DNA of 64,000 bases. It comes from Rugalucina vietnamica (Eukaryota; Mollusca; Bivalvia; Lucinida; Lucinidae). The stretch spans positions 21,889,456 to 21,953,455 of the forward strand of contig OZ024879.1 in the NCBI GenBank assembly GCA_964017185.1. The letters run 5' to 3'. The notes beneath the pieces were generated by a model. It was not told where the DNA came from, made no database searches, and was given only the letters and a program-made list of their open reading frames with translations. Made by a program: the position numbers and the translations under genes. Below are positions 1 through 64,000 of this stretch, piece by piece. The stretch's first letter is position 1, and each line of letters starts with the position of its first letter.

Positions 1-3000
1 ACACTGGGATATTAAGCTTTCTGGCGATATATAATGATACCATATTGTGTACAATATTTTGCGTCAGTGAGAGATTATATGCTAAAAACACTGTTTTTAA
101 CATGTTATGATGTTGCACGTTTATTTTGGGTGTTTTGTAAACATGTTTGCTTTAATGTTCATGAATGAAATATGTTGCATATGGCTCTAGAACAAAGGAG
201 ACATATGTCCCCTGTAATAAACTTTTTACCGCTTTGAATTTTGACTAAAATTAATGAAAGTATGGAGTATGAAGTGAAACAGTGCTTTTCTTATGTTTTT
301 CAATTTTTCATGGTGTCTTTAGTTGGCAGGTAAAAAAATTACACCCATGATTAGAACATGATTTTTTGGTATCTAGTCTTTCATTGTTAAGACAATAGAA
401 AGTTTAGAATCAATGGAAGTTGAATTTATCCTCACAGTGAAGAGCACTTGTTGTTTTAAAAATCATCATTTTTATGTAGAGTCCGTAGCCCCTATTTTCA
501 TAATGGATGTTCAAAGCCAGATTCCTATTAACAAGGATGAAATGGTCTTATTATTTTTCAGACTTTGGACTAGTAAAACATGGCTGAAGGTTTTGTCAAG
601 AAATTGTATAGGACCGCTGATGTGGTCAAATATAATTTTTGTATGGCCTGTAGAGTCCGTAGCCCCATGTTAAGAGACACCCTAGAAATAAAATGTGTGT
701 TGCAGTCAAGGTTCCTTCAATTTATTCATATGCAACCACACATGTTACATTGTATTAAATTAACTGCAGCATGGAACAATGACTTATCTAGGCTGCATAT
801 GATCTTATTTAAGCAGCCCAAAACACTGGTTTGAAGCTCCTTTTCTGAACTTTTCCCATTACCCACTATGGTGAAATTTGAAAAACGCGAGAGCCAAAAG
901 AATTATTTCTGGAATATAAACCTGATAGGTCATAAGTTATTATAAACCAAGAAAAATGAAAATACAAAGAGGTTACTTTTTGCCTCAAGTGCAACTCAAA
1001 AGGCAACCCTGATTGTGTCTCAGCCGAATATAGAAATAATTCAAGAGAAAATCCAAAGAAACAAATGCCAGGCGCAATGAAACACAATAAGATGTAAATT
1101 GACAGTAAGAACAGTGTTGCCTGTAATGAAAGGAAAAGCGTGTATTTATCATTATTTCAGTACTTAAAATGTAAAGCGAATCCGCTACAAGTTTAAAGGT
1201 ATCTAATATCGATGTCCATGAATGGCATTCAGGTCAGAAACTGGCAATAGTATTCACAATACGTACATCATAATCGCATAAACTTGACTTTAAATCTGTC
1301 AGAATTTTGGTATACGCCAAAGGCAGCTTCCTATCCGATCGGACTGCTCATGATCAATATAAATTTAATTCCATTTTAACACACATCAACATATGCACAA
1401 ATGTAGAAGTTTCATTTGACCAGGTCAACGGTCATCAAGCAATGGTCGATGCAATGAAGGTGAAGAGGTCAATTTATTTTGCGACATAGCAGGGGTACGC
1501 TATTTTTGAAACCGAGCTGCAGGTGAAAGGAATCATTGGATTCTTTTGCCATTTATGGTTCACCCTAAAAATGATAAACACCAGGTATTTCTGTTCCCAG
1601 ACTACCCCCAAAAAAGGAAAAACAAATAAACACACGTTTTGTGTTCTATTTTGGATTACACATATCGATAACAAGTCCATAATAATCAAATCCCTGGTTA
1701 TATCATGAAATTGCAGTTTTATATTTTTGATACAATCATGATGCGTTCTCGTCTACTCAAAACAGCATATTCAGTCGAAAGATCTGGTTGAAAAGTTCTA
1801 AGAAGCCTCAGTAATACATTCTGATTGTTCTCAATGATGATATTAAGCTGATCAGCAATGATTAGTGTTTACCAAAAATTTTAAGCAATTATCAGGAAAT
1901 GTCATAATCAGAACTAAAAGAAGACCTGTCAAAATGTATACTTCTCTGTCCTAACGCCGGTCCCGACTGTGGAAGGGCTTGTCTTCTTATTAGCGCCGGG
2001 CGCTGGTTCTGGAACTCTGCATGATCTGCTTTAAACATAACAAGGATATCAGAACTCAGCATGGATTTTAAAAGCAATTATCTGGAGAAATACTCCAACA
2101 ATCACAACTTTTGAGCAATTATTTAAAAGCCTATCAGCAACGATTAGTATTAACCAAATCATTTTTAAAGCAATGAGCAGTAAATGTCATAAAAAGAACT
2201 TAAAATAGACATTACTGGAGAGGATGTTAAAATGTATAAAACTATATAACATATACAGGCAGCATATGTTAGAGTTTCAATTGGTCATTTTTATGGTAGA
2301 TATATGTCTTCTTTTTTGGCTTTTGTGAGAAAATCTTGGACAAAGTTACAAAATAATTTATGGTGCCCACAAGTTACCCTCTCTTAATCTGCATCTCAGG
2401 AGCTCCTAGTGACTATTATATTTCAGCATTTACAATTTAGCGCCAGTCAGTTCTCATAAGATAAGTCTTTGAGAAGGATTTTGCTAATTTCTTTACTTCT
2501 TGTTCTGTTAAACAGTATCATACGACAGATAATCGCCTTCTGTAGTTTTTGATGTCATTAAGAATTGTCATTTTGAACCCTACGTTTTCCATATGCTGCA
2601 TTCATTTAATTGTCATTTATGGGTGTTTAACTTCATGAGATCTGCGGGTGTTGGCAAGAGTCTTCTTTACTTTTCTTGATCTTAATGTCACTGAGGACAC
2701 CTTACTGCTCCATTCATCCTCTATAAGATTTTGAAGTATTTTAGCCTCTTTTTCACCTTGGTCATCAGACCTTCTTCTGGCTATGACTATTAAAACTACA
2801 AAGCAGTTATTTAAGCTTGGTCCACACTTCAAAGCAACTGAGTATTTCTTCAGAACAATAGAGTGTTCTTCCCTTCTTTCATGGCTAAATCTCTGGCTGC
2901 TTCGAATAAGCTGTCAAGGGTTTTTGGCTTTTAGAATTTTTGAAGGATAATGCAATATTGGCGCATACACGTGCCGAAAAGTGAAAATTGATGCCTGGTA

Positions 3001-3400
3001 AAGCATTCCCTCAAATATCAATCACGTATCTCAAGTCTGTAATTAGTAATCTTTTATTGAAAATTGGAAAATGCCGCATCGCCATTCGGACAGATGTACG
3101 CCATATTGCTTTGATCGACGGGTAGGTGTGACGTCATACCGCCATTTCCGGTTAGCCGATAACTGAGTCGGGTTTGATCGAGTTTGATTTTCATCACAAC
3201 TTATAAGAATTTCTATCGTTATTTCTATTCTTGATTCGCCGATTTAATTCGTCGTTAGTTACGAGTGTATTACAGAACATTCCAATTTCGAAGCTATCGT
3301 GGTGAAACCCGTTATTCTTGAGGTAGCTTTCATCCAGATAAATGCGTTCAACGGCCAGACAAGCCGGGCACCTGACAGTCTTTCAAATAGGTATAAATGA
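1..3400. other. No recognisable gene
   Basis: I see only short, unrelated open frames and A+T-rich sequence. A phrase reading GTAGAGTCCGTAGCCCC occurs twice, near 476 and 649. A minus-strand frame at 2617-2832 is rich in charged residues but has no convincing splice signals or family resemblance. A CRE-like TGACGTCA core lies at about 3130, without a gene that can be tied to it. Confidence 0.5.
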
Positions 3401-3592
3401 TTACTGACAATGACTACTGAAATGTTCTCCACAAACCACATATTGGCTTGGGTCTACCCCAATAGCGTCCACCTTCAGCTTCGCGTTCCTAAGAACCTCA
3501 ATCCACCGACGGCACATAGCCCTCTCCGCACGTGACTCATTTGGATTGGGAAACTGGTAAAAAGATGTCTTTGCTTTTCCTCGGCAAATCAA
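3401..3592 (-). CDS. Partial THAP-domain exon
   Basis: THAP domains are C2CH zinc-dependent DNA-binding modules found in animal transcription regulators and in P-element-type transposases. The minus-strand frame shows the middle and end of such a domain: SFYQFP, a tryptophan in RRWIEVLR, and the closing CxxH in VVCGEHF. The first Cys pair is incomplete. It may lie in an upstream exon, since an AG sits just before KAKTSFYQ, or it may be lost. The frame stops soon after the CxxH and no further exon could be joined. Whether it belongs to a host gene or a transposon is not visible. Confidence 0.55.
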   Translation of the reverse strand: MICRGKAKTSFYQFPNPNESRAERAMCRRWIEVLRNAKLKVDAIGVDPSQYVVCGEHFSSHCQ

Positions 3593-4471
3593 TTATGGCG
3601 GCCTTATTAAAAGCCAATATACGTTATCGTTTATTTGCACAAATGACCAAAAAACGCACAAATCTTTAAAACTTTTGTTTTGTAACGAGGAAAGGTTGTT
3701 TCCAGAATGCATATATTTTGAATTTGGAAGGAAAATATCTTGAATAGCGCAATATTTCCGTGTTTTTTGATAGCTAAATATTTTGATTTTTCGGCAAGCA
3801 CGGGCGGCTTTGATCTCTCGTTGTTTAATATGCACACACTTTCAGGCACTTTAGTCTCAAATTAAATTGAAATTTTATAACAATTGTACGCATTAGTATT
3901 TTTTGCTGTTGGGTTGTAGTATCTGTTTTTGGCGGAGACACATTTAAGATTTTAAATAACGTACCGCACATGCTTGGATTTCAAAACTTCAACAACTTCA
4001 ACGGCACAGTCATTGTACATTTCTATCTATTATTCTATTGAATTATCATTATTACAAAATAAAATCGTGAAACATAAGCTGCCGTTAGAGAAAAGCAAAT
4101 CAAAAAAAATATGAACTGAAAATAATAAATGAATAAATTGGATAAAATTATACAAATACATATAAGTTTCTCTGAAGCTCATTCCGTTTTCCGAGTTTAA
4201 AACAAACCTTGCCGAAAGAAGATAGGTGATAATTCTTTTTCAGTGATTCTAATATTAAGTTAAATTTATTTTTAGTTAATTCAACTGTGATTTCAACGTA
4301 TATTTACAATTTAAGACACATTTCCCGCACAAATATGTGTATTAAGTTTGTGTTTTTATTGACTCTGTACCCGTAAATTCACAGGTAATGTTATCGATGA
4401 CGTCATCGCCATCTTTTCCGATAAGCGGAATTGTAATCTTTCAATTAAAACAATTGCTTTTCCCTTTAAGG

Positions 4472-4532
4472 AAAAGGTACAAGTTGGCAAAGATCAGGAA
4501 AAGGCGCAATTACAAAAAGATTCCCACTCGCA
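4472..4532 (+). repeat. Fragment of a dispersed repeat (Penelope-like 3' end)
   Basis: GGTACAAG(T)TGGCAAAGATCAGGAAAAGGCGCAAT followed by AAAAAGATTCCCACTC matches the repeat that lies beyond the Penelope-like reverse transcriptase at 33484-33660. This is one of seven copies in the window (also near 32925, 33484, 37436, 39870, 47432 and 58284). Confidence 0.6.
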
Positions 4533-4659
4533 TTAACATTTTGTCAATGATATTCATAATCAGTTCATTCGGTAGCTTCTGAATTTGAAATTTAGCGGGC
4601 GTTACTATTTCAGAAAATGTCTTTTCCGACATTGAATTGGAGGTAAATACCCTGTAATT

Positions 4660-4895
4660 TAAGAGAAAATTGTAAATACAATAAAAATGTAACTGAGATC
4701 CTTTAAGAGCAGTGAACATATTAATGAGAAAGGGGATGGGCCATACCATGGTTTCGGCTACTTAAGCCTCTTCAGTGACCCTATAGATTTGGCAACATGG
4801 AGCCAAAGATTATGGCTGTAATTTACAAATGTTCAAAAGGGTAGTCGATACAAAGACTAGTAAAATCCAAATGGGGTCAAAGTTCCCATTACGTT
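4660..4895. repeat. Dispersed repeat, copy 1 of 2
   Basis: The stretch from GAGATCCTTTAAGAGCAGTG to AATGGGGTCAAA is nearly identical to 41253-41443, in the same orientation and about 36.6 kb away. It has no coding capacity. A third, short piece of its start occurs near 41624. The high identity of the two long copies suggests a recent insertion or duplication. Confidence 0.75.
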
Positions 4896-4985
4896 AACAG
4901 AACTATTCAGATTGCTTCGATTCTTTTACATTCAGAATGATTATGGTACATGTAGAATTCAGTTGATTACTTGTTTTGCTTTAAA

Positions 4986-5096
4986 TAATAATAATAGTAA
5001 TAATAATGACTTTATTTAAGGAAAACTTGTTTCGCTTATAAAAGTAATAATAATAATAATAATAATAATAATAGTAATAATGACTTTATTTAAAGA
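4986..5096. repeat. (TAA)n microsatellite, two neighbouring tracts
   Basis: Two TAA/AAT tracts, about 4986-5012 and 5046-5082, are each followed by TGACTTTATTTAA. The duplicated tail suggests two 3' ends of one retroposon family or a local duplication. Confidence 0.7.
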
Positions 5097-5954
5097 GGAA
5101 CCTCAGTTGGACAAGTCCCAGAGGTCTATTAAATATAGATAATGGACACTTTTCAGCTCGCTATCTAGAATAAGAAAATTTCTGCATGCCCAGCGCCAAG
5201 AGACACCCTCGACCGATTTCCCATTGCGTCAGTTGTTACTGCATAAGAACCTCCGTTCTCATCTTCCACAATTCTGGCCTTGCTGCTAGATGGCGATAAC
5301 TTCCTTTTTCTATTTATCCTTCCCATGGTTAGCTCTCATTTGTCGTGTGTAAGGTGTTAGTGAAGATGTATCGTAGAATAGGTAAGGATGGGCATGAAAA
5401 TTAACTTCTATACAGACTTAGTTGATTGGAAAACAGTTGCATAAAAAGTAAACTCCGCCCATTCGTTAATCAGTCAATTGCATTTGTCGCAAAGCCTATC
5501 ATCATCATTGTGCGATCAATCAGACGACAACCAATCAAAATTGAATGTAGTGGACCGGACAAGTAGATACATGTAATAACTTGTGAGCCTTGTTAATTTA
5601 TTCATTCGACCATTAATGGGGCCTCTTTTTAAAGGAGCCCTCATATCTTACTGACCACAAGCTTTCGAACTTTCGAAGATAATCTTTAGTTAACTTATAT
5701 TTTCCTTTCAACAACATGACATCGAAAAAGTTATTTCGCATTATTAAAGTTGATGAAAAACAGGACATTATACAATGCGTGACAAGACTAGGGCCCATCC
5801 AGTGTTGTGTATTGAAATTCAATCCAAACGACGATATTGTCATTTATTTGAGGGGTTTTATCAGTTGAACTTCAGGGTGCTTCTGGATAGCTCGGAAGAA
5901 GCTGAAAACAATTATGGGTTAGATGATGAAACAGTTGAGTGTTCGAGTTTTATT

Positions 5955-5995
5955 ATTATTTATATTATTATTATTATTATAATTATTTTCATATA
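5955..5995. repeat. (ATT)n microsatellite
   Basis: An ATT/TTA tract interrupted by a few substitutions. It lies beside the donor end of the unidentified exon at 6044-6314. Confidence 0.7.
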
Positions 5996-6043
5996 TACGT
6001 TGAACACTTTTATAAACTGCATGTACTTGATGTATAAAATTAC

Positions 6044-6314
6044 CAGTCTGGCGCGGTTAAACGAGCCTAGATACACTTCAATGCCCTGGTCTGTGCCTAC
6101 AAAAGTGGAGCATCTCATGTTCCCGGGCTCTCTGACTCTTACGAGTCTCAGCTCTGGCGCTTCCACTTTCGATATATAGAAATCACACCCTTTGGTGCAG
6201 CTGTCCATGACCAAGATTTCCACACCGTTCAACTGTTCACCCACAGCTAACGGTTCGAGATCCGCATACTGGCTCTCTAAAGTGTCTATTTCGTCATACT
6301 GGCACTCCTGGAAA
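6044..6314 (-). CDS. Unidentified protein-coding exon
   Basis: The minus strand carries a 271-bp open stretch with good splice signals. A CAG acceptor lies at 6315-6317 behind a pyrimidine-rich run, and the exon ends AGACTG followed by GTAATT at 6043. It encodes about 90 residues with balanced composition, including GVEILVMDSCTKGCDFYI and STFVGTDQGIEVYLG. I do not recognise the family. The alternating hydrophobic pattern would suit a beta-rich domain, but that is inference. Flanking exons were not found. Confidence 0.4.
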
Positions 6315-6507
6315 CTGATGTTAGTCCGGCAGAGAAACAGCATATTTTTGGTGGACCTGGATTTGCGGTGAACAGAAAATGTTTTGACTGATAATGATAG
6401 CCAACACCTTCAGGAACAAGAATCCACTTGATGCCACCTTGTCACCATTGGGCAACTCCCACAATTCAAGATGGTGTCCAAGATGCAGGGATTGACATAA
6501 GGATTTG

Positions 6508-6612
6508 AGCAGCACTTGCCCGGGGGGCAAGTTGAATTTTATTTCAGCTTGCCCCCCAGCAATTGAACTTGCCCAAGGGCAAGTTGGATTTTATTTCAGC
6601 TTGCCCCCAATG
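6508..6612. repeat. Short tandem duplication with GGGCAAGTT motifs
   Basis: Two and a half units of about 55 bp contain the motif CTTGCCC...GGGCAAGTT...TTTTATTTCAGCTTGCCCCC. Each unit can form a small stem. Confidence 0.6.
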
Positions 6613-6909
6613 CTTTGAACTTGTCCTGGAAGGCAGCTTGCTAGTGACTGCTGTGCTGTTTTAAGAGATGATTATAACATTGATAGGTCTAGCCCTCTGG
6701 CACTTTTGTTGTTTGCTGTATAATGTAGGCCTATAACAACATGTAACCATGTCAAAGGAGTGTTTGTTATATTATTATTATCTATTTGATGGGTCCAACT
6801 TCATCCAGAGCTTGGATACATTCTTTTGTTCTGGCACTCCAATGACAACTGAAACTTCAATTTAAATGAGCATCTGCGTGAGAAAACCAACAACTTGGGT
6901 TCCAAAAAG

Positions 6910-7085
6910 GTCTGACACAAAACTGGTCTGTACAGTCACAGAAGCCAGATAGAAGCTTAATCTTTCAGATTTAAGAAGAGGAAGGATTGTACTATCTGTG
7001 CAGCAAAAACAAAGGCGCTGGTCAGGTGTGCAATTATTGCATAGCTTATCAGCGGCTTTGTTGTTTTTCTCATGCAGTGGCTCAA
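6910..7085. repeat. Dispersed repeat with an AAACAAAGGCGCTG stem, copy 1
   Basis: The family has a shared left part (GTCTGACACAAA...CAGAAG...TAGAAGCTT) and a right part in which CAAAAACAAAGGCGCTG is answered by an inverted GCGGCTTTGTTGTTTTT. Other copies lie near 8380-8580, 8845-8965, 11620-11715, 11925-12085 and 52790-52890. No coding capacity is seen. It is probably a non-autonomous element of 150-200 bp. Confidence 0.6.
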
Positions 7086-7394
7086 ATCATATTCCTTGTT
7101 TAAGTGTTTATGATCTGCACCTTTTATAAACAAATCAGAAAAGAAAAATAAAATTTCTGAACAATAATCAACAATTTTAATACCAGAAATTAATACAAAT
7201 ATGAATTCATTGACTAGGACTTGCAGAAGGATATTTAATTTCCAACTATTCTGGTCAATATTTAATGGATATTTCCGCTCCTGCTAATAGATTCTAATAT
7301 GCCAACAACTGGTTTGCATTTTAACATTTAAGAGCTGGATAAATCTCAATCTCAGCTGTGTTGAGCATGAATTTTTGAGCCCATAACCTGCAAC

Positions 7395-8707
7395 TCATCT
7401 GCTCTCTTGTTCTAGCATGAAAGTGCAGAATTCAGCATATGCTTTTTCTGCTTCTTCCACCCGTTCCCTGTAGCCTTTTTTCTTTTCAAACAGGTTTTCA
7501 TTAAATTGTTCATTTTCATAATCATTGTCACTGATATAATCTTCTTCAATATCAGGCTCTGGTAAGAGTTCAGTTTGAACACTCTTGTGGACATAGAGGG
7601 GAATGGGAATGTCTGAACCAACTGAAACTGACCTCGTACCAGAGTCTAAAATATTGTGGTTTTCATCAACAACTTTATAGCTGTATTCTGGGCCATCACA
7701 GACTTCTCCAACTACATGTAGTACATCCTGCATGAAATGGATCATTAGCCAAACAGCCTTTGACCTAGCAATCTGATAGAAATGCTTGGCTTTGTTGCCC
7801 TTTTCAGTTCTGCTGATCGCTGCATCAATATTCTGGAGCTGAAAGAGGTTAATTTTCTTACTGACCACTGACAGTTTCATTTTATAAAATCAAATGAAAA
7901 TAGATTGTGGTTAAGCGGTTCTAATAAGTACCCACAATATATTTTAAAAAGGAAGAAAAGAAAAACAGAGGACCATTGGTCCTGTATATGCTCTCCTAAA
8001 TTCTGGCTTTCATACATACCCATGTGTTTAGCCCAAGGGGACAAGGCCATACATTGGTGGGGGGATTTATCCCTTAAGGGGTAAACTGAGTTAAGTCAAG
8101 GATTTGAACAAATGAAACAGCCACTTTATTTGTAATATGAAAACAATCGGCCAATCAGATTCAGAGATATCTGAAATGAAATATTGGACAACGACAGATG
8201 ACAAACCAATACCATACTATAGATTATGCTCAGGTCAGCTATTTAGAATAATGTTTACCCTTGCAGACTCAAGATTTACAATAAAAGTGTGTACAGTACA
8301 TGCTTTTTTCAAGGTCAAGGAGTTTCAGATAATATGAGCATCTGCATGACAAAACCAACAATTTGTTTTCCGACCAGAGGTCTGATACAAACCAGGTTGT
8401 GCAGCGATAGAAGACAGCTAGAGACTTGAAATTTCGTATGTATGAAGAAAAGGGGTCATACTATCTGTGTAGCAAAAACAAAGGCGCTGATCAGCTTCGG
8501 TGTTACCACGAAGCTGATCTGCGTCTTTGTTTTGCATACGCAAATTGTTGGTTTTCTCACGCAGCAGCTCATATAAATTACCTGTCCAAGGTGGAGAACA
8601 AATGCCTCATAGCCCTTCAAGAATGTTTCCATGGCTAGCTTCATATGTCCTACCCATCTGGTACCTCCAACTCTTGTCGGGAGAACAACACTTTTTCCCA
8701 ATGTTTG
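7395..8707 (-). CDS. ZNF862/hAT-type transposase-derived gene, two exons
   Basis: Exon A (8707-8582) follows an AG acceptor and ends CAG before GTAATT. It reads LPTRVGGTRWVGH and then a segment resembling the GGTRW..H...L..LL..Y..LV.HLE region of hAT-derived ZNF862-like proteins. Exon B (7838-7395) follows a CTCTTTCAG acceptor and joins in phase 0. Its HFMQDVLHVVGEV matches the downstream helix of the same family, which often reads xxFMLDVLxVLxxL. Exon B then runs into an acidic segment and a charged C-terminal helix ending at a TGA. Upstream exons, with the BED/zinc-finger part and the start, must lie at higher coordinates and were not found. The function is probably that of a domesticated or decaying hAT transposase, and no catalytic residues are visible. 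Confidence 0.6.
8380..8580. repeat. Dispersed stem repeat, copy 2
   Basis: This is the best-preserved stem of the family. AAAACAAAGGCGCTGATCAG is answered by CTGATCTGCGTCTTTGTTTT, with GCTTCGGTG...CACGAAGC closing the loop. It sits in the intron directly beside the donor of the ZNF862/hAT-type exon. Confidence 0.7.
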
Positions 8708-8844
8708 CTACGAAAGTTTAAGTCCTGACCTTGTTGTATTACTATTTCTGTAGAAATAGTATAGATTTGTTAAGAATAGTTCAACTTTATTGTATAAGGG
8801 AATGTTTTTCTTCAGAGCATCCTTATAAAGCATCCTTGTGATTT

Positions 8845-8965
8845 TCGACAAGGTCTGATTCACAGCAACAGAAGAAGGCTAGAGGCTTGAGATTTTGTAT
8901 TTAGGAACTTAGAGGGATTGTACTATCGGTGTAGCTCTGCGGCTTTGTTTTCGCATACACGTTTA
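8845..8965. repeat. Dispersed stem repeat, copy 3 (internally deleted)
   Basis: It shares GGTCTGATTCACAGCAACAG...TAGAGGCTTGAGATTT and the right-hand GCGGCTTTGTTTTCGCATAC. The left half of the stem is missing. Confidence 0.5.
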
Positions 8966-9105
8966 TGCAAAAATTGAAATTGTTTGTTTTCCCATGTTAA
9001 TTACTTTTGGGTAATAAAAATAAGTTTGAGTTTCTCGTTTCTCTCTGGGTTTCTCATCTCTCCCTTTCTCTCACGCCGAGGGCTCTCGGAGCAAGAAATA
9101 CGTAA

Positions 9106-9125
9106 AAAAAAAAAAAAAAAAAAAG
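9106..9125. repeat. Poly(A) tract
   Basis: About 20 adenines in a row follow ACGTAAA. This could be the 3' end of an old retroposon, but no body could be recognised upstream. Confidence 0.6.
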
Positions 9126-9291
9126 TATTCAGCTGTACCGTCTGTTCCGGCTTTTAGTAATCGGCGTAAGAGTTATCGTTTTTACAAAGAAAAAAAAACT
9201 TCAAACGAAATTTTGCTATCTTGTCAGCTGCTTGTTGCAAAGTTATAATATTTCGGACAAGGACCATATACGGATGAAATGCATTGACATC

Positions 9292-9405
9292 TCTTCGATG
9301 GCTTGTAAGCGATTCCTTAATATTTATTTGCTGTGACAGATAGGCAAATCTCTTCGACGGCTTGTAAGCGATTCCTTAATATTTATTTGCTGTGACAGAT
9401 AGGCA
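9292..9405. repeat. Tandem duplication, 58-bp unit x2
   Basis: TCTTCGAYGGCTTGTAAGCG through GACAGATAGGCA is present twice in a row with about one mismatch. This indicates a recent tandem duplication. Confidence 0.9.
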
Positions 9406-9665
9406 CACTTGAAAGCTGAACACATGGCGGCGTGGTGGGTGGGGTGAATGTTTTCAAAGTAATGACATGTGCATGCATTGTATGACAGATTTGTATTAAC
9501 TAGCACATACAAATGTCATTCCAGCGAGTATGAAAGGAGTATGTAAAATTTATATCAGAATCAGGATGACTTGACAAAACTTCTTTGCTAAAAAGATTAT
9601 AGCCCAACCTAGTTATTCCAGTATGTTTCATTTTGATGAGTTATTCCATATTTGATTTACTTCAG

Positions 9666-11026
9666 GGGGAGATAGACGTTAAAGTGGCGAACACTACCAC
9701 AACCACAGGGCCTGTTACCACAACGACAAACAGAACACAGGTAAATAGTGGATTTGATTTTGGTCGATTTGATGTTGTTGTTTGTTTTTTTAGACTTTTC
9801 ACTCTGCAACATGAAAGTGAGATGTCACCAGTGCTCATCTTTATTTTATCTCAACATCATTCCTTTTTAAACATGTACATCTGTCTTATTAAGAATGAGG
9901 ATTTACTTCACAGAGGGATAGTTCTAGGTTTATTTTTTAGTTTTTATAGAAACACTGTTTGGCTGAACATTCCATTCTTGGTAAATTTGTTGCTGCACAT
10001 ATTTTTAAAATAAGTCCAGGTACATGACTTGCACCTCATATTCCTCTATTCAGTTTTGGAAAACACAAAACAAAATGCACATGTCAATTGGTACTTTTTC
10101 AGCCTTGGTGGCCAAATGACTCTGATGAGGAGGAGGAAGAGGAAGAAGATGAGTATGATGAGGCTGGAAATTCGACAAGCACCACCACCAACAACCCTAC
10201 AACCACCACCACACACATGATTGGTAGGTTGAATTTGTATTTTCAATGATAGATCAATGAAATTATATGGTTTGGGTATTTAAAATATGTATATCACCAA
10301 AAAGAAAAATACCAACAACAAACAAAAACGAAGTATTAATTAAAGGGATACATTGACATTGGTTTAAGGTATTTAATTGTCATGATTGTGAAAACATAAT
10401 TTCCAGCTACATATATTTGCTTATCATATATACTTCTTAAAAAGGTTTTTTTTCCTTTTTTTATTTTTATTATTATTATTTTTTTTTTTTGATTCAGTTT
10501 TACGTCCCTTTCAAGCTTTCTCACTCATATCGAGACGAATCAATCGGTAGGTGGGGCGAAAACCGGAGTACCCGGGGAAAAACCACCTGACACACCCGCA
10601 AGCAGAACTTGGCTTGTCCCACATGTGACTCGTGCCCCGAGTGAGGCGCGAACCCACAGCGGTGAGATGATCGAATGATTAAGAGCACTGAAGTCAGCGA
10701 CCTTAACCACTCAGCCACGGGGGCCGCCTTTTTTTCCTTTTGGGCCAGTTTTGGCATAATATATTATTTTTTTTTCAGCTCTGTCTGTTGGATTTAGGTG
10801 GGGTTCGACAATGATACTTGTAACTGCCGGAGTATCCCTCACGGCCGTGGGGATACTTTGTTCGTTCCGATATTGCAAGAGGAGGATTTGCAAGAGACAG
10901 GAGGGAAGACCCTTGCAGGTGCCGGAAGTGTCTTCGTCATCCGGCTTTGAGAGACTGTCAGCCGGTGTGAGGAGGAGGAGTGGGGACAGCTGGGAGTCTG
11001 TGGAACTCTTTAGGAAGATGGATTAG
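9666..11026 (+). CDS. Mucin-like single-pass membrane protein, last three exons
   Basis: Three exons with matching phases give the last 147 residues: 9666-9740 (phase 0), 10103-10223 (ends phase 1) and 10779-11026 (ends TAG). Each acceptor is a CAG, and the donors read GTAAAT and GTAGGT. The visible protein has threonine-rich stretches (TTTTTGP, TTTTTH) typical of O-glycosylated stalks and a run of acidic residues (SDEEEEEEEDEYDE). A hydrophobic segment of about 20 residues (around ILVTAGVSLTAVGILCSF) is followed at once by a basic stop-transfer sequence, CKRRICKR. A short Ser/Arg-rich cytoplasmic tail ends ELFRKMD. I infer a type I topology. The ectodomain and signal peptide must be in earlier exons not identified here. 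The family is unknown. Confidence 0.65.
10493..10735 (-). mobile_element. tRNA-derived SINE
   Basis: Read on the minus strand, the element starts with a tRNA-like head. It has an A-box-like TGGCTGAGTGGTTAAGG and a B-box-like GGGTTCGCGCCTC about 50 bp later. A conserved-looking body follows (GGGACAAGCCAAGTTCTGC, then GTACTCCGG, then CGTCTCGATATGAGTGAG) and ends in AAACTGAATC and an A-rich stretch. The long variable-arm spacing resembles a Ser/Leu-type tRNA. It lies in the last intron of the membrane-protein gene. A 3' fragment of the same family lies near 57551-57605. Confidence 0.75.
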
Positions 11027-11061
11027 ACTGTGTTATTTGTGTAGTATGTTATGCACAAAAT

Positions 11062-11252
11062 GTGAACTGAGTACTGGTAAATTGCCTCTGGGAGGTTTGC
11101 CCAGGAAAGATTGATGATTAGATACTGTAAGAGTACTGGTAAACTGCCTCTGGGAGGTTTGCCCAGGAAAGATTGATGATTAGATAAGAGTACTGGTAAA
11201 CTGGGAGGTTTGCCCAGGAAAGATTGATGATTAGATACTGTAAGAGTACTGA
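11062..11252. repeat. Tandem repeat, unit about 62 bp, about three copies
   Basis: The unit GAGTACTGGTAAACTGCCTCTGGGAGGTTTGCCCAGGAAAGATTGATGATTAGATA is repeated. The third copy lacks CTGCCTCTGGGA-like internal bases. The array lies in the 3' flank, probably the 3' UTR, of the membrane-protein gene. Another 40-bp phrase (ATAAAGTAAATTTAAGTTTTAAG...) occurs at about 11256 and 11458. Confidence 0.85.
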
Positions 11253-11619
11253 GAGTATAAAGTAAATTTAAGTTTTAAGACTAATCTTTTAATGCAAATA
11301 AATTCAGCCTATACTAATTTCCTACATGCGTTACATTTATTTTCCATTTGGCAGTCTCGGCACTCTTTCGTTGATGGTGTGTATCCGTTTTGACAGGTAC
11401 TAATTTCGTCCTGGCTACATTCTAAGTCGAAGAATATAAAATGGTTAGTACATTTTTATAAAGTAAATTTAAGTTTTAAGAAAAATCTTTTAATGCAAAT
11501 AAATTCAGCCTATACTTGTTTTATGCAACCTGGTCTAGGTGGTTTCCTTTCAGGTACAATACAACCCAGGCTGGACAGTGATATACAATGCGCAGCGAGT
11601 TGAATTTTTTTATTTAGAA

Positions 11620-12085
11620 AGACCAGGGATTTTACTATTTGTGTAGCGAAAACAAAGTCGCTGATTACCTGCCCAATTACTGTGCATCTGATTTGCATCT
11701 TTGTTTTCGCAGAAGCAGAATGAGAGTTTTAAAGTGACATGGCTGTTAATGAATAAACAAATTACTAAAATGATAATACTTCTTTCTAATGACATGACTT
11801 TTGTACATTTTTGGATTATTTCCCTTTGATCATAAAACTGTAAACCTTTAGTTGATGCTATTATACACTATGGCTAGGATATGAGCTGTGGTGTGAAAAA
11901 ACAAGTCTTAAGGATATCCAAACATGTCCGACACAATCAAAGAAACTAAAGCTAACTAGAGGCTTACAGTTTCGTATTTAGTTACTACAGGAATTGTACT
12001 ATCCATGTATTCAAAACAAAACCGCTGATGAGATTGGCAGTTACTCTGCAGCTTGTTAGTATTTGTGTTTTTGCTTCGATAAGGA
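11620..12085. repeat. Dispersed stem repeats, copies 4 and 5
   Basis: Copy 4 (about 11620-11715) has CGAAAACAAAGTCGCTGATTA...TTTGCATCTTTGTTTTCG. Copy 5 (about 11925-12085) has the left part (GTCCGACACAATC...TAGAGGCTTACAG) and a diverged stem. Confidence 0.55.
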
Positions 12086-12159
12086 AAAGGCGAGTGTTCT
12101 CCTGATATGGCTTATTCATATGGGTCAAATTCAGATTAGTTTCACGGTAGGTTACCAAA

Positions 12160-12660
12160 ACGGATCCTTTCAGAGGAAGTGTGCGTTGCCGGTTCCTTTC
12201 GGATGAAGGGACGGTTCCTTTCAGAGGAAATCGTCAATATCGTCGTCGTTGTGTTTAGAGAAACGATTTTTTGAGGTTTTATCGTGAACAATAAGTGCAA
12301 AACGTGTGTGCACGTTATGACGTTGTAATCAAGGTACAATCTCAGCGCTTTCTTTATGTGCACAACCATTTCGTAATTGTTTTCGAGATAAAAATGTTGG
12401 CCGAGAACTGCTTTTTGTGACGACAGGCAGGCGAAAACCCTTAAATATTTGGGAAAATGTCATTGATCAAAACGTTTTAGCACTTCTTGTCCCTAGATAT
12501 TGTATTTGCCAATCTGAAATTAAATGAATAAAGTGGTAATATACTTGTACTTGATAAATAAACGTGAACAACAACTTCTGTTGGTGGTAACGGTTCCTCA
12601 AGGAGACAGACACAGGATCCTTTCGGAGCTGAGGCTATGGATCCTTCAGGAGGAAATGTG
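12160..12660. repeat. Clustered GGWTCCTTTCRGAGGAA motifs
   Basis: Six variants of GG(A/T)TCCTTTC(A/G)GAGGAA occur near 12163, 12191, 12213, 12591, 12616 and 12640, with none obvious nearby. Each is partly self-complementary. No coding frame explains the motif. Confidence 0.5.
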
Positions 12661-13271
12661 CTTACATGCATTACCTTCACATGATGATACCGCTTCAGAC
12701 GGTTACTATTCTTTCAATCACCGAAAATGATGACGGGTAACAAAATGTTTGGTACTACAACTATGTACTGTAAATAACTCAGACGTATAAAATTAAGAGT
12801 GTTTCTGATAGTTTCGGAAATAAGGTCGGAAAAAAGAACACTTTATGATAGTTTCATTACTCCAAATTCTTTTTAATACGTAAGCATTCCGCATTGTAAC
12901 AAACGAGTTTTTATTTGTAAACTTTAAGGACAAGAAGTAAATAAATAAGGTCCAGGAACTGCATATGTCTATAAATAGATAAAGGAAACAATAGTAGAAT
13001 TAGCGACTCAAAGCCGAAAATCGTTTGATTTTACTAGTTTTGTAGGCTATTTAATGTTTTTACTGGAAGTTTTTTGCTGCTGCTAAAATAATAATAATAA
13101 TAAAAACACGATTAACACGAAAATAATGCAGCTACAGGTAAAGTTACAAAATCCACAATCGGTTCGACTTTTGTTTAAATGCAACTAAAGGAGCGAGGTC
13201 ACGAAGTGCAGGTTTGCTAGACAGTGCAACTAGAAAATATGGCAATAAGACTAAACGCACAGCCCCTTAAA
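12660..13271. other. No gene seen
   Basis: A+T-rich sequence with a short ATA microsatellite near 13086-13103. No open frame with family resemblance and no paired splice signals were found. Confidence 0.5.
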
Positions 13272-13330
13272 CCGTTTGTAAAAGTAGCACAACCAACTTT
13301 GTTTTCTTCTTTTGAACCATCAGTATAAAT

Positions 13331-16300
13331 ACATACCCCGGGAGCTAATTTGACCTACCTTGCACCCCCTCAGGACAATTTTTCATGGGTGCCAAATCGT
13401 TCATTGGGACCCCAGAAATGCAAAGAATTTTTGTCCTCAAAGAACTCAATTGCACTATGAAAAAATGCATGGTTTCCATGGCAACCATTAACACGATTCT
13501 TAAGCATGGAGGTGGTCATAGAAAATTGATCATATCCCGACTGTTACTTATCCTAGACCACTGAAATTGGTCTCATTTTAAAGCTTAGACATAGCCCTTT
13601 TATCCTATAGTAAGTAATGCAAATTTTCGAATTGGCATATTCATGAATTTTAATGAAAACATTAAAAATGACAGAAAAATCGTTAAAAACCCATAAATAA
13701 ACTAATTTCAGACCCAAACTGTCATTCTGACACTTTATTATTGAACCAGTAATATCATATGGAAAATTTATTGATGACCTGGGCCTATATGATCATTATC
13801 TCATTTGCATATTCATGAATATTAATGAAATTGATAGAAATTGAGGAAAAACGAGTGAAAGAATATCTCCATTGCAAGGTATTGGATAGGTTATAAGGTC
13901 TATCTTTCATCCCTGGGACAAATTCTGAATGCTGCCAGTGTGGTCATAGGGACCACCTTAATGCCATAAAATATTGTCCTCAATGATAAACATTTTTGCA
14001 TGATGTAAAATGACCTAGTCTCCACACCAACCCCTAGTGTGATTCTACAGAATAGGGTGTACCTACAAAAATACATCACACCAATAGCGTGCTCTAGGAT
14101 ACTATAATTGGTCTGATAGTGATGCATGAACCTAACAATTTAACCTTGATACCTTATATTTTAATCATTGAATTTGCTTATTCATGAAAATTACTAAAAA
14201 AAGACATTAAAAATGGAGAAATATCGTGGAAAAATAGGGGGTATACATACAAAATCGCTTGTACCAGAGCTATTAATAAACCCAAGATGCTGAAATAGGT
14301 TTCAATTGAATGCTATTGCAATGTACTATGACCCTGAAGTATGATTTAAGAATAATCTGTTTTTCAGTTTCATGGTTTTTCATAAAAACTTAAGAAATTT
14401 AAGGGAAAATGTTAAAAACATATGGGTTAACCTACAAAATGACTTGCATCTCAGCAGTCAAAAGCCCTATAGTGCTAAAATGGTATCAAATGGTTTCTAT
14501 GGCAATATTAAACCATCCTGTACTACAATATTTGAGTTATTAGATATTTTGTTTGAAGAAAATTAACACAACTTTTTGAATTTAGTGAAAAAATACAGAA
14601 AAATAATGGGGGATATATGTAGACAAACGCACATATCTTGGCTACTGAAAGACCTAGAGAGCTATAATTGGTATCAAATGATTGCTAGGACAATGTTCTA
14701 TGACCATGTAATCAGCAATATATAACATCAGCTATTGTTGTTGTATGGATATTAATGAGATTGTCATAAATAAGAGAAAAATCAATGAAAAATGACAGGG
14801 TACACCAACCAAATCGCTAATATCTCATTTACCAATAGCCATAGAGAACTCAAAATGGCATCAATTTATTGCTAGGACAATGTATTATTGCCAGGTACTC
14901 AGATATTTGAATCATCTTCGCTGGCAAGCAAGATTTAATAAATTTTGTTTAAGCACAGCCTTCAATTTTCTGTTATTTTCACAAATTTTCAAAACTTTAT
15001 GTAACATTCAGAAAATTTTATAACATTTTGTTAAACTATCAGAAAACATGGCTATAGTGCATTCTCCTAGCTATCTATTGGTACCATTTTCAGCACTCTA
15101 TGGATATTAGCAGTTGAGATATAAGCAATTTTGTTGGTGTACCCCTTCATTTATCGTCAATTTTTCTCTTATTTATGACAATCTCTTTATTATACATACA
15201 CCAACAATAGTTGATGTTTGTATTGCTGATTACATGGTTATAGAACATTGTTCTAGCAATCATTTGATACCAAATATAGCTCTCTAGGGCTTTCAGTAGC
15301 CAAGATATGTCCGTTTTTCTACGTATACCCCCATTATTTTTCCGTATTTTTTCACTAAATTCAAAAGGTTTTGTTAATATTCTTCAAACAAAAAATCAAA
15401 TGACTTAAATACTGTAGTACAGGATGGTATGATATTGCCATAGCCACCATTTGATACCATTTTGAGCACTATATGGCTTTTTATTGCTGAGATGCAAGTC
15501 ATTTTGTAGGTTTACCCATATAAGTTTTTAACTTTTTCTCTCAAATTTCTTAAGTTTTCATTAAAATTAATGAAATTGAAAAACAGATTATTCTTAAATC
15601 ATACTTCAGGGTCATAGTAAATTGCAATAGCATTCATTTGAAACCTCTTTCAGTATTCTGGGTTTATCAATAGCTCTTGTGCAAGCGATTTTGCATGTAT
15701 ACCCCTATTTTTTCCACGATTTTTCTCCAATTTAGAATGTTTTTTTTTTTTTTATTAATTTTCACGAATAAGCAAATTCTATGATATAAATATAAGGTAG
15801 CAAGGTTAAATTGTTAGGTTCATCACTATCAGACCAATTAAAGTATCCTAGAGCATGCTATTGGTGGGATGTGGGTGTTTTGTAAGTACCCCCTATTCTT
15901 TAGAATCGCACGAGGGGTGGGTGAAGACTGTCATTTTACATCATGCAAATGTGTTCATCATTGAGGACAATATTTTATACCATTTAGATGGTCCCTTTGA
16001 CCACACTGGCAGCCATGGGAATTGGTTAAATGGGTGCAAGATAGACCTTATAACCTATCCAAATCCTTGCAATGGATATAGTTTTTCCCTTGTTTTTCCT
16101 CATCTTTTGACATTTTTATTAATATTCATGAATATGCAAATGAGATAATTTTCATATAGGTCCAGATCATCAATACATTTGTCATATAATATTACTGGTT
16201 TAATAATAAAGTGTCAGAATGACAGTTTGTGCCTGAAATTAGCTTATTTATGGATTTTTAACGCTTTTTCTGTCATTTTTAAAGTTTTCATTAAAATTCA

Positions 16301-16620
16301 TGAATATGCAAATTCAAAAAATTGCATTACTCACTGTAGGATGAACGGGCTATATCTAAGCTTTAAAATGAGACCAATTTCAGTGGTCTAGGATAAGTAA
16401 CAATGGAGATGTGGTCAATTTTCTATGTACACCCCCATGCTCAAGAATCGCTTTAATGGTTGCCATGGAAACCATGCATTTTTTCATAGTGCAATTGAGT
16501 TTATCTTTGAGGACAAAAATTCTTTGCATTTCTGGGGTCCCAATGAACGATTTGGCACCCATGAAAAATTGTCCTGGGAGGGGGGGTGCAAGGTAGGTCA
16601 AATTAGCTCCCGGGGTAACA
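13331..16620. mobile_element. 3.28-kb foldback element with 3-bp target duplication
   Basis: Two arms of about 1.55 kb (13334 to about 14890 and about 15050 to 16617) are imperfect inverted copies around a spacer of about 160 bp. The outer ends read TACCCCGGGAGCTAATTTGACC, inverted at the right end. ACA lies on both sides (13331-13333 and 16618-16620) and occurs once in the uninterrupted LINE sequence of the other copy, which proves insertion with a 3-bp duplication. The arms contain repeated phrases such as TTCATGAATATTAATGAAA but no transposase frame. It must move, if at all, with proteins supplied elsewhere. The superfamily is not assigned. A 3-bp duplication is known for PIF/Harbinger and some CACTA elements. 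Confidence 0.9.
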
Positions 16621-19533
16621 TTGATAGTCAATAAATTGAGATTGTAGTTGATGAAAACTTTCTTTTAGAAGGTGTGGATTTGAGTCGGATTTTTTCCCTG
16701 TATGTAGAGTCAAATTAACTTCTGGTTTTCTAATGCACCATGATGGTATTTCGGAAACAAAATGTTCTTCTATTTTATCTTTTTGAATGTTTGCTGATTC
16801 TAAAAGTGGTGCAACCCGTAAACCAAAGGACCGGATAGCCTTTGGTTTACTTTCGTAAAGCTGTACGACTTCTTCAGAAATATATGGCGGAAAAGACACC
16901 TTATGGACTGGATTTGATGGATTAGCAGCAATTCTAATGGAGTACTGTAGGGCAAGTTCCTCTCGTCGTAAATATAGAGATGGCTCTTCAGCCTCAACAT
17001 AGAGGCTTTGTACAGGTGATGTTCGAAAAGCACCTAGAGCTAATCTTAGGCCTTGATGATGCACTGTGTCAAGAAAACTGATATATGATGGTCTTGCCGG
17101 TCCATATACAATGGATCCATAATCTAATTTTGAACGAATGAGGGAACGGTATAGCTGGAGAAGGACAGTGCGATCAGCACCCCAGTCTGTGTGTGATAAT
17201 ACTTTCAGTAAGTTCAATGCTTTCAGGCATTTGGCTTTTAAGTACTTGATATGTGGAATGAAAGAAAGTTTACGATCAAAAAGAACTCCAAGAAATTTAA
17301 AATCTTCAACTACTGGAATAAGAGAACCATATAAATAAAGTTCGGGATCGTTGTGTACTTTCCGTAGTTGACAGAAATGTACACATTGAGTTTTCGACTT
17401 GGAAAATTTGAAACCATTATGTGAGGCCCAGTTTTCTATTCTGTTAATGCACTGCTGTAAGTGCCTTTCGATAGTTCTCATACTTTTTGACCTGTAACAC
17501 ATACAGAAATCATCTACATATAATGATCCATCTGTTTTAGGATCCAAGGAATCCATTATGCTATTTATCTTAATATTGAACAATGTTGTAGACAAGATGC
17601 TCCCTTGTGGGACACCCTGTGCTTGGTCGAACTTTTCGGATAAAGTCGATCCAACACGAACCTGGATCCAACGATCCGCAAGGAAATTTTCGATAAATGT
17701 AGCTAATCTGCCACGTATTCCGAGATCATGTAGATCTCGCATAATACCATGTCTCCAGGTGGTATCATAAGCTTTTTCCAAGTCGAAAAACACAGCAACA
17801 ACATGCTCCTTTGCAACAAAGGCATCACGAATAAAAGTTTCCAGTCTTACTAAATTGTCGTTGGTACTTCGTTCAGAACGGAAGCCCGACTGAACAGGAG
17901 ATATTAGGTTATTACTTTCTAAGAACCAAACAAGACTTACATTTATCATTCTCTCTAAAGTTTTGCAAAGACAACTTGTAAGTGCTATCGGTCTATAGCT
18001 GTTAGGTTCTGCATGGTCTTTTCCAGGTTTAAGAATTGGTATTATAGTGGCTAGTTCCCAATTTTCGGGAAACTTTCCAGTTTCCCACATATCATTAAAT
18101 ATATCTAAGAGAGCATGAAGTGATTTTGGTGGAAGATGTTTTAACATTTGATAGTGAACTTCGTCGGGACCTGTTGCTGTATCATGGGCTTTACTGATGG
18201 CGTCTTTTAGTTCATCCAAATTAAAAGGAGTATTATATTCTTCATTATTTGAGGACTTACAGTTGAACTTAGTCTTTTCTTGTTCTTTCTTATATTTTTG
18301 AAATTCCTCCGAATAATGACTGGTTGAGGAATTTGAACAAAATTGTGATGCCAAAGTATCTGCTATATCTTGTTTTGTGGAAGCTGTTTCGTTCGCATTG
18401 TTGAAATTGTAATTAAGATGGTGATAAGAAGCAGATTTAGATTTACCGGATATTTTCCTAACCATGTCCCAAACCTTTTTAGTGGGTGTTTTATAATTCA
18501 AATTCGATACGTATGTTCTCCATGATTTGCGTTTTGCAGACTTTATAGTCCGACGGGCTTTTGCTCTAGAATTCCTATAAGTATTTAAATTTTCATGCGT
18601 TGGGAACTTGCAGAACTTCGACAAAGTGTCTTTCCGTTGTTTGATAGCTTCTTTACAATCGTCGTTATACCATGGGTTAATTTTCTTTGGGTTTGTCGAG
18701 GTTTTGGGGATACATTTCTCAGATATATTTATCAAAGAAGAGGTGAATTCAGTTATAGGATCAGAAGAATCAGAGAGAAAAGTATCAGTAAGGGACTCAT
18801 TACATAAAGTATGAAATAAATCCCAATCTGCTTTATTCAATTTCCATTTGGGATTATGGGCTTCATCATGAGTCTGAACGCTTTCAATCAAAATTGGAAA
18901 GTGGTCAGATCCACGTTGATCTTCACAAACAGACCAGTCATAGTCAAGATAGAGAGAGGGGTGACATAGTGAAAGATCAAGGGATGAGAAAGTGCCTTTA
19001 CCAGAATCTAGATAAGTGTTAGATTTATCATTCATCAAACAAATGTCGTTTTTCGTGATGAAATCCTCGATTAATTCTCCTCTGGGATCATTGTCATTAC
19101 AACCCAAAAGCACATTGTGACCATTGAAGTCACCTACCAACATACAGGGTGAAGGAAGCTGTTGAAGTAAAGAAGTAAGTTGTTCAGATTTTAAAAGATA
19201 AGAGGGGGGGATATAGACTGAGCAGAAAGTTATCTCTTTCTCGAGTGTAACAGAAACAGCTACCGCTTGTAGATCCGTTTTAAGTTTAATTTGACGTTGT
19301 GGTAATGTTGAATGGACAAGTAAAGAGCTTCCACCAGATGCTCTTAGACAATCCAAGTGAATGTGATTGTAAACATTAAAGCCTTTCAAAGTAAACGTGT
19401 CATTAGGTTTGAGGAAAGTTTCTTGAAGACAGAAAACAGAAGGTCTAAGTAGTGACAAAAGAAGTAGTAGTTCTTCAAAACGTGGTTTTACACCTCGACA
19501 GTTCCATTGTATTATTTTATATTTGCTACCCAT
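16621..19533 (-). CDS. LINE ORF2: endonuclease and reverse transcriptase
   Basis: This ORF2 nicks the target and reverse-transcribes the element RNA. The frame opens with ATG at 19533, just after ORF1. The APE-type endonuclease is visible as QWNCRG (residues 9-14), QETF (37-40), DFNGHN (135-140) and SDHFPI (209-214). The reverse transcriptase follows, with RPIALTSCLCK, FFDLEKAYD, QGVPQGSILS and the catalytic YVDDF (672-676). A thumb/connection region follows. At YQC, just before the expected RNase H start (YTDGS in the plus copy), the frame runs into the foldback element and stops at 16603. All endonuclease and reverse transcriptase motifs look intact, but RNase H and the C-terminal zinc motif are lost. 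Confidence 0.9.
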
Positions 19534-19595
19534 TAAATAATTTAGAGAGGAGATTTAAATGCGTGACCTTTTGTTTAAATGTAGACTGGAAACTT

Positions 19596-20828
19596 CTACT
19601 TTGGAGCTGTGATTGGTGACCGAGGACGATGGCCACGGGAACCAGGGCGCGAGGCAACCTCGTCCATCTCCATGGCATCGTCATTAGCCAGAGCTCCAAA
19701 TTTGTTATACTGTTGGACGGGATCATCTGATCCCTTCTGCACCCTACTGGATGCAGAATGTGATTTTGCGCTTGTACTCGGTTGGTTTGGTTTTGAACTA
19801 ACGTTTGCTTGTTCTGACAGAGATTTGCTTGATGTTACGTTCTGATTTTGAGAAATATTGTTTCTGTTTGGTTTCCTCGCAATGAGAACTTTTGAACTCC
19901 CTGTAATCTTACAGTCTTCGACACTGTATTGTGTAGCAGCTGTTTTGGTTTCTGGTTTGGCAGCGACGCCAGCGAGTGATTTGACTATATGTGAGAAACT
20001 AAATTCAGGCTTCTGTTCAAGTTGTTTTCGAGCTTCAAGATATGTCAAATTCTTTGTTATCTTCAATCGCATAATTTCTTTTTCCTTCTTCCATGTTTCG
20101 CATTCATTTGACCGTGATAGATGTGCTCCGCCACAGTTGACACATTTTGTGGGGATTTTGCAGTGATTTGTATGATGGTCATGGTTTCCCATACCACATC
20201 TTTCACAGACTGACCCGGGGTCAACTGGGCATTTGTCCTCATGGTGTCCAAATTTCTGACAGTTAAAGCATCTCAAAGGATTTGGTATGTACAGATCGAC
20301 AGGAATAATTTGATAAAAGATTTTCAGAGATTTAGGTGGTACAACTGAGTCAAATGTTAAAAGAATGGTATTCGTGTTGATTGTGTCTTGTCCTTTTTTA
20401 ACTGTGAAGCGTTTTACTGCTGTAACACCTTGATTTTCCAAGTACTCGAGTATGTTTTTTTCCGATTCTCCTTTGAGATTTCTGTCTCTGATTATGCCTT
20501 TGGAAGAGTTTAGAGTTTTGTGTGGTTTAACTTCTACTGGTAGATTGAAGAACTTTTTTGATTTTAAAAGAATGTCTGTTTGCATGTTCCTTGTTGTTTC
20601 TACTAACAATGTTCCGTTTTTTAATTTCTTCACAGATTTTGGTGTGCATATCATAGATTCAATTTGTTTCTCAATAACGAAAGGTGACAGTGATGTAACT
20701 TGTGTTTCTTTGTTTGTTGACTCAATAATAATAAACTTTGGAAAATTTTCTTGTGCTCTAAACAGTGTCGAAGCGTCTATATCGTCGTCGGAGTCCGGTC
20801 GTTGTCGTTTGTGTGCCATTGAATCCAT
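19596..20828 (-). CDS. LINE ORF1: gag-like RNA-binding protein
   Basis: This 410-residue protein would coat the element RNA and deliver it to the nucleus. A charged N-terminus is followed by an RRM-like region (about 95-180, around LNSSKGIIRDRNLKGESEKN). Three zinc knuckles follow: CFNC...H...C (187-200), CERC...H...C (208-223) and CVNCGGAH...C (229-243). A Ser/Asn-rich tail ends RSPITAPK. The start at 20828 is the first ATG after a 5' UTR shared with the facing copy. No frame damage is seen. The stop precedes ORF2 by about 60 bp. It is the intact counterpart of the broken ORF1 at 21902. Confidence 0.9.
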   Translation of the reverse strand: MDSMAHKRQRPDSDDDIDASTLFRAQENFPKFIIIESTNKETQVTSLSPFVIEKQIESMICTPKSVKKLKNGTLLVETTRNMQTDILLKSKKFFNLPVEVKPHKTLNSSKGIIRDRNLKGESEKNILEYLENQGVTAVKRFTVKKGQDTINTNTILLTFDSVVPPKSLKIFYQIIPVDLYIPNPLRCFNCQKFGHHEDKCPVDPGSVCERCGMGNHDHHTNHCKIPTKCVNCGGAHLSRSNECETWKKEKEIMRLKITKNLTYLEARKQLEQKPEFSFSHIVKSLAGVAAKPETKTAATQYSVEDCKITGSSKVLIARKPNRNNISQNQNVTSSKSLSEQANVSSKPNQPSTSAKSHSASSRVQKGSDDPVQQYNKFGALANDDAMEMDEVASRPGSRGHRPRSPITAPK

Positions 20829-21250
20829 TTTTTTTAGTTTTAAGCCTCGACGGCTATGCGCTTCACCCTCCTTGGAGCCCTACAAGGGGACGCTATACGG
20901 AAACGGCTCTCCAGTTTCAAGCGCCAAAGCAACATACCCGTCATACTCGCCGTGCAAGATTCCAAAGTACTTCAGACTACCCAAGCTTTAACAACAAATG
21001 AATATTAAGTCAGATGTCTAATAAAGAAAACCGAAATAACATTCAGACGTTGTACCCACCCTTCCTCTCAACCTAGACCCAAGTAACCCAGAAATACCGA
21101 AAAACAAGCCCGTCGATTGACCCTTAAACCACCGCCTTCTGAGATATAGGGAAAAGGATGATTAAATGAAGAAATTTGGAACACGGTTGCGTATCATTCG
21201 ATACTGAAAAAGTTAGAAGGAAGAAGAGATCTCAGGGCAAGGCATGGCAG

Positions 21251-21490
21251 GGCCCGTACCGGACCCGGATTTGAATAGGCCGGTCGCTCCCTCATGCGGA
21301 ACCGTAAAACCCGGTCAAAAGAGGTGCCACCTGTTTGCCGTGGGTGGATACCCGTAAGCCGGAGAAGAGGATCCTGGAGGTTGAGGGACAGGCCAGAGAT
21401 CTTCACCTGTCTCAACACGCCTCTTTGGCCTCGGATTCGGTGAAAACGGGAGGCCGTGGAGGCTCGACACGGTCAGTCGGCTGCCATGCC
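21251..21490. repeat. 240-bp repeat between the two LINE 5' ends
   Basis: This G+C-richer sequence occurs again in opposite orientation at 28617-28856, just after the 3' tail of the plus-strand LINE. It therefore flanks that LINE as an inverted repeat. It contains an open frame that includes GIHPRQTGGTSFDRVL on one strand, but I do not recognise a protein. GGCATGGCAG and its complement lie near its two ends here. Confidence 0.8.
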
Positions 21491-21901
21491 TTGCACTGAG
21501 ATCTCTTCTTCCTTCTAACTTTTTCAGTATCGAATGATACGCAACCGTGTTCCAAATTTCTTCATTTAATCATCCTTTTCCCTATATCTCAGAAGGCGGT
21601 GGTTTAAGGGTCAATCGACGGGCTTGTTTTTCGGTATTTCTGGGTTACTTGGGTCTAGGTTGAGAGGCAGGGTTAGTACAACGTCTGAATGTTATTTCGG
21701 TTTTCTTTATTAGACATCTGACTTAATATTCAGTTGTTGTTAAAGATTGGGTAGTCTGAAGTACTTTGGAATCTTGCACGGCGAGTATGACGGGTATGTA
21801 GCTTTGGCGCTGGAAACTGGAGAGCCGTTTCCGTATAGCGTCCCCTTGTAGGGCTCCAAGGAGGGAGAAGCGCATAGCCGTCGAGACTTAAAACTAAAAT
21901 C

Positions 21902-22967
21902 ATGGCTGCTTCAAATCTCAAACGACTTAGACCGGACTCGGACGACGACGAACATACAACTTCGATTTTCACTTCTCAAGAAGCTTTTGCACGATACTTA
22001 GTCATTAAATCGAAAGATGAAGACAAACCAATTACTTCTTTATCGCCCTTTGTTATCGAAAAACAAATAGAGGCTGTGATTGGCACCGCCGAATCAGTGA
22101 AGAAGCTTAAAAATCAAACTCTTCTCGTCGAAACATTACGGAAAGGACAAACAGACAATTTGAAGAAAATGACCTCCTTCTTTGCCATACCAGTGGAAGT
22201 CACTGAACATCAGAGTCTGAACTCGTCAAAAGGCATCATCAGAGAAAAAATGCTAAAAATGGAGTCAGAAGAAAACATCCTTGAGTATCTAAGCCCTCAG
22301 GGTGTTATTACACATGTCAAACGTTTCAAGATAAAGAATGGCGAATTAATAAACACGAACACACTGCTTCTGACTTTCAACTCTGTTGTTACACCGAAAA
22401 CACTTAAAATCTTCTACCAGATCATTCCAGTCGAACTTTACGTTCCCAATCCGCTTAGGTGTTTCAATTGCCAACGGTTCGGACATCATGAAAACAACTG
22501 CCCTGTCGTGCCTGGGTCAGTATGTGAAAATTGCGGAACTGGCGGTGACGACCATCGGACAAGCAAATGTAAGAACCCAGCTAAATGTGTAAATTGTGGA
22601 GGACCTCACATGTCCAGATCCAGTGATTGTGAAGTCTGGAAAAAAGAAAAGGAGGTCATGAAAATCAAGGTTACTCAGAGACTAACATATCCTGAGGCTA
22701 GAAAGGTGTACGACCAACAAACACCAGAATTTACTTTCTCCAAAATTGTATCATCAACTCCCCCAAAACCTGAAACTAAAACAACATACAAATGCTAAAC
22801 CACATTCTGCATCCAGTAGGGTGCAAAAGGGATCAGATGATCCCGTCCAACAGTATAACAAATTTGGAGCTCTGGCCAATGACGATGCCATGGAGATGGA
22901 CGAGGTTGCCTCGCGCCCTGGTTCCCGTGGCCATCGTCCTCGGTCACCAATCACAGCTCCAAAGTAG
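21902..22967 (+). pseudogene. LINE ORF1, frameshifted
   Basis: The ATG at 21902 opens a frame with the same plan as the intact ORF1 of the facing copy: RRM-like region, then zinc knuckles CFNCQRFGHHENNC, CENC...H...C and CVNCGGPH...C. After PPKPETKT a deletion removes most of the Ser/Asn-rich linker and shifts the frame, giving a stop at 22798. The true C-terminus continues in another frame to 22967 and ends RSPITAPK. The N-terminal two thirds differ from the minus copy at many positions, while the C-terminal tail is identical residue for residue. This implies a mosaic origin. Confidence 0.85.
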
Positions 22968-23029
22968 AAGTTTCCAGTCTACATTTAATCAAAAGGTCAC
23001 GCTTTTAAATATCCTCTCTAAATTATTTC

Positions 23030-24308
23030 ATGGGTAGCAAATATAAAATAATACAATGAAACTGTCGAGGTGTAAAACCACGTTTTGAAGAACTACTACT
23101 TCTTTTGTCACTACTTAGACCTTCTGTTTTCTGTCTTCAAGAAACTTTCCTCAAACCTAATGACACGTTTACTTTGAAAGGCTTCAATGTTTACAATCAC
23201 ATTCACTTGGATTGTCTAAGAGCTTCTGGTGGAAGCTCTTTACTAGTCCATTCAACATTACCACAACGTCAAATTAAAACAGATCTACAAGCAGTAGCTG
23301 TTTCTGTTACACTCGAGAAAGAGATAACTTTCTGCTCAGTCTATATCCCTCCCTCTTATCTTTTAAGATCTGAACAACTGACTTCTTTACTTGAACAGCT
23401 TCCTTCACCCTCTATATGTTGGTAGGTGACTTCAATGGTCATAATGTGCTTTGGGGTTGTAATGACAATGATCCCAGAGGAGAATTAATCGAAGATTTCA
23501 TCACGAAAAACGACATTTGTTTGATGAATGATAAATCGAACACTTATCTAGATTCTGGTAAAGGCACTTTCTCATCTCTTGATCTTTCACTCTGCCACCC
23601 CTCTCTCTATCTTGACTATGACTGGTCTGTTTGTGAAGATCAACGCGGATCTGACCACTTTCGAATTTTAATTGAAAGCGTTCAGACTCATGATGAAGCC
23701 CATAACCCCAAATGGAAATTACATAAAGCAAATTGGGATTTATTTCATACCTTATGTAATGAGTCCCTTACTGATACTACTCCGACTGATTCTTCTGATC
23801 ATATAACTTACTTCACCTCTTCTTTAATAAATATATCAGAGAAATGTATCCCCAAAACCTCGACAAACCCAAAGAAAAGTAACCCATGGTACAATGACGA
23901 TTGTAAAGAAGCTATCAAACAACGGAAAGACACTTTGTCGAAGTTCTGCAAGTTCCCAACGCATGAAAATTTAAATACTTATAGGAATTCTAGAGCAAAA
24001 GCCCGTCGGACTATAAAGTCTGCAAAACGCAAATCATGGAGAACATACGTATCTAATTTGAATTATAAAACACCCACTAAAACAGTTTGGGACATGGTTA
24101 GGAAAATATCCGGTAAATCTAAATCTGCTACTTATCATCATCTTAATTACAACTTCAACAATGCGAACGAAACAGCTTCCACAAAACAAGATATAGCAGA
24201 TACTTTGGCATCACAATTTTGTTCAAATTCCTCAACTAGTCATTATTCTGAGGAATTTCAAAAATACAAGAAAGAACAGGAAAAGACTAAATTAAACTTT
24301 AAGTCCTC
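23030..24308 (+). pseudogene. LINE ORF2, first (upstream) partial copy
   Basis: This is the duplicated beginning of ORF2. Codon 10 is TGA (23057-23059), where the other copies have TGG in QWNCRG. A frameshift near 23410-23420 separates LPSPSICW from the re-opened MLVGDFNGHN frame. The frame then runs through the endonuclease core and pre-RT region. At 24309 it jumps into the ORF1 zinc-knuckle sequence of the second duplicate, making a chimeric frame (23416-24516) with SSN|CGGPHMSRSS at the junction. The reverse transcriptase is absent, so this copy is dead. Confidence 0.9.
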
Positions 24309-24685
24309 AAATTGTGGAGGACCTCACATGTCCAGATCCAGTGATTGTGAAGTCTGGAAAAAAGAAAAGGAGGTCATGAAAATCAAGGTTACTCAGAGAC
24401 TAACATATCCTGAGGCTAGAAAGGTGTACGACCAACAAACACCAGAATTTACTTTCTCCAAAATTGTATCATCAACTCCCCCAAAACCTGAAACTAAAAC
24501 AACATACAAATGCTAAACCACATTCTGCATCCAGTAGGGTGCAAAAGGGATCAGATGATCCCGTCCAACAGTATAACAAATTTGGAGCTCTGGCCAATGA
24601 CGATGCCATGGAGATGGACGAGGTTGCCTCGCGCCCTGGTTCCCGTGGCCATCGTCCTCGGTCACCAATCACAGCTCCAAAGTAG
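24309..24685 (+). pseudogene. Duplicated 3' part of LINE ORF1
   Basis: This is the second copy of ORF1 from the third zinc knuckle (CGGPHMSRSSDC) to RSPITAPK. It carries the same linker deletion and frameshift as 22591-22967. It has no start of its own and is the left part of the tandem duplication. Confidence 0.9.
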
Positions 24686-24747
24686 AAGTTTCCAGTCTAC
24701 ATTTAATCAAAAGGTCACGCTTTTAAATATCCTCTCTAAATTATTTC

Positions 24748-27700
24748 ATGGGTAGCAAATATAAAATAATACAATGGAACTGTCGAGGTGTAAAACCACG
24801 TTTTGAAGAACTACTACTTCTTTTGTCACTACTTAGACCTTCTGTTTTCTGTCTTCAAGAAACTTTCCTCAAACCTAATGACACGTTTACTTTGAAAGGC
24901 TTCAATGTTTACAATCACATTCACTTGGATTGTCTAAGAGCTTCTGGTGGAAGCTCTTTACTAGTCCATTCAACATTACCACAACGTCAAATTAAAACAG
25001 ATCTACAAGCAGTAGCTGTTTCTGTTACACTCGAGAAAGAGATAACTTTCTGCTCAGTCTATATCCCTCCCTCTTATCTTTTAAGATCTGAACAACTGAC
25101 TTCTTTACTTGAACAGCTTCACCCTATATGTTGGTAGGTGACTTCAATGGTCATAATGTGCTTTGGGGTTGTAATGACAATGATCCCAGAGGAGAATTAA
25201 TCGAAGATTTCATCACGAAAAACGACATTTGTTTGATGAATGATAAATCGAACACTTATCTAGATTCTGGTAAAGGCACTTTCTCATCTCTTGATCTTTC
25301 ACTCTGCCACCCCTCTCTCTATCTTGACTATGACTGGTCTGTTTGTGAAGATCAACGCGGATCTGACCACTTTCCAATTTTAATTGAAAGCGTTCAGACT
25401 CATGATGAAGCCCATAACCCCAAATGGAAATTACATAAAACAAATTGGGATTTATTTCATACCTTATGTAATGAGTCCCTTACTGATACTACTCTGACTG
25501 ATTCTTCTGATCATATAACTTACTTCACCTCTTCTTTAATAAATATATCAGAGAAATGTATCCCCAAAACCTCGACAAACCCAAAGAAAAGTAACCCATG
25601 GTACAATGACGATTGTAAAGAAGCTATCAAACAACGGAAAGACACTTTGTCGAAGTTCTGCAAGTTCCCAACGCATGAAAATTTAAATACTTATAGGAAT
25701 TCTAGAGCAAAAGCCCGTCGGACTATAAAGTCTGCAAAACGCAAATCATGGAGAACATACGTATCTAATTTGAATTATAAAACACCCACTAAAACAGTTT
25801 GGGACATGGTTAGGAAAATATCCGGTAAATCTAAATCTGCTACTTATCATCATCTTAATTACAACTTCAACAATGCGAACGAAACAGCTTCCACAAAACA
25901 AGATATAGCAGATACTTTGGCATCACAATTTTGTTCAAATTCCTCAACTAGTCATTATTCTGAGGAATTTCAAAAATACAAGAAAGAACAGGAAAAGACT
26001 AAATTAAACTTTAAGTCTTCAAATAATGAAGAATATAATTCTCCTTTTAATTTAGATGAACTAAAAGACGCCATCAGTAAAGCCCATGATACAGCAACAG
26101 GTCCTGACGAAGTTCACTATCAAATGTTAAAACATCTTCCACCAAAATCACTTCAGGCTCTCTTAGATATTTTTAACGATATGTGGGAAACTGGAAAGTT
26201 TCCCGAAAGTTGGGAACTAGCCACTATAATACCCATTCCTAAACCTGGGAAAGATCATGCAGAACCAAACAGCTATAGACCGATAGCACTAACAAGTTGT
26301 CTTTGCAAAACCTTAGAGAGAATGATAAATGTAAGACTTGTATGGTACTTAGAAAGTAATAACCTAATATCTCCTGTTCAGTCGGGCTTCCGTTCTGAAC
26401 GAAGTACCAACGACAATTTAGTTAGACTGGAAACCTTTATTCGTGATGCCTTTGTTGCAAAGGAGCATGTTGTTGCTGTGTTTTTCGACTTGGAAAAAGC
26501 TTATGATACCACCTGGAGACATGGTATTATGCGAGATCTACATGTTCTCGGAATACGTCGCAGATTAGCTACATTTATTGAAAATTTCCTTGCGGATCGT
26601 TGGATCCAGGTTCGTGTGGGATCGACTTTATCCGAAAAGTTTGATCAAGCACAGGGTGTCCCACAAGGGAGCGTCTTGTCTACAACACTGTTCAATATTA
26701 AAATAAACAGCATAATGGACTGTCTGGATCCTAAGACAGATGGATCCCTTTATGTAGATGATTTCTGTATGTGTTACAGGTCAAAAAGTATGAGAACTAT
26801 CGAAAGGCACTTACAGCAGTGCATTAACAGAACAGAAAACTGGGCCTCACATAATGGTTTCAAATTTTCCAAGTCTAAAACACAATGTGTACATTTCTGT
26901 AAACTACGGAAAGTACACAACGATCCCGAACTCTATTTATATGGATCTCTTATTCCAGTAGTTGAAGATTTTAAATTTCTTGGAGTTCTTTTTGATCGTA
27001 AACTTTCTTTCATACCACATATCAAGTACTTAAAAGCCAAATGCCTAAAAGCATTAAACTTACTGAAAGTATTATCACATACTGACTGGGGTGCTGATCG
27101 CACTGTCCTTCTACAGCTATACCGTTCCCTCATTCGTTCAAAATTAGATTATGGATCCATCGTGTATGGATCGGCAAGACCATCATATATCAGTTCTCTT
27201 GACACAGTTCACCACCAAGGCCTAAGATTAGCTCTAGGTGCTTTTCGAACATCACCTGTACAAAGCCTCTATGTTGAGGCTGAAGAGCCATCTCTATATT
27301 TACGACGAGAGAAACTTGCCCTGCAGTACGCCATTAGAATTGCGGCTAATCCATCAAATCCAGTTTATAAGGTGTCTTTTCCGCCATATATTTCTGAAGA
27401 GGTCGTACAGCTTTATGAAAGAAAACCAAATGTCATCCGGTCCTTTGGTTTACGAGTTGCACCACTTTTAGAATCAGCAAACATCCAAAAAGATAAAATA
27501 GAAGAACATTTTGTTTCCGAAATACCATCATGGTGCATTAGAAAACCAGAAATTAATTTAACTCTACATTCAGGGAAAAAATCCGAATCAAATCCACACC
27601 TTCTAAAAGAAAGTTTTCATCAACTACAATCTCAATTTATCGACTATCAATGTATTTATACTGATGGTTCAAAAGAAGAAAACAAAGTTGGTTGTGCTAC

Positions 27701-28448
27701 TTTTACAAACGGCAATTGCAAAACGTTACGCTTACCTGATGGTTCTTCAATTTTCACAGCGGAAGCTAAAGCTATAGACTTAGCTTTAGACTTCACAAAT
27801 GAGTGTAACTCAAAGGACAAATTCATTATATTTTCTGACTCTATGTCAGTTCTACAGGCCTTAAACCATACGTCATCAAAAAACCCTCAAATTCAAAAAC
27901 TATTAATAAAACACCATACCATCTCAGAAGTGAAAACAATTATTTATTGCTGGGTTCCCAGTCATATAGGTATATATGGAAATGAGAAAGTTGATAAGAA
28001 CGCTAAAGAATCGTTAAATCTAGAACAAACTGTTTTCAAAATTCCTTATGTCAATTTTAAACCTTTTATTAACGAGTACATCTCTGATAAATGGCAAACA
28101 ATCTGGAACGGAGCGAACTTTGATAAATTAAGGGAAGTTGAACCGATCGTTAAACGACCAAAAGTAATTCATAAACTTTCGAGACGAGAAGAAATCGTTC
28201 TTGCTCGTCTCCGAATCGGCCATACAAGAATAACACATTCCCACTTATTAAAGCGAGAAGATCAACCCAAATGCATTGGCTGTGATACACCATTTACAGT
28301 TAAACACTTTCTTTTGGAATGCACTGACTTTGCGGCGGAGCGAGTTTCCTGTTTTCAAGTTAATAAATTGAGAGAGTTGTTTAAAGATGTACCCGTTGGA
28401 AACATTTTATCATTTCTTAGACAAGTAAATCTGTTTTATAAATTATAA
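24748..28448 (+). pseudogene. LINE ORF2: endonuclease (frameshifted), RT, RNase H
   Basis: The ATG at 24748 starts the endonuclease (QWNCRG, QETF). A frameshift near 25122-25130 ends that frame at LHPICW. The rest is one open frame from MLVGDFNGHN at 25128, with 1106 codons. Counted from 25128, the reverse transcriptase catalytic YVDDF is at residues 542-546. RNase H begins at YTDGSK (844-849) with later acids in FTAEAKAI, IFSDSMS and NEKVDKNAK. A C-terminal CIGC...H...C motif lies at about 1049-1066. RT, RNase H and the zinc motif look intact. A copy without the small frameshift would be full-length. The RNase H domain supports membership in the I group of LINEs. Confidence 0.9.
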
Positions 28449-28616
28449 ATTTTTAACCATTAATGTTATTATTTCATATATCGTTTCTTTACAACGGCAT
28501 TTATATCTTACTAAGTGTTACATTTTAATATGAGTTCAATATATTTTTATCGTTTTACCTTGTTAGACGCTAATGACCCATCAGGGTTGATGCGTCGTTA
28601 AACAACAAACAAACAA

Positions 28617-28856
28617 AGGCATGGCAGCCGATTGACCGTGTCGAGCCTCCACGGCCTCCCGTTTACACCGAATCCGAGGCCAAAGAGGCGTGTTGAGACA
28701 GGTGAAGATCTCTGGCCTGTCCCTCAACCTCCAGGATCCTCTTCTCCGGCTTACGGGTATCCACCCACGGCAAACAGGTGGCACCTCTTTTGACCGGGTT
28801 TTACGGTTCCGCATGAGGGAGCGACCGGCCTATTCTAATCCGGGTCCGGTACGGGC
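28617..28856. repeat. 240-bp repeat, inverted copy
   Basis: This is the reverse complement of 21251-21490 with few mismatches. It starts right after the CAAA tail of the LINE and ends at the truncated P-loop gene. See the first copy. Confidence 0.85.
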
Positions 28857-29201
28857 CTTTTTCTGTGAAGGCCTTGTCTGCCTGCTCTAGCAAAGTCTTT
28901 ATATAAGTGGTCTTGCCAGAATTGCTCATGCCTGGAAACATAGCCGCAAAATAAAGCATTAGCAGAATGTTATATTTAAACTTTAAGGCATTATTTGGAG
29001 TGAAAATCTGTGTCCATGAAGCAATATTTCAACATATCAAATATGTGTTGAACAAGAAACAAATATTAATTTCCCCGCATATAAATACAAACACAAGAAA
29101 AAAAAACAGGACATACCTATAATTGACATCGTAAATGGAGTTATGAATTTGAGCATAGACTCCTGTAGAGTAGAGTTGAATTTTTCCACCTTCTTATCCA
29201 T
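28857..29201 (-). CDS. P-loop NTPase gene, 5' part, truncated
   Basis: The ATG at 29201 opens exon 1 (29201-29117, 28 codons plus one base), which ends before a GTATGT donor. Exon 2 begins after a TTTCCAG acceptor at 28931. The join creates a textbook Walker A motif, with I-I-G at the junction and MSNSGKTTYIKTLL after it. The intron is 185 bp. The P-loop sequence ends at 28857, where the 240-bp repeat begins, and the frame then closes about 17 codons later inside the repeat. Walker B and the rest of the fold are missing. Similar GxSxSGKT ATPases occur in large mobile elements and viruses as well as in host genes, so the origin is open. Confidence 0.6.
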
Positions 29202-29274
29202 AATGCCTGTAATGATTACGCTTTTGTGATGGGCAACTCAAAACCTTTTTCCCAATGCGTTTCACAGTAATACA

Positions 29275-29860
29275 ATGACTAGCTTCAGTACCAGAGACGA
29301 TGGTGTAGAAATTAAACAAGTGAAACACATTTTCCCAGGTCGATTTTTAGAAATCACCGAACGCATTCTCAATGACACCCATTCAGAAGTATGTCATTGT
29401 TTACCCGTTCGAACGATGACACCTGTTGAAAATTATTTTTTCCATATAGCACAAATTATGTCATTCCAACAATACCAGGAGCGCTGAAAACGCTCTCTTG
29501 CAGCGTCTTTTTATTAGAAGGCGATAATTACACTTAATTGGTTTTAATCATTTCCAGGACGAAATGTCACCATCTATGATATGGGACTCGTCGTGGGGAA
29601 ACCTTTTTTCGCGTATGCGAACACCAAATGCCACGATGTGCATCGGTACGGGCTGATCAGTTTCTTTCTTGCGTGCTTCTCAGGCGGTTTAATGCACCTA
29701 AATCCGAAAGTACAGACTCGGATTAGTATGTTGGTCTGTGTTCTTTTTTTCTGGCCGAAAACTTGACAGAACAAGGGTTTTTTTCTCGCGAGCTTGCCCG
29801 ATCAGAAACTACTCACTCAGATTTTCTTCATAAGCCCTTCACTTCTCAAAAACCATACTA
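29275..29860. other. No recognisable gene
   Basis: Open frames exist on both strands (29275-29487 and an antiparallel pair at 29574-29774), but none has a family resemblance or paired splice signals. Confidence 0.4.
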
Positions 29861-29862
29861 CT

Positions 29863-30600
29863 AATGCCTAAGTTCAAATTGCGAAAAAGTGTCAAAAATT
29901 AACCTGAGGATTATATCCAAAGCACATGCATATCTTCAAAGCATCATCAAGACATCTGTAAAGTTTCAAAAGAATCTGAATTAAAAACTGAAGGAGGAGT
30001 TGCGCACACAAGGCACCCACTGTCCATTCACTTTCAAAATACTGTCAAAATACCGAAAAACGACTAAGTTCAATTTGCAAAAAAAGTGTCCAAAATTAAT
30101 CTGAGGATTATATCCAAACCACATGCACATCTTCAAAGTATGATAAAGACATCTGTAAAGTTTCAAAATAATCGGGAAAAACTGTAGGAGGAGTTGCGCA
30201 CACAAGGTACCCTTTGTCTATTCACTTTCATTATCAAAATGCCCGAAAAATGACTAAGTTCAAATTGCAAAAAAATTGTCAAAAATTAATCTGAGGATTA
30301 TATCCAAACCACATGCACATCTTCAAAGCATGATGAAGACATCTGTAAAGTTTCAAAAGAATTAGAATAAAACTGTAGGAGGAGTTGCGCACACAAGGTA
30401 CCCACTGTCTATTCACTTTCATTATCAAAATGCCCGAAAAATGACTAAGTTCAAATTGCGAAAAAAAGTGTCAAAAATTAATCTGAGGATTATATCCAAA
30501 CCACACGCACATCTTCAAAGCATGATGAAGACATCTGTAAAGGTTCAAAAGAATAGGAATAAAACTGTAGGAGGAGTTGCGCACACAAGGTACATACTCC
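29863..30600. repeat. Tandem repeat, unit about 180 bp, four copies
   Basis: The unit runs from ACTAAGTTCAAATTGCGAAAA through ATCTGAGGATTATATCCAAACCACATGC and GGAGGAGTTGCGCACACAAGGTAC to ATTCACTTTCA. Copies are well conserved but differ by small indels in A-runs. The array is followed by GGGGGACGG...GGACGGTCGG and CTCCGCTTTTCTTCGAAAAGGCGGGGGAC, a short inverted repeat. Confidence 0.9.
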
Positions 30601-31172
30601 TATAGGGGGACGGAAGGGCGGACGGTCGGAAAGCCAAAAACTATGTCCCTCCGCTTTTCTTCGAAAAGGCGGGGGACAATTACCCAGGAGTCATCACTTG
30701 GACACGATTCTGATGTTTGGCGGGAAAAGAAAATAGATTTATGATACCACAGAGAGTACCTTAATGGGGATAAAAAATATAAAGTTTATTAGTATTCAAT
30801 GTTCATATGCAATTAATGAAGTGCATGTGAAGAGTTCATTTCTGTGGTACTATTTGCAGTAATTAAAACAGAACAAACATTTCCAAGAAATAATGTAGCC
30901 AAAGAAAAATGACAGGTTACCCTTTTTGTGCCCAACACCCCCACAAGACTAAAGAAAAGCATTCACTGATTGCCCATATGTATTTTTGCTTCTAAAATGT
31001 GATACCAAGATACATGTATAGTTTTGTGTGATATAGTATTAAAATGGCTGAAAGTAATAATAGTGTGTTTCTGAAAGATCTGTGCACATATTCTTTACTC
31101 TTTTTTGTAAACGGTTGCATCTACAAGCATGGATATATATTCTTGATTCTTCTACTGACCAGTCCTGTTATT

Positions 31173-31330
31173 AAATACAGAGGGATAGATAAAACCGTCA
31201 GGCTGACAAATGATCAAAAGGCAGTTCAAAAACATACAGGGCATGGAAACCTCGTCCCTTATTATGACAATGGAGAGGCATTTTACATCAAAAGTCAAAC
31301 AGCCAGACAATTGTGTGTGCAATATTCTGC
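31173..31330 (+). CDS. Possible coding exon, unidentified
   Basis: After an AATACAG acceptor an open stretch encodes about 50 residues with ordinary composition (GIDKTVRLTNDQKAVQKHTG, then LVPYYDNGEAFYIKSQTARQ). An ATG-initiated frame also covers it from 31044, but its flanks are low-complexity and hydrophobic. I do not recognise the protein. It may belong with the Cys-rich gene that follows. Confidence 0.3.
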
Positions 31331-31631
31331 CATACTTTTCTTATGTATATTGTATTCATTTGATAAGACATCGTATTTGAAATTCAGAAATGACTTTGCT
31401 ATGATTTTGGTTCATCTTACTTTTCTAAATTTTGCAAGTATTTGCTGGATAAAAACATTAGCAAATGAAATTCTACCATCTAAAGAGCATACTAATAGCA
31501 AATCATGTTAACGAAAATCATCAGAGGGTACCCCTGCTCCGGAGAAAATATACAACCTGGTGATAGTGAACAGAAAGACGATGATAACTCTACCCCTCCT
31601 GAAAAAAGAGGTCGGAAGCAGATGATACATA

Positions 31632-32741
31632 GTGGAGAAGTCTGTGGGCCGTGCTCTGTTTGGGAACAGCTTGGATGACCCTCACTATACAGATGCCCAT
31701 AGTATGAAAACTCCAAGACATGCTGGAAGTTTGTGCGAACAATTTTGTACCTTTCTGTCTGTTAAGAACCAAAGTTTTTCACTAAAAGAGGACAGTTGCC
31801 TTTGTAGCGCATGCTTTGTCGATGCAAAGAGGAACTTGATATCTGCCGACAAGGAGCCAAGATGGGTAGGAATACACATTCCCCCAGCAAAGGTGCAAAA
31901 TCACTGCCCAGTCTGTCATAATGACTTGGAGGGAGGAAACGAATTATGCCCCTGCAAGGACACATCCCGCTGATATCAGTCTTCTTCCTGGACGTGTGGA
32001 CTGAAAATTGATGTTTGGAGACAGTATTTTGAAATAACAAGAAACCGGTTTTACGCAACTTTAAAGCCATCGTCAGTTCTATGTATTAGACACTATTTAG
32101 AAATTTATCACCATTTCAAAAGTCGTCAATGTAACACAAAAATGACAGACACGCGGGGATTTGTTGGTTCACTGAAATCCACAATATCTCGTATTGTTTC
32201 TCAAGATCATGAAAATACACTGTCGGAAAGTGATTGGTTGTGCAGTAGTTGCAAGAAATCCATACAAAATAAGATGAAACCTAGAAAAATTCAAACCACA
32301 AACAATGACATAATACAGAAATTGATGGAACAAATATTACAAACAAACTTAGAAAAAGTGAAACAGACGGGATATATACATAGAAAAAACATGCTGGATG
32401 AGTTCAGAAGTGCTGTCACTGGTCTCCCATCTAAACCAGATGATGCAGAATTCAAATTTGACAATTTCATAACCTATAAGATTAAGAAGAGGTCTCATCT
32501 TGGTTATTTTTCTGGAAAGTCAAAACTAACAAACGTAATAATCTATGACAAGGAAAAGCTACTTTCAGACCTGTTTTCTCCCAATGGGAAGTCTTATCTT
32601 GGCACAATTAGCAGATTTGAAGCTACCATTGGAGATTATAAGAACAATAGCCATACACAAGACTTATTTCAGAAACGGAAATCAGGGTATGCTGCTTTTA
32701 TTTTCTTTGGCAAAATTGGTGTATTAAATGTTAAAACATAA
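31632..32741 (+). pseudogene. Cys-rich protein, frame-broken, family unknown
   Basis: Two open pieces look like one protein. Piece 1 (to 31973) has CLCSACF, CPVCHNDL and LCPCKD. Piece 2 is open from about 31995 (CGLKIDVWRQYFEITRNRFY) and contains WLCSSCKKSIQNK, then a Lys-rich stretch and SDLFSPNGKSYLGTISRFEA. They are in different frames, so at least one frameshift or a missed intron separates them. Paired Cys motifs spaced by 2-3 residues suggest zinc binding. The end of piece 2 abuts an inserted LINE ORF1 fragment on the other strand. It might be a transposon-encoded or a host regulatory protein. No function is assigned. Confidence 0.4.
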
Positions 32742-32950
32742 GTGCTTGTAAGTTGAATGGTACTGTTTCTGCGAACTTGTATCTTACGAATGTCTTGAAT
32801 TCCTTGACTTCTCAAATGTCCTAGAATTTCAACGTCAGTGCAAGGAACTAAGTCCTTGAAGCGAATGACACCCTTTGAACAATTGAGAGTGTTGTGCAAA
32901 GAAATGTTGACGTCAAGGCCAATGTGTTTAAAATTGGTGTGCTGTTGGCG
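32686..32950 (-). pseudogene. Diverged LINE ORF1 fragment
   Basis: The minus-strand frame (about 88 residues) matches the RRM-like region of the LINE ORF1s in this window. LNCSKGVIRFKDL parallels LNSSKGIIRDRNL, and the shared pattern continues through ILGHLRSQGIQDIRK, TSTYVLTFNTPILPKKIKAAY. It is much more diverged than the two LINE copies at 13-28 kb and so represents another family or an older insertion. The zinc knuckles are missing. Confidence 0.7.
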
Positions 32951-33155
32951 CCTTATGTATGTTTTCATATTTTAGTTAAGTTTGAGTAACTGAGTGGCCA
33001 TCTATTGGGAAAATAGATGCTCATTCGGCTTACGATGTTTTCATGGTAAAAGTACCTGATTGTTAATTTAAGTTTTTTTTTTCACCTCGGTTTTTAGAGT
33101 AAGAATCTTTTTCTGATTGCGCCTTTTCATGATCTTTGCCTTCTTGTACCATTTT
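32925..33155 (+). repeat. Penelope-like 3'-end repeat, opposite-strand copy
   Basis: GGCGCCTTATGTATG through TGAGTGGCCATCTATTGGGAAAATA to CTTTGCCTTCTTGTACC is the reverse complement of the 33484-33690 sequence. It lies beside the LINE ORF1 fragment. Confidence 0.75.
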
Positions 33156-33287
33156 GTGTCATATACTTTCCATATATCACATGTATGTATGAATGGACTA
33201 CTGCATGTCATTGATTTACTTCCTGTCTGTTAAATTCACTTTTCAGACCACATTAACAATAAGGACATTGATGTCTTCTGTTATTAT

Positions 33288-33480
33288 GTCCCCCCCCCTC
33301 CGAAGTGGTGGGGGACATATTGTTTTTGGTCTGGATCCCGTCGGCGTCGTAGATTTTTGTCTGCTCGATATCTCCTGAACCACTGGATTGATTTAGACCA
33401 AACTGGCACAGAAACTTCATTGGGACAGCCGAATGGAGTGATTAGATTTCGGTGACGTTGACCTTATTTTCAAGATCACA
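33288..33480. repeat. GTCCCCC-type sequence before the Penelope-like 3' end
   Basis: A poly(C)/poly(G) inverted pair (CCCCCCCCTCCGAAGTGGTGGGGGAC) is followed by a non-coding stretch. The same GGGGGACAT phrase style closes the tandem array at 30600-30680, which suggests one repeat family. Confidence 0.4.
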
Positions 33481-33483
33481 AAG

Positions 33484-35100
33484 AGGTACAAGTAGGCAAA
33501 GATCAGGAAAAGGCGCAATCAGAAAAAGATTCCCACTCCAAAAACCGAGGTGGGAAAAAACCAAACTAACAATCAGGTACTTATACCATGAAACATATCG
33601 TAAGCCGAATGAGCAGCTATTTTCCCAATAGGTGGCCACTCAGTTACCTTAACTTAACTAAAAATATGAAAATATACATAAGGCGCCAACAGCACAAAAA
33701 AAATTTAAACACTAGGACATAAAACAAAAAGAACCACCACAGAAGTATCGACTTGGAACGATCAGTAACACAAAGTTACTGGCGGGCTTAAACCGGTTTT
33801 ACATGGCCATAACCTCACCCTCAGCTTCTGCAGTGGTTCATAACATTTAGTTAGTTATTCGGTCCTCGTGGTGAATCTCTAACTAGTCAATGAATCATCA
33901 AGAACAAACAAATAAATCATGATAAACATCCTGATGAATCAAAAACCAGGACTCACAGACTGAGTAAGCTGCCCGACGATGGAGATCCCTGGGCGCCGAA
34001 TAACCTACTAACTCCGGAGCAAAAGAAAAACACCAGTTGGACCCCGGTGGGCCAAGCAACAGACAAGAAGCTCCGGCCCCAACCAGCTAAAATGAATAGC
34101 TTTATGTCGGGGCCATCATAGAGTCTGACGCCCGACCCACCGGCGTGCAATTAAAGAAGGCAGCATAGTTATCAACCATGATTGGGTTAAAAACTAAGCA
34201 TGCAGACTGTCGCATAACATTCAAGTTATAACCTATACGTCTGTAACGTGTTATGATTTTTCTTAACTGAAAAGAAAAATCATTAATTCCTTTAAGTTTC
34301 TTAAATTTGTAAACCAAGTCACCATAAAATTCAGGTTCCGAAAGGCCCTCACTTAAAAGCGTCTTTAACCCAACATTATATTTGGAAATCAATTCATAGT
34401 GTCTACGATAAAATTTAGAAAATGTTTTTCGAAGTTTATGATACCGATAGCCCTGTTGGAGAAGTTTTGCCGTTAAACATTTATTTCGAGCGTTGAAGTC
34501 TGTAACATGATTGCATACTCTAGCAAACCTTATAAGTTGCGAAATGTATACACCATAAGAAGCACGACGAGGAATGTCACCATCCAAAAAAGGAAAATTT
34601 ACTATATCAAAATCAAAGTCATCGCGCTTATCATAAATTTTAGAAGAAACAAATCCATTTGCAACAGAAAGATGTAGATCTAAAAAGGGGGCTTCAGTAT
34701 CTGAGATATTGGCTTTGTTCAACTGAAGTTCAGGTGGATAAATTTGATTGACCATACCTTCAAAATAAGGGTTGTCAATGTTCAAAAGGTCATCGAGGTA
34801 CCTAGATGTGGAATTAAAAGCCTCGATAACATCAGCTTGATTATCATGGTTAAGAGAATCCATGAAATCTCTTTCGTAGCAGTATAAAAATAAATCAGCT
34901 ACGAGAGGTGCGCAATTTGTACCCATCGGAATTCCAACAATTTGTCTGTATAACTTGGTCCCAAATCTAATATAAATATTATCAAGGAGATAGGATAAGG
35001 CGTCGCATACATTCTGACATGACCAAAGTGTATACCGACTTTGGTCAGAGGAAGTAAAAAAAGCCTTTCTGTCATTACATGCCAAATAAAGTGAACCATT
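33484..35100 (-). mobile_element. Penelope-like retroelement, 5'-truncated
   Basis: The element is read on the minus strand from about 35100 to 33484. It consists of a reverse transcriptase frame and about 600 bp of 3' sequence ending in CTTTGCCTACTTGTACC. It is cut at its 5' end next to a tandem repeat (35110-35700). Its 3' end occurs in seven places in the window, mostly as short fragments, as expected of many 5'-truncated insertions. Confidence 0.7.
34102..35085 (-). CDS. Reverse transcriptase, Penelope-like, partial
   Basis: Of 327 residues, the first part already lies inside the palm domain. GIPMGTNCAP is at 51-60 and the catalytic YLDD at 96-99. LDLHLSV and the conserved KIYDKRDDFDFDIVNFPF follow, and then YGVYISQLIRFARVC. 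This string is common in Penelope-like reverse transcriptases of aquatic invertebrates and fish. The C-terminal part (RRIGYNLNVMRQSACLVFNP) has no nuclease motif I can identify. The N-terminal fingers are missing, so the fragment is inactive. The methionine at 35085 is not a true start. Confidence 0.7.
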   Translation of the reverse strand: MACNDRKAFFTSSDQSRYTLWSCQNVCDALSYLLDNIYIRFGTKLYRQIVGIPMGTNCAPLVADLFLYCYERDFMDSLNHDNQADVIEAFNSTSRYLDDLLNIDNPYFEGMVNQIYPPELQLNKANISDTEAPFLDLHLSVANGFVSSKIYDKRDDFDFDIVNFPFLDGDIPRRASYGVYISQLIRFARVCNHVTDFNARNKCLTAKLLQQGYRYHKLRKTFSKFYRRHYELISKYNVGLKTLLSEGLSEPEFYGDLVYKFKKLKGINDFSFQLRKIITRYRRIGYNLNVMRQSACLVFNPIMVDNYAAFFNCTPVGRASDSMMAPT

Positions 35101-35109
35101 TTTTTAGTT

Positions 35110-35700
35110 TTTAATGCCCTTTTGAAAGGTCAATTAACTGTTTGAAAATCTAGGTGTCTCCATTCGTTTCCGCTCTAAAACTCTAGTTTTTGACCAATAT
35201 TCTTCAAACTTTGTATATTAGTTGATACCGGCAAGGAGTGGTTTGGGATTGTAGATGGGTGAATTTCGTCAAACGACCTTAGAGTTATGGTCCTTGATTG
35301 AGGTTAAAATTGCATTTTGTTCGTTTCCGCTCTCTTAACTTGAGTAGTTTTTGACCGATTTTCTTCAAACTTTGCATATGAGTTGATACCGACAAGGAGT
35401 GGTTTGGGATTGTAGATGGGTAAATTTCGTCAAACGACCTTATAGTTATGGTCCTTGTTAAAAATTGCATTTTGTTGGTTTCCGCTCTCTAACTTGAGTA
35501 ATTTTTGACCGATTTTCTTCAAACTTTGCGTATGAGTTGATACCGACAAGGAGTGGTTTGGAATTGTAGATTGGTAAATTTCGTCAAACGACATCAGAGT
35601 TATGGCCCTTGAGTGATGTTAAAAATTGCATTTTGTTCGTTTCCGCTCTCTAACTTGAGTAGTTTTTTTACCGATTTTCTTCAAACTTTCAACAGCCATT
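35110..35700. repeat. Tandem repeat, unit about 160 bp, about four copies
   Basis: The unit includes TTCGTTTCCGCTCTCTAACTTGAGTAGTTTTTGACCGATTTTCTTCAAACTTTG, GATACCGACAAGGAGTGG and TTTCGTCAAACGACC, ending ATTGCATTTTG. Unit boundaries drift through short indels. It abuts the truncated 5' side of the Penelope-like element. Confidence 0.9.
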
Positions 35701-36126
35701 TGATGACACATACAGTATAACATCACCCTGTAACTGCTGTCTCTTTGTGTTATTTACCTTGAATGCTGTGTATTTGTCTGACTGGAGGGCTGGCACTGCA
35801 GATATAACTTAACACCACCATTAATTTGTTACTGACTGTTCCATGTCGGTGCTTTTGTTGGCATCCTTCAATGTTTCATTTTTGTGATGTGCGTTTTTGT
35901 TTTTCATTTTTACCATTTCTAGTACATACTTATTTGTTGTTTAGTTTCATAGGATTCTGAATTTCTGAGTCACCACCCGTTTGGGAAAGAGATATTAATT
36001 CGGTTTGCTGTACATTTAATGAGTACTATAGAACTAAAGCAATTTGATTAAGGTTTAGTGTTTACCACCATATCTTTTATGATCAGTTGTTTTATTGAAT
36101 ATTTTCATTTGTTTCAGATTTCTAAC

Positions 36127-36693
36127 ATGAGTGACTTAACATCTTCATAAGACGTTGAAGCGGCTGCTTCTCCAAAAAGTGAAGTTGGAACTCCTCCAAC
36201 AAAGATGTTCCGTGTTGCATCACAAGACGCTGAATCTGGTACTCCAAAAAGTCAAGTTAGAAGAATTCCAACCAAGATGTATTCCCCAGTTCCAGTAACT
36301 TCTCGGCTATCAAAACAGAAAGAGGAAACCGCATCTGCATTAAGTCTCAAAGCAATGAAAAAATCTCTAGAAGACCATTTCAAAACATCATCAGGTGAAA
36401 TGGACTCCTTGATAAAATCAACCTTGTACAGTGTGTCAAAAAACGAGAATGCAGATGCAGCAACTGAACTTGAAAAAATAAGGAGAATTAATAGGTGCCA
36501 CAACCAAAAATCTATGTTCCTGATTTCAGAGTTGAATAAGGAAATAACTAATCATGATCAATTGAGAAGAAATTGTCAAAATGAGAAAAAAGCTGTTGAG
36601 GGAAAAGTGAAAATGCTAGAACCGAAAGTGAAAGAACTGCAAAAAAGCATTCAGGACCTTGTTGGATATGATGCAGAGGAAGATAGTGACTGA
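36127..36693 (+). pseudogene. Coiled-coil protein with an early stop
   Basis: An ATG at 36127 follows a TTTGTTTCAG acceptor and reads MSDLTSS before an in-frame TAA at 36148. The same frame then stays open to 36693. The 162 residues from the next ATG (36205) contain a Ser/Thr/Pro-rich head with repeated TPP(T)KM/IPTKM motifs. A long charged helix follows (EKIRRINRCHNQKS..., VKMLEPKVKELQKSIQDL) and an acidic end, DAEEDSD. It is probably a coiled-coil protein. Either the first exon carries a null mutation or translation starts at 36205. The family is unknown. Confidence 0.45.
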
Positions 36694-36719
36694 AACATTC
36701 TTCAGTTCTTTATTCTTTA

Positions 36720-36940
36720 AGCCAACATTTAGATATTGAATCATCTCAAAAATTCTTTTGACATAATATGAGCTATATCTGATGAACATTCTTTAATAGG
36801 TTTTCAAACCAGGCCTGACACAGACTTGTATTTGCGGCCAGAAAATAAATGCAAATCTGTTAATTTTCACATTTGCAGACTGATTTTGTTTTAGTTGCCA
36901 TCCGTTTTACTAGGTTGTAACAATGTTTTAGGTGGAATTC
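36720..36940. repeat. Segmental duplication, copy 1
   Basis: The 3' flank of the coiled-coil pseudogene, from ACATAATATGAGCTATATCTGATG to TTACTAGGTTGTAACAATGTT, is nearly identical to 38920-39128 in the same orientation. Confidence 0.85.
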
Positions 36941-37185
36941 ATTTTAGTTTCAATCATGTTATTTGCATAATTGAGGGGCAGTGTGTAGCAAAAAGATTGT
37001 CTTTGAAATACAAGTTATTGTTTGTTGTTTAGTACTTCTCATGTATAACCCCCTTGGAACAATTGTCCCTCTTTAATTAATCATAATTACCCTTTACACA
37101 CCGGTTATCCAGATACAACTAATGCTACTGGCTACAACCAACGCGGATGCAATCAATAAGTGGATCTATGCATTAAATACGTGTC

Positions 37186-37307
37186 TGCCCACACTTACCA
37201 CGCATCAGAATGATCCGCCCACACTTACCACGGATCAGAATGATCCGCCCACACTTACCACGGATCAGAATGATCCGCCCACACTTACCACGGATCAGAA
37301 TGATTCG
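37186..37307. repeat. 30-bp tandem repeat, four copies
   Basis: CCCACACTTACCACGGATCAGAATGATCCG is repeated. Each unit holds CGGATCAGAATGATCCG, an imperfect palindrome. The array is in phase as PTLTTDQNDP repeats in one frame (37122-37310), but there is no sign that this is translated. Confidence 0.9.
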
Positions 37308-37435
37308 TAGTAAGTGTGACCAGACAGGTATTTTCTCCATATTGTCACTGATTGATTTCATCCGCATTGGTTCTACTCAGTAGTATTGGTTGTATGTTGA
37401 TGACCGGCATGTAGGGTCTAGGGTTTCTGGAATAA

Positions 37436-38663
37436 GAAGGTACAAGTAGGCAAAGTTCAGGAAAAGGCGCAATCCCACTCCAAAAACCGAGGTGGGAAAA
37501 AACCAAACTAACCATCAGGTACTTATACCATGAAAACATTTCGTAAGCCGAATGAGCAGCTATTTTCCCAATAGGTGGCCACTCAGTTACCTTGACTAAA
37601 AATATGAAAACATACATAAGGCGCCAACAGCACAAACATATTTTAAACACCAAGACATAAAAAACACCACAGAAGTATCGACTTGGAACGATCAGTAACA
37701 CAAAGCTACTGGCGGGTTTAAACCGATTTTACATGGCCATAACCTCACCCTCAGCTTCCGCAGTGGTTCAGTGATATACAAGAAATAAGAAAAATCATAT
37801 TAAAAAAATACTAAACATAGATACATGTATCAACGTTTAACACGAATAACGAAAGCAGGGTGAACAGCTATTGAAGGTATTAGGTGGTCACAGTGCTAGC
37901 TTGGACAGAAGAAGTAAAATGCAGAGGGCTAAGTGAACAGCCAAATTATAATCGGGTGACCACAAAGCCATGAAACTCGTAATCGGAATAACTTTGATAA
38001 GTGTGACTTTGATAAGTGTGAACCACAACAGTAGTACCGCCTTGGACCGGTCAGTTATAAACAACTGGGGGGCTTAAATCGATTTTACATGGTCATAACC
38101 TCACCCTCAGCTTCTGCAGTGGTTCATAACATTTAGTTAGTTCTTCGGTCCTCGTGGTGAATCTCTAACTAGTCAATGAATCATCAAGAACAAACAAATA
38201 AATCATGATAAACATCCTGATGAATCAGAAACCAGGACTCACAGATTGAGTAAGCTGCCCGACGATGGAGATCCCTGGGCGCCGAATAACTTACTGACTC
38301 CGGAGCAAAAGAAAAACATCAGTTGGACCCCGGTGGGCCAAGCAACAGACAAGAAGCTCCGGCCCCAACCAACTAAAATGAATAGCTTTAAGTCGGGGCC
38401 ATCATAGAGCCTGACGCCCGACCCACCGGCGTGCAATTAAAGAAGGCAGCATAGTTATCAACCGTGATTGGGTTAAAAACTAAGCATGCAGACTGTCGCA
38501 TAACATTCAAGTTATAACCTATACGTCTGTAACGTGTTATGATTTTTCTAAACTGAAAAGAAAAATCATAAAATACATTTTTTTCTTGGCCCAACCAAGT
38601 AGCATTCACAACAACCTCCTTACAGACATCATAATGTTTGCTGTTATTGTATTTGATGTGCAA
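37436..38663 (-). mobile_element. Second Penelope-like fragment with duplicated 3' region
   Basis: About 58 codons of the reverse transcriptase C-terminus (38576 to about 38402, FRKIITRYRRIGYNLNVM...) are followed by 3' sequence matching 33780-34100. After an interruption (about 37760-38040), a second 3' piece (37436-37760) matches 33484-33835. Two 3' units in a row recall the tandem arrangement known for Penelope-like insertions. Confidence 0.65.
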
Positions 38664-38689
38664 CGCAAGAAAAAGTTTCGTAAGAGTCT

Positions 38690-39340
38690 CCGTAATGTCA
38701 ATCGTTTTGTGCAGATGCCAAGCCTTTTCGTGGGGCTACAAAGTCATTTCTTAGGTTGAAACTTCTACTAGGTCCATAAATAATAATTTGAGCAAAACGG
38801 GTTCAAGAGAGACTGTGTGGATGCACAGGCTCGCCTAAACCTTTGCTTTTTGCATATGCAATTAGGGCCCTTGTCTTGTGTTGCACATCATCTTCATTGT
38901 TGTTTTTTTTAGCATTTAGGCAAACATTTAATTATTGTATCATCTCAGAAAAATGCTTTTGACATAATATGGGCTATATCTGATGAACATTCTTTAATAG
39001 GTTTTCAAACCAGGTCTGACACAGACTGGTATTTGCGGACAGAAAATAAATGTAAATCTATTAATTTTCACATTTGCAGACTGATTTTGTTTTAGTGGCC
39101 ACCCATTTTACTAGGTTGTAACAATGTTTACTATGACAAAGTTTCAAGATGCCTAGCCCTATAGTGGGGCAACAAAGTCCTTTCTTGGTTTGAAACTTCC
39201 ACTAGGTCCATATATAATAACTTGAGCAAAAAGCAAAGGTTCATGAGAGTCTGTGTGGATGCGCAGGCTCGCCTGAACCTTTCCTTTTTGCATATGCAAT
39301 TAGGGCCCTTGTCTTGTGTTGCACATCTAATTTTGTCCTC
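38690..39340. repeat. Segmental duplication, copy 2, with an internal repeated module
   Basis: The sequence around 38710-38890 (GGGGCTACAAAGTC..., TGGATGCACAGGCTCGCCT, CAATTAGGGCCCTTGTCTTGTG) recurs at about 39135-39330. Between them, 38920-39128 copies 36720-36940. No frame is conserved. Confidence 0.8.
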
Positions 39341-39869
39341 TTTGATGTGTTTTAATAAATAAAACTTTTTTTAGGTGTAATGTGTCAAGAAATCAATAGA
39401 CGACTCAATATTGTCAGTAATTAGATAATTCATTTAATTAGAAGATGCCAAAGTTAAAGAGAAAGTCAACCCCTCAAAAGTTGCAGACAGACAGAGAGAG
39501 AAAGCGATTAAAGTAAGATGTAAGTTGAGAAATGCCACATATCACAAGGGTTGCATACATATGAGTAACATAGAAATTGAAAATCTTAACGCTTTGTTTC
39601 TCAGATGTTGGCAAAATGATGCAAACTTAGTACTGTTAACCTGCATATAGCAGGCTGAGCCTGTAACATTGTTCTTCCTTACAATTCTGGCTTATAGGTT
39701 CTTCGGTTCCACGAGGACCGAAGAACTAACTAAATGTTATGAACCACTGCAGAAGCTGAGGGTGAGGTCAGGTACCTGTAAAACCGGTTTAAGCCCGCCA
39801 GTAACTTTGTGTTACTGATCGTTCCAAGTCGATACTTCTGTGGTGGTTCTTTTTGTTTTATGTCTTGTG

Positions 39870-40080
39870 CTGTTGACGCCTTATGTATGTTTTAGTATTT
39901 TTAGTTAAGTTAAGGTAACTGAGTGGCCACCTGTTGGGAAAATAGCTGCTCATTCGGCTTATGATATGTTTCATGGTATAAGTACCTGATTGTTAGTTTG
40001 GTTTTTTCCCACCTCGGTTTTTTGAGTGGGAATCTTTTTCTGATTGCGCATTTCCTGATCTTTGCCTACTTGTACCTTTA
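39870..40080 (+). repeat. Penelope-like 3'-end repeat, opposite-strand copy
   Basis: The reverse complement of the 33484-33880 region begins at about 39700 (TCGGTTCCACGAGGACC...) and ends CTTTGCCTACTTGTACC at 40077. It is a 3' fragment only. Confidence 0.8.
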
Positions 40081-41252
40081 AGTTGCTATATAATTTCTAT
40101 TGTGCATTAGAATATGTACATTTTTATCCAAATTATTAATATCGCATTAATAGGTGGATTTACAAAAACAAAGCAACTTTCTTCAGTTCTGATTTTAAAA
40201 CGATTGAGCATCTGACAAACTTAGGATATAATGTTTCCTTGTAGAAACAGTATGGTACTTGTTTCCTTGTAGACACAGTATGGTACTTCACCTCACCTGT
40301 CCACAATACAGTCCAGTGACAGGCCATCCACTCAGACACTGGGGCCGGGAACAACAGGGTCAAACTGTACAGGTAAAAGCTTCTGTAAAGTATACTATTT
40401 TCTAGACTGTGCAATGCAAACTGGGCTTTGCAGATACAGATAATGGCTAGAGGCTTGAAAAAGGACTTCTTATACTATGAGCCCTCTTAGATGAGACTCT
40501 AGGTCAATAATAAACGAAATGATAGATTATGGTTAGCACATTCTCTTGTGATTTTATAATGGAAGTACAAGGTCTGTAGCTCCTACGTTTGCAGTGATAA
40601 TATGGATATAATGTTTCCTTGACAAGGATGGTTACAAGATGACAAGAAGTGGCTGCAACTAAGACAGATGACGAGCTTGAATCCAGCTTGCAGTGCACAG
40701 ATCATCAATGGGACCTTAATAGTTAATTTGTTTTGGTAGTCTTCACCTTTTTCAAACTATATTTATGTCAAAAGGCAAATAAAAGTATTCATATTTATTA
40801 TATATGATTTATTTGCCTGGTGACATTACAAATTTCCAAGTTAGCTTAATACAAGGTGAAGGTTGCCAAAATGGGATAACGCAGGTTGTTTGCCCAAATG
40901 TAATAAGGAAGGTTTTACAAATGACCTTTAAAAATGTCTAGACTTTAGTGATATTGAACAAAAAATGAGAAATCAGAGGTCTTTTTTCTTTCAGATATTT
41001 CGACCTGATTTAAAGGTGAGAACCAAGAAGAAAAGTTTAGATCAAAGGAAGGAGGACAGGCTTTATGACAAAGAAAGACGAAGTTGTGTACAAAGCTGTG
41101 AAGTGAAGGAGGACAGGCTTCATCACAGTCTGACACAAAATTGTGCAGAAAGTAGTATGGTGTTTGATGAAAATGCTATGTTGTTTGGTTTTAATCCAGA
41201 CTCTGTTCTAAAAGGAGAGATCGATATATCAGTGTTAGATAATAAAAATTAA

Positions 41253-41443
41253 AGTGAGATCCTTTAAGAGCAGTGAACATATTAATGAGAAAGGGGATGG
41301 GCCATACCATGGTTTCGGCTACTTAAGCCTCTTCAGTGACCCTATAGATTTGGCAACATGAGGCCAAAGATTATGGCTGTAATTTACATCGTTCAAAAGG
41401 GTAGTCGATACAAAGACTAGTAAAATCCACATGGGGTCAAATA
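41253..41443. repeat. Dispersed repeat, copy 2 of 2
   Basis: Near-identical to 4660-4895, same orientation. It lies directly after a short open frame (40980-41251, RPDLKVRTKKKS...) that follows a TTTCAG acceptor and may be a decayed exon. Confidence 0.75.
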
Positions 41444-41674
41444 TTTAAACGTTGGTTAGAAAATGACTCTAAACCGATAATTTTCTGATTTCTCAGAATA
41501 CCCTAGTTGATCTCAAAGGACCAAAAGGAAAATATAATCTGCACTATGGGTGATGTACGGGGAGACTTTTTAGGGCCGCCACACGGCACAACACCAGCTG
41601 CAGTAATAGGAAATAAAAATTAAAGTGAGATCCTTTAAGATAAGTTTTCAACCCTTTTAGGGCTCAAGCCACCT

Positions 41675-42049
41675 TCATTAATAAAATGGGCTGTCTTACA
41701 AAAAGAGGATCTGAAGGACAAGAAAATTAAACCGGGACAGACAGCAGTACAGATACACCACGTTGGTGGTCATTATTTTGTTTCGTAGCAAACTGAATTC
41801 AGAGTCACGATATTCGATTCACTTCCAAATAATAACAGAATTTGTCAGCTGTTACTACAGCTAAAAGCAATGTATGAGGTACTTCAAGGTTCAGAAGATC
41901 TAAGTTCTATATCATATGTGATAACAAAACTACTGGGAAGTTCAGTAGACTGTGGGGTATTTACCGCTGCTAACGCCTACTTGTTGTTATCTAACATCAG
42001 ACCAGAGACTGTAGTCTTGAATCAGAGTCAGCTAAGATCTCATCTCTAA
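41675..42049 (+). pseudogene. Ulp1/C48-like cysteine protease remnant
   Basis: One frame, interrupted by a single TAG at about 41789, shows the order of a C48 (Ulp1/SENP-type) protease. A His region, VQIHHVGGHYFVS, is followed by a beta strand and Asp, VTIFDSLP. The nucleophile region SSVDCGVFTAANAYLLL comes next, and the end is LNQSQLRSHL followed by TAA. C48-like domains of this kind cleave ubiquitin-like or viral-type linkers and are common passengers of animal DNA transposons. The stop inside the domain makes it a pseudogene. The repeated Lys/Arg-rich frame at 42319-42459 may come from the same element. Confidence 0.6.
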
Positions 42050-42318
42050 AGTGTATGAATACAAATACAATCACACCATTCCCGGTAGTACGCTCAGCAG
42101 CAGGGTATGATAATATGATGAGTTACTATATCACTCAACAGCTGCTAAATCAGAAAAAAACAGCTTGATGATATAACTAGACATCTAAATCAACAGGAAA
42201 CACATGTCGGGCACCATGCAAGGAAAGGGTGATCATCAAAAGAACAAAGTGAATCATCAGAAAAAAGAAAATGTGAACAATTCAGGCCAGATTGTAAATA
42301 ACTTTAGTAAGAATGCCA

Positions 42319-42545
42319 AACACTAAAAAGGAAGGAACAGGACAAGTTGCGCCAAAGGAAAAACAGACTATCTAGAGAATACAGGGATACTGAAACAAGA
42401 AGAAAAGAAACAAAAAGACTATCTAAAGAATACAGGGATACTGAAACAAGAAGAAATAGATAAAGTGAGAGATCAGGCTAAGTTACACAAACAAAGAAAA
42501 AAAAACTATCTAGAGTATACAGGGATACTGAAACAAGAAAAAAAC
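42319..42545 (+). repeat. In-frame repeats encoding RLS(R/K)EYRDTETRR
   Basis: About three units of CTATCTARAGAATACAGGGATACTGAAACAAGA lie within 200 bp. The first two form an open frame (KRKEQDKLRQRKNRLSREYR and onward) that ends at TAA near 42461. Such basic helical repeats are frequent in transposon-encoded proteins. The fragment follows the C48-like remnant. Confidence 0.6.
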
Positions 42546-42559
42546 ACAAAGATAAAGTG

Positions 42560-44370
42560 ACAAATCACTATTTATCAGTCAGTTGTAAGAATATAAATCA
42601 CAGATGTTTCAGCCTCCTGATTTGACCTCAAGACTGACCTCCAAACAGTGATTAATTATTACTTGCCAAATCACTGCTAGAGGGGCAGATTAATTTCTGA
42701 ATCAAATTTAAGGTCTACATAAGGTCTTAAACAAAGTTATCAGTAACCACAATCACTGTTTATCATTCAAACTTTCCATCTTTTTCCCATTTGCCTCTGT
42801 TTTATGATTTTTGTTAGTAGAGAGACTCAGATCAGTAGTGAAGACCCTTCAGGACGGTAAGCTGTCTGTAAATAAAATGCAATCTGTTTGATCTTTCAGC
42901 TCCCCAGACGTTGTCGATCTGACCAACGACTAGTAAGTAACACGGATTCTATGGACAGCCATCTGTGTTGGATCGACGCTGGATTCGATTGTAAAGAACA
43001 TTTTGGACTTAACAAACATAACTAACATAAAATATTTTATAATGACTTATTAAGATTCTTACAAAATAGCTGTTCGACTTCTTAGTAAACATCCTAGTAC
43101 AATTATGGACACACATTATGGATAAAATAAATTCTGAGACACATAAGTTGGAACAAGGTACATGTACGTACAATCTGCATTATGATTTGTGGTTTTGTAA
43201 TGAACGTTAGCAGGAACACTGACTGTTTCAACAATCATTGTTCCAGTAGAATATGGCGTGTGTAACAAAATCATCATTTTAGGAAACTACAAAAAGTATC
43301 AAAGTACAGAGATTGTACTTGTACTCATAATGTTCTAGATATTACGCAACCTGTCCTAATTTATGATTCTGAATTTTTATCATCTAATTTGCATAAATAT
43401 ATTCATTGAATTTCCATCTTAATATTAAAGCCCTGTATTTAAATTTAATAATTCTATCATGAACTGTAAGGACTCGAATAAGATTTAACTGTTAATTTAA
43501 TAATTCTATCATGAACTGTAAGGACTCGAATAAGATTTAACTGTTTAGTGTTAGTTTTTCAATTAACATACATGTGTCTCACAATAATTTAGAATTAATC
43601 AACATACTTTTGGGTATAAATACAAGGGCATCTTCAAGGAGAGAGAGACGGGGTTATCAGATAGACTTAAGAATTATATTACTTATTACATAAAACTATA
43701 CGATCAAAATTAAAAGAGGTAGAAAGAAACAATTGTTGTTATTTAGACTTTGTCACACAGGAGGTGTTAGACTTTGTCACAATAAGTGCCTGGAATGCTA
43801 AGAAGTACTTTCGAGAAACTGGTGCTTCGTTTATACCTTTCCAAAGAATTGCATCTGAAGCATCGTATGTCTCGCTGAAACACGGGTCAGATGAGTAACT
43901 ACTTCTTTCCCCACAGCAATTCAAACTCTAGTCAACTGCCCCAACTGTGACTAATAATAACCTGAAATATCTAATCGGCAGTAACATAAGTGATTTCTAC
44001 AATATTTACACAACAACATGCGACGTTGGTTTGTAAAGCCGGTACAATTTTGAGTGACATGTTTGCACTTGGTCTGTATTAGAAAAGTAGGTGATAAGAA
44101 GATGACGGTCAAGCTCATATAACGATGTGTTGTATCTTGTATCAAAACATGTCTTGGTTCAAACGTATACCCACAATGTATGTTTTGAGATAAAAATATA
44201 TATTTTTTTCAACTTAAAATTTCTTTTCTATTTTTCTTTACAGCTAAAACGTCTCTAAAATGGGGGCATATATTTTGTAAAACTTTTAAGGCCCCTCCGT
44301 CAATGTTACACACTCTTTTATTCCATATTTTATTATTTATTTAATACCTTTCATTTGTTTTGTCAGCTAC
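42560..44370. other. No gene seen; one 51-bp tandem duplication
   Basis: A+T-rich sequence. At about 43446-43546 the phrase TTTAATAATTCTATCATGAACTGTAAGGACTCGAATAAGATTTAACTGTT occurs twice in a row. No other structure was found apart from a half copy of the hairpin repeat at 44150-44192. Confidence 0.5.
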
Positions 44371-44407
44371 AGATACAAGAGGAGTAATTGCGCGAAGGAA
44401 TCTCACG

Positions 44408-44661
44408 AATGGAGCGCCGAATTGTGCCGTCATTGGGACAAATCGCCAAAGAGCCGTTTTATAAATATTGTAAGCAGAATATTCCCAGACTGAGGGATAT
44501 TCAAGTTAAACTGACTGACCCAGTTTTACATTCTTTCTCGGACTACGCGTGGGAGCAGGTATTGGAGATATTCGACGACGATAGCTTCAGCGTTCTAATA
44601 GCCGTGGAATTAGTAATAACCCCAAAAAATCAAAAGAAAACGTCAATTGGTTACAACAAAG
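44408..44661 (+). CDS. Possible first coding exon, unidentified
   Basis: After a TTTTGTCAG acceptor at about 44368, an ATG at 44408 opens about 85 residues (MERRIVPSLGQIAKEPFYKY..., LTDPVLHSFSDYAWEQVLEI, DDDSFSVLIAVEL) up to a possible donor AACAAAG|GTGCGT. Composition is that of a normal protein. No downstream exon was found and the family is not recognised. Confidence 0.35.
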
Positions 44662-45471
44662 GTGCGTCATTTCGTTTATTAGGGATGCTGGATTTTTAAA
44701 ACGCCAAGAATTACTTCTTCATTTTAGAAATTTTCCCGACCATTTTGTATGGTTCTTTAAAGTCCAATATCCAAAATTTCATTGGAAAATTTCTATGGCA
44801 AACATTATTAACTTACTGGCATTGTCCGCAATATGTAATGGGTTGTTGAGAAATTTAGAGGCATCTAGATCATGGATGAAGAACAAATAATTTGGTCTCC
44901 AATTGAAAATCTATGAGTAAAAGAATTTTGGAAGAAATATTGCACAACACTACACAACGTCCTAGACTTATCTATCACTGAATGACTTAATTATTTTATA
45001 TAGTACTTTTAAATTTATCAGTGATAGGTCAATGTGAAATTCGACCTGAAATGAAACTGTAAGAGACATCAGGGTGCATCTGAAGTAGGTCATATTTTGA
45101 TACAAATAAAATAAATGTCAGCTTATCATATTTAAAGGAATAGAATTACAAACATTATCCTTCATTTCAAAAGAAAGAGATCACCGGCACAACCATTTTG
45201 ACATCACATTTATTAAAATCGGATTAGTGGGTTTGAAGATATGAAAGTTTTAAGATTCAACAATGGCCGCCTATGGTGGCCGCCATTTTGTTTAGCTAGT
45301 CATGTTTTCATTTCATACTGATTTTGTAACGGATGAAAGGATTGGGATGAAACTTTGCACACTGTTGCATATTACATGGGTCTATGTGGTTTGAAAGTTT
45401 GAGTGGAATCGTATCGTATTAGCATAAGTAATAAGAAAAGTCCACGTAATTTTTTATAATCCCTCGTATAT

Positions 45472-47417
45472 ATTGTTTATACGTATTCTTAAAATTAACA
45501 TATTTTATTTTAAAGAAATTGCTTCTTATTTCATGTTACAAGTACATTGAATGTTAAAATCAAGTACCCGTAAACAAATAGTTATTTAATAAGCGCTTCC
45601 TTACCATATACTTATCTTATGGCTATATACCAATGCTACCCTTTCAAAATTTGGACGTCCTTACCAGTTTTGGGGCGAGATGACCAGAAACCGATATGGT
45701 GTCTGTGTCAATAGTCATTTGGAAACCCAAAGTGCACGAGACTCTCGTGCCAGAATTAAATTGAAAGGAATGGCGTCGACATTGTTTCTTTGTTGAAGAA
45801 AATTTCTACAAGGTTTTCAAAAGAATTCGACTTCCCCCATTCCCTTTTGGATTACTGTGCTATCCTTTCTATTTTCTTCAACCAGTCGAAAGACTCTCGT
45901 CTGGAAGCAGAGATCGCCAATCGCCTCTTGAAGGGTGCAGTGGAGAAAATCGACCCGGTAAGTCCCGGGTTTTACTCTCGGATTTTCCTCGTCCCGAAAA
46001 AGAACGGGAAATGCCGGCTTATAATCGATCTGTCTCCACTAAACAAGTACGTCTGCGTTCAGAACTTCCGGATGGAAACCCAGAGAAAGTAAGGAATGCC
46101 ATTTATCCGAACGATTGGGCATTTTCATTGGACCTTACCGATGTGTATCTGCATGTTCCGATTCACAAGCAGTCACATAAGTTTCTTCGTTTCTCTCTGA
46201 ACGGTCAGATCTTTCAGTTCAAGGCTTTAGCATTCGGTCTTTCGACCAGCCCTTTCGTCTTTTCTTACCTCATGAATATAATTGCTACATTTCTCAGGAA
46301 AAGAGCGATCATTCTGCATCCCTACCTCGACGACTGGCTAGCCAGAAACCAATGTCGTCGAACGCTGTTGGAACACAGACATTACCTAACCTCTCCAGGC
46401 CTGATTATCAATAACGAGAAATCAGATCTCGTTCCAACCCAGACTTTCACATTCATAGGGATGGAATTTCTGAGCAATCTCAACATTGTCAGTGTTCCGC
46501 AGAACAGAATTAAAAAAATACTCCAAGCCCTTCTGGTCTTTTCTCAGGAGACATTCGTATCAGCCAGTATTTTCCTGTCGGTTTTGGGACAGCTCAATGC
46601 GGCAGCGGATCACGTTGTTTTGGGCAGACTCCAGCTCAGACCATTATAAACGTACATGTTGTCACAATGGAGACCTCATATACATCCAATGGACCAACTG
46701 ATCCTGGTCACTCCGGATGTATTACGTCACCTCAGTTGGTGGAAAGAAGAAGGGATCTATCACCAAGGTGTGCCCCTGATAGTAGCCCCGGTCTCTCACA
46801 CGATCTTGACGGACGCCAGCACGGCAGGCTGGGGATCGCACGTGGAACCGTGGAGTCTGTTGTTTCATGGTGTTTGGACCAGAGACCAATCCCGTCTCCA
46901 CATCAACATGTTGGAGATGCTGGCAATAGCTCTCACTCTGGAAGCTGCTTGCCATGCCATAATGGGCTCCACGGTTCTGGCAATTGGTCCCAGTTGCCTA
47001 AGGGTTTCAGCCTGTGATCAAATATTGCGCAGGTAGAAAGAGGTTAGACCAAACTGCTGCCTAAATGACCTCTTCAAGGGGAATCGAGCTGGTGTACGCC
47101 CAAGAAGTGGAAAGAGCTCTCAGTTCATGAGCTTTAACTTTGAGAAGCTAAATGTATGCTTGGATAAACTTTTATAGGCATGACTGAAAGTGTATTCACT
47201 CCAAGATGAGATTAACATTGATTTTGCAGAAAAGGCAAAGAAAAGGGAAGGGGACTTTTTCGTCCCCTTATCTAATCACTGATACCGTAAGTATATACAT
47301 TGTATTGTTTACACGTATTATAAAAATTAACATATTTTATTTTAAAGATATTGCTACTTATTTCATGTTACAAGTACACTGAACGTTAAAATCAAGTACC
47401 CGTAAACAAATAGTTTT
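45472..47417 (+). mobile_element. DIRS-like retroelement remnant between direct repeats
   Basis: A reverse transcriptase/RNase H region (45790-47036) lies between two direct repeats of about 113 bp (45472-45585 and 47305-47417; from TGTTTAYACGTATT to AAGTACCCGTAAACAAATAG). The flanking repeats differ at only a few positions. No tyrosine recombinase was found, so the element is internally deleted or the repeats have another origin. Confidence 0.65.
45790..47036 (+). pseudogene. DIRS-like reverse transcriptase and RNase H, frame-broken
   Basis: Three open pieces follow one another with frame changes near 46080 and 46650. Piece 1 ends in VPKKNGKCRLIIDLSPLNKY. Piece 2 has FSLDLTDVYLHVPIH, FGLSTSPFVFSYLMN and the catalytic YLDDWL (about 46322), typical of DIRS-type enzymes. 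Piece 3 has LSWWKEEG, the RNase H start ILTDASTAGWGSH (about 46808) and INMLEMLAI. The order and spacing match DIRS1/Ngaro-type pol proteins. Continuation into a methyltransferase or recombinase is not visible. Confidence 0.8.
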
Positions 47418-47431
47418 TGTATATTATTAAA

Positions 47432-47597
47432 AGGTAAAATTAGAAAGAGATTCCCACTCCAGAAACCAAGGTGGGGAAAAAAGTAAATGAAGAATCAGGT
47501 ACTTATACCATGAAAACATATCGTAAGCCGAATGAGCAGCTACTTTCCCAATAGGTGGCCACTCAGTTACCCAAACTTAACTCAGTTACCCAAACTT
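47432..47597 (-). repeat. Penelope-like 3'-end repeat
   Basis: AGAAAGAGATTCCCACTCCAG through GTACTTATACCATGAAAACATATCGTAAGCCGAATGAG to CACTCAGTTACCCAAACTTAA is the same repeat as 33520-33660. It lies 15 bp beyond the right direct repeat of the DIRS-like remnant. Confidence 0.75.
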
Positions 47598-48327
47598 AAA
47601 TCTAATTACATGATAACAAATTTATATTGATTTATACTGTAAAAACAATATTAAATCTCTGAGCATTATATTTATGTCAGTGAACATTCTACGATTTTTC
47701 AGCCTCTACAGAGGGTATCTACACCCAAGAAAAGGTTAAAATTTTCGACACCAAGTTTCGACGAATCATTTGGTTATTTTTTTATAATGTACAAGTCATT
47801 TTGCAATCAAATACCCACTCGAGACCCAGAGAATAGCCGTAATATTGACTTTTGTCTTTCCTTAAGCCGGGAATATATATACCCTGCACTGAGAGGAGGG
47901 AGACAATCATATGATCAAAAGCTCTTCCAGTTTATTTTTACATGTTATCTATCAGTGTCATTTTATAGATGTCACCATTAACATATCAAAAATGTACATA
48001 TGTTAACAAGGAAATGTTACAAAGGCAACTACAAATACTTAGGTTATACTCTTGGACATTTTTATTTTTCTTTTCAGACCATTCACTATGAAAGTGAAAT
48101 GAAAATCGAAAGTATCGATTTGTCAAAAACGTTCAACTCAGAATATTCATTCATATATAAGAAAAAAAACAAACATTTATACACAAAAAAAATCTTCACT
48201 TTCAGTAAAGAATTTCATTGTACTGAATGGGTAATTCTACATAATGAATTTTTCATGCTTCTCTTGCCAAACTGGAATGTAATGTTAAGCTTCATGATTT
48301 GTACCATTTATGGACATAGAGCTTATT

Positions 48328-48364
48328 TTTAGTAACCAGTTTCTACTAAAAATAAGCTCTACTT
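48328..48364. repeat. Short hairpin
   Basis: AGAGCTTATTTTTAGTA is answered by TACTAAAAATAAGCTCT with a loop of about 11 bases. The stem is perfect over 17 bp. Confidence 0.8.
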
Positions 48365-48493
48365 AGGGTGACAGCAATATAAAAAGTCCAGAAGGCTACC
48401 TTTGAGCCACAACTGTTGCATTTTTCTTACCGTAAGATCACAATGAAAAACCTTTAATTAAGCCAGCACTTTGAATTGCAAGTCGACAGTTAG

Positions 48494-48862
48494 GTTTTCG
48501 AACAAACAAGGTACTGGATTCAACAATTAGGCAAGGGAGACTGTGCACACTGTCAACTAGGAATTGCATTTAGCCATGAGCATCAATGTTATGGAACTGA
48601 AGGAGTCAATATCGATCTGTATTATTTATTGACTTATTTTATGAAAGCTATCTATATATGCTGGGGCATGATACAACTAGATGATGTTCAGGAAAACACC
48701 CAAAACCTAATATCTTTGGCAATGAAAGCAACTGAGATAAGCGAAAACGATATCCAAAGAATAAACAGCAAGAGTAATATAATGTGCTATGGAACAGGAG
48801 ACATTTGTCTAAACAGAGTGTTCAACGAACTTTGGATAAAAAAGTCCACAGGGCATAAATGA
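48494..48862 (+). CDS. Small Cys/His-motif protein fragment, family unknown
   Basis: An open stretch of about 122 codons begins after a TAG at 48491 and ends with TGA. It contains DCAHCQLGIAFSHEHQCYG, a Cx2C...HxHxC arrangement that could bind a metal. A mostly helical part follows (YFMKAIYICWGMIQLDD, ISLAMKATEISENDIQRINS) and then CYGTGDICLNRVFNELWIKK. No ATG precedes the Cys motif, so the beginning is probably in an upstream exon. Composition looks protein-like. I do not recognise the family. Confidence 0.4.
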   Translation, partial: VFEQTRYWIQQLGKGDCAHCQLGIAFSHEHQCYGTEGVNIDLYYLLTYFMKAIYICWGMIQLDDVQENTQNLISLAMKATEISENDIQRINSKSNIMCYGTGDICLNRVFNELWIKKSTGHK

Positions 48863-48896
48863 ATTCAAAAACATGCTTCAAAAACAGCAGCACTTT

Positions 48897-49830
48897 CAAT
48901 ATTCAGATGCATCACGTAAACAGTCTGATCAGCTAGTGCAATTCAGCCTTATCACATACACAGTCTGATTAGCACCTGCAATTCAGACTATCATGCATAT
49001 TCTCATCAGCAACTGCAGTTCAGACGTATGATATACATGGTCTAGTTAGCAACTGCAGTTCAGACTCAACATGCACAGTATGATTAGCAGTTGTAATTCA
49101 GACTTTTCATATGACTGTCTGATCAGCAACTTATCACATAATAGTTTTATAAATTAGACTTGCCATATACAAGCGCTCTTGTTAGCTAATGCAGTTCAGA
49201 CTCAATGTGCAGTCTGATTAGAAAATGCAATTCAGACTTTTCACCGACACTGACTGATCAGCAACTGCAAACTTACCATGTATAGCCTGATCAGCAACTG
49301 CAGTTCAGACATCATGTACACTGTCTTGTTAGCAAATGCTGTTCATACTCAATGTGCACAGTCTGATTAGCAGTTGCAATTCAGACTTTTCACATACACT
49401 GATCAGCAACTGCAGACTTAACCATGCATAGCCTGATCAGCAACTGCAGTTCAGACATCATGTACACAGTCTTGTTAAACTGCAGTTCTGACTCACGATG
49501 CACAGTCTGATTAACAACTGCAGTTCTGACTTATCACATACACAGTCTGATCAAACTAACTGTGCCACAATGCAACTCAAACTTATCATGCACAGTCTGA
49601 TCTTCAACAGAAGATTTTGTCGCAATTGTAGTTAAGGCTCAACATATACACAGTCTGATCAGCAATTGCAATACAGATTTTTCATGCAGTCTGATCAGCA
49701 AATGCAGTTCAGACTTAAAATGCACGCAGTCGGATCAACAACTATATAATCACGTATGCAGTGAGTTTGATCAAAAATTGAAGTTCAGCCTTATCATGCA
49801 TGTGTACACTAATCAGCATCTTCCTTTATG
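48897..49830. repeat. Minisatellite, unit about 42-45 bp, about 20 copies
   Basis: Degenerate units of CACAGTCTGATCAGCAACTGCAGTTCAGACTTATCATGCA fill more than 900 bp. Units differ by 10-25% and in length. Internal CAGTCTGA...TTCAGACT makes each unit an imperfect stem. The array ends some 20 bp before the 4.3-kb inverted-repeat element. Confidence 0.9.
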
Positions 49831-51363
49831 TTTAACACATTTTACATACACTCCCGGTAAAAAAATAACAACATATTCCGCGTTTCTCCGCAACCATGGC
49901 AAACGCGAAATTTTTATTTCTCGGAGAAACACCGCGAAATAAGCCAGGTAAACGAAATCGTCTGCGCGAAATTTCGCGGTGTTTCTCTGTGAAATTTCTC
50001 GGTGTTTCTCCGAGAAAGGTAATTACCTGGATTTATCGATAAAACTCTTTTTCTCGGAGTTTCTCGGAGGAATTTAAAAGACAAATGCCTGTTTATAATT
50101 TTTGAATAAATATAAAACAATAAATTAAAAAATAATAAGTATTTGCAAGTATGGAACTTGCAGATGTTACGTATTTGTTTAGATGGCTTATAATCCACAT
50201 TAAATATATTCTTGATTACATTTAAATTTATGATGACCTTTGTCACTTGTGTTGCTTTTCAATTCGATCTTTGAACAGAAGAATGGAAGCGAAAAAATCA
50301 TTTAAAAATCAAGGGTGTCATTAAAAATTCGCGCCTTGAGCATTGTCCTTTCCGACAAAAAATAAAATTACCACACTTCCAGTGACTATGTGGATAATCA
50401 GACTAATTTTCATTGAATGAATAAATAAGTTTAATGACATTTGATCAAAGGTATTTAATTATGTACAATAGCAATGATTTAACAGGCGGTTTACTTTAAT
50501 TATGTCAGGATAAACACAAGTCATCAAAATAACATGAATATACCGGCCGGAGATCGAAATCGCAACTTTTTTTTTTCGAAGCGAACGCACTATCTATACA
50601 TGTAAAACCATCGCGGCCTGTCTTATTAAATGTTCCGACCTTACTTGTCCGCCAGCATTTCTTGGTAAGCTGTTAACGTAACCGTTATCAAATATTCAGA
50701 TTATGGTTCCATATAAATCGCAAATAATTTGAGCATTCGTACATGTACATGTACATGTATATATACTTGTATGTTTTAGATCGAGACTACATGTAGTAGG
50801 AAAGAATTTGCAGCAAAAGTTATTCTCCATGAACAACCACAAAGCCGTTTAAATCATGAACTTATGGGATCGCCTAAATTGATGCCCTTTCACCCGTAAT
50901 ATTGCATGGTATTAACATACATAAATGGTCAACAAAATTTACAGAAATCACTGTTGACTGATTTGGCCAAGTGGTAGAATTTGCAGCATTACCAGGAAGT
51001 GTGTTTCGGCATACACAGTCATGTTCTTGTGTCACATTCTCTAATAAACGCGAAGCTGACACTGTTCCTTCACACGATAAGGAAGCTGTCTGCCGTAAAG
51101 TGAAATAAAAAGTCAAGCAAATAAAAATGCCGACCGTGCAGCCAACACTGTCATATGACTTACTCCCAATTGACGGCTAAATACATCACGTAGATATGAA
51201 TGTACATGTCCATACATTGCTATTCACGCACATGCATTTGCATCATTAAAATCATTCTTGTTCAAACATTTTACATCAGGAAAACATTTCATGGAAAATG
51301 TGTATCCCATCAAAAGCAAAACTGGGGTATGCAGGGGTATATCTATTTTTTTTATCTTTTGCT

Positions 51364-51442
51364 CCAAAACATAAGATTGGGGGTACTAGTTTGAACCGCC
51401 TCGGTGAGGCGGTTATAACGTGTACCCACAATCTATGTTTTG
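51364..51442. repeat. Hairpin repeat (miniature inverted-repeat type), copy 1
   Basis: AAAACATA...GGGGTAC...GAACCGCCTC is answered by GAGGCGGTTATAACGTGTACCCACAAT..ATGTTTTG. The inner stem CCGCCTCGGTGAGGCGG is perfect. Copy 2 lies at 59601-59675 and a half copy at 44150-44192. The flank CAAAACTGGGGTATGCAGGGGTA is shared with copy 2 in inverted form. Confidence 0.8.
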
Positions 51443-52665
51443 AGCATGAATAAGAAAAAGCAAACATTTTCTACTGAAAATTTTCATTTTTTTTCATCTT
51501 TAAACATCTCTGTATATTGCATGGGCATGTTTTCGTAATTTTAAAGTTACGGTATATGAAATTATTTCTTTAAAACATCATCGACACAAAAGGCAGCAAC
51601 GCTTTCGGAAGGAGAGATCGGAAAACCTCATAAATACATTTACATGTTTGTTATACCTTGTGCAGAATTGCGGTTTGTATGGAACATTGTAAATGTACAT
51701 GTATATACAGTCGAGAAATTTTAATGGTCTTAAATTTTTATTTCGCTCCCTCTTTAAATCTGATTGATATTATTAGATGAAAAATGCATTATGAGCAACA
51801 AATACTTTTGTATAGGATATGTCACACAGTGCATCAAAGTAAGTGGCTGAAATATACAAACTTTTTTTTACATGTACATGGGACAATGTCGATTATGATA
51901 GTATTTTTCTTTTATTTTTCTTTTACGTATGCACCATTATTTTGTCGTCATTTGTGTTACGACATCGATATATAAATGTGGATGCATCAAACATACAAAA
52001 CATACATACTCAAGTATCTGCAGTTCATAGCGTGTCGGATGCTGTTTCGGTAGTTTTTGTAAGTGTTTACAAATACGAATGTTGTGTAGCCCATTTCGAA
52101 CGTCAGGACATCCCAAACTTGTACAGTACCATAAAGCGACGAAAACGTACCGACATAACCGTGGCTGAGGACAAGGACGTTAGTAACAGCAATATTGCGC
52201 AGTGATTTTTCTATTCATGCACATGCATATTAAAGTTTGTATGCGTAGACGGTCCCGGTAATTTTTAAAACTGACACCAAAATATAAGGTCATGTATGAG
52301 TTTTCGTGTAAAATGAGTGTATCCGTTCCTGCCTTCTACGCAAACATTAATAAAGGTTAAGTTTTAATGCGATTTAACGTGTAAATTTGATGTAAGATAT
52401 CCATACGCCAGTTGAGCTGTGTGCTAGTCGAGCTGCACATGTTTTTCGGAAACGATCAGGATGTGCGATTTTTGGAACAAGTGCACTTATTAGATCGAAT
52501 ACGGTGAAAAATTCATATCTATACATCTTGATCATGTAACGGGATAGCTTCACTTCGAAATATGCAAATTTCAAACTCGAGACTTTGTGAATCGAGTAAG
52601 TGTTAGGTATAAAGCGCAGTAAACCACCCTTGGTGGATGAGCATGCTTTTCCATCGACGGGGTTT

Positions 52666-52764
52666 GCTGTGGCTTGGCTCGGCTGTACGTTACATGTAAG
52701 GCTGTACGTTACATGTAACGTACAGCCACGTTACATGTAACGTACAGCCGAGCCAAGCCACAGC
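52666..52764. repeat. Near-perfect 99-bp palindrome
   Basis: GCTGTGGCTTGGCT...GGCTGTACGTTACATGTA is mirrored by TACATGTAACGTACAGCC...AGCCAAGCCACAGC. The sub-phrase GGCTGTACGTTACATGTAA is also directly repeated inside. It can extrude as a cruciform. Confidence 0.9.
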
Positions 52765-52789
52765 GTACAGAAATATCAGATTAAAGAAG

Positions 52790-52895
52790 TAGGGGGATTG
52801 TACTAGCCGAGTAGTGAAAACAAAGGCGCTGATCAGCTGTGCAGATACTGTACATTTGATCTGCGCCTTTATTATCGCATGAGTATAAGTCCAGC
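52790..52895. repeat. Dispersed stem repeat, copy 6
   Basis: AAAACAAAGGCGCTGATCAG and the answering TGATCTGCGCCTTTATTAT. The loop is GCTGTGCAGATACTGTACA. Same family as 6910-7085 and 8380-8580, here inside the 4.3-kb element. Confidence 0.7.
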
Positions 52896-54886
52896 GTTCT
52901 CATGACGCGGCTCATATAAAAGTGGGGTATACATTACATGAACATGTTATCATGATGTGTGTAAATATGTTGAGGAATACCTCATACAATGTATATGGTG
53001 TTAAAGCACATGAACATGTAAATGCGTTTGTTAATTTACTCGATTAATTATCAATTAATTTATCAATTATCAGTAATTGATAAATTGTCTTTACTTGTCA
53101 TTTTTCACCATGTATCATGCACTTTCCTATGCACTTGACATTTCGGACCGCACCTTGTAAAAACAACATGCCGCCAACACAAAATGTTCATGGCGGAGTT
53201 GTCGTTATGCATGGCAATAGGTTTTGTGTTTATGCATTTAGCAAGAAAAACAGATGCTTAAAAATAGAAAAGTGTATAAATTGTTTTCTTGTTATCCGCC
53301 TTATTCTTATGTGAAGATTTGGTCATAAATTTGGTATGAAAAAAGTGTTTATGCGAACAGTGTCCCTGATAAACGAGTGATTTAGAGGTATCGACAAAAC
53401 TTTGTGCTAGTTAAATACTGTGTATCCTTATCATCGAGAATGTTGTAATGCATATTCATATAGGAGTTAGAAGATCGCTGCAGGGTAATCGGGTCAATAA
53501 AATTTTACAAAAATAGCTTGCTCCATAAGCTGACAATGTGATGAAATTATGCCATTTCATTCTACATGCACGTTTCCATAGCTTGACATACAACCAGAAC
53601 CAGAAAACATTTATTTCATTACAATATGAATTCAAGAATGCGCAAAATGGTTACTTATTATACTCGTACATGTTTATGGCCTATTGCTTTTATGTTTCCT
53701 AGCTCAAACAAATGAAACTACTTGGATAAAGACATAATTGAGATGAAACAAAGTACTTCTTAATTTGTATGTCAAATGCGAGTCGAGTCATGCCTGACCA
53801 ACCGTAACGGAAACCAGTGAAGAAAATTGTGGAATGTTTGCTCAGTAATTAATGTGCCTTATTAAAACGTGTCAAACTGTTAGAGGTGCCATATACAAAA
53901 ACGCTTATAGAAGGTCTAAAACTTCGTTAATTATTAAAAATATGGTAAAATCGATTTTCACAATCGTGCACAATATTTCTCCGAGAAACACCGCGAACAG
54001 GTAAATCTGGACTTACCTGTTTTCACCGGTTAATACCTGCGGTCGCGGTGAAATTTCTCGGTGTTTCTCCGAGAAATCGAACTGAACGAAACGCGAAATA
54101 TCTTAATGAAAAGAGAAATTTAGCGTTCTTTCTCCGAGAAAAATAGCTTAGGGTCCTCCGAGAAAAGAGGAATATGTTGTTGATTTTTTACCGGGACTGT
54201 ACAAATACTGAAGTCAGGCCAGTCTTGTGGCAAAGAACTCAAAACTCTGAATAATACACACTTATTTTGAAAGAACTAAATTGTATAAACAGTTTACAAG
54301 AGAAGCAGCATTCTAACAAGACTTGCGATTAGATATGGGTCATTAGCAGACTAATAAATGCCAATCACCTCAGATAAAGTCAGTGGGTCCAATTCGTATT
54401 TGACAAGTCTCCATATCTTCAGCCAGTCAGAAATATTTCTGTCTTAGAGGAAAGGCAAATTATGAATTTCAATGCATTTTAAAATTGCATTAAAATAAAT
54501 AAAAAAGTAGTGATATGGAGACTTGTGGCTAGTCTACTGAAAAGCTAGTGTCCAAGTCGGATTTGATGGTTGAAAGAGGAAAACAAGTTCGAAGAGAGTC
54601 TGCATGTATCTTTGTGCCAATGGCATTTTATTATAATTGTCTTACCGAATTAATCAGTTGCTTAGTGAAAGGTGTTGATAGACAAATGGCTATAGGTGTC
54701 ATAGGTTTATATAGTCTTCAACCTGGATGGGTTATCCACATATAGACAAACGTAGTAGTTGGTTAACGGCAGGCATATTTGTATAATAGCAAAGGTACGA
54801 AGAAGGACGGACAAATGGTTTTTAACTTTTATTTTACGTTTATAAACCATTTTTGTCAGCATGGAGGTAATTCAAATGATGCTACA

Positions 54887-54981
54887 TGTGCTGTCGTCCG
54901 AGTCATACGTATATCATTACGTGCAAAATCTTGCTGTCGACTGAGTATAGCGACAGCCGTATCATGACTCGGACGACAGCA
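54887..54981. repeat. Long hairpin, about 22-bp outer stem
   Basis: TGCTGTCGTCCGAGTCATACG is answered by CGTATCATGACTCGGACGACAGCA. Inside, GCTGTCG and CGACAGC pair again. No coding frame explains it. It may be a small inverted-repeat element or give a structured RNA. Confidence 0.8.
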
Positions 54982-55389
54982 AAATCATTATAGCGACGCC
55001 CCTAGCGGAGCGTATATGTATATGCGTGTGTACGCACATTCTGTTTTATTTTCTTCAGAAACTTAACATTCTAAATGGCATGAAAATCGTACTCTTCGCC
55101 ATTTTGATCGCCATTTTCGAATCATGTGACTCCAAGATCCAATCAGAACAAAAGCCTCGCCTAAGATTCGGCGTGTTCGTTTAGCGCTTGTGAAATTGTT
55201 CCTGGTCAAGTCGTGCCATAGTTTAGATAATGTAGGTATGAGTAATTTAGACACCCACCCCACATCTGAGATCTGAATGGTTTACTGGTGATAACGCCAA
55301 ATTGACAATACTTCACCAGGGAAATTAGTCCCTAGCTCTCACAAGACATGCGAACTTGATCAGAAATAGATCAACTTACCTTTTGAACA

Positions 55390-55570
55390 TTCTCGAGGGT
55401 AGGGTAACGTAGCCCGAAATTTTCAACATTTCCCGAGAGTAAGGTACGGTGAATCCGAGGGCGTAGCCCGAGGTTTTTAACACTTCCCGCGGGTGTGGTG
55501 TGGTAAAGTAGAGTGAAACCGAGGGCGTAGCCCGAGGTTCTCAAGGGTAGGGTAGGGTAGGGTAGGGATT
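55390..55570. repeat. Degenerate tandem repeat ending in (GGGTA)n
   Basis: Three units of about 70 bp carry CCGAGGGCGTAGCCCGAGGTTTTCAAC-type sequence, each holding the small palindrome GGGCGTAGCCC. The array ends in about five GGGTA units at 55543-55567. Confidence 0.75.
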
Positions 55571-56907
55571 GTAGATTGCAGAAGTCATGTTTACGAAACA
55601 TTTAGATATTTCTAAAGCGATCCAGCTGCTTCAATACTACACTGATTTCAGTCCAGGAAGGCAGGATATGTATAAACATGTCCATCTATCTTTCTACACT
55701 GCCATATGCATATCGGCTAAATGAGCTAATTCTTAAAATGCAATAATGAATTTTGGGCGTCGCATCGAAGTCAGTGCCTTATTTCACATTAGATATCATA
55801 TTTACGACCGTCGACAAAAGGCTTTTGCATGTAATTGTATATAAATGACGCGGAGGACAGAACAGGACAGAACAGGAATTATCATGTTAGTCATCCCGTG
55901 CACTAACAACTTCCTATGCTCCTTTTGCTCTTGCATAATTTATGCTAATGAAGTAATTCGGATACCTTCGGCACAATGTCATTTTCATTGCACCCTCCCC
56001 ATGCGCGAGCTAAATTTGACCCCTAAAAGGTAAACATTGCCATGCGCAGTCTACAGAAAGATGTCTCGGAGGCATTAATCCCCATAATAAACAAAACGCC
56101 CAACTCTCTCTTTGATATTCTTAAGAGTTCTGACCTAATTAACCTGTTGTTTTGACATCGATCCTCTCAAAATGAATCTCACAGGTGTCATGTTCCAAAT
56201 CGATTTATTATCATTTAACGAATTTTCCCATGGCCAATGTTACTTTTTGTCGATTTTCTACGCGTTTGTCAGTATGAATATGCAAATAACCTCTTGAGTC
56301 ATGTGATATGCGCAAGAGTCATCAACTTCAAAGTCGTTTGTTTACATTGAAATTTATCTACTTCCGGTTGAAAAAATGCATTGATTTTGCTAAAAATAAG
56401 TAATTTCAAAGGTCAAAGTCCATGTAAATTTAGCGGCAACTGCATAACTAACATACCTGTGTCAGAATTAAGCCATTGTCAAAGCAGTGAGTGGTAAAAG
56501 AAAATAACTACAGCCTGTTTTTCATTGAGCACGGGTTGTGGAAGGGTAATAGTCAGCACTCGTTCAGTACAACTAATACCGGGAATGGTAATGACACCCC
56601 GTATGTACGTGTATATTGTCATCGATAATGATCGATAATATGTGTTTAAAACAAGTATTGGGTTGTATTACCAATTTATTTGAGTGTTTATTAAAATTAT
56701 AGACATAGTCTTGATGAATTCTGGCGGATTAACGATATGTGTACGAAAAACTGAGGGCAAGGGTCAACTCGGCCCTCGGAAAGCTCGGATGTCGGTAACC
56801 TCGTCTAGCCTGCTATTATATTTCTCACAGGTGAAAACACATGATCCCGAAATGAACACTATTCTGTTGTCCCCTACATACACGCGCATGCACGCATGCA
56901 CACATAC

Positions 56908-56934
56908 ATACAGAGAGAGAGAGAGAGAGAGAAT
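56908..56934. repeat. (GA)n microsatellite
   Basis: An uninterrupted run of GA follows CACACATACATACA. Confidence 0.9.
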
Positions 56935-57200
56935 TTTGTCAACTATACAGACCCCTTCAACACGGCCAGATGGGTCAGACAGATGAATTTCGAAATATTG
57001 GATTTTTGTGGAGTGCGGGTGGTGGTCCCTCTGACCATATAGATACTTGTCAGGGGTATGAAGCAGACACCCAAAGTATGCGAATTGATTGCGAAACAGT
57101 CTCTTATATACTATACAAATAGTACAAGCTTGTATATCAAGAGAATTTCTGAGTACCCCTCCCCCGGGAAGGTACCTATGAAATGTTTATTATTTTTCAG

Positions 57201-60200
57201 GAGAGGATACCTTTGTAATTACCATGTCATCTTCACCAGTCTTTAATAAGAGAAGAAGGATTCGGATACTGGTACAAACTATTGGTGTATTTTTTTTTCG
57301 AAAATAATTAAATTGTTGCATTAGTCATTTTCATTTACAGTCTCAATGTCCCAGTTATGAGAAGGTTCATGTTAACACTTTTCATGTCTATTGTTTATTC
57401 ACCTACTAACGACTTTTCCATAATATTTGGATTTCCGAGTATAAACTCGTGTGCATGCATGTGCTTGACTAATAATAAATGTTGCTTGCTCACTCATCTA
57501 CATTGTATTCACTTTTACCTGCACGTTGGCGACAGTGTAATGTTCTTTTGATTCAGTTATACACCGCTTTAAAGGTTAATTCACTCACGTCGAGACGAGC
57601 CGGTTGGTGCATGCTTGTGTGAAGTCAAGTTCTAACACTACTGTATGTACGTTATACTTTAGAATCTCTGAGTCCTATAGCAGGGGTCCAATAGCAGGAT
57701 TTGAGTGTGATAATTAAAGTGAATGTTGTTAATAAATATGAGGTGTCTAATCTTTATAGGAAAGTAAACAGACACCTTCAGATAAGCCCAGCTCAACACC
57801 TATATTATTTAGTGATGAAGATGAAAAACAGGTAAACGTATATGGTGGCCCAAGTTGAAAAGTTGCTGTCTCTACTCGAAATAGCTCGACTCTAGCTATT
57901 TTCTGCCATAATCTGAATCTGAGACTGACTTCGTATTCATTATCATAAGACTATGTTGATGATAGCCAGGTTATAAAATTCTACTAGGTGTATGCTGACC
58001 GTTCGAAATAAGGTACAAGGAAAATATTTTCATCTCTAGTCCAAGTTTAAATTTGAAATGAACACCTAGCTTCTAGCGTTATCCCTTGTGCAGGGAAACC
58101 AGAATTTCATTCTATGGAATCCTAACTGCCCTTTTGTTATCTGTTTGTTTTCTAAACAAATGCCGAAGGTCACTTGCAAACTCCTCTGCTTTTGCTTGTA
58201 TTCATATTCAACATGCCTTTTATTAATATAATTGTATTTGTATCTGCGCTGTACTGATAAATAGTATATATATGACGCAGTTAGAACTGAGTGACCGCCT
58301 ATTGGGAAATAGCTGATCACTTGGCTTACGATATGTTATCTAAATGGAAGTACCTAATTGTCATGTGAAGTTTTTCCCACCTCGGCTTTTCGTGTGGGAA
58401 TTTCTTTCTGATTGCGCCTTTTCCTGATAATCATGTGCCTATTTGTACCTTTTTATAAGTAAGCATTGGAAGACACAAGATGAGTTATGACTGTGATCTC
58501 TTTCATGAATCTACAGTATGTAATCTTTCTAGGAAAGTGAACAGGATCTCGACCAACCAAGCTCAACTCCAATATTATTTGGCGATGACGAAGACCAAAG
58601 GGTATAAGTATTCAGCCTATCTGCAATAATTGGTGGCTTCCAGTCTACAAATTAGCAAAAATGGCAAAACATTTATTTATTTATTAGAAATTTCTCGACA
58701 CACATATATATACAGACAGTTCAATACATTTGTATTCATACATATAACAGCATTCTAATGTATATATATAAGCATCAAAGGATGGCAAAACATATTACAT
58801 GAACTCTCAGAGTATCCTATACAAGGTGGACAATCATGTGATAAAAACCAATTATTGAGTACTAGTAATTCTGACAGTACCAGTAAGCAAATCAGGCATA
58901 GTTTTAGAGTCTCTTTCGATTGCATCATTTCCTGATCGTTGTCTACTGGTTCTGTTCAAATTACTAGTACAAAATAATTGATTTTAGTCACGTGATTGAC
59001 CACCTTACTATACCACATTAATTTTGTAGGACACCCTATCTTCAAATATTAATTACTGGAAACCAGCAATTAATGCACAGAATCTTTAATTTGTTTCTGG
59101 ACCACTAAGTTCATTCTGATGACAATACGTGTGCCATTCTGCTGTGTGGTGGAAAAGTTAACGCACCGGCACAATTTTACTAGAAATGAGCATTTATGGA
59201 CCTGCGTTAATTTTATAAACGACGGTTTTAATGTCATAGCATAAGACCGGGCATAAGACGGACTGAACATACACGTATAACTGCTAACTTGTTTACATCC
59301 GTGTGTTTGAATAAGTAGACTGCTAACAGTGGCTTATTAACTTCTTGCTTCTGTCATTCTTTAACATAATGCCTTTTTCTCCGCACTAATATTGATATGC
59401 ACCAAACCGCTAGTTTCTTGGAGGGTTTATCAAAGTCATAACCTTATGCTTTTTAAATAGTATTTACGAATGCTGATTATTCTTGTATGGGTAATTTACA
59501 CTTCAAACATGCTGTCTTTACGAAAACTTGTCCATGCATATACAGAGATTTTTCAGCTGTAAATTTCATTAGAAAATTGTTGATATTTTTTATTTTTGCT
59601 TAAAACATCAATTGTGGGTACACGTTAAAATCCGCCTCACCGATGCGGTTCTAACGAGTGCCCACAATATATGTTGGGGCAAAAAAAAAAAAGGAAAAAA
59701 TGTACCGTACACCCCAGCATACCCCAGTTTGCTAGATAGATGTGGGGTGTAATGGGGTATATATTACACGGACATGTTATCCTGACGATTAGATTTTGAC
59801 TTTGACATCCCCTTGATAGTTAGTTTTACTAACATAGTTAGTCTTACTAACAATTAGATATATCTTTTAGTGTAGTTATTCTGCTTTTTAGGAACATGTA
59901 GATCCAGCTGAGCCCACACTATCACCACCACCCATATGTAGTAATTGTAGTAATGCTAGTGCAGATTCGCAGGATACGATGTGGCAGGCTTATATATATG
60001 AAGGCAAAGGGGATTACAACGTTGATGTCGATGTTGAGCGCGAAAATAATGATAGCCTTCACTTTAAACTTGAGACTGTAGAATTAGAAAATGAATCGTT
60101 GAAAGAGATCAACGCAGAATTAGAAAGAGAAATTGAAGATTTGAAAAAAATAAATGCAGATCTCCGAGAAAATGCAGATACTGAATTGTTAAAAGAAAAT

Positions 60201-60287
60201 GCCGCTCTTAAAGAGCGTATTGAGGAACTCGAGTTCCTTTTAAACCTTCATACAAAAAACACACAAGCACAAAACACATCAGATTAA
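57201..60287 (+). CDS. Coiled-coil protein upstream of and in frame with RAG1-like ORF
   Basis: I read four exons, all phase 0: 57201-57271 (5' UTR, then ATG at 57224), 57760-57831, 58533-58601 and 59892-60287. Acceptors are TTTTTCAG, TTTATAG, TTTCTAG and TTTTTAG. Donors are GTACAA, GTAAAC and GTATAA. The predicted protein has 194 residues. A basic start (FNKRRRIRIL) is followed by two related acidic exons (both containing PSSTPILF and an Asp/Glu tail). Next come ICSNCSN and a long leucine-rich coiled coil (ETVELENESLKEINAELERE and on). The TAA at 60285-60287 is followed after nine bases by the RAG1-like ATG in the same frame. The acidic exons look like a duplication of one exon. It may be the N-terminal part of a RAG1-like protein severed by a stop, or a separate cistron. 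Confidence 0.65.
57551..57606. repeat. SINE 3' fragment in intron
   Basis: TGATTCAGTTATACACCGCTTTAAAGGTTAATTCACTCACGTCGAGACGAGCCG matches the 3' end of the SINE at 10493-10735. It is in the first intron of the coiled-coil/RAG1-like locus. Confidence 0.6.
58284..58452 (+). repeat. Penelope-like 3'-end repeat in intron
   Basis: TGAGTGACCGCCTATTGGGAAATAGCTGATCACTTGGCTTACGATATG through CCCACCTCGGCTTTTCGTGTGGGAATTTC to GTGCCTATTTGTACC is an opposite-strand copy of the repeat at 33484-33660. It lies between the two related acidic exons. Confidence 0.75.
59601..59675. repeat. Hairpin repeat, copy 2, in last intron
   Basis: AAAACATCAATTGTGGGTACACGTTAAAATCCGCCTC is answered by a mutated GATGCGGTTCTAACGAGTGCCCACAATATATGTT. 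Same family as 51364-51442. The following CACCCCAGCATACCCCAGTTTGC matches the flank of copy 1. Confidence 0.75.
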
Positions 60288-60296
60288 TTTAATACC

Positions 60297-62408
60297 ATGA
60301 ATACCCATAAGAATAATATACTTTTTATGTGTAGGGTATGTGGTAAGGATAAAATTAAAAAAGGATATCCAGTCTCTGCTTACATGGCAGAGATAATTAC
60401 TGCCTACAAAATTGATATTTCTCTGGACGTGGCTTCCGTACATCCCACGCAAGTATGTCAATCGTGTCGGATGATGTTGTATAGGTTTAGGCGCGAAATA
60501 TCTGACGGCCTCACATCTAAGGTTAAATTAGCACCACTGTTTCCTTTTCAAGAGCATACCGACAATGAACCGTGTAATGTGTGCAACAAAACCAAACGTA
60601 CAGGCAGGCCTCCAAAACGGAATGGCAAAACACATATAATTTGTGATATAGGTGAAGAGAGTGACACCACAGATACTGCAAGTGAGGCCGGTTCTCCCAG
60701 TGCTTCTCACCTCCCAAATAATCAGCCGGGTCCCTCAAGCTCATCCAAGTCAACTTCTTCAAAGAGAAAGCTTGACTATGCAGATGAGCTTGAGGAATCC
60801 TCATCTACTAATACCACCATAATCACGAGCATTGACCTAGACCGGATTAATGAAAAAGCACTGGGAGATATCCTGACTTGCACTATATGCAAAGGTGTCC
60901 CTACTCTGCCAGTGGTTACCACATGCAGCCATATCTACTGCAGGACATGCATATTGGCTTGGTTAGAAACAGCCAGTGCATGTCCTGTATGTAGAACATA
61001 CTTGAATGAACATGACATCGGTCCTCTGAGAGGCCATCTCTCTGTGTTGTTTGACGCACTGACTGTGACATGCTGCAATAAATTAAATGGCTGCAGTGAA
61101 ACGCTTAACCTGAAGAATTTTAATGAACATGAAAAGACTTGCAAATTTGACAAGTACTCGAACTTATTGAAGCCTAAATCAAATGTTGTCAGGGGAGAAA
61201 GTCTTAATAAGATACCAATTTATGATTGTAGTAGAAAATATCTCAAACAAAAAAGGCTTAAAGAGGCATTTACATCATTAACTGAGTTTTGCAGTTCACA
61301 TCATGAAGATGAGACAGACGTTCTGTTTTTCATGTTAAGGCAGAAATTATATGATAAAAACGACGATAGACATCACGCCATAGATTCAATTTGGCAAGGC
61401 AATTCTGTTAAACTTACACCGAATCAGTGCCTCGCGATGCGAATTGACACTCTGCAAAGTAAGCAGCAATACAGGTCACAGTATAACTTTCTGAAAGATA
61501 AGGCACAAAATCCTTTGCAACCACCAAGCTCTCTTGATGCTGTTGAAATGCTACATACACCACCTTCTGTGCGGTACTCAATCGAAGGTTTCGATTATTT
61601 TGACCATTACTATCACACACCAGCGAAAAGACGCAATGAAAATGTAGCTGTTTATGACTCATCACAAATAACTTTCGAACCCATTGATATCCTTGATGAT
61701 TTTAGTGAGAATATGCCTGAGCTAGCTACCCCAAATGTAAAAGGGGTCAGGTGGAGATACCCGGATGCGATCGCGAAAACCCTGTCAGATTTAGAACCTA
61801 TGATATGTAAGGGTTTAGAAAGTAATGGTTACAATATGTACGACCCATCCATCTTGCTCACTACCAGCATAAAAGATGGAGCGGATGGTATGGGCGATGT
61901 ATCCGTACATAAGTCTATTTCTGACAGGTATTTACCCGACAAAGCCTTTCGGTTTTCCTTCTGTGTTTTGAAATGTGAGTTGGTTACTGAAGCTGGTGAA
62001 GCTATTGAAATATTTTGTGAAGAGCGACCAAACTCTGTGCGTACGAATAGACCACTTTTGGAATGCCTATGTGACGAAAATAACCATGCATCCAGCGCGT
62101 TATGTCTATTGCCTATAGAAAATGAAAGAGAATTCTTAAAAAATAAGGTTCTAAAGGTACAAACAGAAAATGGCTGGAGAAGGCATTCACTCAAATTTTT
62201 TAATAGTATGATTGATGAAAAACTAGATAGGAACACCAACCGGTATTTTTTTGACAAACCGCTTTTCGTCAAAGCTAGGACATCTTTCGAAAGCAGCCAG
62301 GGCTTCGCAGTTTGTATATACATGAAGTACCTATCAAGTGGTTCTCTAAAAACTTATTTTGTCTGCCTGTCTTATCTGCAAGTGCCTGAAAAATGGACTA
62401 GAAGTTGA
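60297..62408 (+). CDS. RAG1L: RAG1-like transposase/recombinase, C-terminus not seen
   Basis: RAG1 and its transposon-borne relatives cut DNA at recombination signals or terminal repeats, normally with a RAG2-type partner. This 703-codon frame follows the RAG1 plan. The N-terminal zinc domain has CRVC (12-15), YKIDISLDVASVHPTQVCQSC (37-57) and CNVC (93-96). A low-complexity linker follows. The RING finger has C195, C198, C210, H212, C215, C218, C229 and C232, and the next zinc finger C259-C282. A helical region (about 320-440) has LTPNQCLAMRIDTL, matching the RAG1 dimerisation and DNA-binding segment. The pre-RNase H part is VRWRYPDAIAKTL. Catalytic Asp530 lies in DGMGD and Asp640 in IDEK. 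They are 110 apart, against 108 in vertebrate RAG1. After this the likeness fades and the frame stops at 62408. The last catalytic Glu and the C-terminal zinc residues are absent. They are lost, or in later exons or sequence beyond the window. Confidence 0.93.
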   Translation: MNTHKNNILFMCRVCGKDKIKKGYPVSAYMAEIITAYKIDISLDVASVHPTQVCQSCRMMLYRFRREISDGLTSKVKLAPLFPFQEHTDNEPCNVCNKTKRTGRPPKRNGKTHIICDIGEESDTTDTASEAGSPSASHLPNNQPGPSSSSKSTSSKRKLDYADELEESSSTNTTIITSIDLDRINEKALGDILTCTICKGVPTLPVVTTCSHIYCRTCILAWLETASACPVCRTYLNEHDIGPLRGHLSVLFDALTVTCCNKLNGCSETLNLKNFNEHEKTCKFDKYSNLLKPKSNVVRGESLNKIPIYDCSRKYLKQKRLKEAFTSLTEFCSSHHEDETDVLFFMLRQKLYDKNDDRHHAIDSIWQGNSVKLTPNQCLAMRIDTLQSKQQYRSQYNFLKDKAQNPLQPPSSLDAVEMLHTPPSVRYSIEGFDYFDHYYHTPAKRRNENVAVYDSSQITFEPIDILDDFSENMPELATPNVKGVRWRYPDAIAKTLSDLEPMICKGLESNGYNMYDPSILLTTSIKDGADGMGDVSVHKSISDRYLPDKAFRFSFCVLKCELVTEAGEAIEIFCEERPNSVRTNRPLLECLCDENNHASSALCLLPIENEREFLKNKVLKVQTENGWRRHSLKFFNSMIDEKLDRNTNRYFFDKPLFVKARTSFESSQGFAVCIYMKYLSSGSLKTYFVCLSYLQVPEKWTRS

Positions 62409-62409
62409 C

Positions 62410-62820
62410 TTTCCCATGGGAAAACAGGGGAAAATCATGTTTTCCCATGGGAAATGGCACTTTCCCATGGGAAAACAGGTTGGCCATGGACGAAAACTGG
62501 GCCATGGGCAAAACATATTGGCCATGGGAAAAATGAAAAAAAAATCTTATGGTCAATCAGTTATTAAACACAAAATTATAATCATTGTTGCTTTGGCCAT
62601 AATGGCCACGTATATATTTTGCAGTTATAACTATGTGAAAAAAATAACATTTGGGCCATGGCCGACTAAAAATGGCCATGGCCAGATTTGCCCATGGCCG
62701 ACAAAAAGTGGCCATGGCCATTGTGGTTTTGCCCATGGACAATTCAAATGCTCCCATGGCCAAGTATTTATGGCCATGGCCATTTTAATCACACTCAAGT
62801 GGGCCATGGCCATTTGGATG
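62410..62820. repeat. CCATGG-palindrome cluster
   Basis: About 14 CCATGG sites occur in 400 bp, many extended to longer palindromes such as TTTCCCATGGGAAA and GGCCATGGCC, in two sub-blocks (about 62413-62530 and 62655-62810). A frame open from about 62350 to 62880 passes through the block and encodes repeats of PMGK and GHG. I see no reason to think it is translated. The block begins within five bases of the RAG1-like stop codon. Confidence 0.9.
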
Positions 62821-62889
62821 GACATTCTATGCACCATTGAAAAAGAGAAAAGGTTAAAAATTATAGAAAAGGCAGGTTAAAAGCATTCG

Positions 62890-63780
62890 GTAAGACGGAT
62901 AGATTATGAAAGGTTAAAAATAGTTAAGCAGCTAAAAAATAATTAAGTAGATGCTAAAATCAGCTTTAACAGCTTGGCGTGTCTCGGGCGTGTGACTTAT
63001 ACGTCCCGATTAACTTGATTAAGTTACAGGTGGTTGAATACACTCTGAACGCACAAGTGTATGTTACATGGGAGGCACGCCAGTGTATGTTACATGTGCG
63101 TTCCGATTTCATTAGATGTTGCTTCAGTAGCTTGCCCTATAAGCGTGTGTGAAACACATGTTGAACTTTCGATGCACGTCTGTAGCGCGTGCTAACAGTT
63201 AGCGTGTCTGGGACTTATCACAACCGTCCTCAAAAACTTGGAGATTTTTTATACGTCCGGCACTCGCCTCAGTCACGGGCTAATGTGTAACTGCTAAAGC
63301 GAGTTAAAAGAAATTAATTTTTATACGTCCAAAGTCTTCAGTGTGTTGAGATTTTTCATACGCCCGGCGCGTGTTTGGGTTATACGCTACTATATGACTG
63401 CTGTTTTAGCTAAGGTAGGATAGGGTCCGTCATCTGTCCACCATTTTCACAGATCTTCTCCTTTAAACGTGCTAAAACCACTTTGACAATCAAGGCCATG
63501 TAGCACTTATAGGAAAGGGGAAAGTGTATAAAAATAATCCAGGACAAATGACAAAGGCAATTTCCAGGGCCATATATGGTGAAAACTAAAATCTTCTCCA
63601 GAACCCAAGTCTTATGATCATGAAACTTGTCATGTAGCAGCTGCATCATGGAATACAGAACTAAAATGTGTAAATAAATAATGCACTTTGATGACCAGCC
63701 ATATGAAAATAATCTTCTTCTCTGAAACCACAAGACTCAAAGCTTGTATATTTAGTATGTAGCAATCTTATTTGATGCTT
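62890..63780. other. No gene; TATACGTCC motifs
   Basis: The phrase TTATACGTCC or TTTTATACGTCC occurs near 62997, 63248 and 63320, with a variant CATACGCCC near 63358. CGTGTGT- and GCGTGTCT-rich stretches lie between. No further RAG1-like coding sequence (for example the segment with the last catalytic Glu) was recognised down to 64000. Confidence 0.4.
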
Positions 63781-63786
63781 TACATA

Positions 63787-63812
63787 CCCCCCCCACCCCC
63801 CCCCCCCCCGAT
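63787..63812. repeat. Poly(C) tract
   Basis: Runs of C broken by a single A, followed by GATCATGCCCATGTGG. Strand-asymmetric low-complexity sequence. Confidence 0.9.
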
Positions 63813-64000
63813 CATGCCCATGTGGTTCAAAATGGTCCCACCCAAGGGGAAATAATCTCCTGTATTTATACTACAATGAAGAAAACAATAATATCCAGAA
63901 ACATTCTCTTAACCGTGAGTTTTTCATATTTTGTGTGAAGCAGTGTGAAGTAATCTTCTTTCTAAATTCTGCCACCCATGCCCCTGGGGTCCAAACAGGC

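Follow-up and report, generated by a model that had tools for sequence, protein, structure and literature searches.

A dead RAG-like transposon in a bivalve genome, a candidate third protein encoded ahead of RAG1L, and a family of small elements sharing its ends

RAG1 is the enzyme that cuts antibody genes, and RAG-like (RAGL) transposons are the best model for the origin of the V(D)J recombinase. Why, then, does a stretch of invertebrate DNA carry an open reading frame (ORF) that resembles only the N-terminal half of RAG1? The frame is open at 60297–62408 and encodes 703 aa; it lies in a 64-kb stretch (hereafter the window; C11:21889456–21953455), and the genome searched comprises 1.09 Gb in 47 contigs. 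Pfam profiles placed the RAG1 core at residues 351–647 (E = 1.5e-27), the N-terminal region RAG1_imp_bd at residues 31–105 (E = 7.7e-7) and a RING at residues 194–233 (E = 1.8e-8). Among PDB sequences, the best solved relative was the amphioxus RAG1L 6b40 (E = 2.2e-98 across residues 302–645), and vertebrate RAG1 matched with E = 5.9e-43 (best stretch 193–647). The first-pass annotation, made from the letters alone, had proposed a RAG1 homologue with a RAG1-type N-terminal zinc region and a RING, and these matches bear it out. Alignment to 6b40 also shows that D530, E594 and D640 are present at the expected places, two of which (Asp530 and Asp640) had been called correctly; we take them to be the equivalents of mouse D600 and D708, respectively. 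A protein database search with the ORF returned seven proteins, the window's own included, with P0002 and P0003 (1032 and 1033 aa) and the Pinctada imbricata protein P0006 among the relatives; comparison with a phage collection gave no match. The nearest named relatives, proteins of Pinctada imbricata and Ruditapes, point to a mollusc as the host, as had been supposed. The kept N-terminus, singled out beforehand as notable, is already known, since the main text of Martin et al. 2020 (PMC7204232) reports three N-terminal zinc motifs well conserved in most new protostome RAG1L and a RING region readily identified in molluscs.

Table 1 Coordinates of RAGL-related features in the window.
Feature	Position	Strand	Basis or remark
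Left 5-bp target duplication CCGTG	55896..55900		right CCGTG after 3' TIR at G000:C11:21963255
5' TIR, begins CACTAACAAC	55901..55940	+	genome matches; identical to element L031
Coiled-coil ORF, 131 codons, in RAG1L frame, TAA 9 nt before RAG1L ATG	59892..60287	+	first ATG 59979
RAG1L codons 1–645: N-terminal zinc region, RING, core up to third acidic residue	60297..62231	+	Pfam, PDB, relatives
D530, catalytic Asp	61884..61886	+	alignment to 6b40 RAG1L
D640, catalytic Asp	62214..62216	+	alignment to 6b40 RAG1L
4-bp target duplication TAGG of inserted element	62228..62231		second copy L009:6562-6565
First 1,769 bp of 6,275-bp insert; encodes foreign last 58 codons of 703-aa ORF	62232..64000		dispersed ends, TAGG pair

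The likeness to RAG1L breaks off at a sharp boundary. Every relative that continues beyond it (P0002, P0003, P0004 and P0006) ceases to match at window position 62231, and when the ORF was searched against the genome, at least 59 of at least 63 scored matches covered the tail only, from residues ~584–649 to residues 699–703. The tail of the ORF is a dispersed repeat, and its last 58 codons come from an inserted TIR element of 6,275 bp (L009:287–6561), which lies between the two halves of RAG1L. Its inverted ends are 86% alike across 303 columns, and by eye its flanks read on as they do in RAG1L relatives. The other half of RAG1L, found 6.3 kb downstream (L009:6563–7519), matches the RAG1 profile with E = 1.5e-32 and is 60% identical to P0002. 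It carries the last catalytic Glu (L009:7325–7327), an in-frame TGA two codons further on (L009:7331) and, downstream of this stop, the C-terminal tail motif Cx2Cx3GHx4C (L009:7478–7519, read by eye). The appearance of a half gene thus arises because the 6.3-kb element splits RAG1L. The N-terminal domains of the 'complete N-terminal half' described in the first-pass annotation are indeed present, and the 703-aa frame that was said to hold everything is open; only residues 1–645 of it are RAG1L, however, and 'half' applies solely on account of the insertion.

Could the 6.3-kb stretch instead be an intron, and RAG1L a working spliced gene? RAG1L reads through 645 codons with no stop and its halves join in frame, as such a gene would require, yet the stretch starts with AACACC and ends with GGTGTT rather than following GT-AG, lies between two copies of a 4-bp duplication, shows inverted ends alike at the level given above and an end that is dispersed in the genome, and is followed by a half gene with an in-frame TGA; we give this reading hardly any credence. 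Another possibility is that the host uses the truncated ORF of 693–703 aa, either in the role of a RING/zinc protein or to regulate RAGL in a dominant-negative manner. The intact frame would suit such a role, as would the database entry P0001, which is 100% identical and suggests the same frame in a second assembly. Against it, the tail of the ORF is repeat sequence and a young insertion accounts for the frame being open, and we consider host use quite improbable. We therefore read the locus as a RAG1L gene interrupted by a mobile element, a dead copy that explains the apparent N-terminal half-RAG1 in the gene list.

The family to which the insert belongs has AACACC ends and 4-bp duplications. 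Its ends often occur in inverted pairs, by eye mostly 29–51 kb apart, with extremes near 9 and 78 kb. A 29-kb copy (L027:162 to L029:9245, G000:C14) has an ACTT duplication and holds no stop-to-stop ORF of more than 136 aa, apart from one within its own end repeat. This copy is a giant TIR element.

Other repeats in the window were recorded in passing. Positions 16603–28448 contain a pair of long non-LTR retrotransposon copies (named by eye) that point in opposite directions; both encode a CCHC ORF1 and an ORF2 with endonuclease and reverse transcriptase. On the minus strand, positions 34060–34127 and 38346–38413 match Rfam SECIS_1 with 37.7 and 37.8 bits (threshold 35); one match falls where a reverse-transcriptase ORF ends, the other at a repeat copy of that ORF end. 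Both were set aside as doubtful, the SECIS core not being clear by eye, and they are probably a look-alike retroelement hairpin.

The first-pass annotation had also held that this RAG1L is transposon-derived, and the ends of the transposon were found. A scan for ends starting with CAC and flanked by 5-bp duplications picked window position 55901 and L010:1854, each flanked by CCGTG. The two ends have their first 10 bases in common and show gapped likeness beyond. The score of this TIR/target duplication pair was reached by none of 400 Markov-resampled pairs; among 100 pairs of unrelated real DNA, however, two reached it, and four reached the corresponding score of the second copy on C9 described below. 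Because real DNA can match the score in this way, we relied on genome copies for the ends. The 5' TIR has 40 other matches in the genome at 92–100% identity, all beginning at the CAC or no more than 3 bases outside it, and 39 of them end at window position 55940 (the remaining one at 55936). A scan of the window with the published TIR consensus yielded 75 matches against 74.2 expected, that is, no excess, and the window contains no second, inverted TIR copy with which position 55901 could delimit a small element.

So delimited, the RAGL element spans window position 55901 to G000:C11:21963254, a length of 17,899 bp, or about 11.6 kb minus the insert. It reads, in order, CCGTG, 5' TIR, a coiled-coil ORF, RAG1L, a convergent RAG2L, 3' TIR and CCGTG. 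RAG2L lies on the minus strand (L009:9197–10000 and L010:1–553) and has a PHD match (E = 2e-6) and a weak Kelch profile (E = 0.0046; the Kelch match of the C9 RAG2L is clear, at 8.8e-20). The two RAG2L are 36% identical over 278 aa. The RAG2L of the window element contains one in-frame stop and a frame change. Given this stop, together with the insertion and the TGA in RAG1L, the window copy cannot make an intact transposase: the element is whole but dead. We hold with high confidence this account of a CAC-ended, CCGTG-flanked element that carries the coiled-coil ORF, RAG1L and RAG2L, with RAG1L split by the TAGG-flanked insert and stopped by TGA, and RAG2L stopped as well. Before its decay, RAG1L would have cut at the CAC ends with the help of RAG2L, and the element would have moved by cut-and-paste. 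An assignment to Transib rather than RAGL could appeal to the CAC ends and 5-bp duplications that Transib also has according to the main text of PMC7204232; the same text describes Transib as being without the N-terminal non-core region, whereas our element has the N-terminal RAG1 region, a RING and a convergent RAG2L. With a RAG2L partner present, the Transib identity was rejected, and its probability is close to nil.

A genome search with the C-terminal half of RAG1L found two RAG1L cores, one at the window locus and one on C9, and neither of these two places is an intact autonomous copy with the window type of TIR. The C9 gene pair (L015 and L016, G000:C9:34088000–34107999) has an open RAG1L core and an open, convergent RAG2L; in this assembly, the coiled-coil ORF and the stretch preceding the RING each carry a one-base frame break. 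Its RAG2L, an open stretch of 501 aa, matches the 6b40 RAG2L with E = 1.6e-23, and its RAG1L is 87% identical to P0009, a protein from another source. The candidate TIR of the C9 copy (L016:6837 / L015:4193, AAAAT) differs from that of the window. In a tree of RAG1L C-terminal halves (34 given, 28 used after six short ones were dropped), which included few named references of families A–D, the window copy paired with P0004 (93/85) and the C9 copy grouped with P0009 and P0022 (100/99). These separate placements suggest that two RAG1L lineages exist in the genome.

The genome matches to the 5' TIR belong to a family of small elements with RAGL ends, with a median length of 723 bp where both ends were found. 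The 40 matches fall in 38 distinct stretches, all of which were read, and one of the 40 matches (C5:13259736) was not recognised as an end. Counted by end, 40 loci, among them two stretches counted twice, gave 41 ends; dropping these double entries and L037, whose flanks equal those of L036, left 38 independent ends. The far (3') end was found for 30 of these, and the other eight had no recognised 3' end within the 1.3–1.5 kb read. Perfect 5-bp duplications flank 27 of the 30 complete elements, all 27 being different; two further elements match at four of five duplication bases and one at a single base. Two of the 30 had more than one candidate 3' end, and choosing the nearest left these 27 unchanged. 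With gaps left out, the elements are 95.7–99.0% identical to the family consensus (median 98.5%), and the median pairwise difference among the 30 complete elements is 3.2%. At one locus on C4 (L046, G000:C4:8314972–8316794), two identical 723-bp elements face opposite ways some 175 bp from each other, and their target duplications differ; this pair looks like a very recent local hop. Taken together, the high identity, the perfect and varied duplications and the identical C4 pair indicate that elements with RAGL ends moved recently.

The best match, L031, ties this family to the RAGL element: all 40 bases compared at their 5' ends agree, and at its 3' end L031 matches the RAGL 3' TIR at L010:1854 in 31 of 35 columns (one gap), a likeness that none of 2000 shuffles reached. 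The small elements would on this evidence have been moved by a RAGL of the window element's lineage. Transib or some other transposase that merely shares CAC ends might have moved them instead, a reading that could draw on the lack of an intact RAGL of the window TIR type in the genome search with the RAG1L C-terminal half. The agreement of L031 with the RAG1L–RAG2L element at both ends and the 5-bp duplications of the small elements speak against another transposase, which we regard as unlikely. As dozens of datable insertions, the family moved, on our preferred reading, by RAGL also offers natural substrates for tests of RAGL end recognition.

The element contains one further frame, a coiled-coil ORF, which immediately precedes RAG1L in each of the four copies observed. 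The relative of the window ORF at C9 is 33% identical over 69 aa (E = 1e-5 in a two-sequence BLASTP). At C11:28.06 Mb, a 42-aa coiled-coil piece with a stop lies upstream of a RAG1L fragment, and at C11:37.27 Mb, an intact ORF of 137 aa (P0040; L024:8843–9253, G000:C11:37272843–37273253) lies without frame break upstream of a decayed RAG1L start. The RAG1L stretch at the latter locus is interrupted by stops and, over ~445 aligned columns, by five gaps that break the frame, and the coiled-coil ORF there was possibly retained for its own sake. From its TAA to the RAG1L ATG, the distance is in frame, at 9, 18 and 33 nt, in the window, C9 and C11:37.27 copies, respectively (by eye; C9 in the P0038 frame), an agreement expected by chance in about one case in nine. 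Over 108 codons, the C9 and C11:37.27 copies differ with dN 0.080 and dS 0.74 (dN/dS 0.108). The one-base frame break of the C9 coiled-coil ORF in the assembly does not occur in the near-identical database protein P0038, and the window copy is without the start codon found in the other copies. For P0038, AlphaFold2 (from four sequences only) predicted one long helix at residues 65–140, with pLDDT mostly above 90, and a low-confidence first half with a shorter helix at 26–49.

A database search with the coiled-coil ORF yielded three proteins among 280 candidates, namely the window's own, P0038 and P0040, so the ORF is known just from the window species or very near kin; beyond these, it appears to be either absent or too divergent to find. 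Nothing in Pfam or NCBIfam scored above a curated cut-off. In their main texts, PMC7204232, PMC4411706, PMC9885083 and PMC9435367 do not use the word 'coiled', and among the further papers listed no title or abstract opening mentions a third RAGL ORF.

We propose the coiled-coil ORF as a candidate third RAGL protein. It might rather be a host exon carried along by chance, and the narrow distribution would fit this, as would the possible splice acceptor AG (59890–59891, by eye) after which the window ORF begins. A passenger exon would hardly be expected to keep its place before RAG1L, and the RAG1L frame, in three copies belonging to two RAG1L lineages, to show a dN/dS as low as that found, or to stand intact beside the decayed RAG1L in L024; we consider the chance exon a doubtful explanation, if one to be taken seriously. 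Were the ORF an element gene, as we prefer, its protein would be made from the RAG1L transcript, and RAG1L would be translated after it, by reinitiation or by rare read-through of the single TAA. Its position, the predicted helix and the signs of selection lead us to guess that the protein may be a partner or regulator that assists or limits RAG1L. The full proposal is that bivalve RAGL has a third protein, a short coiled-coil factor whose frame immediately precedes RAG1L on a shared message and evolves under purifying selection, surviving in one copy where RAG1L has decayed, and that RAGL transposition, as recorded by the ~723-bp family, has been very recent; on balance, we judge it about evenly poised between right and wrong. 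If true, a conserved third ORF would enlarge by one protein what has until now been described as a two-gene system.

Judged by the anatomical features tested, the window element is a RAGL transposon as described in the main text of PMC7204232. It resembles protostome RAGL in that account in having a RAG1L with the N-terminal zinc region, RING, core acidic residues and CCGHC tail, and a RAG2L with Kelch and PHD, as well as convergent genes, CAC TIRs and 5-bp duplications. It differs in the coiled-coil ORF upstream of RAG1L, that main text being without the word 'coiled', and in the scale of its small derivatives: Martin et al. 2020 report a small number of non-autonomous elements (PMC7204232, main text), in contrast to the 38 independent ends of the ~723-bp family found here. 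The amphioxus RAG2L is without PHD according to the same source, whereas the RAG2L described here has one. In other respects, our genes are like those of amphioxus ProtoRAG (6b40), with E = 2.2e-98 for the RAG1L core and E = 1.6e-23 for the RAG2L of the C9 copy. We know of no coiled-coil ORF in ProtoRAG. Vertebrate RAG1 is alignable in its RING and core (E = 5.9e-43), but it belongs to a domesticated gene pair, unlike the window copy, which has transposon ends and a decayed gene.
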